Part shown: positions 1 to 64,000 of the stretch, piece after piece
How the letters are laid out: the number at the start of each line of letters is the position of its first letter
Position numbering within the stretch: the first letter of the stretch is position 1
From: Tautonia plasticadhaerens
GTDB lineage: Bacteria; Planctomycetota; Planctomycetia; Isosphaerales; Isosphaeraceae
Direction: 5' to 3'
NCBI RefSeq assembly: GCF_007752535.1
Contig: NZ_CP036426.1
Span: forward strand, 1,922,001 to 1,986,000
DNA: 64,000 nt
Made by a program: the position numbers and the translations under genes
The notes under the pieces: model-generated
Database searches by the model: none
Seen by the model: only the letters and a program-made list of their open reading frames with translations
Told to the model about the DNA's origin: nothing

Positions 1-324
1 TGGCGGCTGCGTCGGGTCTTCCCCGACATCGAGCGGGCCGCCTCTCGGCTCGCCCCGAGGCCCCTGTTCATGATCCACGGCCAGCGCGACGCCTACATCA
101 ACCAGGACATCGCCCGGGGACTGTACGACAACGCCCGGGAGCCCAAGGACTTCTGGCTCGTCCCCGGCGCCAAGCACAACCGCTGCCGGGAACTTTGCCC
201 GGAGGAATACCGGGTCCGGGTCACCTCCTTCTTCCGCCAGGCGGCCCCCCGGGGCTCGCGATCCCCGGTCGCGTCGTTGTCGACCGAAGGTCATCGGGTC
301 GAGGCATTCGCCGGCCATCTCTGA
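1..324 (+). CDS. Alpha/beta hydrolase, C-terminal part (5' end outside window)
   Basis: The frame is already open at the first base and stops at 322-324, so only the last ~107 codons are here. The segment PLFMIHGQRDAYI is the usual strand before the acid residue of an alpha/beta hydrolase, and the later PGAKHNRC carries the expected catalytic histidine. The nucleophile elbow would lie upstream of the window. The last ~25 residues, after the FFRQAAP helix, are a low-complexity tail. The substrate cannot be told from this part; dienelactone-hydrolase-like or prolyl-peptidase-like families are both possible. Confidence 0.75.
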   Translation, partial: WRLRRVFPDIERAASRLAPRPLFMIHGQRDAYINQDIARGLYDNAREPKDFWLVPGAKHNRCRELCPEEYRVRVTSFFRQAAPRGSRSPVASLSTEGHRVEAFAGHL

Positions 325-358
325 CCGGGATCGGGGGGTCGCGCGGGCGGGGCTCGGC

Positions 359-387
359 TTGACAGATCGGGGCGATCATCGTCTAGT
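359..387 (+). promoter_or_regulatory. Putative sigma70-type promoter for the GH3-family gene
   Basis: A perfect TTGACA at 359-364 is followed after 17 bases by TCTAGT at 382-387. This is a plausible -35/-10 pair about 70 bases upstream of the start at 455. The -10 box is weak, so the call is tentative. Confidence 0.45.
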
Positions 388-454
388 GCCTCTCCATCGA
401 GGATGACGCCCCTCGCCCGGGGCGACCCGTCCCTCCCACCGAGCCGATCTCGAG

Positions 455-2161
455 ATGATCCGAACCGTCCGACGATGGGTCGGCGCGCCCATCGCCAACC
501 GGGCCCGCCGCCTGGCCCAGGATTACCTCCGACAGGCGTCTCACGCCGACCGGATCCAGCGGGAACGGCTCCTGGAACTGGTCCGACGCCACGCCGAGAG
601 CGCCTTCGGCCGGGAGCACGGCTTCTCCTCCATCCGATCGACGGAGGAGTTTCGCCGTCGCGTCCCGATCCGGGACTACGACGGCCACGAGCCCTACCTC
701 GCCCGGGTCCGGAACGGCGAGCCCCAGGCCCTCTTCGGCCCGGGGACCGAGATCCTCATGTTCGCCATGACCTCGGGCACCACTGCCCGGCCCAAGACGA
801 TCCCGGTGACCCGGGAGTCGCTCCGGGCCTACCGCGACGGCTGGCGGATCTGGGGCATCCTCGCGTTTGATGCGCACGAGGAGATGATCCGGCACGGGAT
901 GCGGCCGATCCTCCAGCTGGCCAGCGACTGGCGGGAGTCGGCCACGCCCTCCGGCATCCCCTGCGGCGCGATCACCGGGCTGACGGCCGCCATGCAGCAC
1001 CCGCTGATCCGACTGAACTACTGCATGCCGCCGTCGGCGTCCCGGATCAAGGACGTGGAGGCGAAGTACTACGTCGCCCTCCGCCTCTCCGCCTATCGGG
1101 ACGTCGGCGCGCTCATCGCGGCCAACCCGAGCACGCTGCTGGGGATCGCCCGGCTCGGCGACCGGGAGAAGCAGACGCTGATCCGTGACCTCTTCGACGG
1201 CCGGATCGACCCGAAGTGGGACATCCCCGAGGACGTCCGCCGTTCGCTCCGCTTCCGGGGGGGGATCCCCCGGCGTCGGGCCGCCCGACGGCTCGATGCG
1301 GTCGCCGAGCGGTCCGGCCGGCTCCTGCCGAGGGACATCTGGCCCGACCTGCAATTCCTCGCCAACTGGACCGGTGGGACGATGGGGGCGTACCTCCGCC
1401 AGTACCCCGACGTCTTCGGCGAGGTCCCCATCCGGGATCCCGGGCTGATCGCCTCCGAGGGGAGGATGACCATCCCGATCGACGACCATTCTCCCGCCGG
1501 CCTGCTGGACTACCCCCACGCCTACTTCGAATTCATCCCCGAGGACGCCGAGGACGCCGAGCAGCCCGACACCGTCGAGGCCGCCGACCTCGTGGAGGGT
1601 CGGCGTTACTTCATCCTGCTGACCAACGCCAGCGGCCTCTATCGGTATCAGATCCGGGACCTCGTCCAGTGCGTCGGCTTCGAGGGGAAGGCGCCGAAGC
1701 TGGTCTTCCTGAACAAGGGCTCGCACATCTCCAGCCTGACCGGCGAGAAGCTCTCCGAGTTCCAGGTCGTCGCCGCGATGAAGGAATTGCAGAAGAGTTC
1801 GGGGCTGACCTTCAAGTCCTTCCTCCTGCTGCCGAGCTGGGGCGACCCGCCCTCCTATTCCCTACTGCTGGAGGAGGACGACCTCGCCGGGTCGTGCAGC
1901 CCCGAAGCCCTGGCCGGGTTGATCGACCGGGAGCTGTGCCGGCAGAACGTGGAATACGAGAACAAGCGGGAAACGCTCCGCCTGGGCCCGGCTCGGGTCC
2001 GTCGCGTCGTGCCCGGTTCCTGGAACGCCTTCCGAGAGCGCCGCCTGGCGTCGACCGGAGGGACGCTGGAACAGTACAAGCAGCCCTGCCTCCTGTCGGA
2101 TCTGGAGGTCATCAAGGGGTTCTCGTTCGCCGACGAGGCGACGCGGTCGGGCGTGGTCTGA
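455..2161 (+). CDS. GH3 auxin-responsive-promoter family protein (acyl-adenylating amido synthetase-like)
   Basis: 568 residues, close to the usual size of plant and bacterial GH3 proteins. The adenylate-forming family signature MTSGTTARPKTIPVT lies near residue 105, and a second conserved patch, YRYQIRDLVQCVGF, near 395 matches the GH3 hinge region. Plant GH3 enzymes activate acyl acids with ATP and join them to amino acids. Bacterial members are common in planctomycetes and related phyla, but their substrates are mostly unknown. The start at 455 is chosen because homology-like sequence begins soon after it. The gene stands alone, with a promoter-like element at 359-387. The family call is firm; the reaction is inferred. 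Confidence 0.88.
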   Translation: MIRTVRRWVGAPIANRARRLAQDYLRQASHADRIQRERLLELVRRHAESAFGREHGFSSIRSTEEFRRRVPIRDYDGHEPYLARVRNGEPQALFGPGTEILMFAMTSGTTARPKTIPVTRESLRAYRDGWRIWGILAFDAHEEMIRHGMRPILQLASDWRESATPSGIPCGAITGLTAAMQHPLIRLNYCMPPSASRIKDVEAKYYVALRLSAYRDVGALIAANPSTLLGIARLGDREKQTLIRDLFDGRIDPKWDIPEDVRRSLRFRGGIPRRRAARRLDAVAERSGRLLPRDIWPDLQFLANWTGGTMGAYLRQYPDVFGEVPIRDPGLIASEGRMTIPIDDHSPAGLLDYPHAYFEFIPEDAEDAEQPDTVEAADLVEGRRYFILLTNASGLYRYQIRDLVQCVGFEGKAPKLVFLNKGSHISSLTGEKLSEFQVVAAMKELQKSSGLTFKSFLLLPSWGDPPSYSLLLEEDDLAGSCSPEALAGLIDRELCRQNVEYENKRETLRLGPARVRRVVPGSWNAFRERRLASTGGTLEQYKQPCLLSDLEVIKGFSFADEATRSGVV

Positions 2162-2224
2162 TCGGCGAACGCCACGGCCTGATCGGACACGGAGGTCAGC
2201 CTAACCGGCTCGGAGGCCATTCGG

Positions 2225-3424
2225 ATGACATCGGGTCAGGATGCCGCCCGCCGTCGCAACCGCCCCCGGGCACTCACCCGGGCCGCGGCCCTCGCCGCCC
2301 TCGCGGCCGTCCTCCCGGGCTGTGCCCAGCTCCAGCAGGGTTGGAGGGACCGGATCGGGGTGGACCGCCGGGGTGCGACCGCCCCGGTCCCCTCGATCCC
2401 GGAGACGCCCGCCGTCGTCTCCTCCGACCCCTATGCCGCCCGGGTCGGCCTGGACGACGGCAAACCCCGTGCTTCGTGGTCGGCGATCCGGGACCGCACC
2501 GACCTGACCGACGCGGGCCCGGGCCCAAGCCGGTCGATGGCCATGATTGAGCCCTCGGCGCATCCCGAGGCGAGCGTCCCCCTCCCACCCCCGGACCAGC
2601 CGACCCCGGTCCCGGCAAGTCCGGCCGCGGCGCCGCTCCCGGCCCCGGCAAGTCCGGCCCCGGTCGTCTCCGGGACCGAGACGTCCACGACAGGCCCCCT
2701 GGCCCCTCCGCAGGACGGGCTGGACGCAATCGAGGGGGTCCTCGATCGGGGGATCGCCCGACTCGAATCGATGAGGAATTACCGGGTCTCGCTCGAGCGG
2801 CAGGAGCGAGTCCGGGGGACGCTCCAGGACGCGGAGACGGTCACGCTGAACGTCCGGACCGACCCGTTCGCCGTCCGGCTGGAATGGCCGGAGGGGCCGA
2901 GCAAGGGACGGGAGGTGCTCTATTCCGAGGTCGAGTGCGACGGCCTGATGCACGTGAAGATGGGGAAGACGCTGATCCCCATCCCCCCCATGCAGCTCGA
3001 GCCGACCTCGCCGATCGCCCTGAGCAACGCCAGGCACCCGATCACCGAGGCCGGCCTGCGGCACATCCTCGAACAGACCAAGGACCAGGTCGCCGCCGCC
3101 CGGAGTGGGGACTCCGCAATCGGCACGTTCTCCCGGCTCGACCCCCACGTCCCCGACGGCTTCGAAGTCCCCTGCATCGAGATCCTCCGGGAGACGCCGG
3201 AGGGCGACCACTGGCGGCTCGTCGTCGAGGAGTCGACGGGCCTACCCGTGCTGCTGGAGGCGACCGACGCCGACGGTCAGCTCCTCGAGTCCTACCGCTT
3301 CCGGGACCTCCGGCCCGACCCGGTGGAGCTGGATGAGCCCGGCGCCTTCGATCCCGCGGTCCGCTTCGCCCGGGGTCCGGCCCGCCCCGACCCGCAAGAA
3401 TCGGGGACGGACGAGGCCGGTTGA
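2225..3424 (+). CDS. DUF1571-type lipoprotein
   Basis: 399 residues. The N-terminus has an arginine-rich n-region, a run of alanine and leucine, and a lipobox ending LPGC (Cys near residue 33), so it should be a lipid-anchored export product. Residues ~100-165 are a Pro/Ala-rich linker. From ~175 on, segments such as MRNYRVSLERQERVRG and VRLEWPEGPSKGREVLY match DUF1571, a domain widespread in planctomycetes and related to outer-membrane lipoprotein-sorting (LolA/LolB-like) beta folds. Its biochemical role is not established. It follows the GH3-family gene by 63 bases and may be cotranscribed with it. Confidence 0.8.
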   Translation: MTSGQDAARRRNRPRALTRAAALAALAAVLPGCAQLQQGWRDRIGVDRRGATAPVPSIPETPAVVSSDPYAARVGLDDGKPRASWSAIRDRTDLTDAGPGPSRSMAMIEPSAHPEASVPLPPPDQPTPVPASPAAAPLPAPASPAPVVSGTETSTTGPLAPPQDGLDAIEGVLDRGIARLESMRNYRVSLERQERVRGTLQDAETVTLNVRTDPFAVRLEWPEGPSKGREVLYSEVECDGLMHVKMGKTLIPIPPMQLEPTSPIALSNARHPITEAGLRHILEQTKDQVAAARSGDSAIGTFSRLDPHVPDGFEVPCIEILRETPEGDHWRLVVEESTGLPVLLEATDADGQLLESYRFRDLRPDPVELDEPGAFDPAVRFARGPARPDPQESGTDEAG

Positions 3425-3651
3425 ACGCCGTGTCCCGCGTCGGGCGTGCCACCGTGCCACGATCGCCTGCCAATGTGGCACGCCCCGCGGATCGGGCCCG
3501 TCGATCGGCCCAACCCGGCTCGGTCTCCCGGGCGACACAATCGGTCCGACCTTCGAAACTTACGCCGCTTCGCAGATCGAGACTCGACTTGCAGGTACGC
3601 TCGGCTTAAGATTTGCTATACCCAAGACGCCCGCGCACCGATCCTGCGCCC

Positions 3652-4077
3652 ATGTGTGAGATCCGTCCCGTGCCAGGCGATCATCCCTTCTCGATCCTGA
3701 TCACGGATGACGACTCCGAGACCCGGGAGTCGCTCCGAGAGATCTTCGAGCCCGCCGGTTACCGGACCCTCCTGGCCGAGACCGGCGAGGAAGCGCTCGA
3801 CATCGCGCAGGCCGAGGACGTCCACCTCGCGCTGATGGACATGCACCTGCCCCGGATCAGCGGCCTGGAGACGATGCAGCTGATCCGGCAGATCAAGGGG
3901 GTCCTCCCCATGATCCTCATCTCGGCCGACCAGGACGACAACCTGCTGCGGAAGGCCCTCTCGGCCCATGCGTTCTGCGTCCTGGCCAAGCCGGTGAGCC
4001 GCCATGTCGTCATCTACGTCGTCAGCCGGGCGATGGAGAAATTCTATCGAGCCGACCCACCCGGCGCCGTCGGCTGA
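3652..4077 (+). CDS. Single-domain response regulator (CheY-like receiver)
   Basis: 141 residues from the ATG at 3652. An upstream in-frame start at 3613 is possible, but the receiver fold begins at ILITDDDSET. The acidic pocket is DDD near 19-21, the phospho-acceptor is Asp63 in LALMDMHLP, and the conserved lysine is Lys113 in LAKPVSR. No output domain follows, so it probably works by protein contact or in a phosphorelay. The partner kinase is not in the window. The 227 bases upstream are free of genes and AT-richer just before the start, which suggests its own promoter. Confidence 0.87.
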   Translation: MCEIRPVPGDHPFSILITDDDSETRESLREIFEPAGYRTLLAETGEEALDIAQAEDVHLALMDMHLPRISGLETMQLIRQIKGVLPMILISADQDDNLLRKALSAHAFCVLAKPVSRHVVIYVVSRAMEKFYRADPPGAVG

Positions 4078-5443
4078 TCGGCCGTCGTGCCGGCGGCCCA
4101 ATCCCCTGCTCCTCGCGATCCTGGCCTCGGTCCCCGGCGGCCTCGCCCTCGGCCACGACATCCCCGACGAACGGGTCGACCGCTCGATCCAGATTCGCCT
4201 GGAGCCGCCGATCCTGAGGGTCTCCTACGAGGTGGACCTCTCGGAATGGACCCTCTTCCAGGACCTCAAGCGGCTGGCCCCGGATCTCCCCCCGGGGGAT
4301 CGATCCGATCGGCTCGGGGCCTATGCCAGGGTCGTCGCCCCGCTCAACGCCCGGGGGTTGCTGGCGAGCGTGGACGGCTCGGGACTCCCCTGGCGTCTCG
4401 CCCGGTCCGAGGTGGACTTCGAGCAGCACGCCCTGCTGACGTTCCACTTCGAGGCGACCGTCCCCGCCTCGGGCCGACTCCGGCTGCGCGACACGAACTA
4501 CGTCTCCTCGTACGGGACGAGCCGCCTCGCCCTGGGAGTCTCCCCTGGCACGGTGGTGGCCGGGTACGAGGGCCCGACGGAACTCGCCGAGGTGGCCGAG
4601 GTCCCCATCTGGGCGATGAGCGACGATCAGGAGGAGGCGACCCGGGGGGTCGAGGTCGTCTATGGCCCCTCGGGTGGCGGCGAACTCCCGGCCGAGGACC
4701 CGGCGAGGTCCGGTCATCCCACCCCGATCACGGAGCCGGTGCCTCCCGCCTCGGACGAGCCTGGTGCGGAGGCCGATCGACTCACCGCCCTGTTCTTCGA
4801 GTCCTCGGGGCGTTCCACGCCGCTCCTCCTGCTGGCCGCACTGGTCCTCGGCGCGGCCCATGCAATCCAGCCGGGGCACGGTAAGACGGCGGTGGTCGGG
4901 GTGTCGATCCAAGGTCGCCGACCCCTCGGCCGTGGCCTGATCCTGGCCGGGACGGCGGCCGTGAGCCATTTCTCCGTCGCGGTGGCCCTGGCGGTGGGGG
5001 CCGTGGTGCTCGCCCCGTCGGGGTTCGATCGGATCGACTCGGCCGCGACCCGGGGGGTCGGGCTCGTGCTGGGGCTCGTCGGGGCCTGGCGGGTCGGGGC
5101 GTCGCTGGGGGGGGCGACTCCCGGCGAGCCGGGGTCCGGACGACGGATCGGGTCGTCCCGGGACGCGATCCTCGCGGGGCTCGCCCTGGGGGCGATCCCC
5201 TGCTGGGACGCGGTGTTGCTGCTCGCGTTGGCCTGGGTCGCGGGCCAGCCGGGCCTGGGGGTGGCATTGCTCCTGGCCTTCAGCCTGGGAGCCTCGGCCA
5301 CGTTGCTCGGCGTCGCCCTGCTGGCCGGTCTCTTCCGGACGGCCGCCCGTCGCCTGGCCGACTCGCCGACGCTGGAGCGGTCCCTGGGCACGCTCGGCGG
5401 CCTGCTGCTGGCGGGGATTGGGGCGTTCCTCTTCCTGGGATGA
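4004..5443 (+). CDS. NicO/RcnA-like nickel/cobalt transporter with extracytoplasmic N-terminal domain
   Basis: 479 residues if it starts at the ATG at 4004, which overlaps the response regulator by 74 bases. No other ATG or GTG start is in frame before the signal-like segment NPLLLAILASVPGGLALG, so either this overlap or a rare CTG start is used. Residues ~50-250 form a soluble domain rich in beta strands. From ~280 come about six hydrophobic helices. The first holds GAAHAIQPGHGKT, the His/Asp-type metal signature of the NicO/RcnA/HupE-like transporter family, and a later helix holds GAIPCWDAVLLLAL. It should move divalent metal (Ni or Co) across the inner membrane; direction is unknown. Confidence 0.78.
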   Translation: MSSSTSSAGRWRNSIEPTHPAPSADRPSCRRPNPLLLAILASVPGGLALGHDIPDERVDRSIQIRLEPPILRVSYEVDLSEWTLFQDLKRLAPDLPPGDRSDRLGAYARVVAPLNARGLLASVDGSGLPWRLARSEVDFEQHALLTFHFEATVPASGRLRLRDTNYVSSYGTSRLALGVSPGTVVAGYEGPTELAEVAEVPIWAMSDDQEEATRGVEVVYGPSGGGELPAEDPARSGHPTPITEPVPPASDEPGAEADRLTALFFESSGRSTPLLLLAALVLGAAHAIQPGHGKTAVVGVSIQGRRPLGRGLILAGTAAVSHFSVAVALAVGAVVLAPSGFDRIDSAATRGVGLVLGLVGAWRVGASLGGATPGEPGSGRRIGSSRDAILAGLALGAIPCWDAVLLLALAWVAGQPGLGVALLLAFSLGASATLLGVALLAGLFRTAARRLADSPTLERSLGTLGGLLLAGIGAFLFLG

Positions 5444-5525
5444 TCGACCGGCGGCGAGGCCCGACGCCGATTCCGGGGGTAGACTATCCCGTTCCGATCG
5501 TCGTCCGGATCGATGAGGGGAGTCG

Positions 5526-6707
5526 ATGGGCCTGGTCCGCATCGCGTGTTACCACGTCGCCCTGCCGCTGAAGAAGCCGATCCGCCACGCCTCCCACGAG
5601 CGGACGACCAGCGACAGCCTGATCGTCCGGGCGACGCTCGACGGCGGGATCGAGGGCTACGGGGAGGGGGTCCCCCGGTCCTACGTCACCGGGGAGACGA
5701 TCGAGTCGGCGATCGAGGCGGTCTGCGGCACCGACCCGGCCCCGGCCCTCGGCGACCCGACCGATTACGAGCAGGCGGTCGCCCGGATCGACGCCCTCAC
5801 GCTCCCCTCGATCGAGGCCGATCCCCGGGGCATGTTCGGCAACGCGGCGCGATGCGCCCTGGAGCTGGCCCTGCTCGACGCCTTCGGGCGGAAGTTCGGC
5901 CGGTCCGTCTCCGACGCGGTGCGGTGCCTCCTGGAGGGTCGATCGTACCTCCGCCCCGAGCCTGGCCCGGTCCGCTACAGCGGGGCGATCACCGCGGAGG
6001 ATCCGAGGAAGGAGCGGATCTCCGCCTGGAAGATGCGGATTTACGGGTTCGATCGGGTGAAGGTCAAGGTCGGCGTTTCGGGCCAGGACGACCCGGCCCG
6101 GTTGCGGCGATTCCGGCGGATCCTCGGCAGCCGGATGGACCTCCGCCTGGACGCCAACGAGTCGTGGTCGGCCGCCGAATTGCTCGATCGCGTCGCCCCG
6201 CTCCGGGGTTGCCGACCCTCTGCGATCGAACAGCCGGTGCCCCACGCAGAAGTCGAGTCGCTCGCCGAGCTGAGGCCGAGGCTCGGGGTCCCGGTCATGC
6301 TCGACGAGTCCCTCTGCGGCGCGCCCGATGGCCGACGGGCCGTCTCACTCGGGCTGGCCGACCTGTTCAACGTCCGGATCTCCAAGTGCGGCGGCCTGGG
6401 CCCGACGATCCGGCTGATCGACCTGGCCTTCCGGTCCGGGCTCGGGGTGCAGCTGGGCTGCCATCCCGGGGAGTCGGGCCTGCTCTCGGCGGCCGGACGC
6501 CACCTGGCGAGCAACCTCATCGGACTCCGATACCTGGAAGGGTCGTATGAGCGGCACGTGCTGGCCGAGAATCCGACGACGCCCGACGTCACCTTCGGCT
6601 TCGGCGGCCGGGCGGGGACGATCGCCGGGCCGGGCCTGGGCGTCGAGGTCGACCCGGCCCGCCTCGAACGCATGACCGTCTCCCGACGGGACATCTCCCA
6701 TGCCTGA
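5526..6707 (+). CDS. Enolase-superfamily enzyme (mandelate racemase/muconate lactonizing, dipeptide epimerase-like)
   Basis: 393 residues. The ATG at 5526 has a strong GAGGGGAG ribosome site a few bases upstream. An N-terminal capping domain is followed by a TIM barrel with the full catalytic set: the K-x-K pair at Lys179/Lys181 (VKVKVG), metal ligands Asp209 (LRLDANESW), the Glu of IEQPVPH and the Asp of VMLDES, and the distal Lys of NVRISKCGG. This arrangement is typical of the MLE subgroup, which includes dipeptide epimerases, o-succinylbenzoate synthases and cycloisomerases. The exact substrate is not clear. It overlaps the next hydrolase gene by 8 bases, so the two are translationally coupled. 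Confidence 0.85.
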   Translation: MGLVRIACYHVALPLKKPIRHASHERTTSDSLIVRATLDGGIEGYGEGVPRSYVTGETIESAIEAVCGTDPAPALGDPTDYEQAVARIDALTLPSIEADPRGMFGNAARCALELALLDAFGRKFGRSVSDAVRCLLEGRSYLRPEPGPVRYSGAITAEDPRKERISAWKMRIYGFDRVKVKVGVSGQDDPARLRRFRRILGSRMDLRLDANESWSAAELLDRVAPLRGCRPSAIEQPVPHAEVESLAELRPRLGVPVMLDESLCGAPDGRRAVSLGLADLFNVRISKCGGLGPTIRLIDLAFRSGLGVQLGCHPGESGLLSAAGRHLASNLIGLRYLEGSYERHVLAENPTTPDVTFGFGGRAGTIAGPGLGVEVDPARLERMTVSRRDISHA

Positions 6708-7575
6708 GAACTTCGCCCGACGCTTCGAGGCGTCCGACGGCTACCCGCTGCACGTCCTCTCCTGGCCGACACCCGGGCCTCCCCGCGCCGTCGCCGTGAT
6801 CCTCCACGGGGTCCAGAGCCACGCCGGCTGGTACCACCACCTCGGCCGGACGCTCGCCGGGGGGGGCATCGAGGCCCACTTCCCGGACCGTCGGGGATCG
6901 GGATCGAACGAGTCGCAGCGAGGGCATTGCCCCTCGTCCCGCCGCCTCGTGAAGGACGTCCTGGAGCTGACCCGGGACCTCAAGGCGTCCCGCCCGGCGA
7001 CGCCGGTCATCCTGGGGGGCATCAGCTGGGGCGGGAAGGTCGCCGTCGTCTCGGCCGCGAAGGGGCCGGAGTCGATCGACGGCGTGGCCCTGATCTGCCC
7101 CGGCCTCCAGCCGAGGGTGGGCGTCCCGATCACCGAGAAGCTCCGGATCGCGGCCGGCTTCTTCCTGTTCCGCTCCAAGCCGATCTTCCGCATCCCGCTG
7201 GCCGACCCCGCCCTCTTCACGGCCGACCCCGAGGCCCAGCGGTTCATCGCCGAGGACGAACTCGGCCTCCGACGCGCCTCCGCCGGCCTGCTGGCCGCGA
7301 GCATGTTCCTGGACCGGGCCGCGAGGCGTGCCCCGGGCCGGGTCAATCAACCCTGCCTGCTCATGCTCGCCGGCCGGGATCGGATCGTCGACAACGACCG
7401 AACCCGGGCCTACTTCTCCCGGATCGCGAGCGCCGACACGCAGGAAGTGGAATATCCCGAAGCCCACCACACGCTGGAATTCGAGGCCGACCCGGGCCGC
7501 TATGCCCGGGACCTGATCGGGTGGATCGAGGCCCGATGGCCGGTCCCCGATGCGGCGACGTCGCCCCCCCCCTGA
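6700..7575 (+). CDS. Alpha/beta hydrolase (monoacylglycerol lipase/lysophospholipase-like)
   Basis: 291 residues. The start overlaps the end of the enolase-superfamily gene by 8 bases. VILHGVQSHAGWY forms the oxyanion strand, GGISWGGK the nucleophile elbow with Ser109, LAGRDRIVDN supplies the acid and AHHTLEFE the histidine, so the triad is complete. No signal peptide is seen, so it should be cytoplasmic. The layout matches the serine aminopeptidase S33/monoglyceride lipase group. Coupling to the enolase-family enzyme suggests a shared small-molecule or peptide-derived substrate, but that is inference. Confidence 0.85.
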   Translation: MPENFARRFEASDGYPLHVLSWPTPGPPRAVAVILHGVQSHAGWYHHLGRTLAGGGIEAHFPDRRGSGSNESQRGHCPSSRRLVKDVLELTRDLKASRPATPVILGGISWGGKVAVVSAAKGPESIDGVALICPGLQPRVGVPITEKLRIAAGFFLFRSKPIFRIPLADPALFTADPEAQRFIAEDELGLRRASAGLLAASMFLDRAARRAPGRVNQPCLLMLAGRDRIVDNDRTRAYFSRIASADTQEVEYPEAHHTLEFEADPGRYARDLIGWIEARWPVPDAATSPPP

Positions 7576-7615
7576 ACCGACCGGGACCGGCACCCGGTCG
7601 GATCCCCCTCCCGGG

Positions 7616-8671
7616 TCATCCCCCGGGTTCGAGCGGGATGGACAGGAGCCTCCGGGCGGCGAAGACGCGGGCCTCCATGCGATCCCTCGGGCCGTGGCGG
7701 GCGCCGATGGTCCGGTTCATTTGCTCGGTGAGCCGGTCGAGCAGGTACGGCTCGGGGACGCCGATCCGCCTCAGGGCGACGACGGTGCGGTCGATGTCCC
7801 AACCGGCCGGGAGGAAATTGGGGCCGAGACGCTCCGCCACCGCATCCAACTCGATGGGGAGGCCGATGCCGAAGTCCTGGCAGATCCCGTCGATCTGGGG
7901 ACCGGCCCGGAGCCCTTCGCGCTGGATCGCGACGGCCAGGCAGCGGAGGAAGTGCTGCCGCTGCATCCGGGTCGGCGGGCGGAATTCCGTGGGGGGGACG
8001 GGAGCCCGATCGGCGGCGAGTGGGGAGGGGTGATCGAGGATCGGTCCGGCCGCCGCCTCGCCTCCCGGTCGATCGTCCCCGGCCCGGCCTCCCCGAAGGT
8101 CCAAGTCCCAGACGATTTCCCTGCTCGCCGGCCCGACGTCGGGGAGGTGATCCTCCGACTCCGACGGGGAGGCGAAGCCTCCTTCCGGGGAATCCTTCCC
8201 CGAGCCGATCGGGGCCGGGGGCATCTCAGGAGCCCCGGCCGCTCGTCGTCCTGACTCCGGCTCCGAGTCGGGGTCGGCCGCGATCGGCCCCGTCGCATCC
8301 GCCTCGACCGGGTCGGCCGGCGTGGCGGCACCCCTCGGGCGGGAGCCGGCCGGGTACTCGGCGGGCCGCACGTCCCGATCCCCGGCGGGGCTTCCGGCCC
8401 GGAGGACGACCTCGCCCTCGGCGATGGGTGCGACCTTCGCCGCATCGACGACCCTCGAATCCGCCCGGACCTCCCCACGATCGAGGAACCGGGGGAGTCG
8501 ATATTCCCGGTACGTGATGTAACCGACCGTCCCCAGCAGGAGCACGAGCAACAGTAGCTCTCGCCCCCACCCCGACGAGACCCGCTGCACGATCACGATC
8601 GGCGCCGTTGAGGCGTCCGGGCCCTCGGGCCCGGGGCGTTCAGGTTTGGTCCGATCGGCGTCGAGCATCAT
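7616..8671 (-). CDS. Unrecognised protein with one N-terminal membrane anchor
   Basis: 351 residues. A ~35-residue cytoplasmic stretch is followed by one clear transmembrane segment (ELLLLVLLLGTVGYIT, about 36-52) and a long Pro/Ala/Asp-rich, probably disordered region. The C-terminal ~110 residues look folded (TRMQRQHFLRCLAVAIQREG and onward). No known domain is recognised. It begins 52 bases after the end of fumC on the same strand and may share its transcript. It ends close to the end of the convergent hydrolase gene, 40 bases away. Confidence 0.6.
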   Translation of the reverse strand: MMLDADRTKPERPGPEGPDASTAPIVIVQRVSSGWGRELLLLVLLLGTVGYITYREYRLPRFLDRGEVRADSRVVDAAKVAPIAEGEVVLRAGSPAGDRDVRPAEYPAGSRPRGAATPADPVEADATGPIAADPDSEPESGRRAAGAPEMPPAPIGSGKDSPEGGFASPSESEDHLPDVGPASREIVWDLDLRGGRAGDDRPGGEAAAGPILDHPSPLAADRAPVPPTEFRPPTRMQRQHFLRCLAVAIQREGLRAGPQIDGICQDFGIGLPIELDAVAERLGPNFLPAGWDIDRTVVALRRIGVPEPYLLDRLTEQMNRTIGARHGPRDRMEARVFAARRLLSIPLEPGG

Positions 8672-8723
8672 CGCGTCGCTCCGAAGGGTAGGACGGGGAG
8701 GGGTGGACGGGGAAGGGACCGGG

Positions 8724-10241
8724 TCAGGATCCGGTGCCCCGGTGGGTCTGCCTCATCGGGTCGAGGAGCTGGTCGACCTCCTGCTGCCCGAGCGGCCCGA
8801 GCTGCTGGGCGGCGGGCGAGGCTGCCACGCCGAGGCTCGACTCGTACGCTCCCGGGGCCTTGCCCACCAGGTCGTTGACCACGTCCCGGACGTTCCGGCC
8901 GGTCTTCGAGGCGACCTTGGCGACGGCCGCCGCCGCGTCGTAGCCGATCCGGGGGGCCAGGGCCGTGCACATCGCCAGGCTCTGCTCGATCAGGGCGTTG
9001 CAACGCTCGACGTTCGGCTCCATCCCCCGGACGTCGCCGAAGACGACGACCTCGGGATCGACCTGCACGCAACGGGTCGCCAGCACCCGGGCCGCGCCCG
9101 TCAGCAGCGAGATGGACTGGAGCAGATTGTACGCCAGCACCGGCATCATCACGTTCAGGTCGAAGTTCGAGCCGAGCGCGTTCGCCCAGCCGACCGTCGC
9201 GTCGTTGCCGACGACCTGGGCGGCGACCATCATCACCGCCTCGGGGATCACCGGGTTGACCTTGCCCGGCATGATCGAGCTGCCCGGCTGCAGCTCCGGG
9301 ATCCGGATCTCGCCGATGCCGCACCTCGGGCCCGAGGCGAGCCATCGGATCTGATTGGCGACGTTCGAGAGGCTGATCGCCACCGCCTTGAGCGCGGCCG
9401 ACGCCTCGACCGCCGCGTCCTTGTTGGCCATTGCCTCGAAGTGGTTCGTGGCCGGACGGAAGGGGAGGCCGAGTTGCTTCGAGAGCGCCTCGGCCATCCT
9501 CCCCGGGAACTCCTCGTGCGTGTTCAGGCCGGTGCCGACCGCCGTGCCGCCGATGGCCAGCTCGCCGAGCGCCCCTCGGACGCCCTGCAGCCGTCGGATC
9601 GAGTGCTCGACCTGCGCGGCGAACCCGGAGACCTCCTGGCCGAGCCGGATCGGCACCGCGTCCTGCAGGTGAGTGCGGCCGATCTTCACCACCCCGTCCA
9701 GCTCGGCCGCCTTGGCCTGCAGCCGGTCGCCGAGATCCCGGAGGGACGGGATCAGGTGGTGTTCGATCCCTTCCAGCGCCGCCAGGTGGATCGCGGTCGG
9801 GAAGACGTCGTTCGAGGATTGCCCGTAGTTGACGTGGTCGTTCGGGTGGACCGGGCTCTTGCCGCCCCGCGTGCCGGCGAGGGCCTCGTTGGCGATCCCG
9901 GCGATCACCTCGTTGGTGTTCATGTTCGACGAGGTGCCGGAGCCGGTCTGGAAGACGTCGACGACGAACTGGTCGTCGTGCTCCCCCTCCGCCACCGCGT
10001 CGGCGGCCGAGACGATGGCGTCGGCGAGCTTCGGGTCGAGCAGCCCGAGGTCCCGGTTGACCGTGGCGGCGGCCTTCTTGATCAGGCCGAGCGACCGGAT
10101 CATGGCCCGGGGCATCCTCAGGCCGCTGATCGCGAAGTTCAGCTCGGCCCTGCGGGTCTGGGCCCCGTAGTAGGCGTCCAGGGGGACCTCCATCGTCCCC
10201 ATCGAATCCTTCTCGGTCCTCGTCTGCTGCTCGGTCGCCAC
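8724..10241 (-). CDS. fumC: Fumarate hydratase class II
   Basis: Catalyses fumarate + water to L-malate in the TCA cycle. About 505 residues from a GTG at 10239-10241; the next in-frame ATG lies in EKDSMGTMEVP, the conserved N-terminal motif of class II fumarases. The superfamily signature GSSIMPGKVNPV is intact, as are the substrate-site segments GSGTSSNMNTNEV and GRTHLQDAVP. The frame stays open far upstream into the phosphoesterase gene, but that part is not fumarase-like and is set aside. The family is usually ~465 residues; the small excess is at the two ends. It may be cotranscribed with the upstream phosphoesterase gene (158-base gap). Confidence 0.95.
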   Translation of the reverse strand: MATEQQTRTEKDSMGTMEVPLDAYYGAQTRRAELNFAISGLRMPRAMIRSLGLIKKAAATVNRDLGLLDPKLADAIVSAADAVAEGEHDDQFVVDVFQTGSGTSSNMNTNEVIAGIANEALAGTRGGKSPVHPNDHVNYGQSSNDVFPTAIHLAALEGIEHHLIPSLRDLGDRLQAKAAELDGVVKIGRTHLQDAVPIRLGQEVSGFAAQVEHSIRRLQGVRGALGELAIGGTAVGTGLNTHEEFPGRMAEALSKQLGLPFRPATNHFEAMANKDAAVEASAALKAVAISLSNVANQIRWLASGPRCGIGEIRIPELQPGSSIMPGKVNPVIPEAVMMVAAQVVGNDATVGWANALGSNFDLNVMMPVLAYNLLQSISLLTGAARVLATRCVQVDPEVVVFGDVRGMEPNVERCNALIEQSLAMCTALAPRIGYDAAAAVAKVASKTGRNVRDVVNDLVGKAPGAYESSLGVAASPAAQQLGPLGQQEVDQLLDPMRQTHRGTGS

Positions 10242-10399
10242 GTCGGCCTCCGCCTCGGTCCTCGGCCCTCGACCCCGTCGAGGACTCCCCGACCGGGGGG
10301 ACGTCGGCCGCGACGGGCGGAGGCACCATCTCCCTCGTATCGTAGGATCACCGATCGGGCCGACGCAATCCCGGAATCGGCCCGGCCCTCCCCGGCGAC

Positions 10400-11194
10400 T
10401 CAGCCCTCGACTGGCCCCGCCGTCGAGGCCGAGGCCAATCCCTCGACGCGGGCCGGGTCCGGCCGGGGCTCGTCCATCGGCCAGTATCGCAGGTCGACCC
10501 GGTCCCCCGAGACCGCCACGAAGGGGCAGGGTGGGTGCTCGGTCCAGGTACCGCTGTTGAGGTAGCGAATGCCGTCGACGAACGCCTCGAACGGGGCGTG
10601 GGTGTGGCCGCAGGTGACGTGGTCGCACCCGCTGGCCTGGGCGTACTCCACCGCGCCGTCCCGGACGACCTGGCTGTTCCGCTGGAATCGCTTCGAGATG
10701 CGCCGGATCCAGCGGGCGGCGCTGTGCGGCATCCACTTCTGGATGTAGTAGAACAGCCCGCAGGCGATCGAGGTCATCCACTTGTACCGGGTGATGAAGT
10801 GGTCGAACTGGTCGCCGTGGAGGATCAGCAGGCGGATCTGGCCGTTGTCGAAGGTGTACTCGTCGAGGAACTCGACGCCCACGATGTGGCTGATCACGTC
10901 GGCGGCGCCGTCGTGGTTCCCCCGGATCCAGGTCAGCCGCAGGTCGTCCCGGTCCGAATGCCGCCGGATGCTCTTGAGGCAGGCGAAGTGCCGCTTGCTC
11001 AGGCGCTTGAAGTTCAGGTCGTCGAAGATGTCGCCGTTGATGACGAGTTCCCGGGTGTGCCGGACGGCCCACTCCAGGAACTCCTCGATCAGCTTCGCCT
11101 GGCAGACGTCGCTGCCCAAGTGCAGGTCGCTGATCACCAGGCAATCGAACGACCGCTCCCGATCCTCGGCCGCTTCGGGTCGGACGTCGGACAT
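10400..11194 (-). CDS. Calcineurin-like metallophosphoesterase, UDP-2,3-diacylglucosamine pyrophosphatase (LpxH)-like
   Basis: 264 residues from the ATG at 11194; an in-frame ATG at 11248 would add 18 residues of no clear conservation. Metal-binding motifs appear in order: ISDLHLGSD, NGDIFDD, RGNHDG, LHGDQFDHF and GHTHAPF. The spacing and the D-x-H...GD...GNHD...H...GHTH set match the LpxH-like branch, which in Gram-negative cells makes lipid X during lipid A synthesis. Planctomycetes do make lipid A-like material, but the true substrate here is not proven. It lies between lhr and fumC on the minus strand. Confidence 0.82.
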   Translation of the reverse strand: MSDVRPEAAEDRERSFDCLVISDLHLGSDVCQAKLIEEFLEWAVRHTRELVINGDIFDDLNFKRLSKRHFACLKSIRRHSDRDDLRLTWIRGNHDGAADVISHIVGVEFLDEYTFDNGQIRLLILHGDQFDHFITRYKWMTSIACGLFYYIQKWMPHSAARWIRRISKRFQRNSQVVRDGAVEYAQASGCDHVTCGHTHAPFEAFVDGIRYLNSGTWTEHPPCPFVAVSGDRVDLRYWPMDEPRPDPARVEGLASASTAGPVEG

Positions 11195-11287
11195 CTCGGG
11201 CCCTCGGTCGGCGGGGGTTTCGCTCCGATGTCGGGGGTGGCCGGCCAACCCGACCGACGTCCAAGGTTACCACGCGGGTCGGCCCCC

Positions 11288-14200
11288 TTACCACCCGGCG
11301 TAATAGGCCAGGCCGTGCAGATCCCGGACGAACCCCGCCTCGAGGAATCGGCCCGACAGGGGATGCCGCAGGGCGGGCCCCCCGTCGATCTCCCGGACCT
11401 CCAGGACCCGACGCGACGGCCCCGCCAGGCCCGGCAGGGTCGCCACCGCGGCCGAGCGCTCCCGGTCGTCGGCCCAGGGCATGACCCTGATCCGTTTGGC
11501 GAACCCTTCGGCGAAGAGCACGGGACGGCCCCTGGACAGGACCACGTGGTTCGACGCCGACCGCGACATCCTCGGCGTCCCCCCCGAGGGGCCCGGGAGG
11601 TCGAACGGGCCCCCGGTCCCGAACAGGTTCGCCGGGTCGAGCGTCGAGAGGAGCACGACCCCCGGCTCACCCTCCCCCGGCCGGTGCCGGGCGAGCCGCT
11701 CGGCGAACGACTCCAGGGCGAATTGCACCCCGGAAAGCCCGGAGACGAAATAGCCGCGACGCACCTCTCCCCGGAGTTCCGCCGCGTCCAGGGCCGTCCG
11801 CAGGACCGACCAGGGCGGCGCCCAGGGGTCCAGCCCCGCCGTCTCCCGGCAGAGCACCCCGAAGCGGTCGAGCATCGCCCGGGCCCAAGCCATCGCCTCC
11901 CCCTCGATTTCCGGGGGGGCGAATGCGGACCACCGCACGCCCGAGGTCCCCCACCAGGGCCGATCGGCCCGCCCCCTCCGGCCCGTCGCCCTCGCCGGGG
12001 CCTTCCGGGACGACGCCGAGGCCGACCGGGCCTTCCTCGGGTCGGGGGCCGACGCGCGGATCGGGTCGAAGTGGTCCCCCCCGATCATCCCCCGATCGGC
12101 CAGCTCCGCCAGGGCCCGGCCCACCGCCACCGGGTCCAGTCCCGATCGGTCGGCCAGCTCCTCCGTCTCAATCAGTCCCGAGGCCCGGATCTCGTCGAGG
12201 AGCCTCGTCGCCTCGTCGGAGGGGCCCGGTTGTCCACCCGAGGTGGCCCAGAACCGATCGAAGTCCTGGGGGACGATCGCCACCCGGGGCGGCTCGGCCT
12301 CCTCCTTGACCCGACGCCATCGCCATTGTTCGGTCCGAAGGAGCTCGTCGAGCCGGGTCGGGGAGAAGTCACTGAGCCTCCTCGGCAGCACCTCCGCCTC
12401 CCACAGCTCGGGCGGGACCGCCAGCCCCCGGAGCTGGCGGAGCACCGCCTCCAACCCATCCCGGCCGCCCAGGAGGGCCCCGGGATGCACGTGCTGATGC
12501 CTCACCAGCAGGTCGGCGAACGCATCCGGATCGACCGCCACCGCCTCCTTCCTGCGCAGGGCGACCGAGAGTCGCCGCACGTCCTCGACGTTGCGTCGAT
12601 CCCCCCATCGCCCCTCATCGCGGCCCGACGTTCCGGGCACCGAGACCACCTCGCCCGCCGAGGCGTACCGCTCCAGGATCGTCCTCGCCCGGGCCCGATC
12701 GATCCCGTAGCGAGCGCCCAGCTCGTCGAGCCGGACCAGCGCCCGGGATCGGAGGAACTGCAGGATGACGCGGTCGGCCGCCTCGTCCCTCGACCCCTGC
12801 ACGCCGCCGGACTCGAACGCGGCTTCGTAGATCGGGCGGGCCTCGGTCGAGATCCACCGATCGGGCTCGGGGACCCCGGGGAGCCGGAGGCGCCCGGCCA
12901 CGCCTCGCCGCTCGAGTTCGACCAGGAACGCCCCCATTGCGCCCGAGACCTCCTCGGGCGTCAGGTCGCCGCAAAACCGGAGCAGCTCGGCCATCTCCTC
13001 GGGGGATCGGGGGGGGCGGCCGCCCCCCCGGAGCCGGGCGTCCACGCGATGAACCGCGTCGGGGTCGATCTGGACGGGAGAGAGGTCGACCGCCGGGCGA
13101 TCCGGCCTCATCCCGCCCGAGGACGCGTCGACTGCTCCCTTCCGGCTCCCCCCCCGCCGGGGGCGACCCGAGACGCGCCCGGCATGCCGATCCGAGAACA
13201 ATCGCGCCAGCGAGGCCGCCATCGGGGACGGGGAATCGGCCGAGGCGTCGCGGTGGACCGTGATCGATCCGTCCCGGACGGCGCCCACGTAGGCGCGGAG
13301 CCCGTCGAGGTCGAGGTCGTCCCGCAGGCATTCGCGGACGGTCTCCAGGATCAGGGGATGGTCGGGCTCCCCCTTCAAGTCCCCGAGCAGCTCCTCCGCC
13401 CGGATCCTCTGGAGCCAGAGCGGGGTCCGGGCTCCCGAGGCCGCCCCGACCGAGGCGAGGGCCCGGGCGGCGACCTGCCGGAACCGGAGGTTGAAGAGGG
13501 CGCTCTCCCGGAGTTCGACGAGCAGGAGCCGATCGCAGTCGACCGGGTCGAGCTGCCGGAGGAGGTCGAGCGGGGGCTCGTCGATTCCTGGGAGCTGGAG
13601 CAGGACCCCGTCGTCCCCGTGCTGGCCTGCGACGGCCATCCCCAGCCGGGCCCGCATCCCCCCCTGGAGCATCAGCCGCAATCCGAGGTGGAACCGGCTG
13701 CCCATCGGGGTCAGCCACGCGACGTTCCGGATCCCGGCCTGGTCGAGGAACGACTCGACCAGCGTCGTCCGGTCGTCCGGCACCACCCCGGCGGCCCGCA
13801 CCTGGCGGGCGATCGACTCGATCAGCGCGGGCACGTCGGCCGGGTCGACCGAGCCGCGATCGAGCAACCAGCACGGCAGCGTCGGGTCGTCGAGGCGACC
13901 CGCGATCTCCCGCCGAAGCCTCCCCACGCGGACGCCGAGCGTGGCCGACCTCCCCAGCCCTTCCCCCCTCCAGAAGGGGAGCACGGCCGACGCCCCCTCG
14001 GCCGGGGCGACGACGACTCGCCGGGAGTCGATCGACCGGATCACCCACGTCGACGTGCCCAGGAGCACCGCGTCCCCCACCCGACGCTCCATGACGAAGT
14101 CTTCGTCGAATTCCCCCAGCCGGGGGCCGCCTTCCAGCAGGACGGGCAATCGGCCGGAGTCGGGGATCGTCCCCCCCCCCATCAGCGCGAACCGCTGCGT

Positions 14201-15694
14201 CCCCGGCAGCGGCTCCAGGAGGTTCGAGCGGACGTCCCAGCGGATCCTCGGCCGCAGGTCGCGGACGTCGACCAGGGCCGATCGGCCCGAGAGCATGGCG
14301 AGGACCGCCTCGAAGTGCTCGACCGGCAACGCCCGGAAGCAGTCGGCCCGCCTCACCACCGAGAACAACCGGGCCGCGTCGATGGGGCCCTCGGCGACGA
14401 CCGCCACGACCTGCTGGGCGAGCACGTCGAGGCAATTCCTCGGGATCCGGACCGGCTCGACGTCCCCGTCCCGGATCGCCCCGGCCAGCGCGGCCAGGTC
14501 GAGCAACTCCCCCTCGTCCCGGGCGAAGAACGTGGCCCGGCTCGCGAGCCCGGCCGAGTGCCCGGCCCTCCCCACCCGCTGGAGCCCCCGGGCGACGCTC
14601 CCCGGGGAACCGACCTGGCAGACATGATCGATCGCGCCGACGTCGATCCCGAGTTCCAGCGACGCGGTCGCCACCACCGCCGACAGCTCGCCCCGCTTCA
14701 GGGCCTCCTCGGTCTCCTTCCGACGCTCGAGGCTGAGGCTGCCGTGGTGCGACCGCACCGGCTCGACGGCGGGTTCGCCCCGGGTCGCCGCCCGGCGGTT
14801 AAGGCCGACGGTCAGCCGCTCCACCTCCGCCCGGTTGTTCGAGAAGATGATTGTCGACCGATTCGAGCGGACGAGGTCCAGGATGCGGGCCTCCAGGGAC
14901 GCCCCGCCCGCCGACGGACCTCCCCGGTCGGCCTTGGCCGCCGAGACGCCCAGCTCGATCCGCTTCGACACCCCCGCGTCGACGATCGACACCGGGCGAG
15001 GCCCGTCCCCCTCCCAGCCCCCGAGGTAGCGGGCCACCTCGTCCAGCGGGCGGACGGTCGCCGACAGGCCGATGCGGACGAAGCCCGCCGGGCGAAGCAA
15101 CTCCAGGCGTTCCAGGAGCAGCGAGAGGCTCACGCCTCGCTTGCTCGAACAGAGGTCGTGGATCTCGTCGATGATGACGTGAGAGACACCCCGGAGCCCT
15201 TCCCTCGCCTTGCTCGACAGCAGCAGGTGGAGCGACTCCGGCGTCGTGATGAGGATCTCCGGCGGCCGACGGGCCTGGGCACGCCGGTCGGCCGGGCTGG
15301 TGTCCCCGGTGCGGACGCCGACCGAGAGGGGCCGGAGGGGGGCGCCGGATCGCTCGACCGCCTCGAAGATCCCCGTGAGCGGTGCCTCCAGGTTGACCGC
15401 GATGTCCCGGTTCAGCGCCTTCAGCGGGGAGACATACAGGACCCGGGTCCCGCTCCCGTCGTCGCCCCGCCAGGCGGCATCGAGGCAGGCGAGGAACGCG
15501 GCGAGCGTCTTGCCGGTCCCGGTCGGGGCACAAATCAGGGTGTGTCGGCCCTCGGCGATCGACGGCCAGCCGCCTCGTTGCGCCGGCGTCGGCGCCCCGA
15601 AGGTTTCGAGGAACCAGGACCGGACGGGGGGCAGGGCCCATCCCAGCCCGTCCTCGGCCGTCGCGTCGGTCGTCTTGGTGCTGCTTCGGGGCAA
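11288..15694 (-). CDS. lhr: Large SF2 helicase Lhr (core plus extended C-terminal part)
   Basis: 1468 residues, the size class of full-length bacterial Lhr. Walker A is in APTGTGKTLAAF (near residue 60), Walker B is IIDEIHDL, and later motifs include SATVRPLDEVARYLGG, IIFSNNRAEVERL and the motif VI region QRVGRAGHSAG. The core is followed by the winged-helix and beta-barrel parts typical of Lhr, then a ~600-residue C-terminal extension like the E. coli Lhr-CTD. Lhr enzymes are 3'-5' DNA/RNA-DNA translocases tied to DNA repair. The gene is monocistronic or the tail of the sulfatase transcript. Confidence 0.92.
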   Translation of the reverse strand: MPRSSTKTTDATAEDGLGWALPPVRSWFLETFGAPTPAQRGGWPSIAEGRHTLICAPTGTGKTLAAFLACLDAAWRGDDGSGTRVLYVSPLKALNRDIAVNLEAPLTGIFEAVERSGAPLRPLSVGVRTGDTSPADRRAQARRPPEILITTPESLHLLLSSKAREGLRGVSHVIIDEIHDLCSSKRGVSLSLLLERLELLRPAGFVRIGLSATVRPLDEVARYLGGWEGDGPRPVSIVDAGVSKRIELGVSAAKADRGGPSAGGASLEARILDLVRSNRSTIIFSNNRAEVERLTVGLNRRAATRGEPAVEPVRSHHGSLSLERRKETEEALKRGELSAVVATASLELGIDVGAIDHVCQVGSPGSVARGLQRVGRAGHSAGLASRATFFARDEGELLDLAALAGAIRDGDVEPVRIPRNCLDVLAQQVVAVVAEGPIDAARLFSVVRRADCFRALPVEHFEAVLAMLSGRSALVDVRDLRPRIRWDVRSNLLEPLPGTQRFALMGGGTIPDSGRLPVLLEGGPRLGEFDEDFVMERRVGDAVLLGTSTWVIRSIDSRRVVVAPAEGASAVLPFWRGEGLGRSATLGVRVGRLRREIAGRLDDPTLPCWLLDRGSVDPADVPALIESIARQVRAAGVVPDDRTTLVESFLDQAGIRNVAWLTPMGSRFHLGLRLMLQGGMRARLGMAVAGQHGDDGVLLQLPGIDEPPLDLLRQLDPVDCDRLLLVELRESALFNLRFRQVAARALASVGAASGARTPLWLQRIRAEELLGDLKGEPDHPLILETVRECLRDDLDLDGLRAYVGAVRDGSITVHRDASADSPSPMAASLARLFSDRHAGRVSGRPRRGGSRKGAVDASSGGMRPDRPAVDLSPVQIDPDAVHRVDARLRGGGRPPRSPEEMAELLRFCGDLTPEEVSGAMGAFLVELERRGVAGRLRLPGVPEPDRWISTEARPIYEAAFESGGVQGSRDEAADRVILQFLRSRALVRLDELGARYGIDRARARTILERYASAGEVVSVPGTSGRDEGRWGDRRNVEDVRRLSVALRRKEAVAVDPDAFADLLVRHQHVHPGALLGGRDGLEAVLRQLRGLAVPPELWEAEVLPRRLSDFSPTRLDELLRTEQWRWRRVKEEAEPPRVAIVPQDFDRFWATSGGQPGPSDEATRLLDEIRASGLIETEELADRSGLDPVAVGRALAELADRGMIGGDHFDPIRASAPDPRKARSASASSRKAPARATGRRGRADRPWWGTSGVRWSAFAPPEIEGEAMAWARAMLDRFGVLCRETAGLDPWAPPWSVLRTALDAAELRGEVRRGYFVSGLSGVQFALESFAERLARHRPGEGEPGVVLLSTLDPANLFGTGGPFDLPGPSGGTPRMSRSASNHVVLSRGRPVLFAEGFAKRIRVMPWADDRERSAAVATLPGLAGPSRRVLEVREIDGGPALRHPLSGRFLEAGFVRDLHGLAYYAGW

Positions 15695-15798
15695 GGGGGG
15701 ATGCGCCAGGGGTGTACGATCTCGGGGAGGGGCCCGAACGCGATGTGATTGGAGTCGGACCGGCCGGGCCGACGAGGGAGGACTCCCGGCCCGGGGGA

Positions 15799-17253
15799 TC
15801 AGGGTCGCCAGGGCTCGGGGCCTACCTCCCGGGCCCGGAGGAACTCGGCGCCGACCTCCTCGTACCAGCGATGGAGCCGATCCCGGAGGCGATCGACCAC
15901 CTCGGGGCGTTCGGCCGCCAGGTCGAGCCGCTCGCCGGGATCCGAGGCGAGGTCGTAGAGATTGACGCGGCCGTCCTCGAACCGCTCGATCAGCTTCAGG
16001 TCCCCCTCTCGGATCGCCCCGCCGGGGAAGCCGCCCTGGTTCGAGTAGTGCGGGTAGTGCCAGAACAGGGCGTCGCGGTCGAGTGCGTCGGCCGCCCCCG
16101 TGAGCACGGGGGCGAGGCTGACGCCGTCGAGCGTCTGCTCCGGCCTCCCGGGCAAGCCGGCGATGTCGAGCAGGGTGGGGTAGAAGTCGGTGCTGATCAC
16201 CGGCACGTCGCAGGTGCCGCCGCCGTCGGTGACGCCCGGCCAGGCGATCAGGAACGGCTCCCGGATGCCCCCCTCATACACCCATCCCTTGCCCCCCCGG
16301 TAGGGGAGGTTCGAGGTGGGTGAGCCCTCCGAGGTCGACAGGCCGCCGTTGTCGGACGTGAAGCAGACGATCGTCTCGTCGGCCAGGCCCAGTTCGTCGA
16401 GTTTGTCCAGGACGACCCCGACGGCCCGGTCCATGCTCGACACCATCGCCGCATACGTCGGGTGGTCCTGGACGACCCGGACCTCCCGGGGACCCGCGTC
16501 CGGCCAGACCTGTTCCACGGGGGCGAACCGGGAGGCGTCGTCGACCCCCAACCATGCCGCCTCCTCGCGGTAGGGCTCGGTCCGGTCCTCCGGCGCCTGG
16601 AGCGGGGTGTGGACCGAGTGGAAGGAGAGGTAGACGAGGAACGGCTCTTCCCGGAACCGCTCGATGAGGGCGGCTGCCTCGTCGGCGAGCCGGTCGGTGA
16701 GGTATTCCCCCTCGGGGCCGCTCTCCATCCTGGGGTTGTCGTACGGGGCGAAATACCCCCCAGGCGGGGACCCGGCGCGGGCCCCGCCGACGTTGACCTC
16801 GAACCCCTGGTGCTCCGGCCAGAACTCCTCGGTCGGCCCGAGGTGCCACTTGCCGAGGAAGGCGGTCCGATAGCCGCCGTCCCTCATCGCCTCGGCGAGG
16901 GTGACCTCCTCCAGCGGCATCCGGTCGTTCAGCGGGGCGCCCCGGAACCGGGCCTCGCGGACGCCGGAGAACCAGTTGGTGGCCCCGACCCGGGTCGGGT
17001 ACTTGCCGGTCATGATGCTGTATCGGGTCGGGCTGCAGACCGGGTTCGCCGCGTATCCTGCGGTGAATCGCATCGACCGGGAGGCCAGCCGGCAGAGGTT
17101 CGGCGTGTCGTAGAAAGTCTCCGGATTGTACGGCTCGACGTCCATCACGCCGAGGTCGTCCGCCAGGATGAACACCACGTTCGGACGGGCTTCGTCCCCG
17201 GGCGGCCCGGCGGACGCGAGGAGGAGCAGGGGGACCAGGCTCGACGCGTTCAT
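15799..17253 (-). CDS. Secreted Cys-type sulfatase
   Basis: About 484 residues from the ATG at 17253, which has a GGGAG site upstream and opens a signal peptide (SLVPLLLLASAG). The metal ligands are in NVVFILADDLG, and the formylglycine site is C-S-P-T-R in NPVCSPTRYSIMTG, so the cysteine form activated by formylglycine-generating enzyme is expected. Later conserved parts include GKWHLG and TSDNGG. Planctomycetes carry many such enzymes, which remove sulfate from algal or animal polysaccharides outside the cytoplasm. The gene follows a DUF5060 glycosidase-like gene by 38 bases, so the two probably act on one sulfated glycan. Confidence 0.93.
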   Translation of the reverse strand: MNASSLVPLLLLASAGPPGDEARPNVVFILADDLGVMDVEPYNPETFYDTPNLCRLASRSMRFTAGYAANPVCSPTRYSIMTGKYPTRVGATNWFSGVREARFRGAPLNDRMPLEEVTLAEAMRDGGYRTAFLGKWHLGPTEEFWPEHQGFEVNVGGARAGSPPGGYFAPYDNPRMESGPEGEYLTDRLADEAAALIERFREEPFLVYLSFHSVHTPLQAPEDRTEPYREEAAWLGVDDASRFAPVEQVWPDAGPREVRVVQDHPTYAAMVSSMDRAVGVVLDKLDELGLADETIVCFTSDNGGLSTSEGSPTSNLPYRGGKGWVYEGGIREPFLIAWPGVTDGGGTCDVPVISTDFYPTLLDIAGLPGRPEQTLDGVSLAPVLTGAADALDRDALFWHYPHYSNQGGFPGGAIREGDLKLIERFEDGRVNLYDLASDPGERLDLAAERPEVVDRLRDRLHRWYEEVGAEFLRAREVGPEPWRP

Positions 17254-17291
17254 GATTGAATCTCCCGACGTCGGCATTTCGGCCACCGCCC

Positions 17292-19139
17292 TCAGTCTCG
17301 GACGGCCCGGAGCAGCACGACCCAGTCCTCCCCCGGGTCGTCGGGCGGCTCGCCGACGTCCGTCCGGTCGCCGCCCTCGACGTCGTCGACCGAACCCGAC
17401 CGAAGCTCCCCCCCGTGTCGGGGGTCGAACCAGCGGACGGAGAACCGGGCACCGGGCAGGTCGAGCCGGGCCCCCCGGGCGGTCGGCAAGTAGGCGGCGT
17501 AGACCTCGTCCGGCTTCGAGAAACCGTAGCCCCCCTCCGGGGAGACGACCACCTCGTCGGCGTGGGCCATCTCCGAGAACCGGAGATGCTCATGGAAGAA
17601 GTCGAGGGCGATCCGGGTCTGGGCCCACATGTTGGCCCGGCTCCGGAAATCCTCGAGGTCCAGGTCGTTGTCGGGGAACTGGTAGCCGAAGTACCACTCG
17701 ACGCCCGCCCCGCCGGCCATCAGGTTGCCCCAGAGGGCGTGGCGTCTCACATCGTCGTGGCCGGGGTCGTCGGCGTCGGGCTTCACGCCGGTGCTGGCGG
17801 GGCCGATCTCGTCGAGGCAGACGAACCAGGGTCGGCCGGCGGCGGCGGAGGCGTCGATCCACCGGATCGTCTCGTCGTGGGCCTTCGCCATGTCGCCCAT
17901 CTGGAGCGAGGGGCCGTCGATCGTCGGGTGGCCGAGCAGCGGTCGATAGATCTTCTCGTACTGGTTCGGGAACGTGTGGACGACGACGGGGTGATCGTAC
18001 GGGTCGATCGCCTTCAGGTAGTCCGCGAAGGCCTTCCGCTGCTCGACGGTGTTGGAGAGGCCGTGGGGCTCCGGGTCCGTCTCCGGGTGGCCGCCGTTCT
18101 CCTCGCCGAGGTTCCAGACCAGGGCCGGATGGTGGCCGAACCGGGCGATCAGCTCCCTGTAGTAGAGCTTCCGGGCGTCCGCGAACTCGGTGTCCCCCGA
18201 TTCGTGCTCGAAGAGATTCTCGTTCTCCGTCTCCGAGAGGAGCACGTGGAGCATGATCCCGAGCCGGTCCATGTGCGAGAAGACGACTTCCCACTGGTCG
18301 AGCTTCGACACGTCGAACCGCTCCCGAGCGTCCCTGGTCACCCAGGGCCAGACGTCCTCCCCGTCCCCCTCCACGTTCATGACGATGAAGTAGACGGAGT
18401 TCATCCCCTGGGAGGCCAGGTAGTTCAGGGCGCCGATGATCCCCTTGCCCTTGCCGTCGGCCCAGATCGGATCCCCTTCGGCCCAGTCCCCCACGTGGGG
18501 CCCATACGAGTGCAACCCGGCGGCGTCGGCCTCGCCGGGCCGCGGACCGCCGCCCCGGCGACGGCCGGACGAGGTGCCGTCGAAGTCGGCATAGGCGAGG
18601 AAGTTCTCGGGGCTATCGGCACCTCCCTTGAGGAACCACGCGCCAGTGCCGGCGAATCGGAGATAGCGTCGGCCGACGTGGCGGAGCATCCCCCGGGCGT
18701 CCGGGTCGGCCGAGACCCCGAGCGTCCCCGAAGTCCCGTCCCCCTCGGCCGGGTCGCCGGCCTCGGGGTCGTCGGAGAGGGCGATCCGGTCGCCCGATCG
18801 GAGCGAGACCTCATAATCCCAGCGACCCGGGCGGTCGGGGACGAACCGGGCCCGCCAGACGTCCCCCGAAGTCGCGCCCGAGTCGGCCGCGTCGCCGTCG
18901 GCGGCGAAGAATCCGGGGACCACGACCCGCGTGCCGTCCTCGGCGACGAAGGTCACGTCCATCCGGGAGTCGAGGAAGGGGTTCACCTCGTCGGCCTCGT
19001 CGGCCTCGGGGCCGGTCACGTCGATCGTGACGGGGTGCCAGGTCCGGGATTCGGCCTGGGCCGCCGTCCCGGCCCCGACGTTGGAGCCGCCCAGGGCGGC
19101 GAAGGCGAAGCAGATGGCCCGGCGTCTCGCGCGTCTCAT
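17292..19139 (-). CDS. Secreted DUF5060-containing putative glycoside hydrolase
   Basis: About 615 residues from the ATG at 19139, after which a twin-arginine-like cluster and a hydrophobic stretch (AICFAFAALGG) form a signal sequence. Residues ~35-130 match the DUF5060 beta-sandwich (TIDVTGPEADEADEVNPFLD; GRWDYEVSLRSGD). The rest is a TIM-barrel-like region (GMNSVYFIVMNVEGDGEDV; LVWNLGEENGG; WFVCLDEIGPA), in which Glu residues of NLGEENG and CLDEIG are candidate catalytic acids. It is probably cotranscribed with the sulfatase 38 bases downstream. Substrate unknown; apiosidase-like or DUF4038-type activity is possible. Confidence 0.78.
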   Translation of the reverse strand: MRRARRRAICFAFAALGGSNVGAGTAAQAESRTWHPVTIDVTGPEADEADEVNPFLDSRMDVTFVAEDGTRVVVPGFFAADGDAADSGATSGDVWRARFVPDRPGRWDYEVSLRSGDRIALSDDPEAGDPAEGDGTSGTLGVSADPDARGMLRHVGRRYLRFAGTGAWFLKGGADSPENFLAYADFDGTSSGRRRGGGPRPGEADAAGLHSYGPHVGDWAEGDPIWADGKGKGIIGALNYLASQGMNSVYFIVMNVEGDGEDVWPWVTRDARERFDVSKLDQWEVVFSHMDRLGIMLHVLLSETENENLFEHESGDTEFADARKLYYRELIARFGHHPALVWNLGEENGGHPETDPEPHGLSNTVEQRKAFADYLKAIDPYDHPVVVHTFPNQYEKIYRPLLGHPTIDGPSLQMGDMAKAHDETIRWIDASAAAGRPWFVCLDEIGPASTGVKPDADDPGHDDVRRHALWGNLMAGGAGVEWYFGYQFPDNDLDLEDFRSRANMWAQTRIALDFFHEHLRFSEMAHADEVVVSPEGGYGFSKPDEVYAAYLPTARGARLDLPGARFSVRWFDPRHGGELRSGSVDDVEGGDRTDVGEPPDDPGEDWVVLLRAVRD

Positions 19140-19221
19140 GGGTCGGTCGTCCTCTGGGTCCGGGGGAGCGCGTCTCAGGGGGACGGCCCGGGTCGGCCTC
19201 GGCATGGCCTCGGGGGCCGGC

Positions 19222-20694
19222 TCACCCGCCGCCGGCCCCGTCGCCCGATGCGGGAGACGGGGACGGATCGGGGCGATCCGGGTGGTAGCCGTAGACGAGC
19301 CGGAGGGCGGCCCGGGCCGCCCCGCTCTCGAGCCGGGTCGCGGCGAATCGGGTGGCGAGGGCCCGGGCGAGGCCGGCGTGTGTCGGGTAGGGGTGCACGG
19401 TGTTGAGGAGGTGCTTGAGGGTCAACCCATTCTCCATCGCCACGACGAACTCCTGGAGCACCAGCGCCGCATTGTCTCCCATGATGGTGGCGCCCAGGAT
19501 CGTGCCCGAGCGATCCACCGCCACCTTGGCGAATCCGTGGGTGCGGCCCTCGATCCGGGCCCGGTCGACCTCCTCGTACTCGACCCGGAAGATCCGGGCC
19601 CGTTCCCCGGGCTCGAAGCCGTGGGTGCGGCCGACCTCGGCGACCTCGGGGTCGGAGAACGTCGCGTGGGGCATCGCCGAGTAGTCGACCTTCTTCGGGA
19701 TCCGCAGCACGGCGTTCTGGAAGGCGACGGCCGCCTCCCGTTCGGCGGCGTGGGTCCATTGGTGGTGGCCGATCACGTCGCCGATCGCGTAGACGTTCCG
19801 GGCGTACGTCTGCAAGTAGGCATCGACGGGGATCCCCTCCGCCGGGTCGGCCTCGATGCCGATCGCGCCCAGGTTCAAGCCCTCGAGGTTCGCCCGGCGT
19901 CCGGCGGCGACGAGCAGAGCATCCCGACCGGCCTCGAACGCCTCGCCGGTGGACCGGTCGGAGAAGTGGACGACCTTCTTGCCGTCCCGCTGCTCGACCT
20001 TCGCGATCTCCGCATCCGTGAAGATCGTGATCCCCTCGGCCTCCAGCTCGGGGCGGAGCCGGTCGCCGACCTCCGGGTCTTCCCCCGACAGGATACGGGG
20101 GGCCGACTCGATCAGCGTGACCTCGACCCCGAGCCGGGCCATCGCCTGCCCCAGCTCGACGCCGACCGCGCCGGCGCCGATGATCGCCAGGGACTCGGGC
20201 CGGGCGTTCAGGGTCCAGAACGTCTCGTTGGTCAGCGGCCCGGCGGCCTCCAGCCCCTCGATCGGCGGTAGGCTCGGTCTCGACCCGGTGGCGATGACGA
20301 AGGCCCGGCCGTTCACCCGGGTCGAGCCGTCGACGAGGACGGTGTCATAGGCCTCGAACGCCGCCCGGCCGAAGATCACATGCACGCCCCGGGCCCGCAT
20401 CGCCTCCACGTCCGACCCCGCGAACGAGGCGACCACCCCGCGGACCCGGTCCATCACGGCGGCGAAGTCGACCTCGGGGGGGGGGACGCCCAGGCCGTAG
20501 CGGTCGGCCTGCCGGATCCGGCGGGCCAGGTCGGCGGCGTGCAGCAGGGCCTTGCTGGGGACGCAGGCGGTGAAGGTGCACTCGCCCCCCAGGCGGTCGG
20601 CCTCGATCAGGGCGACCTTCGCCCCGACCGCCGCCGCGGCCCCGGCCACGTTCAGGCCGCCCGAGCCGCCGCCCAGGACCACCAGGTCATACAT
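19222..20694 (-). CDS. FAD-dependent pyridine nucleotide-disulfide oxidoreductase (dihydrolipoyl dehydrogenase/mercuric reductase-like)
   Basis: About 490 residues from the ATG at 20694, placed just before the FAD-binding motif VVLGGGSGGLNVAGAA. The redox pair is C-T-F-T-A-C in GGECTFTACVPSK. The NAD(P) site is IGAGAVGVELGQAMARLG, and the C-terminal dimer domain carries NTVHPYPTHAG, where His-x-x-x-x replaces the His-Pro-x-x-x-E of true lipoamide dehydrogenases only in part. No lipoyl-enzyme or merA-type genes are nearby, so it may be a general disulfide or quinone reductase. A GGGGAGGGGACG stretch upstream acts as ribosome site. Confidence 0.85.
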   Translation of the reverse strand: MYDLVVLGGGSGGLNVAGAAAAVGAKVALIEADRLGGECTFTACVPSKALLHAADLARRIRQADRYGLGVPPPEVDFAAVMDRVRGVVASFAGSDVEAMRARGVHVIFGRAAFEAYDTVLVDGSTRVNGRAFVIATGSRPSLPPIEGLEAAGPLTNETFWTLNARPESLAIIGAGAVGVELGQAMARLGVEVTLIESAPRILSGEDPEVGDRLRPELEAEGITIFTDAEIAKVEQRDGKKVVHFSDRSTGEAFEAGRDALLVAAGRRANLEGLNLGAIGIEADPAEGIPVDAYLQTYARNVYAIGDVIGHHQWTHAAEREAAVAFQNAVLRIPKKVDYSAMPHATFSDPEVAEVGRTHGFEPGERARIFRVEYEEVDRARIEGRTHGFAKVAVDRSGTILGATIMGDNAALVLQEFVVAMENGLTLKHLLNTVHPYPTHAGLARALATRFAATRLESGAARAALRLVYGYHPDRPDPSPSPASGDGAGGG

Positions 20695-20899
20695 CGTCCC
20701 CTCCCCACGCGTCCCGGAGAGGACAGGCCCACACACAGGGCCCGCCCCCTCGGCCGGATGGGCCGGGGAGGGCCGACTTAGTGGCGACGCCCGACGCCTC
20801 TCGACCCGTCCGCGCCGCGGATTATAGCCGCGGCGCCATGCGATCGCCAGCGTCGGGGCAGGGGGGGACGTGGGGGAAGACTTCCGGGGCGGAGAGCCG

Positions 20900-21664
20900 T
20901 CAGATCAGGCTCTCCAGCAGGAGCTTCATCTTGCGGACCTCGACCTCGACGTCGAAGGGGCTGTCGCCTCGGTTGTGCAGCGCCACGGTGAGCGACCGGT
21001 TGTAGCCGTGCCGTTCCAGGATGGTGACGATCCGGGCGTAGTCCACCTTCCCCTGGCCGATCCGGACCTGCTCCTCGCCGGGGTTCTTGCCGGTGTCCCG
21101 GAAGTGGGCGTTCTGGACGAAGGGGAACAGGTCGTCGTAGTTCCGGCCCGAGAAGGGTCCGAGCACGTAGTGGCTGGGGTCGAGCGTAACCCCCAGGCCG
21201 GTCACCCGCTTGCAGAGATCGAGGGCGACGGCGGGGTCGGCCGTCAGGGTGTCGCGGTGGGTCCGGACGGAGAGGACCAGGCCCTCCCGGTTGGCGACGC
21301 TCGCCAGCGACGAGAGCCGCTCGACCTCCTGCTCGATCGGCGAGCCGATCGGCGCCGCCGGGATCGTCAGGACGGCCACCGTGAGGAGCTTCGAGAAGCG
21401 GCAGATCGCCTCGAACCGCGTCCGCAGGGTCTCCGCGTCGACGGGCCCGAAGTCCAGGTCCAGGGCCGAGGAGGCCAGGCTCGGGCCGGTGCGGAGCCGG
21501 TGCAGGGCCCCGTCCGGGTCCCGGGCGACGTCGGAGGGGCCGAGGTGCGGCCCGCCCTCGATCAGCGCCAGTTCCATCCGGTTGAATTCCAGCTCGGCGA
21601 TCTGGCGCAGGGCCGCCTCGATCGGCCGGTCTCCGAAGCAGAGCGTGCTGCAGGAGACGTACAT
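20900..21664 (-). CDS. Sugar phosphate isomerase/epimerase-like TIM barrel
   Basis: 254 residues. The short start VSCSTLCFGDRPIEAALRQIAE, and metal-site segments VTLDPSHYVLG and AHFRDTGKNPGEEQV, match the xylose-isomerase-like TIM barrel (AP endonuclease 2 superfamily). Such proteins in planctomycetes often act on inositol or keto-sugars, but the substrate cannot be read here. The gene stands between two large minus-strand genes with ~150-200 base gaps on each side. Confidence 0.82.
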   Translation of the reverse strand: MYVSCSTLCFGDRPIEAALRQIAELEFNRMELALIEGGPHLGPSDVARDPDGALHRLRTGPSLASSALDLDFGPVDAETLRTRFEAICRFSKLLTVAVLTIPAAPIGSPIEQEVERLSSLASVANREGLVLSVRTHRDTLTADPAVALDLCKRVTGLGVTLDPSHYVLGPFSGRNYDDLFPFVQNAHFRDTGKNPGEEQVRIGQGKVDYARIVTILERHGYNRSLTVALHNRGDSPFDVEVEVRKMKLLLESLI

Positions 21665-21811
21665 CCCAGGCCCTCCTGACCCTCCCGAGGAGGTCGGCGT
21701 GCCGAAGGGGGTACCGGGGGCGGTCCGATGCCCCGCGACCGCCCTCGACGGATCATTCCCCGATCGGATGCGAGGCGCCTCGTCCCTTGCGCCGGCATCG
21801 ACCGGGTGATC

Positions 21812-24800
21812 TTACCTGAGGCGGGTCCCGGAGGGTAGGTCAGTCGACACCTCCCCGGCCAGGGGCGCCACGGCCGAGGCCGTCGGGCGGTCGTCGATCG
21901 GGCCGCCCGCCTCGACGACCCAGTGCGACCGGGCGAGCCGGGCGAACTCGGCGACCCTCCCCTCCTCATCGGCCTGCAACGCGGCCGTCAGGCAGCTGCG
22001 GGCCTGGGCCAGGCCGGGGCCGGTCAGGGCGAGGTCGTCGATCCAGAGCCGCCCGGGAGACCGCAGCTCGAACCGGAGCCGGAGCGTCGCGTCCGGCCCC
22101 GCCGGCAGCCCGGGGGCGCGGAGGGCCATCGGGGACCAGTCCCCCCGGCCGGCCCCCGGCAGGTCGGCCGCGAGCCGGACCGGCTCGGCGGCCCCCGGGT
22201 CCGACTCGATCCGGACCCTCACCTGCGCGTCGGGCGGATCGGTCCGGAGGAAGGCCCGGAGCGTGGCGGTCGGCCCCGGGGTCGGGAATGGTGGGCTCGA
22301 CGCCCAGGAGGGGGCCTCGGGGGCCGTCAGCAGGAGGCTGGCTCTCCCGGTCCGGAACCGGGATGGGTCGATCTCGACCGTCGCGCCGGCCCCGCCCTCG
22401 GCGAGCCAGCCCGAGTCCGATCCCGGCCGGCCGTCCGGATCTCCCGACGCCTGCCGGACCACCGACCCCGGCTCGAACCCGGGGTTGAGTTCGGCGATCG
22501 AGCCGCCCTGCGCGAGGGCCTGCAGCCGACGGGAGACCGCCTGCCGGTGGGCCTCCCTCCTCGACTCGTAGGCCGCCGAGACCGACGCCAGACTCGCCCC
22601 GGCCGCGTCGACCCGCAGGGCCGAGACGCCGAAGGGGGGCAGGTCGACCGTCACCCGGCGCCCCCCGCCCGCCGCCTCGGTCTCCAGCGGGACGCCCTTA
22701 CCGAGATCATCGACCGACGCCGAGGCCGTCGCGGCGACCACCGTGGAGACCCGGGCCGCGAAGGGCGTGTCGTTGGCCAGGGAGAGGTAGGTCGAGTCGC
22801 CGGCGGGGCACGTCCGGACGATCACCCCGCCCCCGGCCGTCTGGGAGGGCCCGTTCCCCGGCATGGGCAACGCCCGGTAGACCCGGGCGAACCGGCGGAG
22901 GCGATCCTCCTGGCCGGCGAGGTAAGGGCTCGACACGACGACCCAGCCCGGGTCGAGGGCCGCCAGGGCATGGCCGAACGCCTCATCTCCCGCCGGCCCC
23001 GGGGGGATCGCCGGGGAGGAGAGCCGGATGGGGGAGGGGACGACCTCGGGACGCGTCGTCCGCCCCCTCGGCCCGTCGGCGAGCCCGAGCATCAGCCCCC
23101 GGGCCGGCCGGTCCCGGACCTGGGCGTCCAGGGCCGGGTGAGTCGCCAGGTCGCGTTCGAGGCCCCCGGGCCCGACTCCCGCCCCTCGGAGGAGGATCGG
23201 GTCGGTGCCGGGCCCCCGGGGCCAGTCGGCCAGGTCGAGCCCCAGGGACCGCCAGGCGGCGTCGGGGGGCAGCCCGTCCCGCTCGAACCGGCGGGCCTCG
23301 GCCCCCGCCGGGCCGTCGTCGAGCCCCGGCGTCACGAGCATCAGCCGGGCGCCGGGCGAGGCCCCGGCCACGGCCGCCGAGAGCCTCTCGTAGAAGGCGC
23401 CGACCTCCCTCGACCGCCAGGTCAGCCAGGGCACCGAGGCCGGCCCGGTCAGATAGGCATGCCGGTCCGCGAACCGGGAGGGGTCGCCCGGGTCGAGCCC
23501 GGGGGCGTCCTCCCCCTTGATCGCCTCGGCGACGAACCGGGCGAAGGTCCGGTCGTCGAAGCCGGTGTCGGGCCTCCCCGGCAGCGTGGGCCCGGGCCCG
23601 AGCCGCAAGAGCACCGCGCCCGGAGGGCCAGACCCGGCACCGGACCCCGTCGCCGATCGCGTCTCGAGTGCCGAGGTGACGAGCCGGATCATCGCCTCCT
23701 GGACCTCGGGCCGGAGCAGGTTATAGGAGGGACGGTCGGTATCCGCCTCGCCGGATCGGTCGAGCCTCGCCAGGCCCCCGGCCTCGGCCTCCACGGAGCC
23801 GGCGGGTGGCAAGCCCGGCAGCGTCTCCCCGTCGACCCGAATCTCGAGGATCGCCATGATCCCCAGACGCCCCAGCACCCATCGCAAGGCCGATCGCCGA
23901 TCCGGACCGATCGGATCCTCGGCGGCCTGGCCCTCGAGGGCGGCACGGACTTCCCGGTCGGGGGGGACGCTCGGGAGGACGACGGCCGAGGCGCCGACCG
24001 AGCCGAGATAGGCGGCCAGGTGCCTCCCCCGGGCGATCGGGTCGTCGGGGCCGTCGTCGGCGGCGCCCCCGAAGCGTTCCAGGTCGGCGAGGCTTCCCAT
24101 CCGGACGGCCAGGCCCCGCCCCCCGCCAGAGGGCGGGCCGACGACGGGGAGCGGGGATGGCTCGTCGGTCAGCTCGAACAGCTTCGCGTCGCCGAGCCTC
24201 AGGGGATGCGTGCCCGATCGGTTGGCGACGATCAGCACGGGGTCGGCCGTGTCGGGCCAGACCAGCCAGGACAGGACGACCGGCGGCCCGCCGCCCGGGA
24301 CGACCTCGAGGCCCGATCCCCGGGCGTCGAGCAACAGCCTCGGCCGGTCGCCGGGGGCGACCATCGCCACCTCCATGGCAGAGGGATCCCCGCCGAGGAC
24401 GGCCAGCTCCAGCCGGTGCGGCCGATCCGGGTGACCGACCTTCAGCGGGGCGGCCGTCCAGGAGAGCCCGTCGGCCCCGGCCTCGGCCAGCGGCCGGTCG
24501 TCGGTGCCGACCCGGCTGATCAGGCTCCAGATCCGCTCCCGGCGGGGAGGGGCGACGAGCAGCTCGGGGGGCACGGCCCAGCTCGCGTCGATCGCCGGGG
24601 AATCGGCCGGCGTCCGGCCCTCGGGCCGGGGTCGGAGCCCCCGGGGCCGTCCCAGCTCCGCGGAATCGACCAGCACCTCGCTTCGATCGGCGTCGGAGGC
24701 CCGGGCGACCGGGGCCCCCGGGGCCGTCCCCGCCTCGTCGAACACCGCCAGGCTCACCCGGCGCGCGGCCGACCCGGCGACCCGTTTCCCGAGGCGCCGC

Positions 24801-25588
24801 CAGAGTCGGGAGAATCGGGAGCCGTCTCCCGAGGGCTCCCGGGGGGCCCACGAGGCGGAGAGCTCCAGGACGTGGGTCCCCTCCTCGGCCGGCGTCGGCA
24901 CCGAGAGCACGTGGACGGGAGCGGTGGGGGCATTGGTCCGGAGCGTCAGCCGCGTCGACTCCTCCCAGCTCGGGCGGCCCCCCCGGATCGGCCTCAGCCG
25001 GGCCGAGAGCGTCAGGTCGACGTCCGTCGGCTCGGGTTCGAGGACGTTCAGGCCGACGGTGACCGGGACGATCGAGCCGGGCGTCGCGGTGCCGTCGCCG
25101 GGGACCCGGACCTCCAGGGCATCCCAGGGGAGGCGACGGACCTCGACGACCACCCCCCGTGTGCTCGGGGATCGCTGGGGGCCGTCGAGCAGGGCGGCGA
25201 CGGGGATGGTCCAGGTCGTCCCGCCCGCCCGGACGGAGAGGCTCGCCCCGATCGGCACCTCGATCCGGACCCGGGAGCGCCCCGAGGCATCCCGGCCGAG
25301 GCTCCAGGCCCCCGAGGGGTTCGGCTCGGGGTCGGAGTCCGAGGCGAGGTCCGAGGGCCAGGCGACGGCACCGACGACCCGACCGGCCGAGAGTTCGAGC
25401 GAGGCGCCCTCCACACCGGGGGCCTGGGGGCTGACGACCGACCCGGGGACCGGGCTCCAGGCCACCTCGATCGTCAGGCGGACCGGGGCCGACCCGGCCC
25501 AGGACTGGCCGGCGGCGGCGAGCACCACGAGCATCGCGGCCAGGGCGGACGGCAGGCCCTCCCAGGTGCCGCATCGAGCGACGCGCAT
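21812..25588 (-). CDS. Large secreted protein with a glycosidase-like barrel and C-terminal carbohydrate-binding-like domain
   Basis: About 1258 residues from the ATG at 25588, which opens a signal peptide (LPSALAAMLVVLAAAGQSWA). Residues ~30-330 are beta-rich and include a probable Ig-like part. Around 600-750, segments such as YLGSVGASAVVLPSVPP, MAILEIRVDGETLPG and YNLLRPEVQEAMIRLVTSAL resemble a family-10-like glycosidase barrel. The last ~200 residues (EIDPSRFRTGRASLLLTAPE; LRFELRSPGRLWIDDLALTG) look like a carbohydrate-binding jelly roll. I do not recognise the whole protein. It is probably an exported, possibly catalytically altered, glycan-related protein. Confidence 0.65.
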   Translation of the reverse strand: MRVARCGTWEGLPSALAAMLVVLAAAGQSWAGSAPVRLTIEVAWSPVPGSVVSPQAPGVEGASLELSAGRVVGAVAWPSDLASDSDPEPNPSGAWSLGRDASGRSRVRIEVPIGASLSVRAGGTTWTIPVAALLDGPQRSPSTRGVVVEVRRLPWDALEVRVPGDGTATPGSIVPVTVGLNVLEPEPTDVDLTLSARLRPIRGGRPSWEESTRLTLRTNAPTAPVHVLSVPTPAEEGTHVLELSASWAPREPSGDGSRFSRLWRRLGKRVAGSAARRVSLAVFDEAGTAPGAPVARASDADRSEVLVDSAELGRPRGLRPRPEGRTPADSPAIDASWAVPPELLVAPPRRERIWSLISRVGTDDRPLAEAGADGLSWTAAPLKVGHPDRPHRLELAVLGGDPSAMEVAMVAPGDRPRLLLDARGSGLEVVPGGGPPVVLSWLVWPDTADPVLIVANRSGTHPLRLGDAKLFELTDEPSPLPVVGPPSGGGRGLAVRMGSLADLERFGGAADDGPDDPIARGRHLAAYLGSVGASAVVLPSVPPDREVRAALEGQAAEDPIGPDRRSALRWVLGRLGIMAILEIRVDGETLPGLPPAGSVEAEAGGLARLDRSGEADTDRPSYNLLRPEVQEAMIRLVTSALETRSATGSGAGSGPPGAVLLRLGPGPTLPGRPDTGFDDRTFARFVAEAIKGEDAPGLDPGDPSRFADRHAYLTGPASVPWLTWRSREVGAFYERLSAAVAGASPGARLMLVTPGLDDGPAGAEARRFERDGLPPDAAWRSLGLDLADWPRGPGTDPILLRGAGVGPGGLERDLATHPALDAQVRDRPARGLMLGLADGPRGRTTRPEVVPSPIRLSSPAIPPGPAGDEAFGHALAALDPGWVVVSSPYLAGQEDRLRRFARVYRALPMPGNGPSQTAGGGVIVRTCPAGDSTYLSLANDTPFAARVSTVVAATASASVDDLGKGVPLETEAAGGGRRVTVDLPPFGVSALRVDAAGASLASVSAAYESRREAHRQAVSRRLQALAQGGSIAELNPGFEPGSVVRQASGDPDGRPGSDSGWLAEGGAGATVEIDPSRFRTGRASLLLTAPEAPSWASSPPFPTPGPTATLRAFLRTDPPDAQVRVRIESDPGAAEPVRLAADLPGAGRGDWSPMALRAPGLPAGPDATLRLRFELRSPGRLWIDDLALTGPGLAQARSCLTAALQADEEGRVAEFARLARSHWVVEAGGPIDDRPTASAVAPLAGEVSTDLPSGTRLR

Positions 25589-25907
25589 CCGCACCCCGAT
25601 TCCTTCGGTCAGGGCTCGGGCCCGCCTCCTTGCGGGCCCGGTCCGAGTCCGGGGATCCCGGGATCGGCTCCCGATCCTCCCCGGAACGTTATCGTGATCC
25701 ATCGGCCGGGTCGGCGGCCCCGCTTGAGCCGATTCGGCCCATTCTGCCGATTTTCCCGGATATGGCCGGACCCGGCTTCCCCGATCGACCGGGAGCGGAT
25801 ATGCATAGGGGGCCGGGCGTCCGGAGGCCCCTCGGGGACACGTCGGACGACCCGATCTCCAGGATGATCAGGCGCCCCGGCCCAGCGACACCAAGGAGGG
25901 TCTTGCC
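25589..25907. other. Divergent intergenic region, 319 bases
   Basis: Lies between the divergent start codons at 25588 (minus) and 25908 (plus). It has to hold promoters for both genes, but no clear -35/-10 pair stands out. The plus-strand ribosome site AAGGAGGG at 25893-25900 is strong. No gene or RNA is seen. Confidence 0.5.
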
Positions 25908-27110
25908 GTGGGACCAGCGCTCGCGATCCTGCTGGCCGGAATGCTGAACGGGACGGGAACACCGGCCACGATCCATGAGGACGGCCCCGCCACCCGCCGG
26001 GCCGCCCCCCACGCCGCGATGCTCGCCCTGAACTTCGGCGAGGGGGCCCGGTCGTACTGGCTGTTCGAGCCCGCCGAGCCGAGGCCGGACGAGCCCGCCC
26101 CGGTCGTCGTCCTGCTGCACGGCTGGATGTCGACCAACCCGGGCCTGTACGGGGCCTGGATCGCCCACCTGGCCCGCCGCGGCCACATTGTCATCTACCC
26201 CCGATACCAGGACGACTGGACCACACGCCCGGCCGAGTTCCTCCCCAACTCCCTGGACGCCATCCGCAACGCGGTGGCCGTCCTGGAGACGGCGCCGGGG
26301 AGGGTCCGGCCCGACCGCGACCGCTTCGCCCTGATCGGCCACTCGGCCGGGGGGAACCTGGCGGTGCAGCTCGCGGCGATGGCCGACGAGGTCGGGCTGC
26401 CGGCGCCGAAGGCGGTCGTGGCCGCCCTTCCGGGGGAGGTCCTCCCGGCGAGCGGGCCGGAGCTGGCCGACATCCCCGCCTCGACGGCCCTCGTCGTCGC
26501 CGCGGCCCAGGAGGACGTGGTGGTCGGGGACGACCGGGCCCGGGAGATCTTCGAGGGGGCCCGCTCGATCCCCCGGAAGAACAAGCAGTTCCTCTTCCTC
26601 CGGAGCGACCGGACGGTCGACCCCCCCCTGATCGCCGACCACGCGGCGCCGATGGCCGCGTTGCCCTGGCTGGATACCGGGGAGGGGCCGCTGCACGCCT
26701 TCCAGATGAACGGGGCGTCCGTCGACCATTTCGATCGCGAGGTCTTCTGGAAGGCCGCCGACCTGGCGCTGCTGGCCGGGTTCTCGGGGCGGTCGCTCGA
26801 CGAGCTGACGGATTCGGGGTCCCGGTTCCAGCACCTCGGACACCGGGACGACGGCCTGCCGATCCGCCCCCCCCTGGTCTCGGACGACCTGGCGAGCATC
26901 CCCCGGGTGACCCTGGCCAACGGCGTCCGGCTGGTCCGATGGCCCAGCTCGGTGTTCGACCCGTTCTCCAGGCCCGACCTGAAGCTCGGCGAGGCGGCCC
27001 GGAAGGAGATCCCCCGGCGGATCTCCTTCGCCTCGGAGGACGAATCCGGGCCGATCGACGAGGGAGTGACGCGGGCCGCCTCCCGGCCGACCCCGGGGAC
27101 GATCCGCTGA
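25908..27110 (+). CDS. Exported alpha/beta hydrolase, PET-hydrolase/chlorophyllase-like
   Basis: 400 residues from a GTG at 25908, chosen because AAGGAGGG lies 8 bases upstream and the product opens with a short hydrophobic signal (ALAILLAGML). VVVLLHGWMSTNPGLYG is the oxyanion strand and LIGHSAGGNLAVQLA the nucleophile elbow. The later segment STALVVAAAQEDVVVGDD likely bears the acid. The C-terminal half has no clear homology. The family acts on esters or polyesters; the natural substrate is unknown. Confidence 0.77.
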   Translation: MGPALAILLAGMLNGTGTPATIHEDGPATRRAAPHAAMLALNFGEGARSYWLFEPAEPRPDEPAPVVVLLHGWMSTNPGLYGAWIAHLARRGHIVIYPRYQDDWTTRPAEFLPNSLDAIRNAVAVLETAPGRVRPDRDRFALIGHSAGGNLAVQLAAMADEVGLPAPKAVVAALPGEVLPASGPELADIPASTALVVAAAQEDVVVGDDRAREIFEGARSIPRKNKQFLFLRSDRTVDPPLIADHAAPMAALPWLDTGEGPLHAFQMNGASVDHFDREVFWKAADLALLAGFSGRSLDELTDSGSRFQHLGHRDDGLPIRPPLVSDDLASIPRVTLANGVRLVRWPSSVFDPFSRPDLKLGEAARKEIPRRISFASEDESGPIDEGVTRAASRPTPGTIR

Positions 27111-27163
27111 TCAATCCGATTGGGGCACTTCCCCCGGTCGGAACGCCCGGCCCCCTCGGTCGG

Positions 27164-28366
27164 TCACCCGGCCTCGGGGCCCTCCCCCGGGGGGGACCAG
27201 TTGGCCTCGGCCCGGAGCAGGGCCGCGACGCCGTTGGATCGCCTCAGCGGATCCTCGGCGCGGCGGTCGGGGCGGTCGAGCAGGTGGACCGTGGCGATCC
27301 GCTGGCGGAGGGCCATCCGCATGATCTCCTGGGCCGCGTCGACGCTGCTGGTCCGGCCCCCGCAATAGACGCACTCCGCGGTCGGCACGCCGAACCGGTA
27401 GCCGCAGGAGCCGCAACGCGACCCGGCCATCGTCCGGTCGGGCCCGAAGACGATCTCGACGGCCCGGCCCTGCTGGAGCGCGTCGAGCACCTCCGTCGGG
27501 CCGTTGGCGACGAGATGGCCCCGGGACCAGCGCTGCTCCAGCTCGCCGAGCAGCCGGGAGCGTTCGGACGCCTTCCACTGCTCCATGGCCCGGGAGACGT
27601 CGTCCTCCACGTCCTGGGCCTTCGGCCCCGGCCGCATCGACTGGGGGTGCTCCAGGACCACCGCCGAGGCCGCCTCCTTGTGAAGGAGCCGGCGGACGGC
27701 CGCGGTCGTCGACGACTGGCCGAGCAGGATCAGCCCGGTGAACGGGACGGACCGGTAGTGCTCGGAGATGATGCCGGCCACGCCCTTGAGGAACTCGTCG
27801 TTGGTGAGCTGCTGCTGTCGCTCGTGCCAGGCGTCGTTGAACCGCTTCTTGTAGGTGAACCGGGGCTTGTCCCGCTGGATCTCGGTCGGGACCTCCTTGT
27901 TCAGGCCGGCGACGTGCTCGGCGTGGCCGGAGTGGGCCTCGAAGAGGTGCAGTTCGTGGGAATCCACCAGGGCGACCAGGTAGCTCGGATCCCCGTACCA
28001 GCGCTCCAGCAGGGGGAGGACGAACGGCTCCTCGTCGATCACCACCCGGTCCTCGACGGGGAAATGCAGCTCGACCGTGTGGAAGAGGCCGCGGCCGGGG
28101 GCGCTGAAGGCGGCGAGGCCCCGGGCCGCGGGGTCGGCCTGGTCGACCGCCCGGAGGATCGGCCGGAGGTGCTCGTCGAGCACCTGTCGGGCCTCGGCCT
28201 CGGACAGCGCCAGGCCGGCTTGCCGGGCGATGTTGGCGAGGTTGGTCTCGGCGAAGTGGCGGAAGCCGTCCTTGACGGTCAGGTCGGCGAAGGCGCTGAC
28301 GACGTAGTCGGTCCGGTCGGGCGAGTCCAGCAGGATTTCCAGGTCGCTTCGGGTGATCGGCATCAT
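27164..28366 (-). CDS. Bacterial archaeo-eukaryotic release factor (baeRF) family protein, family 10-like
   Basis: About 400 residues from the double ATG at 28366/28363; the 58 upstream in-frame codons are low-complexity and left out. Segments SYLVALVDSHELHLFEAHSG and FTGLILLGQSSTTAAVRRLL match the eRF1-like domains 2 and 3 seen in baeRF proteins. A zinc-ribbon-like pair, CGSCGYRFGVPTAECVYCG, is near the C-terminus. baeRF proteins are thought to act in ribosome hibernation or rescue, or in defence settings; no function is proven for this group. It ends 53 bases from the convergent hydrolase gene. Confidence 0.72.
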   Translation of the reverse strand: MMPITRSDLEILLDSPDRTDYVVSAFADLTVKDGFRHFAETNLANIARQAGLALSEAEARQVLDEHLRPILRAVDQADPAARGLAAFSAPGRGLFHTVELHFPVEDRVVIDEEPFVLPLLERWYGDPSYLVALVDSHELHLFEAHSGHAEHVAGLNKEVPTEIQRDKPRFTYKKRFNDAWHERQQQLTNDEFLKGVAGIISEHYRSVPFTGLILLGQSSTTAAVRRLLHKEAASAVVLEHPQSMRPGPKAQDVEDDVSRAMEQWKASERSRLLGELEQRWSRGHLVANGPTEVLDALQQGRAVEIVFGPDRTMAGSRCGSCGYRFGVPTAECVYCGGRTSSVDAAQEIMRMALRQRIATVHLLDRPDRRAEDPLRRSNGVAALLRAEANWSPPGEGPEAG

Positions 28367-28559
28367 CGAGGTCGGTCCTCTCCGCTCTGGGTTCCGGCCG
28401 AGGCGCGTCCGGCCGTGTCCGGCGGGCGATCGGCCCGATCGCCCGTCCCGGTTCGATCCGCCCGGCCCCATCCCCGACCCGGGCCAGGGGGAGCCTCGGG
28501 ACGCCGGGGCCGGGTCGACTCGCGGGCCAGATTGATGCAAATCGGACGCCAGCCGGGGT

Positions 28560-29171
28560 TCATCCCGGGGCCGATCGGTAGAGGCCCCGGGCCTCGATGT
28601 ACGCCTCCACCCCTCGGGGGACTAGATAGCGGATGCTCCTGCCCTCGGCGACCCTCTTCCTCAGGTCCCGGGACGCGACCTCGATCCTCGGCGCGTCGAC
28701 CCGCTCGATCGGCCGGGCGGCGGGATGGGCCTCGACGATCGCCCGGATCGCCTCCCCCGGGGGCTCCACCGACCCGTGCCGCCCCACGGCCACCACCGTC
28801 GCCCGCTCCATGACCAGGCCCGGCTCCCGCCAGGTCGGCAGGTCGGCCAGGCTGTCGCCGCCGACGAGGAAGAACAGCTCGTCCCCCGGCCGGTCTCGGG
28901 AGACCGCCTCCAGCGTCCGATACGTATAATGAGGACCCGGGGACCGGGCCTCGACCTCCGAGGCCTCGAACCGGGGGTTCCCCGAGACGGCGATCCGGGC
29001 CATCTCGACCCGGTCGGCCACCGGGGTCCGCCCCCCCTGCTTGTGGGGGGGCTGGCCGGCGACCACGAACCAGACCGCGTCCAGGCCCAGCGCCTCCCGG
29101 CACGACTCCGCCAGGACGAGGTGGCCCAGGTGGATCGGGTCGAAGGTGCCGCCGAAGAGTCCGAGTCGCAT
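28560..29171 (-). CDS. nadD: Nicotinate-nucleotide adenylyltransferase
   Basis: 203 residues. Joins nicotinate mononucleotide and ATP to give deamido-NAD, in the NAD synthesis pathway. The nucleotidyltransferase motif LFGGTFDPIHLGHLVLAE is complete (G-x-F-D-P-x-H-x-G-H), the substrate loop AGQPPHKQGG is typical of NadD, and the second motif is in the C-terminal VASRDLRKRVAEGRSIRYLV (I-S-S-T-x-I-R-like, changed to V-A-S-R-D-L-R). The length is normal. The gene is divergent from priA with 128 bases between starts. Confidence 0.93.
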   Translation of the reverse strand: MRLGLFGGTFDPIHLGHLVLAESCREALGLDAVWFVVAGQPPHKQGGRTPVADRVEMARIAVSGNPRFEASEVEARSPGPHYTYRTLEAVSRDRPGDELFFLVGGDSLADLPTWREPGLVMERATVVAVGRHGSVEPPGEAIRAIVEAHPAARPIERVDAPRIEVASRDLRKRVAEGRSIRYLVPRGVEAYIEARGLYRSAPG

Positions 29172-29299
29172 CTCGAGGGGCTCGGGGGTTGATGTGGACG
29201 GGCGATCAGGACTACCCTGGTCGGGTGATCGAGCCGCACAGCATAGCAGAAGCCGATCGGCCGGGGGCAGGCCCCGGCCCGTCCCCGGAAGGTCCCGCC

Positions 29300-31600
29300 A
29301 TGAGCCGAGCCGACTCCCGAGCCCGAGACGACCAGGGCGCCCTGTTCGCCGTCGAGGCCGAGGGGCCCTTCGCCGGGGTCGTCTTCAACCGGCCGATGGA
29401 GCGGGTGTTCTCCTACGCGATCCCGGGCCGGTTGAGGCCCTCCCTCCGGGTCGGCCAGCGGGTCCGGGTCCCCCTGGGCCGCTCGAACCAGCCGGTCACC
29501 GGCTACGTCGTCCGGATCGACCGGACGGCCGAGGTCGACCCGGGCAAGGTCAAGGAAGTCCTGGAGGTCCTGGACGACCCCCCGCTGATCGACGGCGTCA
29601 TGCTCGACCTGACCCGGTGGATGGCCGGCTACTACGCCTGCTCCTGGGGCCAGGCCCTCGACGCCGTCGTCCCGGCCGGGGTGAAGAAGCAGGCGGGCAC
29701 GAGGATCGCCTCCTGTTTGACCGTCCCCGAGGAGGTCCGCCTCGCCCGGGACACCCTGGCGCTGCCCCCCCGGCAGGCCGAGATCCTGGAGCTGCTCTGC
29801 AAGGCCGAGGGGACCCTCACCGTCGCCGACGTCTGCCGGATGGCGAAGTGCACCACGGCGCCGATCGCCTCGCTCCGCAAACGGGGCCTGGTCCACACCG
29901 TCAAGCGGAGGATGAGCCGGGCCCCCGTCCCCGGCCCGCTCGACCCGCCATCCGCCGAGGACGACCACGACGGCAAGGCCCCGATCGCGCTGACCCCCGA
30001 GCAGGCCGACGTGCTCGGCCGGCTCGACCCCAGCCTCGGCGGCGACGCCTTCGCCACCTTCCTGCTGCACGGCGTCACCGGCAGCGGCAAGACCGAGGTC
30101 TACCTCAGCGCCATCGAGCGGGTGGTGGCCCGGGGCCGGGAGGCGATCGTCCTGGTCCCCGAGATCAGCCTGACCCCCCAGACGATCCGACGCTTCCGCC
30201 GCCGGTTCGACCGGGTCGCCGTGCTGCACAGCCACCTCTCCGACGCCGAGCGGCACCGCCACTGGCGGGCCATCGCCGCCGGGGAGATCCAGGTGGTGGT
30301 GGGGGCCCGCTCGGCCATCTTCGCGCCGACCCGGCGGCTCGGGCTAATCGTCATCGACGAGGAGCATGAATCCACCTTCAAGCAGGAGACGACCCCCAGA
30401 TACCACGCCCGGGACGTGGCCGTGAAGCGGGCCCAGCTGGAGGAGGTGCCGGTGATCCTCGGCTCGGCCACCCCGGCGCTGGAGACCTGGGCCAACGCCG
30501 ACCGGGGGAAGTACACCCGACTCACCCTGGCCCGCCGGGTCGCCGAGCGGCGGATGCCCCGGGTCGACATCATCGACATGAGGCTCGAGAAGCCGGGGAA
30601 GGGCCGCCCCCTGCACGCCATCGGCGGCCTGATGCGCAGCGCCATGGCCGAGGCGCTGGACGACGACGGCCAGGTGATCTTGCTGCTGAACCGGCGGGGG
30701 TTCCACACCTTCATCCTCTGCCCGAAGTGCGGGAGCGTGTTGAAGTGCGGCGGGTGTGACGTGGCCCTGACCCACCACAAGGAGCGGCACAAGGCCCTCT
30801 GCCACACCTGCGACGCCGAGTACGACCCCCCCGAGCGTTGCCCGTCCTGCAAGTTCGACCGGCTCCACTACGGCGGGATCGGCACCGAGCGGCTGGAGCG
30901 GGAGGTCCGGGAGGCGTTCCCGCAGCACGTGATCCGCCGGATGGACTCGGACACAATGCGGTCCCCCGGGGCATACGAGCAGGTGCTCTCCGCCTTCCGG
31001 GCCCGGCAGGTGCACATCCTGCTCGGCACCCAGATGATCGCCAAGGGGCTGGACTTCCCCGACGTGACGCTCGTCGGCGTGGTGAACGCCGACACCTCGC
31101 TGCACCTGCCCGACTTCCGGGCCGCCGAGCGGACCTTCCAGCTCGTCGCCCAGGTCGCCGGGAGGACGGGACGGGGGGACCGGCCCGGCCGGGTCCTGGT
31201 GCAGACCTACGCGCCGGACGCCCCGGCGATCGCCTTCGCGGCGAAGCACGACTACCTCGGCTTCGTCGCCCAGGAACTCCCCGAGCGGGAGCAGAAGGGC
31301 TGCCCCCCCTTCGGCCGGGCCGTCCGGCTGATCGCTCGGGGGCCGAACGAGGCGGAGGTGGTGGCCTACCTCGACTCCGTCGCCGGGCTGCTCCGGGAAC
31401 TCGCCGACCCCTCGGTCCGCCTGCTCGGCCCGGCGCCGGCCCCGGTGATGAAGATCAAGCACCTGTTCCGCTACCATCTCAAGCTGCTCGCCCCCTCCCC
31501 GGCCCCCTTGCAAACCCTCCTGAGGGCCGCCCTGCCAATGGCCGAGCCCTCCCAGCCGATCGAGCTGGCCGTCGACGTGGATCCCGTCAGCTTGCTCTGA
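29300..31600 (+). CDS. priA: Primosomal protein N' (PriA helicase)
   Basis: About 766 residues from the ATG at 29300 (GGAAGG site just upstream); the longer frame to 29189 adds sequence with no homology. The N-terminal DNA-binding part has FAGVVFNRPMERVFSYAIP. Walker A is HGVTGSGKTEVYL (near 256) and Walker B is IDEEHESTFKQ (near 352). The paired zinc sites are CPKCGSVLKCGGCD and CHTCDAEYDPPERCPSC, and the helicase end includes QVAGRTGRGDRPG. PriA restarts stalled replication forks. The gene ends before a terminator-like hairpin at 31640-31656. Confidence 0.95.
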   Translation: MSRADSRARDDQGALFAVEAEGPFAGVVFNRPMERVFSYAIPGRLRPSLRVGQRVRVPLGRSNQPVTGYVVRIDRTAEVDPGKVKEVLEVLDDPPLIDGVMLDLTRWMAGYYACSWGQALDAVVPAGVKKQAGTRIASCLTVPEEVRLARDTLALPPRQAEILELLCKAEGTLTVADVCRMAKCTTAPIASLRKRGLVHTVKRRMSRAPVPGPLDPPSAEDDHDGKAPIALTPEQADVLGRLDPSLGGDAFATFLLHGVTGSGKTEVYLSAIERVVARGREAIVLVPEISLTPQTIRRFRRRFDRVAVLHSHLSDAERHRHWRAIAAGEIQVVVGARSAIFAPTRRLGLIVIDEEHESTFKQETTPRYHARDVAVKRAQLEEVPVILGSATPALETWANADRGKYTRLTLARRVAERRMPRVDIIDMRLEKPGKGRPLHAIGGLMRSAMAEALDDDGQVILLLNRRGFHTFILCPKCGSVLKCGGCDVALTHHKERHKALCHTCDAEYDPPERCPSCKFDRLHYGGIGTERLEREVREAFPQHVIRRMDSDTMRSPGAYEQVLSAFRARQVHILLGTQMIAKGLDFPDVTLVGVVNADTSLHLPDFRAAERTFQLVAQVAGRTGRGDRPGRVLVQTYAPDAPAIAFAAKHDYLGFVAQELPEREQKGCPPFGRAVRLIARGPNEAEVVAYLDSVAGLLRELADPSVRLLGPAPAPVMKIKHLFRYHLKLLAPSPAPLQTLLRAALPMAEPSQPIELAVDVDPVSLL

Positions 31601-31639
31601 ATCCGGGCCCCGTCGGCGGCCGGTGCGCCGTCGGCTTGC

Positions 31640-31656
31640 TCGGCCGAAACGGCCGA
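31640..31656 (+). terminator. Terminator-like hairpin after priA
   Basis: TCGGCCG-AAA-CGGCCGA forms a perfect 7-bp stem 40 bases after the priA stop. No clear T-run follows, only ATTCCC, so strength is uncertain. Confidence 0.45.
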
Positions 31657-31856
31657 ATTCCCTTCAATCACACGACTTGCGGCAATTGAAATGGGTTCGC
31701 TCCGTCGAATGCGCCGGGGCGATCGGCTTCGTTTCGTCGCGTCGGCCCCTCCGACTCCGGCAGGCCCCGGTTCCCGACCCCCGCGCTGGGCAGTCCCGCC
31801 GATCCCGGGGACGGCCGAAGTCGCCCCCGGGCAGCCCGAGGACCCTGATGCCGGTT

Positions 31857-32010
31857 GCCAAAATGGCAAGTGGGTTCGTTCGGCTCCAAGCCCTGGGAGG
31901 GTTTCCCCCGTCGATGCCGCCGAAATGGCAGGTTGCTTCGTTCGGCACGTCGACTCCCGAGCCGACACCCGGCCTGTTCGCCGCCGAAATGGCAGGTGGC
32001 TTCGTTCGGC
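31857..32010. repeat. Three 28-nt repeats with regular spacing in the 777-base gap after priA
   Basis: Near-identical 28-base units lie at 31857-31884, 31919-31946 and 31983-32010, with start-to-start spacing of 62 and 64 bases. The last two differ by one base. Each has inverted ends GCCGAA...TTCGGC (GCCAAA in the first copy) around a core with ATGGCAGGT. A weaker fourth copy may be at 31687-31710. The whole gap 31601-32377 has no convincing gene: the frames open here on both strands only translate the repeats. The regular spacing looks CRISPR-like, but there are only three units and no leader. Confidence 0.7.
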
Positions 32011-32377
32011 GCCGCGATCGGGCGGGAATCCGGACGCCGGGTGCGATGGGCGGCCCGCGCCGTTCGAGGCGAGGCGCCGTCGTCCTTCCGACCTGATCGA
32101 ATTGTCAAAGAGGGGCGTCGTCGGCGACCGGGACGCGGGCCGATCGGGCGGGGCCCGACGCGGCGACGGGAGGAGGACGACCCCGGGGATCGGGGAGTCC
32201 CATGACCTTTACTATCGTGAATCGGGGCCGGTCCAGTCACTCGGGAGGGACGATTCGCCCGGATCGTCGGGCGACTCCGGCGGCCGGAGTCGTCGGTCGG
32301 ATCGACAATTCGACGGACATGATGAGGCTAGGCGACGGGTCGGCCGAACTCGATCCCCTCTCGGAGGAGCGGAACCC

Positions 32378-32947
32378 ATGGCCTGGGACATGCCTTCCCC
32401 TTCGATGGCACTCAACGCGGTCTCCCCGGACCGGGACCGGGCGAAGAACCGGGCGAACGTGCTCCCCTACGACATGGACCACAACGCGGCGATCGACTCC
32501 GATTCGGAGGGTGGATACCATCCCGCCATCTCCCGGGAGGAGGTCATCGACGCGATCAAGGCGGTCGTGAAGCACGTGAAGCTCAAGTCGCTGGTCATCA
32601 ATTGCCACGGCCGGCCGGCGTTCCTGGAGCTGGGAGAAGGGTTCACGACCCTGACGGTCTACCTGTTCGAGCGGGTCCGGGCCCGGATCGAGACGATCTG
32701 GATCTCCAGCTGCGACGTCGCGAAGGTCGTCTCGGCGAAGAGCAACGACTCGGACGGCTTCCTGTTCTGCAGGAATCTCGCCTACTGGTCGGGCGCCCGG
32801 GTCTTCGCCTCGGACGTGCTCCAGGAGCAGAAGGGCTACACCAAGCTGAAGAAGGGCCAGATCGACCCCATGGAGAAGCCCGTCTACGAGTTCTTCCCGG
32901 ACTGGGAGAAGGAGCCCGAGGAGAAGCCGTGGTACTGGTCGCCCTAG
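32378..32947 (+). CDS. Small protein with caspase/CHAT-like His...Cys pattern
   Basis: 189 residues from the ATG at 32378, which has GGAGG 11-15 bases upstream; the frame is open much further upstream but only through repeat-derived sequence. The fold pattern is strand-helix: KLKSLVINCHGRPAFLELGE, then YLFERVRARIETIWISSCDVAKVV. The C-H-G triplet after a hydrophobic strand and the later S-S-C-D-V-A after a second strand recall the His and Cys dyad of CHAT/caspase-like and DUF4347 domains. It is short for a protease on its own. Its stop overlaps the convergent kinase gene stop in a shared CTAG. The family call is inference. Confidence 0.55.
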   Translation: MAWDMPSPSMALNAVSPDRDRAKNRANVLPYDMDHNAAIDSDSEGGYHPAISREEVIDAIKAVVKHVKLKSLVINCHGRPAFLELGEGFTTLTVYLFERVRARIETIWISSCDVAKVVSAKSNDSDGFLFCRNLAYWSGARVFASDVLQEQKGYTKLKKGQIDPMEKPVYEFFPDWEKEPEEKPWYWSP

Positions 32948-33645
32948 GGGAGGGGGGCAGGGGGGGAGTCCGGATCCCGGAGATTGATCAGGGTGACCCG
33001 GGGGATGGACCGGGAGACGGCCGGGAAGCCCGGGTCGACCAGGCCGAGAGCGGCGGCCCCCTCCCGGTCGAGCCCGGGGGGGGCGGAGGCGCTCTTGAGC
33101 AGGACCAGCCCGGGGGCGCCGAGCCGGACGGCGAGCCGGGCGGCGATCGAGTCGCTGGTCACGTCCCAATGGTGGGGCAGGGGGTCGGCCGACGATCGGT
33201 CCTCGGCGTCGAGGGTCCGTCGGGGGGCGAGCACGGGGATCTCTCCCCGTCCCCAGGACGGTCCTAGGGCGTCGACCTCGTCGACGACCGCCAGGCCCGG
33301 CACGAGAGCGGCGAGCAGTTGGGCGGTCAGGTCCATCGCCCGGAGGGCCAGGGCGTGCGACCGCTCCTCGCCGAGGCGGTGCGTCCGGTCGAGCCGTCGG
33401 AGCATGTCGACGATCGACCCGCCGCCGACGACCAGGACCGCCCGGGGGTTCGCGAGGGACCCGAGGAGAGCCGGGAGGGCGTCGGGCAGGCCGGGCCAGT
33501 CGAGCAGGCTGCCGCCGACTTTGACGACGATCGGGGGGGGGAAGGCATGGATCGGCAGGGGGCCAGGGCTCGGGGGAAGGGACGCCGGTGACGGGCCGCC
33601 TCGGGCCGTCGGTCGGGACGGCGGGTCAGCCGGGCGACTCCCCAT
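32944..33645 (-). CDS. Amino-acid kinase family protein, MfnE-like
   Basis: 233 residues from the ATG at 33645, which overlaps the upstream gene by 20 bases. The nucleotide and phosphate sites appear as VVKVGGSLLDWPGL, AVLVVGGGSIVDMLRR and DVTSDSIAARLAVRLGAPGL, the order seen in uridylate/aspartate kinase-like proteins. In methanogens, MfnE of this fold phosphorylates the aminomethyl-furan precursor of methanofuran. The three neighbours match other parts of that pathway, which supports an MfnE-type role in making a methanofuran-like C1 carrier. Bacterial equivalents occur in methylotrophs and planctomycetes. Confidence 0.7.
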   Translation of the reverse strand: MGSRPADPPSRPTARGGPSPASLPPSPGPLPIHAFPPPIVVKVGGSLLDWPGLPDALPALLGSLANPRAVLVVGGGSIVDMLRRLDRTHRLGEERSHALALRAMDLTAQLLAALVPGLAVVDEVDALGPSWGRGEIPVLAPRRTLDAEDRSSADPLPHHWDVTSDSIAARLAVRLGAPGLVLLKSASAPPGLDREGAAALGLVDPGFPAVSRSIPRVTLINLRDPDSPPAPLP

Positions 33646-34678
33646 CCCGCTCGCCGGCGAGCACGACCAGGGCGTAGGCACATCCGGCGGTGGAGGCCAG
33701 GGGGCCCCAGGTGTCGTCGAGGGAGAGGACGGGGGCACCCTCGGGGAGGAGCCGGGCGGCGAGGCGTCGGGCGAGGAAGCTGCCGGAGCCGGAGACGACG
33801 GCACCCCGGGGGCGTCCGACGGTCTCGAGGCAGGCGCGTTCGGCGGACGCGGCGAGCCGGGCCATCAGGGCCTCGTCGGCGGCGAGGGCGAAGGCCCGGG
33901 CGTCCTCGGGGGTGAAGCGGTCCCGGTCGGCGCCGACCATCCGGGCCAGGCGGTCGAGCGCCGCCGGGAGGGTGGCCGGTCGGCCGTCGGCGGTGGAGTC
34001 GTCGGTGGGGTCGGGGGGGAGGTCGCCCAGGGTGAGGTAGACGTCCAGGGTCGAGGCGAACAGCTCGGCGGCCAGTCCGGTCGGGCGGCCCCGATGGGGC
34101 AGCTCGGTGGCGAGGGCCATAATCGGTGTGCGGCGGACCCCGGCGTAGAGCAGCTCGCCGGCCTGGAGGCGATCGGTGTCGGTGCGGCCCCGGGCGGCGG
34201 GTCGGCCGTCGAGCAGGGGGATCAGGTCGGCGGTGGTCGAGCCGACGTCGATGAGGATCCCCGGCCCCTCGGGCAGGAGCCGGGCGGCGAGGGTGGCCAG
34301 GGCGAGCCAGTTGGAGGCGGCGGGCAGGTCGGGCTGCTTGACGGACTCCTCCATGGTGTGGAAGCGGCCGTCGGTCCCCCAGACCCGGATCGGCCGGCCG
34401 GGGAACGCCTTCCAGACGGCGCCGAGCACCGCGGAGACCCCCTCGGACTTGGTGGCGAAGCAGTCGCACAGCTCTGCCGTCATCGTCACGGCGATGCGGT
34501 CGGCCGCCGGCAGCAGCCCGCCGACCCGGGCGAGGGCGTCGGGCAGCTCGGACGGGCGTTTCCAGAGTTCGAAGGGGAGCGAACGGGCCTGGCCGCCGGA
34601 GTGGGCCGCCTTGATGTTCGCGCCGCCGATGTCCAGGCCCAGCCAGGTCGGGCGGGCGACCGCGTCGGGCGGGCTCAT
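33626..34678 (-). CDS. Hydantoinase/oxoprolinase-like protein, MfnF-like
   Basis: 350 residues. The start ATG (34676-34678) overlaps the stop of the upstream ATP-grasp gene in ATGA. The N-terminal GLDIGGANIKAAHSGG is an ASKHA-type phosphate loop, and GILIDVGSTTADLIPLLDG is a second one; AVVSGSGSFLARRLA lies near the end. This is the layout of MfnF, which couples the furan and tyramine-glutamate parts of methanofuran in methanogens. The same protein occurs in bacterial H4MPT gene sets. Overlap with both neighbours indicates one operon. Confidence 0.75.
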   Translation of the reverse strand: MSPPDAVARPTWLGLDIGGANIKAAHSGGQARSLPFELWKRPSELPDALARVGGLLPAADRIAVTMTAELCDCFATKSEGVSAVLGAVWKAFPGRPIRVWGTDGRFHTMEESVKQPDLPAASNWLALATLAARLLPEGPGILIDVGSTTADLIPLLDGRPAARGRTDTDRLQAGELLYAGVRRTPIMALATELPHRGRPTGLAAELFASTLDVYLTLGDLPPDPTDDSTADGRPATLPAALDRLARMVGADRDRFTPEDARAFALAADEALMARLAASAERACLETVGRPRGAVVSGSGSFLARRLAARLLPEGAPVLSLDDTWGPLASTAGCAYALVVLAGERDGESPG

Positions 34679-35844
34679 GGTCGGGCTCCCTCGGGCAGGG
34701 GGTGGATCGAGCCGTCGGGGTCGAAGGCGATCGGCGAGTCGAGCCGGGACCGGATCCGACGGAACAGCCCGGCCAGCAGGTCCTTCGGGGCGTCCTCGAA
34801 GAGGGCGAGCCAGGCCGTCGCCAGCGTGCCGGGTCCCAGCAGGTCCAGGAAGGCGACGACCGAGGTCGTGGGCCGGGGGTTGACCTCCAGCACGACCGGC
34901 ATCCCGGTTCCGTCGTCGACGAAGTCGATCCCCACCCATCCGCGGAGGCCCGGCAGGGCCCGGACGACCCGGGAGACCATCCGGAGTTCCCCCTCGCCGA
35001 AGCGGAGCGGGGCGATCCCCCCTTCATAAGAGATCCGGCCCCGGTCGACGGCCGTCCGCTGGGAGGCGAAGCCCAGGACGTGCGGCCTCCCCTCGCGGTC
35101 GACGAGCACCGAGGCGCTCCGGAGGTCGCCGTCGACCCGGGGCTGGAGCAGGGCGACCTCGGGACTCCAACCCGGGTCGGGCCAGTCGGCCTCCCCCTCG
35201 AGCAGGAAGGTGTGGGTCGAGCCGGCGCCGTCGACGGGCTTGAGGACGGCCGGGTGCCCGACCTCGGCCTCGGCCGCCCGGGTAGTCGCCGGTCCGTCGA
35301 GGGGACCGGCGGCCGACGGGGGGGCGGCCGGTCCCCCCGTCGGGAAGTCGACCCGGCGCGGCCAGGCGTCCCTCGGGGAGACGGCCCGGGTGGGGGGGGT
35401 CCGCACCCCGGCGGCGAGGAACCGATCGAACGCCACCAGCTTGTTGCCGGCGTCGGCGATCGAGGCCGGGGTGCAGCCGAGCGACCGGGCGCCGAGCCGG
35501 TCGAGGATTCTCGCCCGATCGAAGAGGATTCCGCCCGTCTCCGGGGCGATGACCAGTGTATAATCGGCGTCTCCCGAGAGCCGGGCGAAGGCCCCGGGCT
35601 CCTGGCCGGGCCCGACCCGGACGAGGTCCCAGGGCCCCGGCTCGTGGGGCGACCGGGCGTCGAGGGTCATGACCACCCGGACGCCCGGGACGCGGGCGAA
35701 GTCGGCGGCGAGGGCCCGCCGCATCGCGTCGCCTTCGGCCCGGAGCGAGGGGGGGAGTTCGGCCCCGGCCAGGCCCCCCCCGGTGACGAACTCGTGGACC
35801 AGGACCGATCGTTCCCGACGTGCGCCGGAGTCCCCCGATTCCAT
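34675..35844 (-). CDS. ATP-grasp ligase, MfnD-like (tyramine-glutamate ligase type)
   Basis: About 389 residues from the ATG at 35844. Early conserved segment VLVHEFVTGGGLAG; ATP-grasp features PAVLKPVDGAGSTHTFLLEG, WVGIDFVDDGTGMPVVLEVN and PRPTTSV give the lysine, Asp and Glu-Asn metal ligands. MfnD adds glutamate to tyramine (or a similar amine) during methanofuran synthesis. Head of a three-gene minus operon (ATP-grasp, hydantoinase-like, kinase). Its start codon overlaps the start codon of the divergent HisA-like gene, so its promoter must lie inside that gene. Confidence 0.75.
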   Translation of the reverse strand: MESGDSGARRERSVLVHEFVTGGGLAGAELPPSLRAEGDAMRRALAADFARVPGVRVVMTLDARSPHEPGPWDLVRVGPGQEPGAFARLSGDADYTLVIAPETGGILFDRARILDRLGARSLGCTPASIADAGNKLVAFDRFLAAGVRTPPTRAVSPRDAWPRRVDFPTGGPAAPPSAAGPLDGPATTRAAEAEVGHPAVLKPVDGAGSTHTFLLEGEADWPDPGWSPEVALLQPRVDGDLRSASVLVDREGRPHVLGFASQRTAVDRGRISYEGGIAPLRFGEGELRMVSRVVRALPGLRGWVGIDFVDDGTGMPVVLEVNPRPTTSVVAFLDLLGPGTLATAWLALFEDAPKDLLAGLFRRIRSRLDSPIAFDPDGSIHPLPEGARP

Positions 35845-36646
35845 GCGGGTCATCCCCGTGCTCGACCTCAAGTCCGGGCTGGCCGTGGCCGCGATCGCCG
35901 GCGATCGGGACCGCTACGGCCTGATCCGGGGGGCCCCGGAGGGCTGCAACCCCCTGGCCTGGGCCCGCCGGTTCCGCGACCTGCTGCACGCCTCGGGCGT
36001 CCCGGGCGCCCCGGCATTGTACGTCGCCGACCTGGATGCGATCGAGGGGCAACCGCCGCACCTGGAGCTGTTCTCGGAGATCGCCGGGCAGGGGGTCTCC
36101 CCCTGGGTCGACGCCGGGGTCCGGACGCCGGACGACGCCCCCAACCTGCTGGCCAGCGGGGTCGAGGTGATCGTCGTCGGCCTGGAGACGGTCGCCGGCC
36201 CCGGCGCGCTGGCGGCGATCGTCGAGGGGGCCGGGCCCGATCGCGTCTGCTTCGGGCTCGACCTGCATCGCGGCCGCCCGCTGGTCGAGACACTCGACGC
36301 CTGGGGGACCGCCGACCCGCTGGAACTCTGCCGGAGGGCCGTCGACCTGGGGGCCCGGACCGTGATGGTGCTGGACCTGGCCCGGATCGGCACCGGCCGG
36401 GGCACCGGGACCGAGCCGCTGATCAGGGCGATCCGATCGGCCTGCCCCCCCGGGCTCCGCCTGATCGCCGGGGGGGGCGTCTCCGGCCCCGAGGACCTGA
36501 ACCGACTCGGCCAGGCGGGGGCCGCCGCCGCCCTGGTGGGCTCGGCCCTCCGGGACGGCCGCCTCTCCCCCGCCGACCTCCGCGCCCTCGCCCTCGGGGC
36601 CCCCTGCTTCCCCCGGCCCCCCGGCGTCGACGCGTGGCCCGGCTGA
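35843..36646 (+). CDS. HisA-like TIM-barrel protein of C1-cofactor gene sets
   Basis: 267 residues. The N-terminal MRVIPVLDLKSGLAVAAIAG and phosphate-site segments WVDAGVRTPDDAPNLLASGV and LRLIAGGGVSGPEDLNRLGQ match the HisA/HisF fold. It lacks a histidine-operon context and lies head to head with MfnD-like and MfnF-like genes. In methylotrophs a HisA-like protein of unknown reaction travels with H4MPT/methanofuran genes, so that role is likelier than histidine synthesis. The ATG at 35843 is offset one base from the divergent ATG at 35844. Confidence 0.75.
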   Translation: MRVIPVLDLKSGLAVAAIAGDRDRYGLIRGAPEGCNPLAWARRFRDLLHASGVPGAPALYVADLDAIEGQPPHLELFSEIAGQGVSPWVDAGVRTPDDAPNLLASGVEVIVVGLETVAGPGALAAIVEGAGPDRVCFGLDLHRGRPLVETLDAWGTADPLELCRRAVDLGARTVMVLDLARIGTGRGTGTEPLIRAIRSACPPGLRLIAGGGVSGPEDLNRLGQAGAAAALVGSALRDGRLSPADLRALALGAPCFPRPPGVDAWPG

Positions 36647-36680
36647 ACCGCCCGACGCCGCGGTTCTCCGCACGACCGTC

Positions 36681-36710
36681 TTGCCGCGCCCCCCGTCCTC
36701 CCGGTAAGAT
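36681..36710 (+). promoter_or_regulatory. Putative promoter of tRNA-Leu
   Basis: TTGCCG at 36681-36686 and TAAGAT at 36705-36710 with an 18-base spacer, 43 bases before the mature tRNA 5' end. Confidence 0.5.
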
Positions 36711-36752
36711 ATGGGCGTCGGATGAAGCCCCTCGACTCATCCCCGCTCGCTC

Positions 36753-36838
36753 GCCGAAGTGGCGGAATTGGCAGACGCGCTAGGTTCAGGTCCTAGTCCG
36801 GTTCACCCCGGGTGGAGGTTCGAGTCCTCTCTTCGGCA
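36753..36838 (+). tRNA. tRNA-Leu (anticodon CAG)
   Basis: The acceptor stem GCCGAAG pairs with CTTCGGC (36831-36837) followed by discriminator A. The anticodon stem CTAGG/CCTAG holds the loop TTCAGGT with anticodon CAG. A long variable arm and the T-loop GGTTCGAGTCC are present, as expected of the class II tRNA-Leu. CCA is not encoded. The element to its right starts with an integrase gene 156 bases away, so the 3' end is a likely attachment site. Confidence 0.95.
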
Positions 36839-36850
36839 CTTACAGCATAA

Positions 36851-36883
36851 GGGCTTACGGCGACGAGCCGTGAGCCCTTTTTT
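36851..36883 (+). terminator. Rho-independent terminator of tRNA-Leu
   Basis: GGGCTTACGGC (36851-36861) pairs with GCCGTGAGCCC (36867-36877), one T-G pair in the middle, loop GACGA, followed by six T. Confidence 0.85.
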
Positions 36884-36993
36884 CGTTGCCCCAGAATTCT
36901 GGGGCAAATCTGGGGCAGGTGGCCCGATGCGTCGGTTTTGCGTCCTACAGTCGTGATAGGGGTTCCCCATCCGGCCGATAAGGCGCATCCGAC

Positions 36994-38244
36994 ATGGCCT
37001 GGCACGAGTTCGACTCAAAGAGCGGCTTCTACCGCATCCGCTTCCGGTTCGCCGGCACGAAGTTCAACCTCTCGAAGACCCTCAAGATCACGGACGTGGA
37101 CAGGGCCCACGCCTGCTGTGAGACCGTCGAGGAGACAATCCGCCTGCTCAAGCGGGGCGTCCTCCGCATCCCCGACGGCGTCGATCCCGGCGAGTTCATC
37201 GTCAGCGGCGGCAGGCTCACCGAACCGCTCAAGCCGAACAAGCCCGTGACCAAGCCCAAGACCCTGACCGACCTCTTCAACGCTTACGTCGAGGAGATGG
37301 GGGCCATCGAGGGGCGGGAGGGAACGTCGGAGACTGAGGGCTACCACATCGCCCATCTTTCCACCCCGGACCTCCTCGGCGGCGACCGAATCATCGACGA
37401 GGTCACCGCCGACGACATCCAGCGGTACGTCAACGCTCGATCGAAGCAGTGGTGGCGTGGTCGTTTGATCAGTCGCGATACGATCGAGAAGGAGTTGGCG
37501 ACGCTGGGCACCATCTGGCGATGGGGGGGCCGTCGTGGGCTGGTCGCCGTGCCTCCCCCTTGGCGGCTCCGGGACCTCACCCTCCCGTTCGCGAAGGTGA
37601 AGCCCCAGTTCAGGACTTCCGAGCAGATCGAACGGAAGCTCAAGCGAGGGGGCCTGACCGAGCAGGAGCGGCGCGAGCAGTGGGACTGCCTCTACCTGAC
37701 CGGCGAGGAGATCGAGGAGGTCCTCGACCTCGTCCAGGCCAATGCCACGGCACCGTTCATCTACCCCATGTTCGCCTTCGTGGCCCTCACTGGCGCGCGG
37801 CGGGGCGAGTTGCTCCGATCCCAGATCGACGACTTCGACTTCGAGGCGGGCTCGGTGACGATCCAGGGCACCAAGGGACGACAGCGAACCCAAATCGTGG
37901 CTCGCGAGGTTGACATCCATCCTCGGCTGCGTGATGTAATGACGGGCTGGTTCGCCCATCATCCCGGCGGCCAGCACACGCTCTGCAAGGCCGACGGGTC
38001 TCCCTTGACCGTGCACGAGGCCAACCACCACTTCGACCAGCCGTTGAAGGGGTCGAAGTGGCAGGTGATCAAGGGCTTCCACGTCTTCCGTCACAGCTTC
38101 GCCAGCATCCTGGCCTCCCGAGGCGTGGATCAGCGCTACATCGACAAGTACCTCGGGCACCAGACCGAGGAGATGAAGAAGCGCTACCAGCACCTACACC
38201 CCGGCAAGGGCGGGAAGCCGATCGACGCCCTGCTGGCGGGGTAG
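36994..38244 (+). CDS. Tyrosine-type site-specific integrase
   Basis: 416 residues. An N-terminal arm-binding part (SKSGFYRIRFRFAGTKFNLS) and a SAM-like core-binding domain precede the catalytic domain. Catalytic residues are visible: Arg269 in TGARRGELLRSQ, His and Arg in HVFRHSFASILASRG, the His of YLGHQTEEM and the nucleophile Tyr398 in KKRYQHL. It directs strand exchange between the element and the host attachment site, most likely the tRNA-Leu next to it. It runs away from the tRNA, and its end overlaps the convergent HTH gene by 51 bases. Confidence 0.93.
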   Translation: MAWHEFDSKSGFYRIRFRFAGTKFNLSKTLKITDVDRAHACCETVEETIRLLKRGVLRIPDGVDPGEFIVSGGRLTEPLKPNKPVTKPKTLTDLFNAYVEEMGAIEGREGTSETEGYHIAHLSTPDLLGGDRIIDEVTADDIQRYVNARSKQWWRGRLISRDTIEKELATLGTIWRWGGRRGLVAVPPPWRLRDLTLPFAKVKPQFRTSEQIERKLKRGGLTEQERREQWDCLYLTGEEIEEVLDLVQANATAPFIYPMFAFVALTGARRGELLRSQIDDFDFEAGSVTIQGTKGRQRTQIVAREVDIHPRLRDVMTGWFAHHPGGQHTLCKADGSPLTVHEANHHFDQPLKGSKWQVIKGFHVFRHSFASILASRGVDQRYIDKYLGHQTEEMKKRYQHLHPGKGGKPIDALLAG

Positions 38245-38499
38245 CAGTCCGTCACGCTGGAATCGTTCCAGTTCGGCGTGCGAGATCGCCCACTCCTTCG
38301 ACCGTCCGTGGCCACTGCGCTTCTTGGTGCCCTTCAAGCGGCCCTCGGCGCAATAGTCCCGGACGGTCTTCGGTTTCAGGCCCGCGAGTTCCGCGAACTC
38401 CTCGGTCGAGTAGACCTCCTTGATGGTTTGGCGGGCGAGCTTGGAATCAAGCATCCGCACCATGAGGATGAGTTCGTCCAACTTCGATTCGATGTCCAT
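38194..38499 (-). CDS. Excisionase-like helix-turn-helix protein
   Basis: 101 residues from the ATG at 38499; a longer form from an ATG at 38541 or a TTG at 38571 is possible. A short coiled-coil-like start (MDIESKLDELILMVRMLDSK) is followed by a MerR/excisionase-type winged helix: VYSTEEFAELAGLKPKTVRD, YCAEGRLKGTKK, EWAISHAELERFQRDG. Such proteins bind DNA near attachment sites and steer integrases to excision, or act as element repressors. Its 3' end lies inside the integrase 3' end on the other strand, so transcription of each could interfere with the other. Confidence 0.8.
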   Translation of the reverse strand: MDIESKLDELILMVRMLDSKLARQTIKEVYSTEEFAELAGLKPKTVRDYCAEGRLKGTKKRSGHGRSKEWAISHAELERFQRDGLLPRQQGVDRLPALAGV

Positions 38500-38982
38500 G
38501 AGCGTTTGCCAAGAAGTTGACCATGATGGGTTGCTTTGCATCCGAACGAGAGCGATCGCCGTTCTACCCAATTATAGCACATAAATCACAATCTGTCATC
38601 ATGATTATAAACTTTCACTTGAGAATGAAGCCGACTTTGGCTTCGGGATCGCCTGATCACGATGTCCCACCGCATGAAATCGCCGAGGTTGACGGCCCCC
38701 GATCAGTGACCTAGGGAACGATAGGCCCTGCGCCGATCTGGCGTGTGACGGCCCGGATCGACCATCTGGAGCCGGCAGGATCGCTCATGGAACGCCTCCT
38801 TGAGCGACCCGAGGGTCAGTGCCCGGCCGGCGATCGAAACGACCGGGTCGCCGGCCGCCTCGACAAAGAGGCGGGGTTCGCGGTTCCACACCAGGGATGA
38901 AGCTACGGTTGGCATCGGGTCAGGTCACCGGCCTCGCGATGAGTCTTGCGCCCGGCAGCCTGATCCAGGGATCGAGACGACG
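38500..38982. other. Gene-poor gap with an AT-rich core; possible small ORF on minus strand
   Basis: The 38570-38640 part (AATTATAGCACATAAATCAC and onward) is much AT-richer than its surroundings and could hold promoters for the HTH gene, the prim-pol gene, or an origin-type element. A 70-codon minus frame at 38703-38915, with a protein-like stretch (VVSIAGRALTLGSLKEAFHE), may be real, but it has no clear ribosome site and lies at the head of the prim-pol frame. Confidence 0.4.
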
Positions 38983-40470
38983 ATGTCACACTCAATGGAC
39001 GACCAGACCGCCGAGGGGAACGCCGCGCCCACGGCAACCTTGCGCTGGGTCACCGACGCCCTCGATCTGGCCCGGCTCGGCCTCCGGGTCTTCCCCTTGA
39101 GGGCGGGCACGAAGAAGCCGCTGTTCAAGAGCTACAGAAAGCGAGCGACACTCGATCCGGTTGTCATCCGGGCCTGGGGCGACGCACACGGCGACTGCAA
39201 CCTGGGCGTGATGATCGAACCTGGCCTGGTCGTCCTTGACGTGGACCCCAGGAATGGCGGGGCGGAGTCCTTGCGGTCACTGCTCGCGGCTCACCGATCG
39301 TTCCGCACGGTCGAGGCGCTGACCGGCTCGGGGGGCAGTCACTACCTGTTCCGGGTCGGCAAGGGGGACCGCATCCGGTCGAAGACCAATTGGCGCCCAG
39401 GGCTCGACATCCTGAGCGAGGGGAAGTACTTCGTCGTCGAGCCGAGCACCCACCCCGACACGGGCAAGGAGTACGTCTGGCTTCGGCACCCCGGCCAGGG
39501 CATCGGGAATCTACCCCCCTGGTTGCTTGACCTGCTTCCGAAGCGGAGCCGTCGGAGTAGGACCGGCTCCTCGCGTCGTCCCACGTCCGGGAAGAAGGCC
39601 GGCGACTTCGATCGACTGCTGGAGTTCGTCGTCAACAGCTTCCCGATCGACGCCTACGGCCAGCGCCACGACCGGATGAGGGACGCCGTCTGTTCGCTCG
39701 TCTGCCGGGGCGACGACGACGACCTCATCGTGCCGGTCATGATGATCTGGTGGGAACACTTTCACTCGCTCGGCCGGGTCCGCACCGGCCGAGCGGGCAT
39801 GAGCCGCGAACTCCTCGCCTGTCTGCGGTGCACCCGGGACAATCCCGATCTGGAGGCCATCGAGGGGGCGGTATGGCACCGCGTTCGATGCGCCTCGATC
39901 TGCCTGGATCGCAGTCAGCGGCGTCAGATGAAATCGCCGATCCTGGTCGATCCGCTCGGCTGCAAATCGCTCTCGTCCGCCGGGAGAGGAAAGGTCCCCA
40001 GACCCCAAACTTGTAAGAACCTGACACAAATCGGCGACATCTTATGCGAATCGGAGGACGAGGCGGCCTTCGTCGAGTCGTTGATCGTGCATGTCACGCA
40101 CCGTCGGCTCGACTTGGGCGAGATTGAGGTCCGTATGACCGACGACTTCCTGCGCCAGATCGCCGCCGAACGCCGGCCGACGGACTGGCGTCCCTGGTGC
40201 GACAAGCAGATGGACCGGCTCAAGGCCAAGTACTTCTGGAGGCCGGGTCGCGGTGGCCGTCCTGCTCGGCCAGCCACACGATTCGAGTTGTTGCGGGTGA
40301 TCGAGACAGGCACCCCCACCAGGGGGAGCCGGCCAGCCAGGCCCTCGATCTACCGGACCACAGGCATCGAAGCCCTGCTGGCCCCGGAGGCGGTCCAGGC
40401 GACGGCCGGTTCTCGGCACCTTGCGGCACGCCTCGACCTCCCGTCCACGGGCAACAAGGAAGCCGCTTGA
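38983..40470 (+). CDS. Bifunctional primase-polymerase (prim-pol) domain protein of the element
   Basis: 495 residues from the ATG at 38983. The frame is open up to 38800, but conserved sequence begins at LGLRVFPLRAGTKKPLFK. The catalytic acids are Asp86 and Asp88 in VVLDVDPRNGG, the His motif is GSGGSHYLFRVG and a third conserved part is WRPGLDILSEGKYFVVEPS. This is the archaeo-eukaryotic primase-like prim-pol domain found in plasmids, phages and integrated elements. The C-terminal ~300 residues have no recognised helicase motifs, so the protein is probably a primase that borrows a host helicase. Confidence 0.88.
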   Translation: MSHSMDDQTAEGNAAPTATLRWVTDALDLARLGLRVFPLRAGTKKPLFKSYRKRATLDPVVIRAWGDAHGDCNLGVMIEPGLVVLDVDPRNGGAESLRSLLAAHRSFRTVEALTGSGGSHYLFRVGKGDRIRSKTNWRPGLDILSEGKYFVVEPSTHPDTGKEYVWLRHPGQGIGNLPPWLLDLLPKRSRRSRTGSSRRPTSGKKAGDFDRLLEFVVNSFPIDAYGQRHDRMRDAVCSLVCRGDDDDLIVPVMMIWWEHFHSLGRVRTGRAGMSRELLACLRCTRDNPDLEAIEGAVWHRVRCASICLDRSQRRQMKSPILVDPLGCKSLSSAGRGKVPRPQTCKNLTQIGDILCESEDEAAFVESLIVHVTHRRLDLGEIEVRMTDDFLRQIAAERRPTDWRPWCDKQMDRLKAKYFWRPGRGGRPARPATRFELLRVIETGTPTRGSRPARPSIYRTTGIEALLAPEAVQATAGSRHLAARLDLPSTGNKEAA

Positions 40471-41017
40471 CGAGTATGCCCCACCCGAGGGACGGGGGCC
40501 GTCCATTTCATCTCGCCTGGCCGGGCCACAGTGCGTCGTGACGGGCCGACCTCCTCGACCGTGATTCTGGCCGAGAGGGGCGTGATGAGCCGCTGGGGAC
40601 GATCCTGGGGTCCGTAGCGACGGATTTGCCTCGCGTTTGGGGAGGGCCGGTTGATCGGTGGCCGACGATGGCCCTCCTGGTCCTACGTCCTACCCCCGCT
40701 CGGATTCCGCCAGCAGGTATGCCCTCATCGGAGCCGTTGGACGCCCAGGCAACGCCGACTCGGCCCTGTCGTTCAGGCCCTCTGGCGATGCACGCGAACG
40801 AGCGGCTCTGGACGGCGCGGGGGCCAAGCCATCCGCCTGCGTCGAGAAGATGGCTACGAGCCCCCAACCCGGACCAAAATCTATCAACGAAATTCGATGC
40901 GACAGGGAGGGGGTAGGGGGAGGGTTCTTGTCTTCTCTGGCGGGGCTGGGCCAGCGGACTGTCCCACCCCCCCCAGAGAAGAAATACCCCATCGGGCCGA
41001 TCTGGAGGAAACTTGCC
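40471..41017. other. Gene-free gap with a large inverted repeat before the small protein gene
   Basis: No convincing gene on either strand. CTTCTCTGG (40932-40940) and CCAGAGAAG (40973-40981) form a 9-bp stem, extended by a G-run opposite a C-run. The hairpin ends 23 bases before the ribosome site at 41004 and so lies in the 5' leader of the gene at 41018. The rest holds nothing recognisable. Confidence 0.45.
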
Positions 41018-41353
41018 ATGTTCCCGCAATGGGTCCTGTACGCCCCGTCCCGGGAGTACCCGAACCACTTCGTCATCCGCGAGTTCACCTGTCAGGGGGA
41101 CCAGCCGGTGCCGACCGGCACCTACTCGGTCCACGAGACGCTGCAAGCGGCTCGCGAGGCCATCCCCGAAGGCTTCGAGTGGGTCCCCCGGAGCGAGGAG
41201 GACGAACCGGCCATCGTGGAGGTCGGGGCCCCAACGGGGTGGGGCGAGGTCCTGGCCATGCACGTTGAGGGAGGCGAAGCCGGCCTGGATCGCACGATGG
41301 CCCTGCTGGACCGGGCGGTCATGATCAAGCCCACCGAGCGGGACTGGGACTGA
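41018..41353 (+). CDS. Small unrecognised protein, parent of the downstream decayed copies
   Basis: 111 residues from the ATG at 41018, 7 bases after a strong GGAGGAA (41004-41010). The sequence begins MFPQWVLYAPSREYPNHFVI and has an acidic second half (EDEPAIVEVGAPTGWGEVLA; GLDRTMALLDRAVMIKP). The N-terminal half with its beta-rich pattern and the helical C-terminus do not match a known family. The following inverted repeat (AATCCCAAGTTGGGACTT) is terminator-like. Two partial copies of the 3' half follow within 550 bases. Confidence 0.65.
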   Translation: MFPQWVLYAPSREYPNHFVIREFTCQGDQPVPTGTYSVHETLQAAREAIPEGFEWVPRSEEDEPAIVEVGAPTGWGEVLAMHVEGGEAGLDRTMALLDRAVMIKPTERDWD

Positions 41354-41357
41354 CCAA

Positions 41358-41382
41358 AAAAATCCCAAGTTGGGACTTTTTC
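41358..41382 (+). terminator. Terminator-like palindrome after the small gene
   Basis: TCCCAAGTTGGGA with A-run before and T-run after, a few bases past the stop at 41351-41353. The same palindrome recurs at about 41906-41920 after the third copy. Confidence 0.6.
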
Positions 41383-41445
41383 CCATCAACCGTAATTGAT
41401 GATACCAGGAGGGCTCAAAAAATCCACGAGCCCGATGTACTACTC

Positions 41446-41631
41446 GAAGGCCACGAGCGGGTCCTCCGGAGTCCGGAGAACGACCCGGCCATCGTGGAGG
41501 TCTGGGCCCCACCGGGATGGGGGGAAGTTCTGGCCATGCTGGACGAGTAAGGTGAAGCCGGGCTGAATCGCACGAGGGGCATGCTCGACCGGGCGATCTG
41601 GATCGAACCCCGGGACATCGACCGGGACTGA
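41446..41631 (+). pseudogene. Decayed tandem copy 2 of the 3' half of the gene at 41018
   Basis: Encodes HERVLRSPENDPAIVEVWAP and onward, matching the parent from about residue 50. An in-frame TAA (41549-41551 region) stands where the parent has a glycine codon, then the frame goes on as GEAGLNRTRGMLDRAIWIEP to the same terminal Asp-stop. No N-terminal half and no ribosome site are seen. Confidence 0.7.
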
Positions 41632-41699
41632 CCTCGTTGCCACGGTGGCAATGACCCATCAACCGCAACTGATACTTGTCAAGGGGTGTAGATAATTCC

Positions 41700-41903
41700 A
41701 GCCAGCCCGATGTACTACTCGAAGGCCACGAGCGGGTCCTCCGGAGTCCGGAAAACGACCCGGCCATCGTGGAGGTCTGGGCCCCACCGGGGTGGGGCGA
41801 GGTCCTGGCCCTGCTCGTCGAAGGAGGCGAAGCCGGCCTGCATCGCACGATGGCCCTGCTGGACCAGGCCGTCCTGATCGAGCCCGAGCAGGACCGGGAC
41901 TGA
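41700..41903 (+). pseudogene. Tandem copy 3 of the 3' half of the gene at 41018
   Basis: The frame is intact and encodes GHERVLRSPENDPAIVEVWA, GWGEVLALLVEGGEAGLHRT and MALLDQAVLIEPEQDRD, but there is no ATG or ribosome site in front and the N-terminal ~45 residues of the parent are missing. It is followed by the same palindrome and flanking sequence as the other copies, showing that a unit with both coding and flanking DNA was duplicated. Confidence 0.65.
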
Positions 41904-41990
41904 CCTCAATCCCAAGTTGGGATTGGCCCATAAGCGGAAATTGATGCTTACCAGGGGGGCTCAAAAATTCCACGGGCCCAAGGTAATCTA

Positions 41991-43142
41991 CCTGGGCCCG
42001 CGCTCGGGGGGAGGGCCGGGCCGGTCGCCCTAAGTCGAGGCATTGCAAGGACTTACGTCTCTCACAACCGTACGTGAAAGTGAACACTATTAGGGTGGCC
42101 GATAGTGATAGCACGAATCATCGATAATGCACATCCTGGCTGGTTCGTCCCACCGACTCGCTTGGCGTAAGCACGTCGCGATTCTTGCGGTCGCATTGCC
42201 CTGGTTCAACCGTCCTGCTCCAGGCAATCCGACCAGAGCGGCCTGAACGCTCACCGAAATGGGCTCGGGCTGGTGGGATGCAAGGGGATGCCATCGGTTC
42301 CGGTTGATGGCGCTGGTCAGGCTCCAATCCGGTCACCGAGCAACGGCCGTTGCTCACCCGAAGTGGGGAGCGGGGAGTGTTCCCGCAGCAGACATGCGGC
42401 CCCTTCCTCTCCCATTACGCGAGGGGGCGATCCCCGATTGCCGCTCCCAGAAGACCCGGGCCCGCGCTTGGCCACCAGGGCGCCTCGCCGAGCAGCGCCT
42501 CCGCCGGACGGACGAGTGGATCGGCGATCCCTCGGTCGGCGAGGCCGGTGGACCCGGTCCGTGATCGTCTTCCCACAGGACTCGCCGGAGAGCCGTCGAG
42601 AGGCCGGCTCATCGTCCGAGGGCGGTCTCGCGCCGGGAAGCGAAACGACTTCACCGATGGTCGGGCGCGGAAGGAGTCGCCTCGGGGCGGTCCAGCCCTC
42701 CCGAGATTGATCCGGCATCTCTCGGGCTGGAGAGGACTGGTTGGGGGGCTTCGATGCCCCCCCTCCACGAGTCGTCCGGGGAAGGCTTCGATCGCAGTAC
42801 GCTTCGCTGGTCGAACCCGCCCGATGCCGCCCCAACGATCTCCCTCGATGCAGATTGGGGCGATCACATCGAGCCGACCCGATCAGACCGGACCCGTCCG
42901 GTGTGGCCGATGTCGGTCGATCTCGCCATCGTCGAGGCCGCCCGCCGGCCGTTGTCCGTCGGGACTCGGCCGGCAGGGGCGGCGCCGCAACAGGTCCGTC
43001 CCGGAGGACCATTTGAGTGTAGATTTACTTGCGTGCATGAGTGCGCATGCGCTGTTTTTCGTCAACACAAACCCACGCTTCATGTGGATTTTTCCAAACG
43101 ACCCGTCCCCTGGACCATGTCCTCATGCGTAGGATCGGGGTG
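41991..43142. other. Gene-free stretch of about 1.15 kb inside the island
   Basis: Several open frames run through it on both strands, but all look like low-complexity shadows and none has a believable start. An 18-base perfect palindrome, GAGCAACGGCCGTTGCTC, is at 42338-42355. The end (about 43020-43090) is AT-richer and may hold the promoter of the large fusion gene. Whether the stretch is a decayed gene, an unrecognised RNA or regulatory DNA cannot be told. Confidence 0.45.
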
Positions 43143-43207
43143 TCGGGCGAGGTCGGCTCGCCCGAAACGAAAGTGGGCCCGAGGGTGCTGCGAACACCCC
43201 CGGGCCC
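43143..43207 (+). promoter_or_regulatory. Two strong tandem hairpins in the leader of the fusion gene
   Basis: TCGGGCGAG (43143-43151) and CTCGCCCGA (43157-43165) form a perfect 9-bp stem with loop GTCGG. GGGCCCG (43175-43181) pairs with CGGGCCC (43201-43207), and GGGTG (43183-43187) with CACCC (43195-43199), around loop CTGCGAA, with a single A/C mismatch. They sit 35-100 bases before the start codon at 43242 and have no T-run. They could be an attenuator, a translation control, or a terminator of upstream transcripts. Confidence 0.6.
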
Positions 43208-43241
43208 GGGGAACGCCAAGCTGTATGAGAGCCTGACGCCC

Positions 43242-46200
43242 ATGTCTATCGTACCCCGTCGCACCCTCCCCCTGTCGATCACCCACCCCCAACTGGTCGC
43301 CGAATGGCACCCGGAACGCAACGGCGACCTGACGCCCGAGCACCTGACCGCCGGCTCCAACCGCAAGGTCTGGTGGCGTTGCCTCAGGGACCCGGCCCAC
43401 GAATGGGAGGCCCAGGTCAACAACCGGACCCACGGCGGACAGCAATGCCCCCACTGCGCCAATCGTCGCGTCTCTGAGGCCAATTCCTTGGCGACGCTCT
43501 ACCCCGAGGTCGCCGCCCAGTGGCACCCGACCGCCAACGGTGACCTGCGGCCCGAGGCGATCATCGCCGGCTCGAACACAGTCGTCACCTGGGCCTGCCC
43601 GGCCGGGCCCGACCACGTCTGGCGAACGCGGGTCGTCGAGCGGACGACGGGAGGCAAGGGTTGCCCCTTCTGCGCCGGCCGCAGGGCATCGGTCACCAAC
43701 TCGCTGGCGAGCCTCTTCCCCGCCCTGGCCGCCGAGTGGCACCCCGAGCGCAACGGTGACCTGACCCCGGACGGCGTCGTCGCCGGGTCGCACCGCAAGG
43801 CGTGGTGGCGCTGCTCAAAGGACCCCGAGCACGTCTGGCAGGCGACTGTCGTGGATCGGACGACCAGGGGGATCGGCTGCCCGAATTGCGGCGGGCGGGT
43901 TGCGACGGCGACCAACTCGCTGGCGGGCCAGTTCCCCGCCGTCGCCGCCGAGTGGCATCCGACCAGAAACGGCGGCCTGACCCCGGATCGGGTGCTCCCC
44001 CGGGCGGGGACCAAGGTCTGGTGGACGTGCCCCGAGGGCCCCGATCACGAGTGGGAGGCGACGGTGGCCAACCGCACGTCCGGCCGCACGGGCTGCCCCT
44101 GCTGCGCCGGCCGGCACGCGTCGGTGACCAATTCGCTGGCCACGCTGCACCCCGACCTCGCGGCCCAGTGGCACCCGGAGAAGAACGGCGACCTGACGCC
44201 CGACCGGGTGGTGGCGGGCTCGAACACGCCCGCCTGGTGGACGTGCCCGGAGGGGCCGGACCACGAATGGCGTGCCTCGCCGGCCAACCGGACGAAGCTG
44301 GGGCGCGGCTGCCCATGCTGCGCCGGCCAGCGGGCATCGGCCGACAACTCCCTGGCGACCCGCTACCCCGAGGTCGCCCACGGTTGGCACCCGACCCGCA
44401 ACGGTGACCTGACCCCGGATCGGGTCGCGGCGGGCAGCACGCGGCGGGCCTGGTGGCGGTGCTCGAAGGACCCGTCGCACGAGTGGGAGGCGATGATCTA
44501 CACGCGGACCCTCGGCGACAGCGGTTGCCCGACCTGCAAGAAGGGCTGGACCGTCGGGGCGATCCGGGGCCTCGTCGCCTCGCTGGTCGAGCACCTGTCG
44601 GCCTTCACTCCCGCCGAGTTGTACCTGCTGTTCCAGCAGAACGGCCTGATCGGGAGCACCGGCAAGGGCAAGGCGTTCGCCGACGCCCTGGCCACCGGCC
44701 GGTTCCCGGCCGACGAGTTGGGCAAGTTCGTCCGGAGCGAGCCGTCGCTGGTGGACGAGTTCCTGGCCGATCCGACGCGGTCGCTGGGCGACGGGGAGCC
44801 CGAGGACGAGGACGGCGAGGCGCGCGCCCTGGCCGTGCTGCCCGAGGGCTCGATCGACGGCACGGACGGGCCCGCCGCAACGTCGGAAGCCGAGGGGCTG
44901 CCGACGATCGAGACGAGCCGGGTGCTCGCGGCCCTGGACCACGCCGTCGTCTCCTCGGCCGACGCCGAGGCGGTCGAGTTCCTCGTCGCCTCGGGCGTGG
45001 CCAAGCTCTGGGCCCACGCCTTCCTCGATGAGGACGAAGCCGTCGCCCAGGCGGAGGACTTCCACGGCGGCGCGTTCGCCGAGCGGGTGAAGGGGCGCTT
45101 CCTCGACGAGCACCGCCGCGCCCGCAACCTGGCGATCCCCGAGGGGTATGCCTTCGCCCTCGACGGCCGCCCGGTGGCCCCGAACCTGATGCAGCGGCTG
45201 GTGGCCGTGCAGGTCCGCGACGACCGCCGCGTGGGCAACTGGTCCGGCACTGGCGCCGGCAAGACCCTCTCGGCCGTGCTCGCCTCGCGGGCCGCCGGCT
45301 GCCGCACCACCGTGGTCTGCTGCCCCAACGCCGTCGTCGAGGGCTGGCGCGACGTGATCATCGCCGCCTTCCCGGGCAGCCTGGTGGCGATCAAGACTTT
45401 CGAGCCCGGCTGGCCGGCCGGCGACCAAGGCCGCCCCCGCTACCTGGTGCTCAACTACGAGATGCTCCAGCAGCCCGACTCGGCCGCCCGGGTCGGCGAC
45501 CTGATCGGACGCGGACCGATTGACCTGGTGATCATCGACGAGGTCCACTTCGCCAAGCAGCGGGCCGCCGAGGACATGACCCTCCGCCGCCGCAACCTCT
45601 TCGCCCTCATGTCCCTGGCCGCCGAGGACAACCCGGGCCTCCGGGTGCTGGGGATGTCGGCCACGCCGGTGATCAACAACCTCCAGGAGGGCCGCAGTCT
45701 GGTCGAACTGGTCACCGGGGCGGAGCACGCGGAGTTGGAGACCCGGGCCACCCTGCCCAACTGCATGCGGCTGCACCAGCGGCTCACCACGCTGGGCATC
45801 CGCTGGATGCCGCGCTGCGACGCCGTCTACCAGCAGGTCGAGGTCCCGGTCGATTGCTCGGCCTACCTGGACGAGATCAGGGCCCTCGGCCGCAAGAACG
45901 GCAACCCGTTGTCGCTGGAGCAGGTCCTCACCAGGGCCCGCATGCCGGTGATCCGCGCGCAGGTGCGGCCCAAGACGCTGATCTACACGCACTACGTCCA
46001 GGGGATCGACCGGCTGCTCTACGACGCCCTGGCGGCTGACGGCTGGCGGGTCGGCTTCTACACCGGCGACGACAAGTCGGGCCTGGAGGGCTTCGTCTCG
46101 GGCGACGTGGACGTGCTGATCGGCTCGGCGGCCATCGGCGTGGGGGTCGATGGCCTCCAGCGGGTCTGCAACCGGCTGATCGTGGCCGTCCTGCCCTGGA

Positions 46201-47135
46201 CAGGCGCGGATTTCGAGCAACTCAAGGGCCGGGTGTTCCGCCAGGGGCAGCGCCAGGGCTCGGTGACGATGGTCCTGCCGATCACCTACGCGGAGGTCGG
46301 CGGTCAGCGGTGGTCGTGGTGCGAGTCGAGGTTGAACCGGCTTCGCTTCAAGAAGTCATTGGCCGATGCGGCGGTCGATGGCGTGGTGCCCGAGGAGCCC
46401 CTGCGCACCCCGGCCCAGGCATACCAGGACGTGATGGGCTGGCTCGATCGGCTCGACTCCGGCCAGGTCGAGGCGATCACCCGCACCCCGATCCGCGTGC
46501 CCCTTCCCCCGACTGACGAGACTGGCGTGCGACGCCGCCGGCACGGCGACTTCACGAAGATGAACCAGGTCTGGGGCCGGATGGCGAGCGACGCGCTGCA
46601 CCGCCGGCTCCAGGCCGACCCCGGCGAATGGGCCCACTACCACGCGATGTACCGGGCGGCCCGCGAGGACTGGGCCATCGTTCCGGCCGAGGAGTTGATC
46701 CGCTGGTGCCGCCGCCGGAGCGGCTATGTCATCGGCGACTTCGGCTGCGGGGAGGCGATGCTGGCCAATGCCCTCTCCGACCTGCACGTGGTCCACAGCT
46801 TCGACCACGTGGCGATCGACGACTCGGTGGTGGCCTGCGACATGGCCCATGTGCCGCTGGAGGACGAGTCGTTGGACCTGGCGGTCTTCTCGCTCTCGCT
46901 GATGGGTGCCGACCCGACGGGCTACCTCCGCGAGGCGCACCGGACGCTCAAACTCGACGGCGAGCTTCACGTCGTCGAACCGACCTCCCGCTTCACCGAC
47001 CGGGACCGCTTCACGCGGGACCTGACCAGGCTGGGCTTCGACGTGGTGCGGGTCGAGGACTGGTGGAAGTTCACCCACATCCGGGCCTTGAAGACGGACG
47101 GGACGCCGCAGGACGGAGCCGCGATCACATTCTGA
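43242..47135 (+). CDS. Six zinc-ribbon repeats, Snf2-type helicase and Rrp8-like methyltransferase fusion
   Basis: 1297 residues from the ATG at 43242. Residues ~12-443 hold six ~72-residue repeats of the DUF4379 zinc-ribbon type, each with a W-H-P motif, then W-x-C, H-x-W and C-P-x-C (for example AAEWHPERNGDLTPDGV and GKGCPFCAG). After a linker with FTPAELYLLFQQNGLIG comes an SF2 helicase: Walker A in GTGAGKTLS (near 670), VLNYEML, DEVH in VIIDEVHFAKQ, SATPVINN, and the final RVFRQGQRQG, an Snf2-like motif VI. The last ~180 residues are a class I methyltransferase: DFGCGEAMLANAL, HSFDHVAIDD, ACDMAHVPLEDESLDLAVFS and LSLMGADPTGYLREAHRTLK. This closely follows the Rrp8/nucleomethylin pattern, which in eukaryotes makes m1A in large-subunit rRNA. 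It likely binds nucleic acid and modifies or remodels it. The island location favours a defence role, which is inference. Confidence 0.85.
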   Translation: MSIVPRRTLPLSITHPQLVAEWHPERNGDLTPEHLTAGSNRKVWWRCLRDPAHEWEAQVNNRTHGGQQCPHCANRRVSEANSLATLYPEVAAQWHPTANGDLRPEAIIAGSNTVVTWACPAGPDHVWRTRVVERTTGGKGCPFCAGRRASVTNSLASLFPALAAEWHPERNGDLTPDGVVAGSHRKAWWRCSKDPEHVWQATVVDRTTRGIGCPNCGGRVATATNSLAGQFPAVAAEWHPTRNGGLTPDRVLPRAGTKVWWTCPEGPDHEWEATVANRTSGRTGCPCCAGRHASVTNSLATLHPDLAAQWHPEKNGDLTPDRVVAGSNTPAWWTCPEGPDHEWRASPANRTKLGRGCPCCAGQRASADNSLATRYPEVAHGWHPTRNGDLTPDRVAAGSTRRAWWRCSKDPSHEWEAMIYTRTLGDSGCPTCKKGWTVGAIRGLVASLVEHLSAFTPAELYLLFQQNGLIGSTGKGKAFADALATGRFPADELGKFVRSEPSLVDEFLADPTRSLGDGEPEDEDGEARALAVLPEGSIDGTDGPAATSEAEGLPTIETSRVLAALDHAVVSSADAEAVEFLVASGVAKLWAHAFLDEDEAVAQAEDFHGGAFAERVKGRFLDEHRRARNLAIPEGYAFALDGRPVAPNLMQRLVAVQVRDDRRVGNWSGTGAGKTLSAVLASRAAGCRTTVVCCPNAVVEGWRDVIIAAFPGSLVAIKTFEPGWPAGDQGRPRYLVLNYEMLQQPDSAARVGDLIGRGPIDLVIIDEVHFAKQRAAEDMTLRRRNLFALMSLAAEDNPGLRVLGMSATPVINNLQEGRSLVELVTGAEHAELETRATLPNCMRLHQRLTTLGIRWMPRCDAVYQQVEVPVDCSAYLDEIRALGRKNGNPLSLEQVLTRARMPVIRAQVRPKTLIYTHYVQGIDRLLYDALAADGWRVGFYTGDDKSGLEGFVSGDVDVLIGSAAIGVGVDGLQRVCNRLIVAVLPWTGADFEQLKGRVFRQGQRQGSVTMVLPITYAEVGGQRWSWCESRLNRLRFKKSLADAAVDGVVPEEPLRTPAQAYQDVMGWLDRLDSGQVEAITRTPIRVPLPPTDETGVRRRRHGDFTKMNQVWGRMASDALHRRLQADPGEWAHYHAMYRAAREDWAIVPAEELIRWCRRRSGYVIGDFGCGEAMLANALSDLHVVHSFDHVAIDDSVVACDMAHVPLEDESLDLAVFSLSLMGADPTGYLREAHRTLKLDGELHVVEPTSRFTDRDRFTRDLTRLGFDVVRVEDWWKFTHIRALKTDGTPQDGAAITF

Positions 47136-47148
47136 TGCCGGCCGACTT

Positions 47149-47180
47149 GGCCGGGGGCCGCCTCGGTTCGGCCCCCGGCC
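47149..47180 (+). terminator. Strong hairpin after the fusion gene
   Basis: GGCCGGGGGCCG (47149-47160) pairs perfectly with CGGCCCCCGGCC (47169-47180) around an 8-base loop, 14 bases past the stop. No T-run, so intrinsic termination is uncertain, but this is the only strong structure before the Cmr operon. Confidence 0.55.
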
Positions 47181-47340
47181 ACTCGATCGCCCCGCGCCCC
47201 AGGGCGGGCCGAGGCCCATTGGAGGGCGAGGGTGGTGATCGTAGGCCGGGATGGCCGGCCGATCAAGGTGCGGCGTGCTGGGGACAGCCGGGGTTGAGGC
47301 CGGCGCCGTGCTCCTGCTGAGATGATTTTCCGTCGTGTCC

Positions 47341-47369
47341 TTGTAGCTCGGGCTTCAACCCGGTATGGT
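47341..47369 (+). promoter_or_regulatory. Putative promoter of the Cmr operon
   Basis: TTGTAG (47341-47346) and TATGGT (47364-47369) are 17 bases apart, 27 bases before the cmr2 start. The region 47181-47340 holds nothing else recognisable. Confidence 0.5.
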
Positions 47370-47378
47370 GTCGTCGCG

Positions 47379-47397
47379 CATGTCATCAACATGTCAT
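47379..47397 (+). promoter_or_regulatory. Possible operator: two 8-bp direct repeats at the cmr2 start
   Basis: CATGTCAT at 47379-47386 and again at 47390-47397, a spacing of 11 bases or one helix turn. The second copy runs into the ATG at 47396. This could bind a regulator between the -10 box and the start codon. Confidence 0.35.
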
Positions 47398-49402
47398 GAC
47401 GGTCGCCTCGATGGTCAGCGAGGCAGACGGGCCGTGTCCCCGGTGCCCGGCGAATCGGCCGGAGTATGCCCCAACGTCGGAGACCCCGGACGTGGACCCT
47501 CTCGACGCCGCCGATGCCGACACTCGGGGTCATTTCCTGGCGTTCTCCCTGGGGCCCGTCCAGCCGTTCATCGCTTCGGCCCGCTCGGTCCGCGACCTCT
47601 GGACCGGCAGCTACGTGCTGAGTTGGCTGTGCCTCGCCGGTATGCAGCCGATCCGGGATCGCTTCGGAGACGGGGCGATCCTCTCGCCGAACCTCGGCGG
47701 GAATCCCTTGCTGGGATCACGTGGAGTCGCGCACGAGGGGTTGCCTTCGGCCTGCTTGCCGAACCGATTCCTCGCACGCATCCCCGACGATGACGGCGAC
47801 ACCGCCCGGCTCCTGGCCGATGATTGTGAGCGGAGTTGTCGAGCGGGCTGGAAGCAGATCAGCGGCGCGGTCCGCCGGGGGCTCGCAGTTCGCATGGAGG
47901 GCCTCGACCCGCACTGGGATCGGCTCTGGGACGCCCAGGTGGACGACTTCTTCGAGGTCCGAACCGTCGTCCTGCCGCTCGCTGGCTGCGACGCGCCGAC
48001 GCTCGAACGCCTGCTCTGCGAGCAGTATGACCTGACGCGGCCCGATGGGCTCGCGTGGGGCCGCTTGGAACTGGTCGCCCGCCTGATGGAGGCGCGGGGG
48101 GCAGCCGGGCACCATCCGGCCTACGCCGCCCGGGGCGACGTGCCCCAGAAGTGCTCGCTCCTGGGCAGCTACGAGCAGATGGGGCCGGCCGGGCTGGACG
48201 AGTCCCGGCGCTTCTGGGAGGCGTTGGCCGTCCCCGAGAACGCCTGGTCCGGCACCAGGACGCGGCGGTCCGAGCGGCTCTGCGCGGTCAGCCTTGTCAA
48301 GCGGTTCGCCTGGCCGGCGTTCCTGCACGAGGAAGTGGGACTCACGCCCGAGTCCGGCTACTTCCCCGACACGGCCACCGTGGCGGCTTCCAGGTGGCTC
48401 GCGACGGAGCCGGAGATCAGGCCAGATCGCGAGCGAGCGGAGCATGGGGCCTGGTCTGGCCAGTGGCTGCACCGGGCCGAGCAGGAAGGCCCCGGTAGGA
48501 GGCGCGTCGATGATGACCGCGACCCTCCCCCGCGCGACGGACTCCTGCGGACCATCCGGCGCAAGCGACTCGCCCAGGATGCCCCCCCGGCGTACCTGGC
48601 AATCCTGATGATGGATGGCGACCGGCTGGGGCAATGGCTCGCAGGGATCGGGCCCAATGGCACGCCGGCGACCCGGGTCGCCCCGAACGAGTGGATCGCC
48701 GCGATCAGCCGAGCATTGGCCCAGTTCTCGGTCGGGCGCGTCCCGGAGATCGTCCGCCGGCACGGTGGCGTGCCCATCTACTCGGGAGGGGACGATGTGC
48801 TCGCTTTCCTGCCCCTGGAGGACTCCCTCCCCTGCGTGCAAGAACTCCGGGATGCCTACGTCGAAGGATGGGCCCGGTGGGTCGACCCGCTCTGCGAGCC
48901 GGCGGCCCGGTCGGGGGCCACCGTCAGCGCCGGCCTCGCCGTGGTCCACCACAAGGAGGACCTGCGATACGCCCTGGGCCGGGCCCGTGCGGCCGAGCAT
49001 GCCGCCAAGCAGGCGGGTCGAGACGCAGTGACGTTGACGATCTGCCGCCGATCGGGCGAGCATGCGTCCGTCGGCCTGCCCTGGTCGCTCCTCCCCCGCG
49101 TCGAACGCTGGCGCACGTCGTTCGCGGCCGGTGCCTCGGACCGATGGCTGTACGTCCTCCGTTCGGAGTTGCCGACCCTGGGTGGCGACGAGATGCCCTG
49201 GTTGGCCGTGGAGGCAGAAGTGCGGCGCCTCGCCAGTCGCGCCGAGGACCCGGCGCGACGAATTGGTCCCGACGAAGCGGTGGACTTGTTGGACGCCTAT
49301 CGCGAGGCGATGGAGAGGCGAGGTCGAGGCCGGGGGCGTGTGCTGGCAGACTTCATCACCCTGGCCCAATCGGCCTCATTCCTGGCCCGAGGTAGGGACT
49401 GA
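47396..49402 (+). CDS. cmr2: Type III-B Cas10 (Cmr2), palm/cyclase subunit
   Basis: 668 residues, shorter than typical Cmr2. The Cmr2 N-terminal motif LAFSLGPVQPFIASARSVRD is near residue 45, followed by LWTGSYVLSW. The first palm domain has ILMMDGDRLGQWL and the second YSGGDDVLAFLPL, so the GGDD cyclase site is intact. The complex should make cyclic oligoadenylate from ATP when target RNA is bound. No N-terminal HD nuclease motif is seen, which fits with CARF effectors doing the work. It starts the operon, and its stop overlaps the cmr3 start (TGATG). Confidence 0.95.
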   Translation: MTVASMVSEADGPCPRCPANRPEYAPTSETPDVDPLDAADADTRGHFLAFSLGPVQPFIASARSVRDLWTGSYVLSWLCLAGMQPIRDRFGDGAILSPNLGGNPLLGSRGVAHEGLPSACLPNRFLARIPDDDGDTARLLADDCERSCRAGWKQISGAVRRGLAVRMEGLDPHWDRLWDAQVDDFFEVRTVVLPLAGCDAPTLERLLCEQYDLTRPDGLAWGRLELVARLMEARGAAGHHPAYAARGDVPQKCSLLGSYEQMGPAGLDESRRFWEALAVPENAWSGTRTRRSERLCAVSLVKRFAWPAFLHEEVGLTPESGYFPDTATVAASRWLATEPEIRPDRERAEHGAWSGQWLHRAEQEGPGRRRVDDDRDPPPRDGLLRTIRRKRLAQDAPPAYLAILMMDGDRLGQWLAGIGPNGTPATRVAPNEWIAAISRALAQFSVGRVPEIVRRHGGVPIYSGGDDVLAFLPLEDSLPCVQELRDAYVEGWARWVDPLCEPAARSGATVSAGLAVVHHKEDLRYALGRARAAEHAAKQAGRDAVTLTICRRSGEHASVGLPWSLLPRVERWRTSFAAGASDRWLYVLRSELPTLGGDEMPWLAVEAEVRRLASRAEDPARRIGPDEAVDLLDAYREAMERRGRGRGRVLADFITLAQSASFLARGRD

Positions 49403-50520
49403 TGACGCCCCGAGACCGCGTCCGCATCGGCCTCGGGATCGAGGCGCTCGACCTGCTGTTCTTCCGGGGCGGCCGGCCCTTCGGCCCCGCGACCCGCGCC
49501 GAGGGCGGGCTGCCCCAGCCACAGACCCTGGCGGGGGCGCTGCGGACGGCGGCCCTGGCCGCGCACGGCTTCGACTTCGCCGGATGGTCGCGGAGGGTCC
49601 GGGACTCGACTCGGGGGGAGGGCGACCTCGCGGGGCTCCTGGAAGAATTCGGTGCCCCCCCGGGCCTGGTCGGCAGCCTGTTTCGCGGCCCCTGGTTGAT
49701 GGAAGAGGGAGTGGGATCGGAACCCACGCCGCTGTGGTCCATGCCGGCAAACCTCTACAGGACCGAGGGTGGGCGATGGTCTCGCTCCGACCCGCTGCCC
49801 GAAGCTCCTCCCGGCTGGGAGTCGAGGCCGTCGGCCCGGAGGCCCCTCTGGCGGCGTGGCGATCGGTCCGCGAAGCGGCCCGAGGGGTTCCTGCGTCCCG
49901 CCGGCATGACCACCTATCTCCGAGGGGGCGTCCCCACCGATGCGGATTGGGTCCGGCCGGCCGAACTGTACGACTTCGACAGTCGCACCGGCCTGGAGAT
50001 CGACCCGGAGACCCTGGCCGGGGCCGAGGGCCGGCTGTACGCGACCCGGATGCTCGCCCTGCGGCGTCACGTCTCCTTCTACGCGGAGGTCCTCCCCCCG
50101 GCCGCGCACGCCGATGCCGTCCGGCGCCTGCTCGGCGGGCCCTTCCCGTGGGGCGGCGAGGGCCGGTATGCCGTGGCCCGGGTGCTGGACCGCTGCGTCG
50201 ACTGGCCCGATGGTGGAGACGCGGAGGGGCTGCCACTACGAGTGCTGGCCTCCCCCGGGTTGTATCGCGTCGCGGGCCTGCCCGACCGGATCGCCGAGGA
50301 GCACCTGGTCGCCGTCGCCTCCGGCCGGGCGTTCGCCGTCTCGGGCTGGGACGTGGCCCGCAACGCCCCACGGCCGACCCGATTCGCCGCGCCGGCCGGC
50401 GCGGCCTATTTCCTCGACGGCGACGCGCCCGAGGACGGGTCATCATCGCTCTGCACCGACCCGGACCTCGTCGCCGAGGGCTGGGGATTCGCCCTCAAGG
50501 GAGCCTGGCGACATGCCTGA
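49402..50520 (+). CDS. cmr3: Type III-B RAMP protein Cmr3
   Basis: 372 residues. The N-terminal RIGLGIEALDLLFFRGGRPF and QPQTLAGALRTAAL are the classical Cmr3 signature, with R-D/G-G-R-P-F and the P-x-T-x-x-G-A-L-R loop. Cmr3 binds the 5' handle of the crRNA with Cmr2 at the base of the complex. The start overlaps the cmr2 stop and the end overlaps cmr4 by 8 bases. Confidence 0.92.
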   Translation: MTPRDRVRIGLGIEALDLLFFRGGRPFGPATRAEGGLPQPQTLAGALRTAALAAHGFDFAGWSRRVRDSTRGEGDLAGLLEEFGAPPGLVGSLFRGPWLMEEGVGSEPTPLWSMPANLYRTEGGRWSRSDPLPEAPPGWESRPSARRPLWRRGDRSAKRPEGFLRPAGMTTYLRGGVPTDADWVRPAELYDFDSRTGLEIDPETLAGAEGRLYATRMLALRRHVSFYAEVLPPAAHADAVRRLLGGPFPWGGEGRYAVARVLDRCVDWPDGGDAEGLPLRVLASPGLYRVAGLPDRIAEEHLVAVASGRAFAVSGWDVARNAPRPTRFAAPAGAAYFLDGDAPEDGSSSLCTDPDLVAEGWGFALKGAWRHA

Positions 50521-51484
50521 GAACGTCGTTTCCGCGATCCTGGGCCTGCACGCCCAGACCTCGCTCCATCCCGGGGCCGGGACCGCGCTGGGCATCGTCG
50601 ACCTTCCCGTGCAGCGCGAGCGGCACACCCGGTGGCCGACGATCCCAGGCTCCTCGCTCAAGGGCGTGCTCCGCGACGCCTGCCGGGAGCGCTACAAGTC
50701 TGAGTACTCGGGAGATCGACAGCGGACCAACCAGGAGAGCCCGAGGCTCCGTGCCGCCTTCGGCCCGCACACCGAGGCGGCCGGCGAATCGGCCGGCGCC
50801 CTGAGCCTCACCGACGCCCGGCTGCTGGCCTTCCCGGTCCGGTCGCTCAGGGGTGTCTTCGCCTGGGTGACCAGCCCGGCCGTGCTGGACCGGCTCCGTC
50901 GCGACCTGGCGCTCTGTCGCTTCGGGGCCATCGACTGGCAGGTCCCGCACGTCGAGAAGAACCGGGTGATGCTCCCCTCGGATGACTGCCCGTGCCTGAT
51001 CGAGGGCGGGCGCATCGCCCTGGAGGAGTTCCTCTTCGAGCGCGCCGGCGACTCGGACGGCCGGATCGCAGGCTGGATCGCCGATCACGTCCTGCCCGAT
51101 TCGGCCGCCTTCGACGCGACTCGCGCCCGCTTCCGACGCAGCCTGCTCGTGCTGCACGACGACGACTTCGACCACTTCGCCCAGTATGCCACCGAGATCA
51201 ACGCGCGCATCGGTCTGGACTACGAGACCAAGACCGTCAAGGGCGGGGCCCTCTTCTACGAGGAGTACCTTCCCCCGGAGACGCTCTTTTACGCGCTCGT
51301 GCTGGCCAACGAGGCACGGGCCAGGGCCAACGGCGAACATCCCTCGGCCGGCCGTGCCATGGGGGCGGTGGATGTCTTCGATGTCCTGAGGGAGACGCTC
51401 CCGGAGGTCCTCCAGGTGGGGGCGGATCAGTCGATCGGCAAGGGGTATTGCGCCACGAGACTCGCCCGAGGGAGGCACGATTGA
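50513..51484 (+). CDS. cmr4: Type III-B backbone RAMP Cmr4 (target RNA cleavage)
   Basis: 323 residues from the ATG at 50513, 8 bases inside cmr3. The start GLHAQTSLHPGAGTALG and VDLPVQRERHTRWPTIPG match Cmr4; Asp30 in VDLPVQRE is the conserved residue that cuts bound target RNA at 6-nt steps. SSLKGVLRDACRERY follows as the RAMP helix motif. A glycine-rich end SIGKGYCATRL is present. It should form the helical backbone on the crRNA guide. Its stop overlaps the cmr5 start. Confidence 0.93.
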   Translation: MPENVVSAILGLHAQTSLHPGAGTALGIVDLPVQRERHTRWPTIPGSSLKGVLRDACRERYKSEYSGDRQRTNQESPRLRAAFGPHTEAAGESAGALSLTDARLLAFPVRSLRGVFAWVTSPAVLDRLRRDLALCRFGAIDWQVPHVEKNRVMLPSDDCPCLIEGGRIALEEFLFERAGDSDGRIAGWIADHVLPDSAAFDATRARFRRSLLVLHDDDFDHFAQYATEINARIGLDYETKTVKGGALFYEEYLPPETLFYALVLANEARARANGEHPSAGRAMGAVDVFDVLRETLPEVLQVGADQSIGKGYCATRLARGRHD

Positions 51485-51882
51485 TGGCCGGCCACCAGAC
51501 CCTCGATCAGCGTCGCGCATCCCATGCCTGGCGGGTCGTTCAGCAGGTCAAGGACGAGGGCAGGGACGATGCCAGGCGGGAATTCAAGCTCCAGGCCAAA
51601 CGCCTACCAGCCCGGGTCGTGACGGCGGGCCTTGGCCAGGCACTGGCATTCCTGGAGGCCAAGGACTACGCGCCACACCTGCGGGCCGCGCTGACCGACT
51701 GGATCGGGCAGCAGGTGTCGGCGGCCCCGGGCCGCACCGGCGATCGGCTGCTTCGCCGCGTCGTCGAGGGTGATTCCGACTTCCTCCGGCTCGCGACCGC
51801 CGAATGCCTGGCCTATTTGCAGTGGGTCGTCCGCTTCGCCGAGGCGGAGTTCCGCGACATCAGCGACGTGGAGGAGGTCTGA
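51484..51882 (+). CDS. cmr5: Type III-B small subunit Cmr5
   Basis: 132 residues, all-helical, of the expected size. The N-terminal TLDQRRASHAWRVVQQVKDE matches the Cmr5 helix 1 pattern, and LGQALAFLEAKDY, RLATAECLAYLQWVVRFAEA later helices. Cmr5 lines the belly of the complex next to the target strand. The ATG overlaps the cmr4 stop (TGATG) and the gene ends 3 bases before cmr6-cmr1. Confidence 0.92.
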   Translation: MAGHQTLDQRRASHAWRVVQQVKDEGRDDARREFKLQAKRLPARVVTAGLGQALAFLEAKDYAPHLRAALTDWIGQQVSAAPGRTGDRLLRRVVEGDSDFLRLATAECLAYLQWVVRFAEAEFRDISDVEEV

Positions 51883-51885
51883 GGG

Positions 51886-54393
51886 ATGCCCATCGGCAGG
51901 GTCCAGTTCTGGGTACGCTCCCGATCCCAAGGCGCCGTCCTTGATGAGCGAGGCGCGCGTCTCCTGTTCACGGCGAAGGACCTGGAAGGGCTCAGGGTCG
52001 AGGAGATTCGCGATGGCCTGGAGGTCGCCTTCGACCTCGGCCCCGATGGGACTGCCCGCCGCGTCCGTCAACCGCGATCCTCGTTCCTTCGTCCCCCGGA
52101 ACCCCTCGACAGGGACGATCCCCTCCTGACCGCCGTCCCGCTGCCGCCCTCGCTCCGTGAACTGGTGGAGCGGTTCAAGGGGCTTGTCCATCCCGGCCTC
52201 CGGTTGGACAAGTACATGATGCCCGCCGTCAATCAGGAGGGGCAGAAGCGGGTCCTGTCCGAGGTCGCGGAGCGATCGCAGGGTGATACGCAACTCCTCG
52301 CCGAGGTCTTGCGGCGTCGTGACGCGATGCTGGACGCCGCCGAAGTTGTGCGTTGGGACCGCGAGACGGCGGGGCCGCTGACGCTGCACCTGGCGCGGGC
52401 CTCGGCGTTGGAGAACGCCGGCCTGTGCCTCCACCCGATCTACGGGTTCACCTTCCTGCCCGGCTCGGGCCTCAAGGGCCTGGCCCGTGCCTATGCCGAG
52501 ACCGTCTGGCGGCCGGGCCAGCCCGATGACGCGGCGGCGGCAACGGACATCGAACGCATCTTCGGCTTCATTCGGGGGACGGGGGACGAGGGAGCGGCGG
52601 CCGGCACCGTCATTTTCCACGACGCCTGGCCCGCATCCTGGCCCCGGCTGATGGTGGACATCGTCAACAACCACCACTTCGGTTACTACCGGGGGGAGGA
52701 CTGGCCGGGCGACTGGGAGTCGCCGTCGATGGTCTATTTCCTCGCCGTCCCCCCCGGCCAGACGTTCTCGTTCGCGCTGGGCAAGCGGAGAGGGGATGTC
52801 GACGTTCGCCTGCTGGGCCTCGCCCGCGCGTGGCTGGACGGTGGCCTGACGCACCTGGGCTGCGGCGCCAAGACGGCCGCCGGCTACGGGCACTTCGCCC
52901 CGCAAGCGAACGAGCCGCCCATGCCGAGCGGTCCCAACCGCACGGGCTTCTCGGCGGCCATGACGCTCGAATCGCCGGCCTTCCTCGCCGGGGCACGCCA
53001 GGAGGCAGACGACTGCGACCTCCGCCCCGCGACGCTCCGGGGCCTTCTCCGCTGGTGGTGGCGGACCCTGCACGCCGGCGCCCTCAGCCAGACACAATTG
53101 CGGGACCTGGAAGCGGCGATCTGGGGCAACACCGCCGCTGGTAGCGTCGTCCAACTCCAGGTCGAGTCGCAACGGCCAGGGTCCTTGCTCTACGACAAGA
53201 GCGCCAGGATCGACATGCGATCGGGCGAGAAGGGCGGTCCTTATGGTATCCCCGGGGCCGACCCGAGGAAGACGACCCAGGGCCTCTGGTACGCCTCGTT
53301 CGGGATGCACGACGGCGGCCGTCGCCGCTTCGTTGTCGAGCCTGGGGCGGCCTGGACGATCCGATTGACCGCTCGGACCAACAAGGCTCTCCGAGAACAC
53401 GGGCTCGGTCCCGACGACGTGCTTGATCAGGCCCGTGCTGCCCTCTGGCTGCTCTGTCGATACGGCGGCGTTGGCTCCAAGGCACGCAAGGGGTTCGGGT
53501 CGCTCTCGGCCGGGGGGCTGGACGAAATGGACCTCGACCACTGCCGCGAGGCATCCCGCAGGTTCCGCAGGGGTATGGGCCTGCCCGAGGACGAACGCCC
53601 GGGGGTGGCCGAATCGCCGGCGCTGTGCGACCTCGTGGCCGAAGAGATCGAGGCCGAGTTCCCCTGGGACGATGTCTGGCCCGTCCTCGATCAGGTCGGC
53701 TTCGCCTGGCAGGGATTCGCCAAGCGGTTCGCCCACGACCACGACCAGGAGGGGCAATTGGTCCCGACGTGGTCGGGCAGGGATGCCCCCACGGGCTACA
53801 CGAAGGCGTCGCTCGGGGTGCCCCGGCGGATGGATGGTGGGGACCGACGCTGGGCGGGCGAGCGACACGCATCGCCGGTCCACATCCACGTCGAGCGGGC
53901 CGGGGGTGGCGCCCATCGGGTCCGGGTCATCGCCTTCGCCGCACCCCGGCTGCCGACCCGCGAGAGCAGCGTGACGTTCCTGCGGGCGTTCCTCGACCAC
54001 CTGCGCGATGACCTCCGACGCCGGTCGCGACTTCCTCCAAGGTCCTCCCGGCCTGGCCCGAGCGGGCGCGGCGGGCGACCCGGCCCGGTGGGGGGCGGGG
54101 GGTTCGGCCAGCGGCGGGATGCGGGGGCAGCCCGGACGCGAGGCGAACTCCATGGCGGTCCAGCGCCTGCTGCCCCGCCCCGTGGCCATCCCAAAGCCGG
54201 CGACCGCGTCGAGGCGACCTTGCTCCCGGAGCGGACGAAGAAGGGCGGCTGGAAGGCGCGCCACGAGCCGACCGGCCTGAGCGGGCCCATCGTCGATTCG
54301 GCCAAGGTGCCCTCCGACAAGGAGCCCGGCAACGTCATGACGCTCATCGTGCACGCGGTCGGCGCTCGCGAGATGACGTTCCGAGTCGAGTGA
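51886..54393 (+). CDS. Fused Cmr6-Cmr1 protein with OB-like ends
   Basis: 835 residues, with a GAGGAGG site just before. Residues 1-62 resemble a cold-shock/OB-like fold (MPIGRVQFWVRSRSQGAVLD; GARLLFTAKDLEGLRV). Residues ~80-340 are Cmr6-like: GFTFLPGSGLKGLARAYAET and HLGCGAKTAAGYGHFAP. From ~350 the sequence is Cmr1-like: MTLESPAFLAGARQ, TLRGLLRWWWRTLHAG and GGVGSKARKGFGS. A Pro/Gly/Arg-rich linker (about 700-765) leads to a second OB-like end (GDRVEATLLPERTKKGGWKA; VMTLIVHAVGAREMTFRVE). Cmr1 and Cmr6 are normally separate subunits that cap the 3' end of the complex, so a fixed 1:1 fusion is consistent with their joint position. Single open frame, no frameshift seen. Confidence 0.88.
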   Translation: MPIGRVQFWVRSRSQGAVLDERGARLLFTAKDLEGLRVEEIRDGLEVAFDLGPDGTARRVRQPRSSFLRPPEPLDRDDPLLTAVPLPPSLRELVERFKGLVHPGLRLDKYMMPAVNQEGQKRVLSEVAERSQGDTQLLAEVLRRRDAMLDAAEVVRWDRETAGPLTLHLARASALENAGLCLHPIYGFTFLPGSGLKGLARAYAETVWRPGQPDDAAAATDIERIFGFIRGTGDEGAAAGTVIFHDAWPASWPRLMVDIVNNHHFGYYRGEDWPGDWESPSMVYFLAVPPGQTFSFALGKRRGDVDVRLLGLARAWLDGGLTHLGCGAKTAAGYGHFAPQANEPPMPSGPNRTGFSAAMTLESPAFLAGARQEADDCDLRPATLRGLLRWWWRTLHAGALSQTQLRDLEAAIWGNTAAGSVVQLQVESQRPGSLLYDKSARIDMRSGEKGGPYGIPGADPRKTTQGLWYASFGMHDGGRRRFVVEPGAAWTIRLTARTNKALREHGLGPDDVLDQARAALWLLCRYGGVGSKARKGFGSLSAGGLDEMDLDHCREASRRFRRGMGLPEDERPGVAESPALCDLVAEEIEAEFPWDDVWPVLDQVGFAWQGFAKRFAHDHDQEGQLVPTWSGRDAPTGYTKASLGVPRRMDGGDRRWAGERHASPVHIHVERAGGGAHRVRVIAFAAPRLPTRESSVTFLRAFLDHLRDDLRRRSRLPPRSSRPGPSGRGGRPGPVGGGGFGQRRDAGAARTRGELHGGPAPAAPPRGHPKAGDRVEATLLPERTKKGGWKARHEPTGLSGPIVDSAKVPSDKEPGNVMTLIVHAVGAREMTFRVE

Positions 54394-54409
54394 CCGGGGA
54401 CCATCGCCG

Positions 54410-55606
54410 ATGCGCATCCTCCTCTGCCTGCTGTCCGAGCAGCATGTCCCCAACCTGCTGTCGGTCCATCACTTCGATCCGAAACCCGACCGGCTCGTGC
54501 TGGTCGAGACCGGGGAGATGAAGCGGCGCCGCGCCGCCGAGCATCTGCTCAAGGCCCTGGAGGCCGGCGGGCTGGACTACTCCGACCGTTGCGAAATCCA
54601 GACGCTGGAGCACGAGGACTCCCTGCCCGAGGTCCGCCGTGCCTTGCAGGACGCCTTCGGACGCCATCCGTCGGACGAGTGGATCGTCAACCTGACCGGC
54701 GGCACCAAGCCGATGTCCATCGCCGCGTTCATGTTCTTCTCGGTGATGGACGCGGCGGCGATCTACCTCAGCGGCCGACAGCCGAACGTCATCCGCTGGA
54801 TGGACGGCTCGAAGGTCGAGACATGCGTCTATCGGCCCACCGTCGCCGAGTTCCTCGCTGGCTACGGTTTCCCCTCACGCAAGCCCCCCGAGAAGGTCGC
54901 TGAGGCGGAGGAGCGGGCACGAGGATGGTGGGCCCTGGCGCGGGTCCTGGCAGCCCGGAGCACCGCCGAGAGCCTGATCTGCTTCGAGGACGAGCGGGAG
55001 CGGAGCAAGGCCAGGGACAGGGGCTTCGCCCTTGAACATCGGCACCTGGAGCCCAGGACGCTCGCGGTCCCGGACATCCTCCGATCCATCGTCGAGCACT
55101 TCGACCTGATCGAGCAGGACAGTGTGCCGACCGGCAAGCTGGACAGGTACCAGACGCAGTTCCTGCTCGGGGGCTGGCTGGAGGTCTTCATCTGGGGCCT
55201 GCTCGATCGTCACCATGCGGCTCTGGACATCTGGGACGTGCGGCTCGGCCTGGAACCGACGAGCCCCGACGCCCAGGTCGGCAACGACTTCGATGTCGCC
55301 TTCATGCACCGCTACCGCCTCTGGATGGTCGAGTGCAAGACCGGCAGCCAGGAGCACGACCCCGGCGGCGACATCCTCTACAAGGTCGAGGCCGTCATCC
55401 GCCAGTTCCGGGCCCTGCACGTGCGCACGTCCCTGGCCACGACCTCCGACTTCCTGACCGACCCCCGGACCGGCACAATCAGGGAAGGCCACCGCAACCG
55501 AGCTTCGGCCTACGGCTGCGCCCTCGTGACCCGCGATCAGGTCCGCGCCATGGCCGAGGCCGACGACCCGGTCGAACTGCTTCGCGAGGCCCTGGGGCTC
55601 CGTTGA
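54410..55606 (+). CDS. CARF-domain nuclease, Card1/Can2-like (DUF1887)
   Basis: 398 residues. An N-terminal CARF fold starts MRILLCLLSEQHVPNLLSVH and has the ligand loop WIVNLTGGTKPMSIAAFMFF near residue 100. A middle helical part leads to a PD-(D/E)xK nuclease: NDFDVAFMHRYRLWMVECKTG at about 292-312 supplies Asp and Glu-x-Lys. Card1/Can2 proteins are switched on by cyclic tetra-adenylate and cut single-stranded DNA and RNA. It lies 16 bases after cmr6-cmr1 and is likely the main effector of this type III system. Confidence 0.88.
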   Translation: MRILLCLLSEQHVPNLLSVHHFDPKPDRLVLVETGEMKRRRAAEHLLKALEAGGLDYSDRCEIQTLEHEDSLPEVRRALQDAFGRHPSDEWIVNLTGGTKPMSIAAFMFFSVMDAAAIYLSGRQPNVIRWMDGSKVETCVYRPTVAEFLAGYGFPSRKPPEKVAEAEERARGWWALARVLAARSTAESLICFEDERERSKARDRGFALEHRHLEPRTLAVPDILRSIVEHFDLIEQDSVPTGKLDRYQTQFLLGGWLEVFIWGLLDRHHAALDIWDVRLGLEPTSPDAQVGNDFDVAFMHRYRLWMVECKTGSQEHDPGGDILYKVEAVIRQFRALHVRTSLATTSDFLTDPRTGTIREGHRNRASAYGCALVTRDQVRAMAEADDPVELLREALGLR

Positions 55607-55607
55607 C

Positions 55608-56753
55608 ATGCGACCCGCCACCACGCTGATCAGCACCGTCGGCACGAGTCTCTTCATGCCGAACCTCGCCGGATTGCGGGGCGATGACCCCGACCCCGAG
55701 CGGCGTCGGCTGGCCGTCGCCTACGCCGCACGCGACTGGGGCGCTGTGGCCAGTGCCCTGGCGTCGCTGCCCCCGACCGAGCGGACTTGCGGCGCCGAGG
55801 TCAACTCGATCGCAAGCCTGCTGACCAGGGGCTACGCCGTCCCCGACGCGAACCTGTTCTTCTGCCACTCGGATACCGACGACGGCCGGGCTATCGGCCG
55901 GGTCCTGGCCGCCTACTACCGCCGGGTCGGCCATCCCGTCGCCGAGACCAGGCCGATCGACGGCTTGCAGGACAGCGACCCGAGGCGATTTCGCACCGAG
56001 GGCCTGCGCAACCTGGCCAAGGTCGTCTGTCGGCTGGTCCGCGACTACGGCCCCGATGCCTGCGCCATCAACGCCACCGGCGGCTACAAGGCTCAGATCG
56101 CCGTCGCCGTGCTCCTGGGCCAGGCCCTCGGCGTGCCGGTCTACTACAAGCACGAGCGGTTCGACGAAATCATCGCCTTCCCGCCGATGCCTGTGGCGCT
56201 CGACGTGCGGGCCTGGATGCGGCACAGCGGCCTGCTTGCACTGCTCGATGCCGAAGGGCGGGTTCCGACCTCCGCATTGGCCGAGGACCTGGACGACGGG
56301 GGCGAAATCCTCGAATGCTTCGTCGACCGTGTCGAGGTCGACGGCGAGGAGTACCTGGCCCTCTCGCCGACCGGCCAGGTCGTCCATGAGACCTTCCGGG
56401 AACGATTCCGCACCGAGCGTGACCGCTTCTTGCCTCCTGCGGTGTTTGCCTCGGACAAGCAGCCGCCGAAGCTCGGCGACCACGGCGTGATCCTCCGGCA
56501 CCGCGAGGCGCTGCGGCGATACCTCGCTGCGATCACCGACGATGTCCCGCAGGTCCGGTCGTGTCGTACGGTCTATTGCAACCCAGACCTGCCCCGCCCC
56601 CTGATGTTCCGGCTCAGGGGCGAGGAGGTCCAGGGGACCTGGTCCGACGGCTCCGATGCGGTCACCTTCGCGGTCCAGTCGTCGGCGACGACCGACGGCC
56701 AGCGTGAGGCCGTTGTCGCGATCCTCAACGACTGGCTCCAGGCACGCCGGTAG
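55608..56753 (+). CDS. APE2256-type CARF protein with winged helix and possible RelE-like end
   Basis: 381 residues, one base after the Card1-like stop. The N-terminal LISTVGTSLFMPNL and the loop INATGGYKAQIAVAV (Asn155 on) are the APE2256/Csm6-type CARF motifs that bind cyclic oligoadenylate. Residues ~195-275 look like a winged helix (AWMRHSGLLALLDAEGRVPT; LALSPTGQVVHETFRERF). The last ~90 residues have a helix-strand-strand pattern (LRHREALRRYLAAI; RTVYCNPDLPRPLMFRL; TFAVQSSAT) that could be RelE-like, as in the Cami1 CARF-wHTH-RelE ribosome-dependent nucleases. No HEPN R-x4-6-H motif is found, so it is not a Csm6/Csx1 RNase. A ring-nuclease role is the alternative. Confidence 0.8.
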   Translation: MRPATTLISTVGTSLFMPNLAGLRGDDPDPERRRLAVAYAARDWGAVASALASLPPTERTCGAEVNSIASLLTRGYAVPDANLFFCHSDTDDGRAIGRVLAAYYRRVGHPVAETRPIDGLQDSDPRRFRTEGLRNLAKVVCRLVRDYGPDACAINATGGYKAQIAVAVLLGQALGVPVYYKHERFDEIIAFPPMPVALDVRAWMRHSGLLALLDAEGRVPTSALAEDLDDGGEILECFVDRVEVDGEEYLALSPTGQVVHETFRERFRTERDRFLPPAVFASDKQPPKLGDHGVILRHREALRRYLAAITDDVPQVRSCRTVYCNPDLPRPLMFRLRGEEVQGTWSDGSDAVTFAVQSSATTDGQREAVVAILNDWLQARR

Positions 56754-57134
56754 CTCGATTGCTCCGAGGCAATGGCTTCTACTTACGTTGCCTGTCCCGT
56801 ATCTCGAAGCTATGCTCCGTAGACGCTGTCAGGAATGTTCGTCGCCCCGCCATCTTGCGCCAGGACCATCTACGCTCTGGGTAGCTACGAGCGAACTGAT
56901 GTGCGCAAGAATGATTGCATTCATGCAAGGGCCTGCCGCCACCGGATGACAGAGCGAATGAAGGACCTCGGCTGCCGCGTGCGGTAAATTGTTTTGGGGA
57001 AGTTCCTCGACCGTCGGCTCTTTGACAATTCGCTCGCGAAATCGACGGTCCTGATCGACCACGCCCCGAAACCGAGGGGATGAGACACGACACCGTTGGC
57101 CTAGTCATACGAGTTCGTGTTGTTGAAATAGTTC
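56754..57134 (+). promoter_or_regulatory. CRISPR leader region
   Basis: 381 bases between the CARF gene and the first clear repeat, with no gene. It has a TTGACA box (57022-57027) in GCTCTTTGACAATT, and is AT-richer near 56985-57035. A degenerate repeat-like unit with CGAGGGGATGAGAC lies at about 57052-57086, one repeat unit before the first clear repeat. The leader position fits the repeat orientation (GATTGAAAC at the 3' end of each repeat). No clear -10 box is identified. Confidence 0.65.
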
Positions 57135-59192
57135 GTCCGACCCCCCGCACCGTAAGAGGGGATTGAAACACGATTTGCATGTGCTTGTTGAGCAGGAAGT
57201 CCTCGACATTCCGCACGACCCCGACCCGATCACGAGGGGATTGAAACTGGCCGTAGATCTTCGGCGGCAGGCCGTAAGTATCGATCTGGCCGCACGACCC
57301 CGACCCGATCACGAGGGGATTGAAACGGCAGACCCATGATCCACTTCCGCCGCTGAACGTAGCCCCGCGAACGACCCCGACCCGATCACGAGGGGATTGA
57401 AACGACTCTACAGCGATTGGAAAGTGACATACCAGTTGCATCTCCCCGCACGACCTCGCCCCGATCACGAGGGGATTGAAACAAGACGTGGACCTTGTCG
57501 CCATCCGTCCCGGTGAAGTCGATCTGCACGACCCCGCCGCGATCACGAGGGGATTGAAACTTGAGGCCGAAGATGATGTTGTCGTCATCCGTTTTGGCCT
57601 CGGCTGGACGCCCTGCCCCGATCACGAGGGGATTGAAACTCGGTTTGGATCAAGCAAAGTATCTCGGGTACGTTGCGGACCTTGTCGCACGACGCCGCCC
57701 CGATCCTGAGGGGATTGAAACGCAATCCAGGTGATCGCTTGCAGTTGGTGCGGCATGATGCCGATCTGCACGACCTCGCCCCGATCACGAGGGGATTGAA
57801 ATGCAGACCAGGATGAGCAGTCTGCCGGGGCACAGCTTCAACTGCGGCGTACGCCCCCGCCCCGTTCCCGTGGGGATTGAAACCTCAGATTGAAGGTGTC
57901 GTACCCCGTCTGGTAGAAGACCAACTGCACGACCCGCCCCGTTCACGAGGGGATTGAAACGTGACCCGGCCATTCTTCGGGTGCTCGTTGGCGGCGGTCG
58001 ACCCGTATACCCCGCCCCGATCATGAGAGGATTGAAACCAGTTCGTGTGGATGAACTTGGCGATCGTCCACTTGTTCGGGCGTACGACCCCGCCCCGATT
58101 ACGAGGGGATTGAAACAAGCGACCGTCTCTCCACTGGTGTGTGTATCCAGTCGACTGCACGACCCCGGACCGATCACGAGGGGATTGAAACATGGGATAG
58201 TTGTCGTACACCCACGGCTTGACCCGAACCTCCGCAAGCCCCAGCCCCGATCACGAGGGGATTGAAACCGGACGGTGAGTACCGCTTTCATGGTCTCGTT
58301 GTGCTCGATCCGACAACACACAACCTCCAAGGGGATTGAACCGTAGACCTTCAAGTTCCTCCCGTCGGAATCGACACAGGTGTCGCATGAGCCCGCTCGA
58401 TCACGAGGGAATTGGAACGAGTCAACGAATCTGTGCATGAGCTTATCCTTTCGGTTCTATCACTATTCCGCCCCGATCACGAGGGGATTAAAAGCCTTGG
58501 TCCGCTTGCAGCGGTTCCAGCCGGTGATGGCATTGCCGCGCGATCCCGCCCCGATCACCAGGGGATTGAAACACCTTCCGAGTGCGTGCCTTCCGGAACA
58601 CACCGTCCTTGCCCACCGCACCACCCCGGCCTGATCGCGAGGGGATTGAATCATCTTGGACAGCCCGGCCCGCTGCTCCTGCTCGGCCTTCCCGCACGGC
58701 TACGCCCCGATCACGAGGGGATTGAAACACGTGGTCCTCGACGCCGCAGGAGAGGCACGACACGATGGTCGGCAGACCCCGCCCCGATCACGAGGGGATT
58801 GAAACTCCCAAATGTTTCCATTCATGCAGATCGCACGAAACAACCTCTACACCCCCGCCCCGATCACGAGGGGATTGAAACTCAGCCTGGTAGATGAGTT
58901 CATTCGCGTGCCAGCAGTTCAGCCTGCACGACCCCGCCCCGATCACATGGGGATTGAAACCAATAGGCATGGCCATTGATGGTCACCGGGCCCGATTCGC
59001 CCTGCACTCTCTCGCCCCGATCACGAGGGGATTGAAACCCGTAGTACCAGCCGCTCCTGTAGAGCCAGGAGTCGTTGCATCTGCACGACCCAGCCCCGTT
59101 CACGAGGCGATTGAAATTCCGGGAGGCTGATCTGCAAGGCGACAGTGTTCCAGATGATGCCGCACGCCCTCGCCCCGAATACGAGGGGATTT
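57135..59192 (+). CRISPR. CRISPR array, 27 degenerate repeats, 26 spacers
   Basis: The repeat is about 35-37 bases, ending GATCACGAGGGGATTGAAAC in the consensus, and starts near GCACGACCCCGCCC. CCCC and GGGG around the loop form a short stem, and the 8-base handle is ATTGAAAC. Repeat 3' ends fall at 57169, 57247, 57326, 57403, 57482, 57560, 57639, 57721, 57801, 57883, 57960, 58038, 58116, 58191, 58268, 58341, 58418, 58493, 58573, 58651, 58728, 58805, 58881, 58960, 59038, 59116 and ~59192, period 73-82 (mean ~78), so spacers are ~40-43. Repeats differ widely in the 5' half, and those ending near 58341, 58418, 58493, 58651 and 59192 have damaged 3' ends. All spacers look different. Confidence 0.95.
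59183..59189 (+). promoter_or_regulatory. cas6 ribosome-binding site inside the last CRISPR repeat
   Basis: GAGGGGA is part of the final array repeat and stands 8 bases before the cas6 ATG (59198). It is the only Shine-Dalgarno-like sequence near that start. Confidence 0.65.
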
Positions 59193-59197
59193 CGCCG

Positions 59198-60064
59198 ATG
59201 GACCTATCATCTGACACAGCAGTTTTACGTGACCTGAACGTCCGTGCCTGGCGGCTGCACCTGGCAACGCCGGGGGTCCTCGCCACGGTGCCCCTCTTGC
59301 GCGGCGTCTGGGGGGCAGCACTGCGGGACGGGTCGCAGGGGCAGTATCGCGAGGTCTTCGAGGGCGGCGAGGCGGGCGTGCCCCGCTACCTGATGCGACC
59401 GGCCCCTCACGAGGCCGAGCCGGCACCGGCCGTGGAGTTTCTCATCTTCGGCCGGTCGGACCCGGACGCCGAAGCGGCCCTGTGGGCGGCGTGGGACGAG
59501 GCCGAGAGGCGGGGCCTTGGCCCCGAGCGGCGGCCGTTCCGCATCACGGCGGCCGTCCCCCTGGCCTGGGACGAAACCCCGCTGGGGCCGGCGCGGGTGC
59601 AGCCGGGGTTCGCCCTGGCCCCGCTGCCCTGGCCGGCCGGGAGCATCGCCGCAGGCAGCCAGATCGACATTCCGGCCCCCTTGCGTCTGCTCCGTCAGGG
59701 TCGGCTGATCGACTCGCCGACGCCCGCCGACCTGGCACTCGCGGCCCTCCGCCGGATCAGCGGCTTGCTCGGCCCGGCCGCCGATCCGCTCTGGGAACAG
59801 CGGTCTGCCTGGCTCGAAGCCGCCCGAGCGGTACCCCACCGGACCTGGCGCGGCCGCCGGCTCGACCTGGTCCGCTACTCCGGCTCCCAGCACCGCGAGG
59901 TCGAGCTACGCGGCGTCGTCGGCTCACTCGACCTGCCCGATGGCCCCGGCCCGCTTGCCCCGCTCCTGGCCGCCGCCCAGTGGCTCCACCTGGGCAAGGG
60001 CACTGTCATGGGCCTGGGCCAGGTCCGCATCCTGGCCCTCGACGCCGACGAGCCCCACCGTTGA
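59198..60064 (+). CDS. cas6: Cas6-family crRNA-processing endoribonuclease
   Basis: 288 residues. The start is set at the ATG at 59198; the frame is open further upstream, but only through array sequence. The protein begins with VRAWRLHLATPGVLATVPLL, a RAMP-type first strand. The C-terminal YSGSQHREVELRGVVGSLDL, LAAAQWLHLGKGTVMGLGQV matches the Cas6 C-terminal domain with the glycine-rich loop. A catalytic His is not obvious; candidates are in RYSGSQHREV and QWLHLGKG. It should cut within the repeat to leave the 8-nt ATTGAAAC handle. It is downstream of the array, on the same strand, and is probably read from the array transcript as well. Confidence 0.88.
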   Translation: MDLSSDTAVLRDLNVRAWRLHLATPGVLATVPLLRGVWGAALRDGSQGQYREVFEGGEAGVPRYLMRPAPHEAEPAPAVEFLIFGRSDPDAEAALWAAWDEAERRGLGPERRPFRITAAVPLAWDETPLGPARVQPGFALAPLPWPAGSIAAGSQIDIPAPLRLLRQGRLIDSPTPADLALAALRRISGLLGPAADPLWEQRSAWLEAARAVPHRTWRGRRLDLVRYSGSQHREVELRGVVGSLDLPDGPGPLAPLLAAAQWLHLGKGTVMGLGQVRILALDADEPHR

Positions 60065-60477
60065 GGCCCCCGGCGTGCCGCCGCAATCGGTGCCTGTGTC
60101 ATCGGACGGGACGGCTGTTCCGATGGCGGTGACGCGAGATTTCATGGATGCCTCCGGCCGCCTCGCGTGCGAATCACGCCGAAACCTGGTCTGCTGGAGG
60201 GTGGCGACGGCCTTGAACTCGTGATCGGATCGCCCGTCCGTCGTATTGGGGTTCGTCGAGGCCGGCCTCCCGCGTTGGGAGCCGGCTTTTCTTCGTCGGC
60301 AAACGGAATCGAACGTGGACCGCCGAGCCGTGTGCCGCAAGCAAGGCCAGAGGACGAGCCAGGCTGGGTGCTGGCTTGGGGATCGGCCGATAGACAGGAG
60401 AAGTCGCCTGATAGGGCATAGACGACGCCGGCGCCGTCATGCATAATGCCATGTTGTTCAGGTGGTCGGGGAGGCCG
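60065..60477. other. Gene-free gap between cas6 and hsdM
   Basis: Apart from the terminator at 60261-60290 no feature is seen. A GGGGAGG ribosome site lies right before hsdM at about 60467-60473. Confidence 0.55.
60261..60290 (+). terminator. Terminator after cas6
   Basis: GCCGGC then TCCC pair with GGGA then GCCGGC (with one C unpaired) around GCGTT, followed by TTTT. It probably ends the cas6 or array transcript. Confidence 0.75.
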
Positions 60478-62073
60478 ATGATGGCGCGACGCAAGGCGAC
60501 GAATGCCGGCAAGAACGGCAGCGGGGCGAAGCTCGGTTTCGAGGAAAAGCTCTGGGCCGCCGCCGACAAGATGCGCGGCCACATGGACGCGGCGGAGTAC
60601 AAGCACGTCGCCCTGGGGCTGATCTTCCTCAAGTACATCAGCGACGCCTTCCAGGAGCGGTACGACGCCCTCCAGAAGGAGCCACACGCCGACCCGGAGG
60701 ACCGGGACGAGTACACGGCCGAGAACGTCTTCTGGGTGCCCAGGGAGGCCCGCTGGAAGGCCCTCCAGGACAACGCCAAGCAGGCCGACATCGGCAAGCG
60801 GGTGGACCTGGCGATGGAGGCCATCGAGAAGGAGAACCCGTCGCTCAAGGGCGTGTTGCCGAAGGACTACGCCCGGCCGACGCTGGACCAGACGCGGCTT
60901 GGGGAGTTGATCGACCTGATCGGGACGATCGAACTGGTCTACCGGGAGGACGCGGACCTCTTCGACGGCAAGCGGGACCACCGCTCGAAGGACCTGCTGG
61001 GGCGGGTCTACGAGTATTTCCTCGGCAAGTTCGCCAGCGCCGAGGGGAAGGCCGGGGGCGAGTTCTACACGCCGGAGTCGGTCGTCCGGCTGCTGGTCGA
61101 GATGATCGAGCCGTACAAGGGGCGGGTGCTTGACCCGTGCTGCGGCTCGGGCGGGATGTTCGTGCAGTCGGAGTCGTTCGTCGAGGCGCACGGCGGGCGG
61201 AAGACGGACCTGTCGATCTTCGGGCAGGAGTCGAACCCGACGACGTGGAAGCTCTGCCGGATGAACCTGGCGATCCGGGGCATCGAGGCGAATCTCGGCC
61301 AGGTCCACGCCGACAGCTTCCACAACGACCAGCACAAGGACCTGCGGGCCGATTTCATCCTGGCCAACCCTCCGTTCAACGTGAGCGACTGGGGCGGCGA
61401 CCGGCTCCGCGAGGACGCCCGCTGGCAGCACGGGCCGCCGCCGGCCGGCAATGCGAACTTCGCCTGGGTGCAGCACTTCCTCGCCCACCTGGGGCCGAAG
61501 GGGGTGGCGGGCTTCGTGCTGGCCAACGGGTCGATGTCGTCGAACCAGTCGGGCGAGGGGGAGATCAGGCGGAGGATCGTCGAGGCCGACCTCGTCGATT
61601 GCATGATCGCCCTGCCGGGGCAGTTGTTCTACACCACGGGCATCCCGGCCTGCCTCTGGTTCCTGGCCCGTAACAAGGGCAACGGCAAGTTCCGCGACCG
61701 CCGGGGCGAGACGCTGTTCATCGACGCCCGCAAGTTGGGGCACCTGGTCGATCGGACCCACCGCGAGCTATCAGCCGAGGAGATCGCCCGGATCGCCCGG
61801 GCCTATCACGCCTGGCGGGGCGAGCCCGACGCCGGGCACTACGCCGACGTACCGGGCTTCTGCAAGGCCGCGACGCTGGAGGAGATCGCCGCTCACGGGT
61901 TCGTGCTGACGCCGGGACGGTACGTTGGGGCCGAGGATGTCGAGGACGACGGCGAGCCGTTCGAGGTCAAGATTGAGCGATTGCTGGAGAAGCTGGAGGG
62001 TCAGTTCGCCGAGTGTCAAGCGCTGGAGGGTGCTATCCGCGACAACCTAAAGGGACTCGGAAATGCAACATGA
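60478..62073 (+). CDS. hsdM: Type I restriction-modification methyltransferase subunit
   Basis: About 531 residues from the ATG at 60478 (a second ATG follows at 60481), with GGGGAGG just before. The helical N-domain has [20 protein letters not shown] and [13 protein letters not shown]. The methyltransferase part has [14 protein letters not shown] (SAM, near 220) and the catalytic NPPFN (near 297), so adenine methylation is intact. It pairs with HsdS to modify a bipartite DNA site. It overlaps hsdS by 11 bases. Confidence 0.95.
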
Positions 62074-63400
62074 AGGCTGGATGCGAGTCCGAGTTGGTTC
62101 GCTGGTCAGCAGTGGAAAATTGGTGATCAACGATGGATACAGAGTCACAAACCGCGAGCTTGGTTCGACTGGTATCCCGTTCGTTCGGGGTGGAGACATA
62201 GGCGATGGTTCAATCACAACTGATGTTGTTGATCACATACTCCCCGAACACCGGGATAGGGTGCGGAACAAGTTGACGAAGCCAGACGATGTTGCCTTCA
62301 TCTCGAAGGGAACCGTCGGCCGCGTGGGCTACCTCCGCCCAGATCAGCCTGAGGTCGTTTTCGCCCCCCAAGTGTGCTACTGGCGAGTAATCAACCAGGG
62401 CTGTATTCACCCGCGTTTTTTGTACTACATGCTGACTGGACCGGAGTTTCAGGCGAACCTCCATGCGGTCAAGACCCACGGTTCGATGGTTGCAGACTAT
62501 GTGAGCTTGGCCGATCAGCACGCCTTCGTATTGACACTGCCTCCCATCGACATCCAAGCCGACATCGGTCGCATCCTCGGCTCCCTCGACGACAAGATCG
62601 ACCTGAACCGCCGGATGAACGCGACGCTGGAGGCGATCGCCCGGACGCTGTTCCGGTCGTGGTTCCTGGACTTCGACCCCGTGCGGGCCAAGATGGAGGG
62701 CCGCCAGCCGCCCGTCATCGACTCCGAGACCGCCGCCCTGTTCCCCTCCTCGTTCGCCGACTCCTCCCTCGGCCCGATCCCGGAGGGCTGGGCCGTGGGG
62801 CCGCTCCTCGACCAGGCGGGCCTCATCAGTGGCGGCACGCCCAAAACCTCGGAGAGCGCGTACTGGGATGGTGGCATCCCGTGGGCGAGCGCGAAGGACG
62901 TGAGCCAGTGCGGCGACGCCTTCCTCATCAACACCGAGCGGTCGATCACGGACCTAGGTCTGGCGAATAGCTCGACCAAGATCATCCCGAAGCTGTCCAC
63001 CGTAGTGGTCGCTCGCGGCGCGACGACGGGCAGGTTCACGATGTTCGGCGGGGACATCGCCATGAACCAGACCTGCTACGCGCTCCGCTCGCGGACAGGC
63101 CACCACTTCTACCTCAACTCCCTGTTCCGCGAACTCGTGGACGACCTGATTCATGCCGCCCATGGCTCCGTTTTCGACACCATCACGACAACGACCTTCG
63201 AGCGGGCCAAGGTCATTCTTCCCCCGCCCGAGGTCCAAACGTGCTTCGAGCTTCGCGTGTCGAGCCTGTTCGGCCGGGTGCTGGCGAACCTCAACGAATC
63301 GCGTACCCTCGTCGCCCTCCGCGACACCCTGTTGCCGAAGCTGCTCTCGGGCGAGGTCCGCGTCAAGCATGCCGAGCAACTGGTCGAGTCCCGGCCATGA
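62063..63400 (+). CDS. hsdS: Type I specificity subunit
   Basis: 445 residues. Two target-recognition domains, each followed by a conserved helix: TRD1 ~1-150 then [23 protein letters not shown]2 ~210-390 then [20 protein letters not shown] and [13 protein letters not shown]. The first ~500 bases are clearly AT-richer than the rest of the gene and the neighbours, which points to a swapped TRD1. It defines the DNA sequence recognised by the M and R subunits. The 3' end overlaps the next gene (ATGATG). Confidence 0.94.
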
Positions 63401-63900
63401 TGGACCTGAGCCAGCGCAAGGAGCAATGGAGCGAGGTCTACCTCCGGGCGATCGCCACGGCGGCGGGGTACACCCTCCACGAGCCGCGCGTGGACGACGA
63501 CAGCATCGACTTCGCGATCGCCGGCCGGATTGTCGCGGACCTGCCTTGTCCGCCCAGGATCGACGTTCAACTCAAGGGCACGTCCGATTTCGCGGTCCGC
63601 GACGACCACGTCGTTTACCGCTTGAAGCGGAAGAACTATGATGATCTTCGGTACACCGAACTCCTCGTTCCTCGGCTGCTGATCGTCGTCCTTATCCCGA
63701 AGGCGGAGGCGGATTGGCTCCGGCACTCGGTCGAGGAACTGGCGATCCGCCGGTGCGGGTACTGGGCCAACCTCGCCGGGCTCGGACCCGCGACCCAGAA
63801 GGGCGATAAGGTGCCGGTCCGGTTGCCGCGTGCGAACATCTTCTCGGTCGAGGGCCTTCGCGACCTGATGAGACGGTCCGCCCGGAGGGAGACGCTATGA
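63397..63900 (+). CDS. DUF4365-type protein of the restriction locus
   Basis: 167 residues from the ATG at 63397 (or 63400). Its start overlaps the hsdS stop. Segments QRKEQWSEVYLRAIATAAGY and IDVQLKGTSDFAV resemble DUF4365, a PD-(D/E)xK-like domain with D...Q-x-K (here DDDSIDFAIA then DVQLKGT) often seen near restriction or defence genes. It may be an extra nuclease or regulator of the type I system. It overlaps the next frame at ATGA. Confidence 0.75.
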   Translation: MMDLSQRKEQWSEVYLRAIATAAGYTLHEPRVDDDSIDFAIAGRIVADLPCPPRIDVQLKGTSDFAVRDDHVVYRLKRKNYDDLRYTELLVPRLLIVVLIPKAEADWLRHSVEELAIRRCGYWANLAGLGPATQKGDKVPVRLPRANIFSVEGLRDLMRRSARRETL

Positions 63901-64000
63901 AGTCGCCGTCGCGCCTCCCCAGGGAGCAGGTCAACGCCCTGCGGCCGGGGGACGTGAAGCAGTACCTGACCAGCCGGGGGTGGCGCCCGCAAGGGGACGC
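63897..64000 (+). CDS. Cut-off start of a further restriction-locus gene
   Basis: Begins at an ATG overlapping the DUF4365 gene stop (ATGA) and stays open to the window edge. The 34 codons encode VNALRPGDVKQYLTSRGW and onward, too short to place. Its coupling means it belongs to the same operon. hsdR is expected nearby, but this N-terminus does not look like a typical HsdR start. Confidence 0.6.
   Translation, partial: MKSPSRLPREQVNALRPGDVKQYLTSRGWRPQGD

Follow-up and report, generated by a model that had tools for sequence, protein, structure and literature searches.

An apparently undescribed, probably defensive family of fusion proteins that joins an exchangeable reader array, an Snf2-type motor and an Rrp8-type methyltransferase

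The window analysed here, a 64,000-nucleotide stretch of the Tautonia plasticadhaerens genome, encodes a large bacterial fusion protein that appears to represent an undescribed, probably defensive, enzyme family. The gene lies within a single open frame (43041-47135, forward strand), and its start at the ATG at 43242, which agrees with the starts of homologues, yields a product of 1,297 aa. An initial annotation had proposed that six tandem zinc-binding repeats, an Snf2-type helicase and an Rrp8-like C-terminus are combined in this one chain, and all three assignments are confirmed by Pfam and by structure comparison. Pfam recognizes six copies of DUF4379, Methyltransf_8/Rrp8 and, weakly, ResIII/Helicase_C. 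The architecture is not a product of chance, since the same core of motor and Rrp8-type domain is present in more than 25 other genomes. It occurs in at least ten phyla, both bacterial and archaeal, and on plasmids, and is carried between such distant hosts by mobile DNA. In the open-access literature, we found no paper describing a fusion of a motor with Rrp8, and nothing on the function of DUF4379 or on PF05148 in prokaryotes. The gene and its parts are arranged as follows.

43242..47135, +, fusion gene (DUF4379 array, helical linker, Snf2-type motor, Rrp8-type methyltransferase), 1,297 aa
43266..44543, +, six DUF4379 treble-clef zinc fingers in tandem, putative reader array (PF14311 x6, E 3e-118; structure match to mt-SAF33/mS66)
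44544..45125, +, conserved, mostly helical linker outside known families, with a step in divergence near residue 480 (about nt 44680)
45126..46529, +, Snf2-type SF2 motor (Walker A GTGAGKT, DEVH, SATP and QLKGRVFRQGQ conserved)
46530..47132, +, Rrp8/nucleomethylin-type methyltransferase domain (PF05148 E 2e-43; 2ZFU E 3e-35, Z 27.2; 25-row alignment)

In the C-terminal domain, PF05148 matches residues 1102-1272 with 149 bits versus a curated cut-off of 27, covers positions 13-184 of the 219 in the profile, and is also matched by 25 of the 27 members of the fusion family. The sole solved relative of the domain by sequence is human RRP8/nucleomethylin (NML), to which it is 42% identical, and the structure search that was suggested when the likeness was noticed returned Rrp8 again, not an unrelated methylase family: the top match of the modelled C-terminus is 2ZFU (rmsd 1.9 A over 200/212 residues, 36% identity). 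The methyltransferase motifs read DFGCGE, FDHVA, CDMA and LSLMG; the SAM motif, LSLMG and the preceding YH...W...P helical segment are the same in Rrp8, and the human enzyme shares 24 of the 31 residues that are invariant across the prokaryotic set. The NPPY motif of N6-adenine methylases is absent from the family alignment, where LSLMG occupies the motif position. In the comparison with a Tautonia congener, the dN/dS of the methyltransferase is 0.18, and the domain is therefore under purifying selection. The prokaryotic copy differs from Rrp8 in having a motor and a reader array on the same chain, and no clear case of a stand-alone prokaryotic Rrp8 was seen. An enzyme studied as a eukaryotic rRNA methyltransferase has its clear prokaryotic matches here only as the end of a mobile fusion.

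The preceding part of the chain contains the SF2 motifs (GxGKT, DExH, SAT, QxxGRxxRxGQ) on an Snf2 fold and belongs with the Snf2/SWI2 motors. In the AlphaFold2 model, which was built for residues 371-1297 (pLDDT 80), model residues ~250-680 match Ino80, CSB, ISWI and Chd1 (Z 18-22); a second comparison with VIA-align was restricted to Foldseek candidates, and the absence of other folds is given no weight. Known Snf2-type members track along double-stranded DNA. The same motor fold and motifs are found in ZorD of Zorya and DrmD of DISARM, which provide a precedent for Snf2-type motors serving in defence, but the domains fused to those motors are different ones. The similarity to DrmD in sequence is a weak local match of ~60 residues (E 1e-6 to 4e-7), the DrmD equivalog scores 26.9 bits over 60 residues versus a cut-off of 610, and Drm partners are absent among the scanned genes of the element, which places the protein outside DISARM.

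The N-terminal array consists of six DUF4379 copies above the family cut-off (386 bits), which repeat with a period of exactly 216 nt (72 aa) and conserve W, N, C, H, R and CxxC, in keeping with a zinc-ligand pattern. The sole solved DUF4379 domains are mitoribosomal, namely the trypanosome assembly factor mt-SAF33 and mS66; they have the same finger fold (Z 11.6 over 66 residues), but in the fusion family the fingers form arrays ahead of a motor. Fusions with nucleases are another known context of DUF4379. Matches to TAL-effector Pfam families were rejected as caused by a common LTPDQVVA stretch.

It is the array that varies within the family. On one motor and Rrp8 core, homologues carry either 3-14 copies of DUF4379 or unrelated integrase-type repeats. 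Between the two congeners, divergence changes stepwise at the linker, and dS is 1.24 in the finger array versus 0.33-0.35 in the motor and methyltransferase, which means that the reader was replaced. The motor and the methyltransferase were co-inherited: their trees agree, having 12 of 22 splits in common, well-supported ones included. Such swappable arrays provide natural material from which the recognition targets of DUF4379 and of integrase-type repeats could be worked out.

The fusion gene is part of a defence island integrated at a tRNA gene. Direct repeats of 63 bp derived from tRNA-Leu bound the element, and since an identical second copy is found at 71496-71558 (G000:C1:1993496-1993558), 7.5 kb past the window end, the element is 34.8 kb long. 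As initially annotated, an integrase and a Prim-Pol lie upstream of the gene and a type III-B CRISPR operon downstream; GmrSD and HsdR follow just past the window end, still within the element.

36753..36839, +, tRNA-Leu(CAG), integration site
36779..36841, +, left copy of the 63-bp direct repeat
36994..38244, +, tyrosine recombinase (integrase) of the element (PF00589)
38800..40470, +, Prim-Pol primase-polymerase (PF09250)
47396..56753, +, type III-B CRISPR operon (Cas10/Cmr2, Cmr3, Cmr4, Cmr5, Cmr6/Cmr1, Card1-like CARF nuclease, CARF7 protein)
57134..59216, +, CRISPR array with degenerate repeats
59075..60064, +, Cas6 open frame (PF10040), whose actual start probably lies past the array
60439..63400, +, type I restriction-modification HsdM and HsdS

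Elsewhere, the family is sparse, being found in about 1% of genomes (0.4-1.4% of the sampled genomes in the phyla that have it), and its members are patchy, mobile and mostly single-copy, contrary to the housekeeping pattern against which the initial annotation had been set. The neighbours of homologues are often defence genes, as a raw frequency: type III-B CRISPR and type I restriction-modification genes in the congener, a type IIG restriction-modification gene directly upstream in two Polyangia, and, likewise directly upstream, PDC-M68/ABC-3C as well as AbiU2-like HEPN and FRG proteins. An all-against-all comparison of 453 neighbours returned no conserved partner gene beyond the genus, except for the MmeI pair in Polyangia.

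Judging from context and homology, we infer a role in defence or modification. The reading that we favour, with somewhat less than even confidence, is that the fusion protein works on its own as a conflict enzyme that spreads horizontally, directed most likely against phages or rival mobile elements. The exchangeable N-terminal array, whether of DUF4379 fingers or of integrase-type repeats, would pick the target, presumably a foreign one. The Snf2-type motor would travel along double-stranded nucleic acid, exposing or remodelling the target, and the fused Rrp8-type domain would methylate adenine, the most likely site being N1, which Rrp8 modifies. Because N1-methyladenine cannot pair, methylation itself would be the harmful, effector step, by which the target, though left uncut, could no longer be copied or translated. 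If so, this would be defence by base methylation, not cleavage, with a modular reader of two unrelated repeat types. The family may go further and represent a novel class of enzymes for immunity, or for conflict between elements, in prokaryotes, in which an exchangeable array guides an Snf2 motor and an Rrp8-type effector that places pairing-blocking N1-methyladenine on foreign nucleic acid. It would then also be the first Rrp8 family described from prokaryotes, and the eukaryotic enzyme could have come from it; we regard this broader proposal as tentative and on balance unlikely. The family does bear on the origin of eukaryotic Rrp8, for which a tree with one human sequence does not fix the direction of transfer. 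Several homologues are located among ordinary genes (e.g., L057, L059, L113) or on plasmids with no recognized defence neighbours, and one relative, L036, is without the methyltransferase; these observations, together with the lack of a partner conserved across lineages, count against a conflict enzyme.

Alternatively, though this too is unlikely, the enzyme could be directed at RNA: the fingers would bind structured RNA, the motor would remodel it, and the Rrp8 domain would install m1A in rRNA, tRNA or mRNA of host or foreign origin, resulting in translation shut-off during infection or in resistance to a toxin or drug that targets the ribosome. The chain has ribosome-linked relatives at either end, mt-SAF33 and mS66 at one and Rrp8, which makes m1A in 25S/28S rRNA (PMC6085284), at the other, and this could indicate a ribosomal rather than a DNA target. 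However, helix 25.1, where Rrp8 acts, lies near the eukaryotic expansion segments ES7b/c (PMC6085284), and bacteria are therefore not expected to have the same site. A fixed position in rRNA also leaves the replacement of arrays unexplained, the DNA tracking of Snf2 motors speaks against RNA, and in one genome a nearby DUF4379 array shares its chain with a restriction-type nuclease and an I-TevI DNA-binding domain.

Less probable still is an enzyme that serves to mark or maintain the mobile element and would methylate its own element or host DNA harmlessly at chosen sequences, as an orphan modification methylase or an anti-restriction or silencing factor. Carriage on plasmids and integrative elements would suit such a role, as would ArdA, which occurs once among the neighbours. 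Type ISP and IIG restriction-modification enzymes also combine a methyltransferase and target recognition (in ISP, a motor too) in one chain with exchangeable recognition modules, and the fusion protein resembles such an enzyme minus its nuclease. It is not one of them: no nuclease family matches it in Pfam or NCBIfam, LSLMG stands where (N/D/S)PP(Y/F/W) would be, and an Rrp8-type methyltransferase with finger or integrase-type repeats replaces the TRD. The lack of the amino-methylase motif argues against a marking enzyme as well, no partner nuclease is conserved nearby, and endocyclic methylation by an Rrp8-type site, by blocking pairing, would be a poorly tolerated mark.

An accessory gene acting with the type III-B CRISPR system is very improbable. 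In both congeners, the fusion gene lies directly upstream of the III-B operon, and the dS of its motor and methyltransferase is as low as that of the cas genes (0.17-0.34, versus 1.0-2.2 for chromosomal genes, excluding one low value at 32984-35026 from a wrong-frame gene call), which means that they were transferred together with the operon. Nevertheless, in the loci covered the cas association is confined to these two congeners, no cas genes are present among the scanned neighbours of homologues in other lineages (some flanks being short), and the fusion protein has no CARF or CRISPR-type domain. That the protein is an ordinary rRNA methyltransferase with a housekeeping role and a helicase attached is scarcely credible despite the strong homology to a eukaryotic housekeeping enzyme, given the rarity of the family within its phyla, its mostly single copies on plasmids and islands, and its replaced readers.

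Two scans of viral contigs returned no relative, and none was found in phages with the window protein as the query. When a member with integrase-type repeats was the query, jumbo phages matched it, in those repeats only.

The fusion gene occupies the following open frame:

43041-47135, plus strand: open frame, start taken as the ATG at 43242, 1,297 residues

The initial annotation had proposed that this protein joins six zinc ribbons to an Snf2-type helicase and an Rrp8-like methyltransferase, and all three parts were borne out. The C-terminal methyltransferase is truly Rrp8-like: Pfam assigns it to Methyltransf_8, the Rrp8 family (E 2e-43), and the last 210 residues, searched as a single sequence against all PDB chains, gave one match, human RRP8/nucleomethylin (2ZFU, E 3e-35). 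An AlphaFold2 model covering residues 371-1297 (pLDDT 80) superposes on 2ZFU over 200 residues (Z 27.2, rmsd 1.9 Å, 36% identity), which places the domain there and not in an unrelated methylase family. The likeness extends to the helical YH...W...P segment preceding the Rossmann fold, and human RRP8 is identical at 24 of the 31 residues invariant among 25 prokaryotic members. The NPPY motif of N6-adenine methylases is absent from the family alignment, where LSLMG stands at the corresponding place. The m1A in helix 25.1 of large-subunit rRNA is made by Rrp8 in yeast and by nucleomethylin in humans (PMC6085284).

The motor is Snf2-like. Pfam helicase matches are weak, and Walker A, DExH, SAT and QxxGRxxRxGQ motifs are conserved; model residues 250-680 resemble Ino80, CSB, ISWI and Chd1 (Z 18-22) as well as the defence motor ZorD (Z 18.3). 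The C-lobe also matches DrmD, among others, in a short and weak way far below the cut-off (NCBIfam, PADLOC). No nuclease family was recognised in the protein by Pfam or NCBIfam. The six DUF4379 fingers (Pfam, E 3e-118) repeat with a period of 72 residues; W, N and H are invariant, and the ligand pattern is C...H...CxxC. A single repeat, folded from 73 rows (pLDDT 90), matches only the trypanosome mitoribosomal proteins mt-SAF33 and mS66 and related entries (Z up to 11.6). DUF4379 was found in 13 of 14 genomes checked, where it is confined to the fusion gene except for one nuclease in Simkaniaceae (L067:11922-14150). The latter combines six DUF4379 repeats with a nuclease domain of restriction type (MTES_1575) and an I-TevI DNA-binding domain, and is convergent with an adjoining family member that itself has integrase-type repeats as its reader.

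Throughout the family a constant core is joined to an exchangeable N-terminal reader, either 3-14 DUF4379 fingers or an integrase-type repeat array (PF14882). Trees of motor and methyltransferase have 12 of 22 splits in common, well-supported ones included, and on the tree the reader type changed at least twice; a chlamydial member has integrase-type repeats and its archaeal sister has fingers. PF14882-like readers occur at L067, L070-L072, L075, L080, L114, L116 and L117, and jumbo phages have similar arrays, as do VPA1269-type proteins encoded on conjugative plasmids. Between the window gene and its congener (G430), divergence steps near residue 480: the finger array has dS 1.24 and 55% identity, whereas motor and methyltransferase have dS 0.33-0.35 and 83-90% identity, with dN/dS of 0.18 in the methyltransferase indicating purifying selection. 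Since adjoining cas genes are also close (dS 0.17-0.34) and chromosomal neighbours are distant (1.0-2.2), the cassette moved recently between lineages, with replacement of the reader as a separate event. Six further pairs are more diverged; in them array protein likeness is 0.48-0.66 versus 0.72-0.84 for the motor, synonymous sites being near saturation.

The fusion gene lies within a 34.8-kb integrated element, as follows from an exact repeat at its two ends:

36753-36839: tRNA-Leu, whose 3' 63 bp recur exactly at 71496, 7.5 kb past the window

Besides the fusion gene, the element has genes for an integrase, Prim-Pol, type I HsdM/S/R and GmrSD, along with a type III-B CRISPR operon accompanied by Cas6 and two CARF proteins, and a CRISPR array that is degenerate. 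The congener also has an integrase, the fusion gene and the III-B operon at the same tRNA-Leu, and the type I RM there is a different one. The CARF proteins (54410-56753) form a tandem ring-nucleotide-sensing pair, a Card1-like CARF nuclease and a CARF7/DUF2103-type protein, and the repeats of the array (57134-59216) are unusually degenerate throughout, not just at one end. Elsewhere, family members L062, L071 and L073 have tRNA genes (Gln, Ser, Thr) no more than about 2.3 kb away, at L071 with an integrase adjoining the tRNA, which suggests tRNA-targeted elements there as well.

Two short peptide patterns, run against 84,980 species genomes, found at least 25 loci; these lie in Planctomycetota, Cyanobacteriota, Thermodesulfobacteriota, Pseudomonadota, Myxococcota, Chlamydiota, Chloroflexota and Actinomycetota, and among archaea in Thermoplasmatota, Nitrososphaerota and one unassigned archaeon. 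Many come from metagenome bins; some archaeal copies sit on contigs 0.57 to 1.7 Mb long. The gene is also present on plasmids of Crinalium and Rhodococcus. Whole-genome sampling of five phyla with the Rrp8-domain profile gave 4/292, 3/250, 4/301, 1/243 and 1/246 genomes, each count including the centre genome, and among 392 Planctomycetota a full-length PF05148 match was found solely in the window's genome. Full-length matches lie in long frames with the motor, or in fragments or at contig edges, and no clear stand-alone prokaryotic Rrp8 was seen in the sampled genomes. Each domain is known; in the libraries and papers searched, neither their combination nor a prokaryotic Rrp8 family appears to have been described. 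Frameshifts or stops break the copies at L068, L074, L079 and L080. Two Nitrososphaeraceae genomes, G453 and G457 (L075, L079, L081, L101, L104-L106), have several, partly fragmented copies; elsewhere the gene is mostly single-copy.

Directly upstream and on the same strand lies an MmeI-type IIG RM in two Polyangia and PDC-M68B/ABC-3C in a third; a cyanobacterium has an AbiU2-like HEPN protein in this position, and an Anaerolineaceae has an FRG protein. Other copies lie amid ordinary or plasmid genes. The survey did not show homologues mainly outside defence islands with a housekeeping pattern, and the defence or modification role initially suggested is plausible as a prediction. No widely common partner was found among the compared neighbours, and thus the protein likely acts alone. 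The reader array may select the target, the motor would move along it or open it, and the Rrp8 domain would methylate N1 of adenine. N1-methyladenine is unable to pair and so could disable a template without cutting. The Snf2 motor and reader turnover favour a DNA target; the ribosomal links of DUF4379 and Rrp8 favour RNA.

The window's genome also holds a remnant of a second motor of the family, with 45% identity (G000:C1:2022193-2022774; L086 around 9863-10519), and the gene adjoining it also adjoins an intact methyltransferase-less relative in another genome, G429 (L085 9131-11623).
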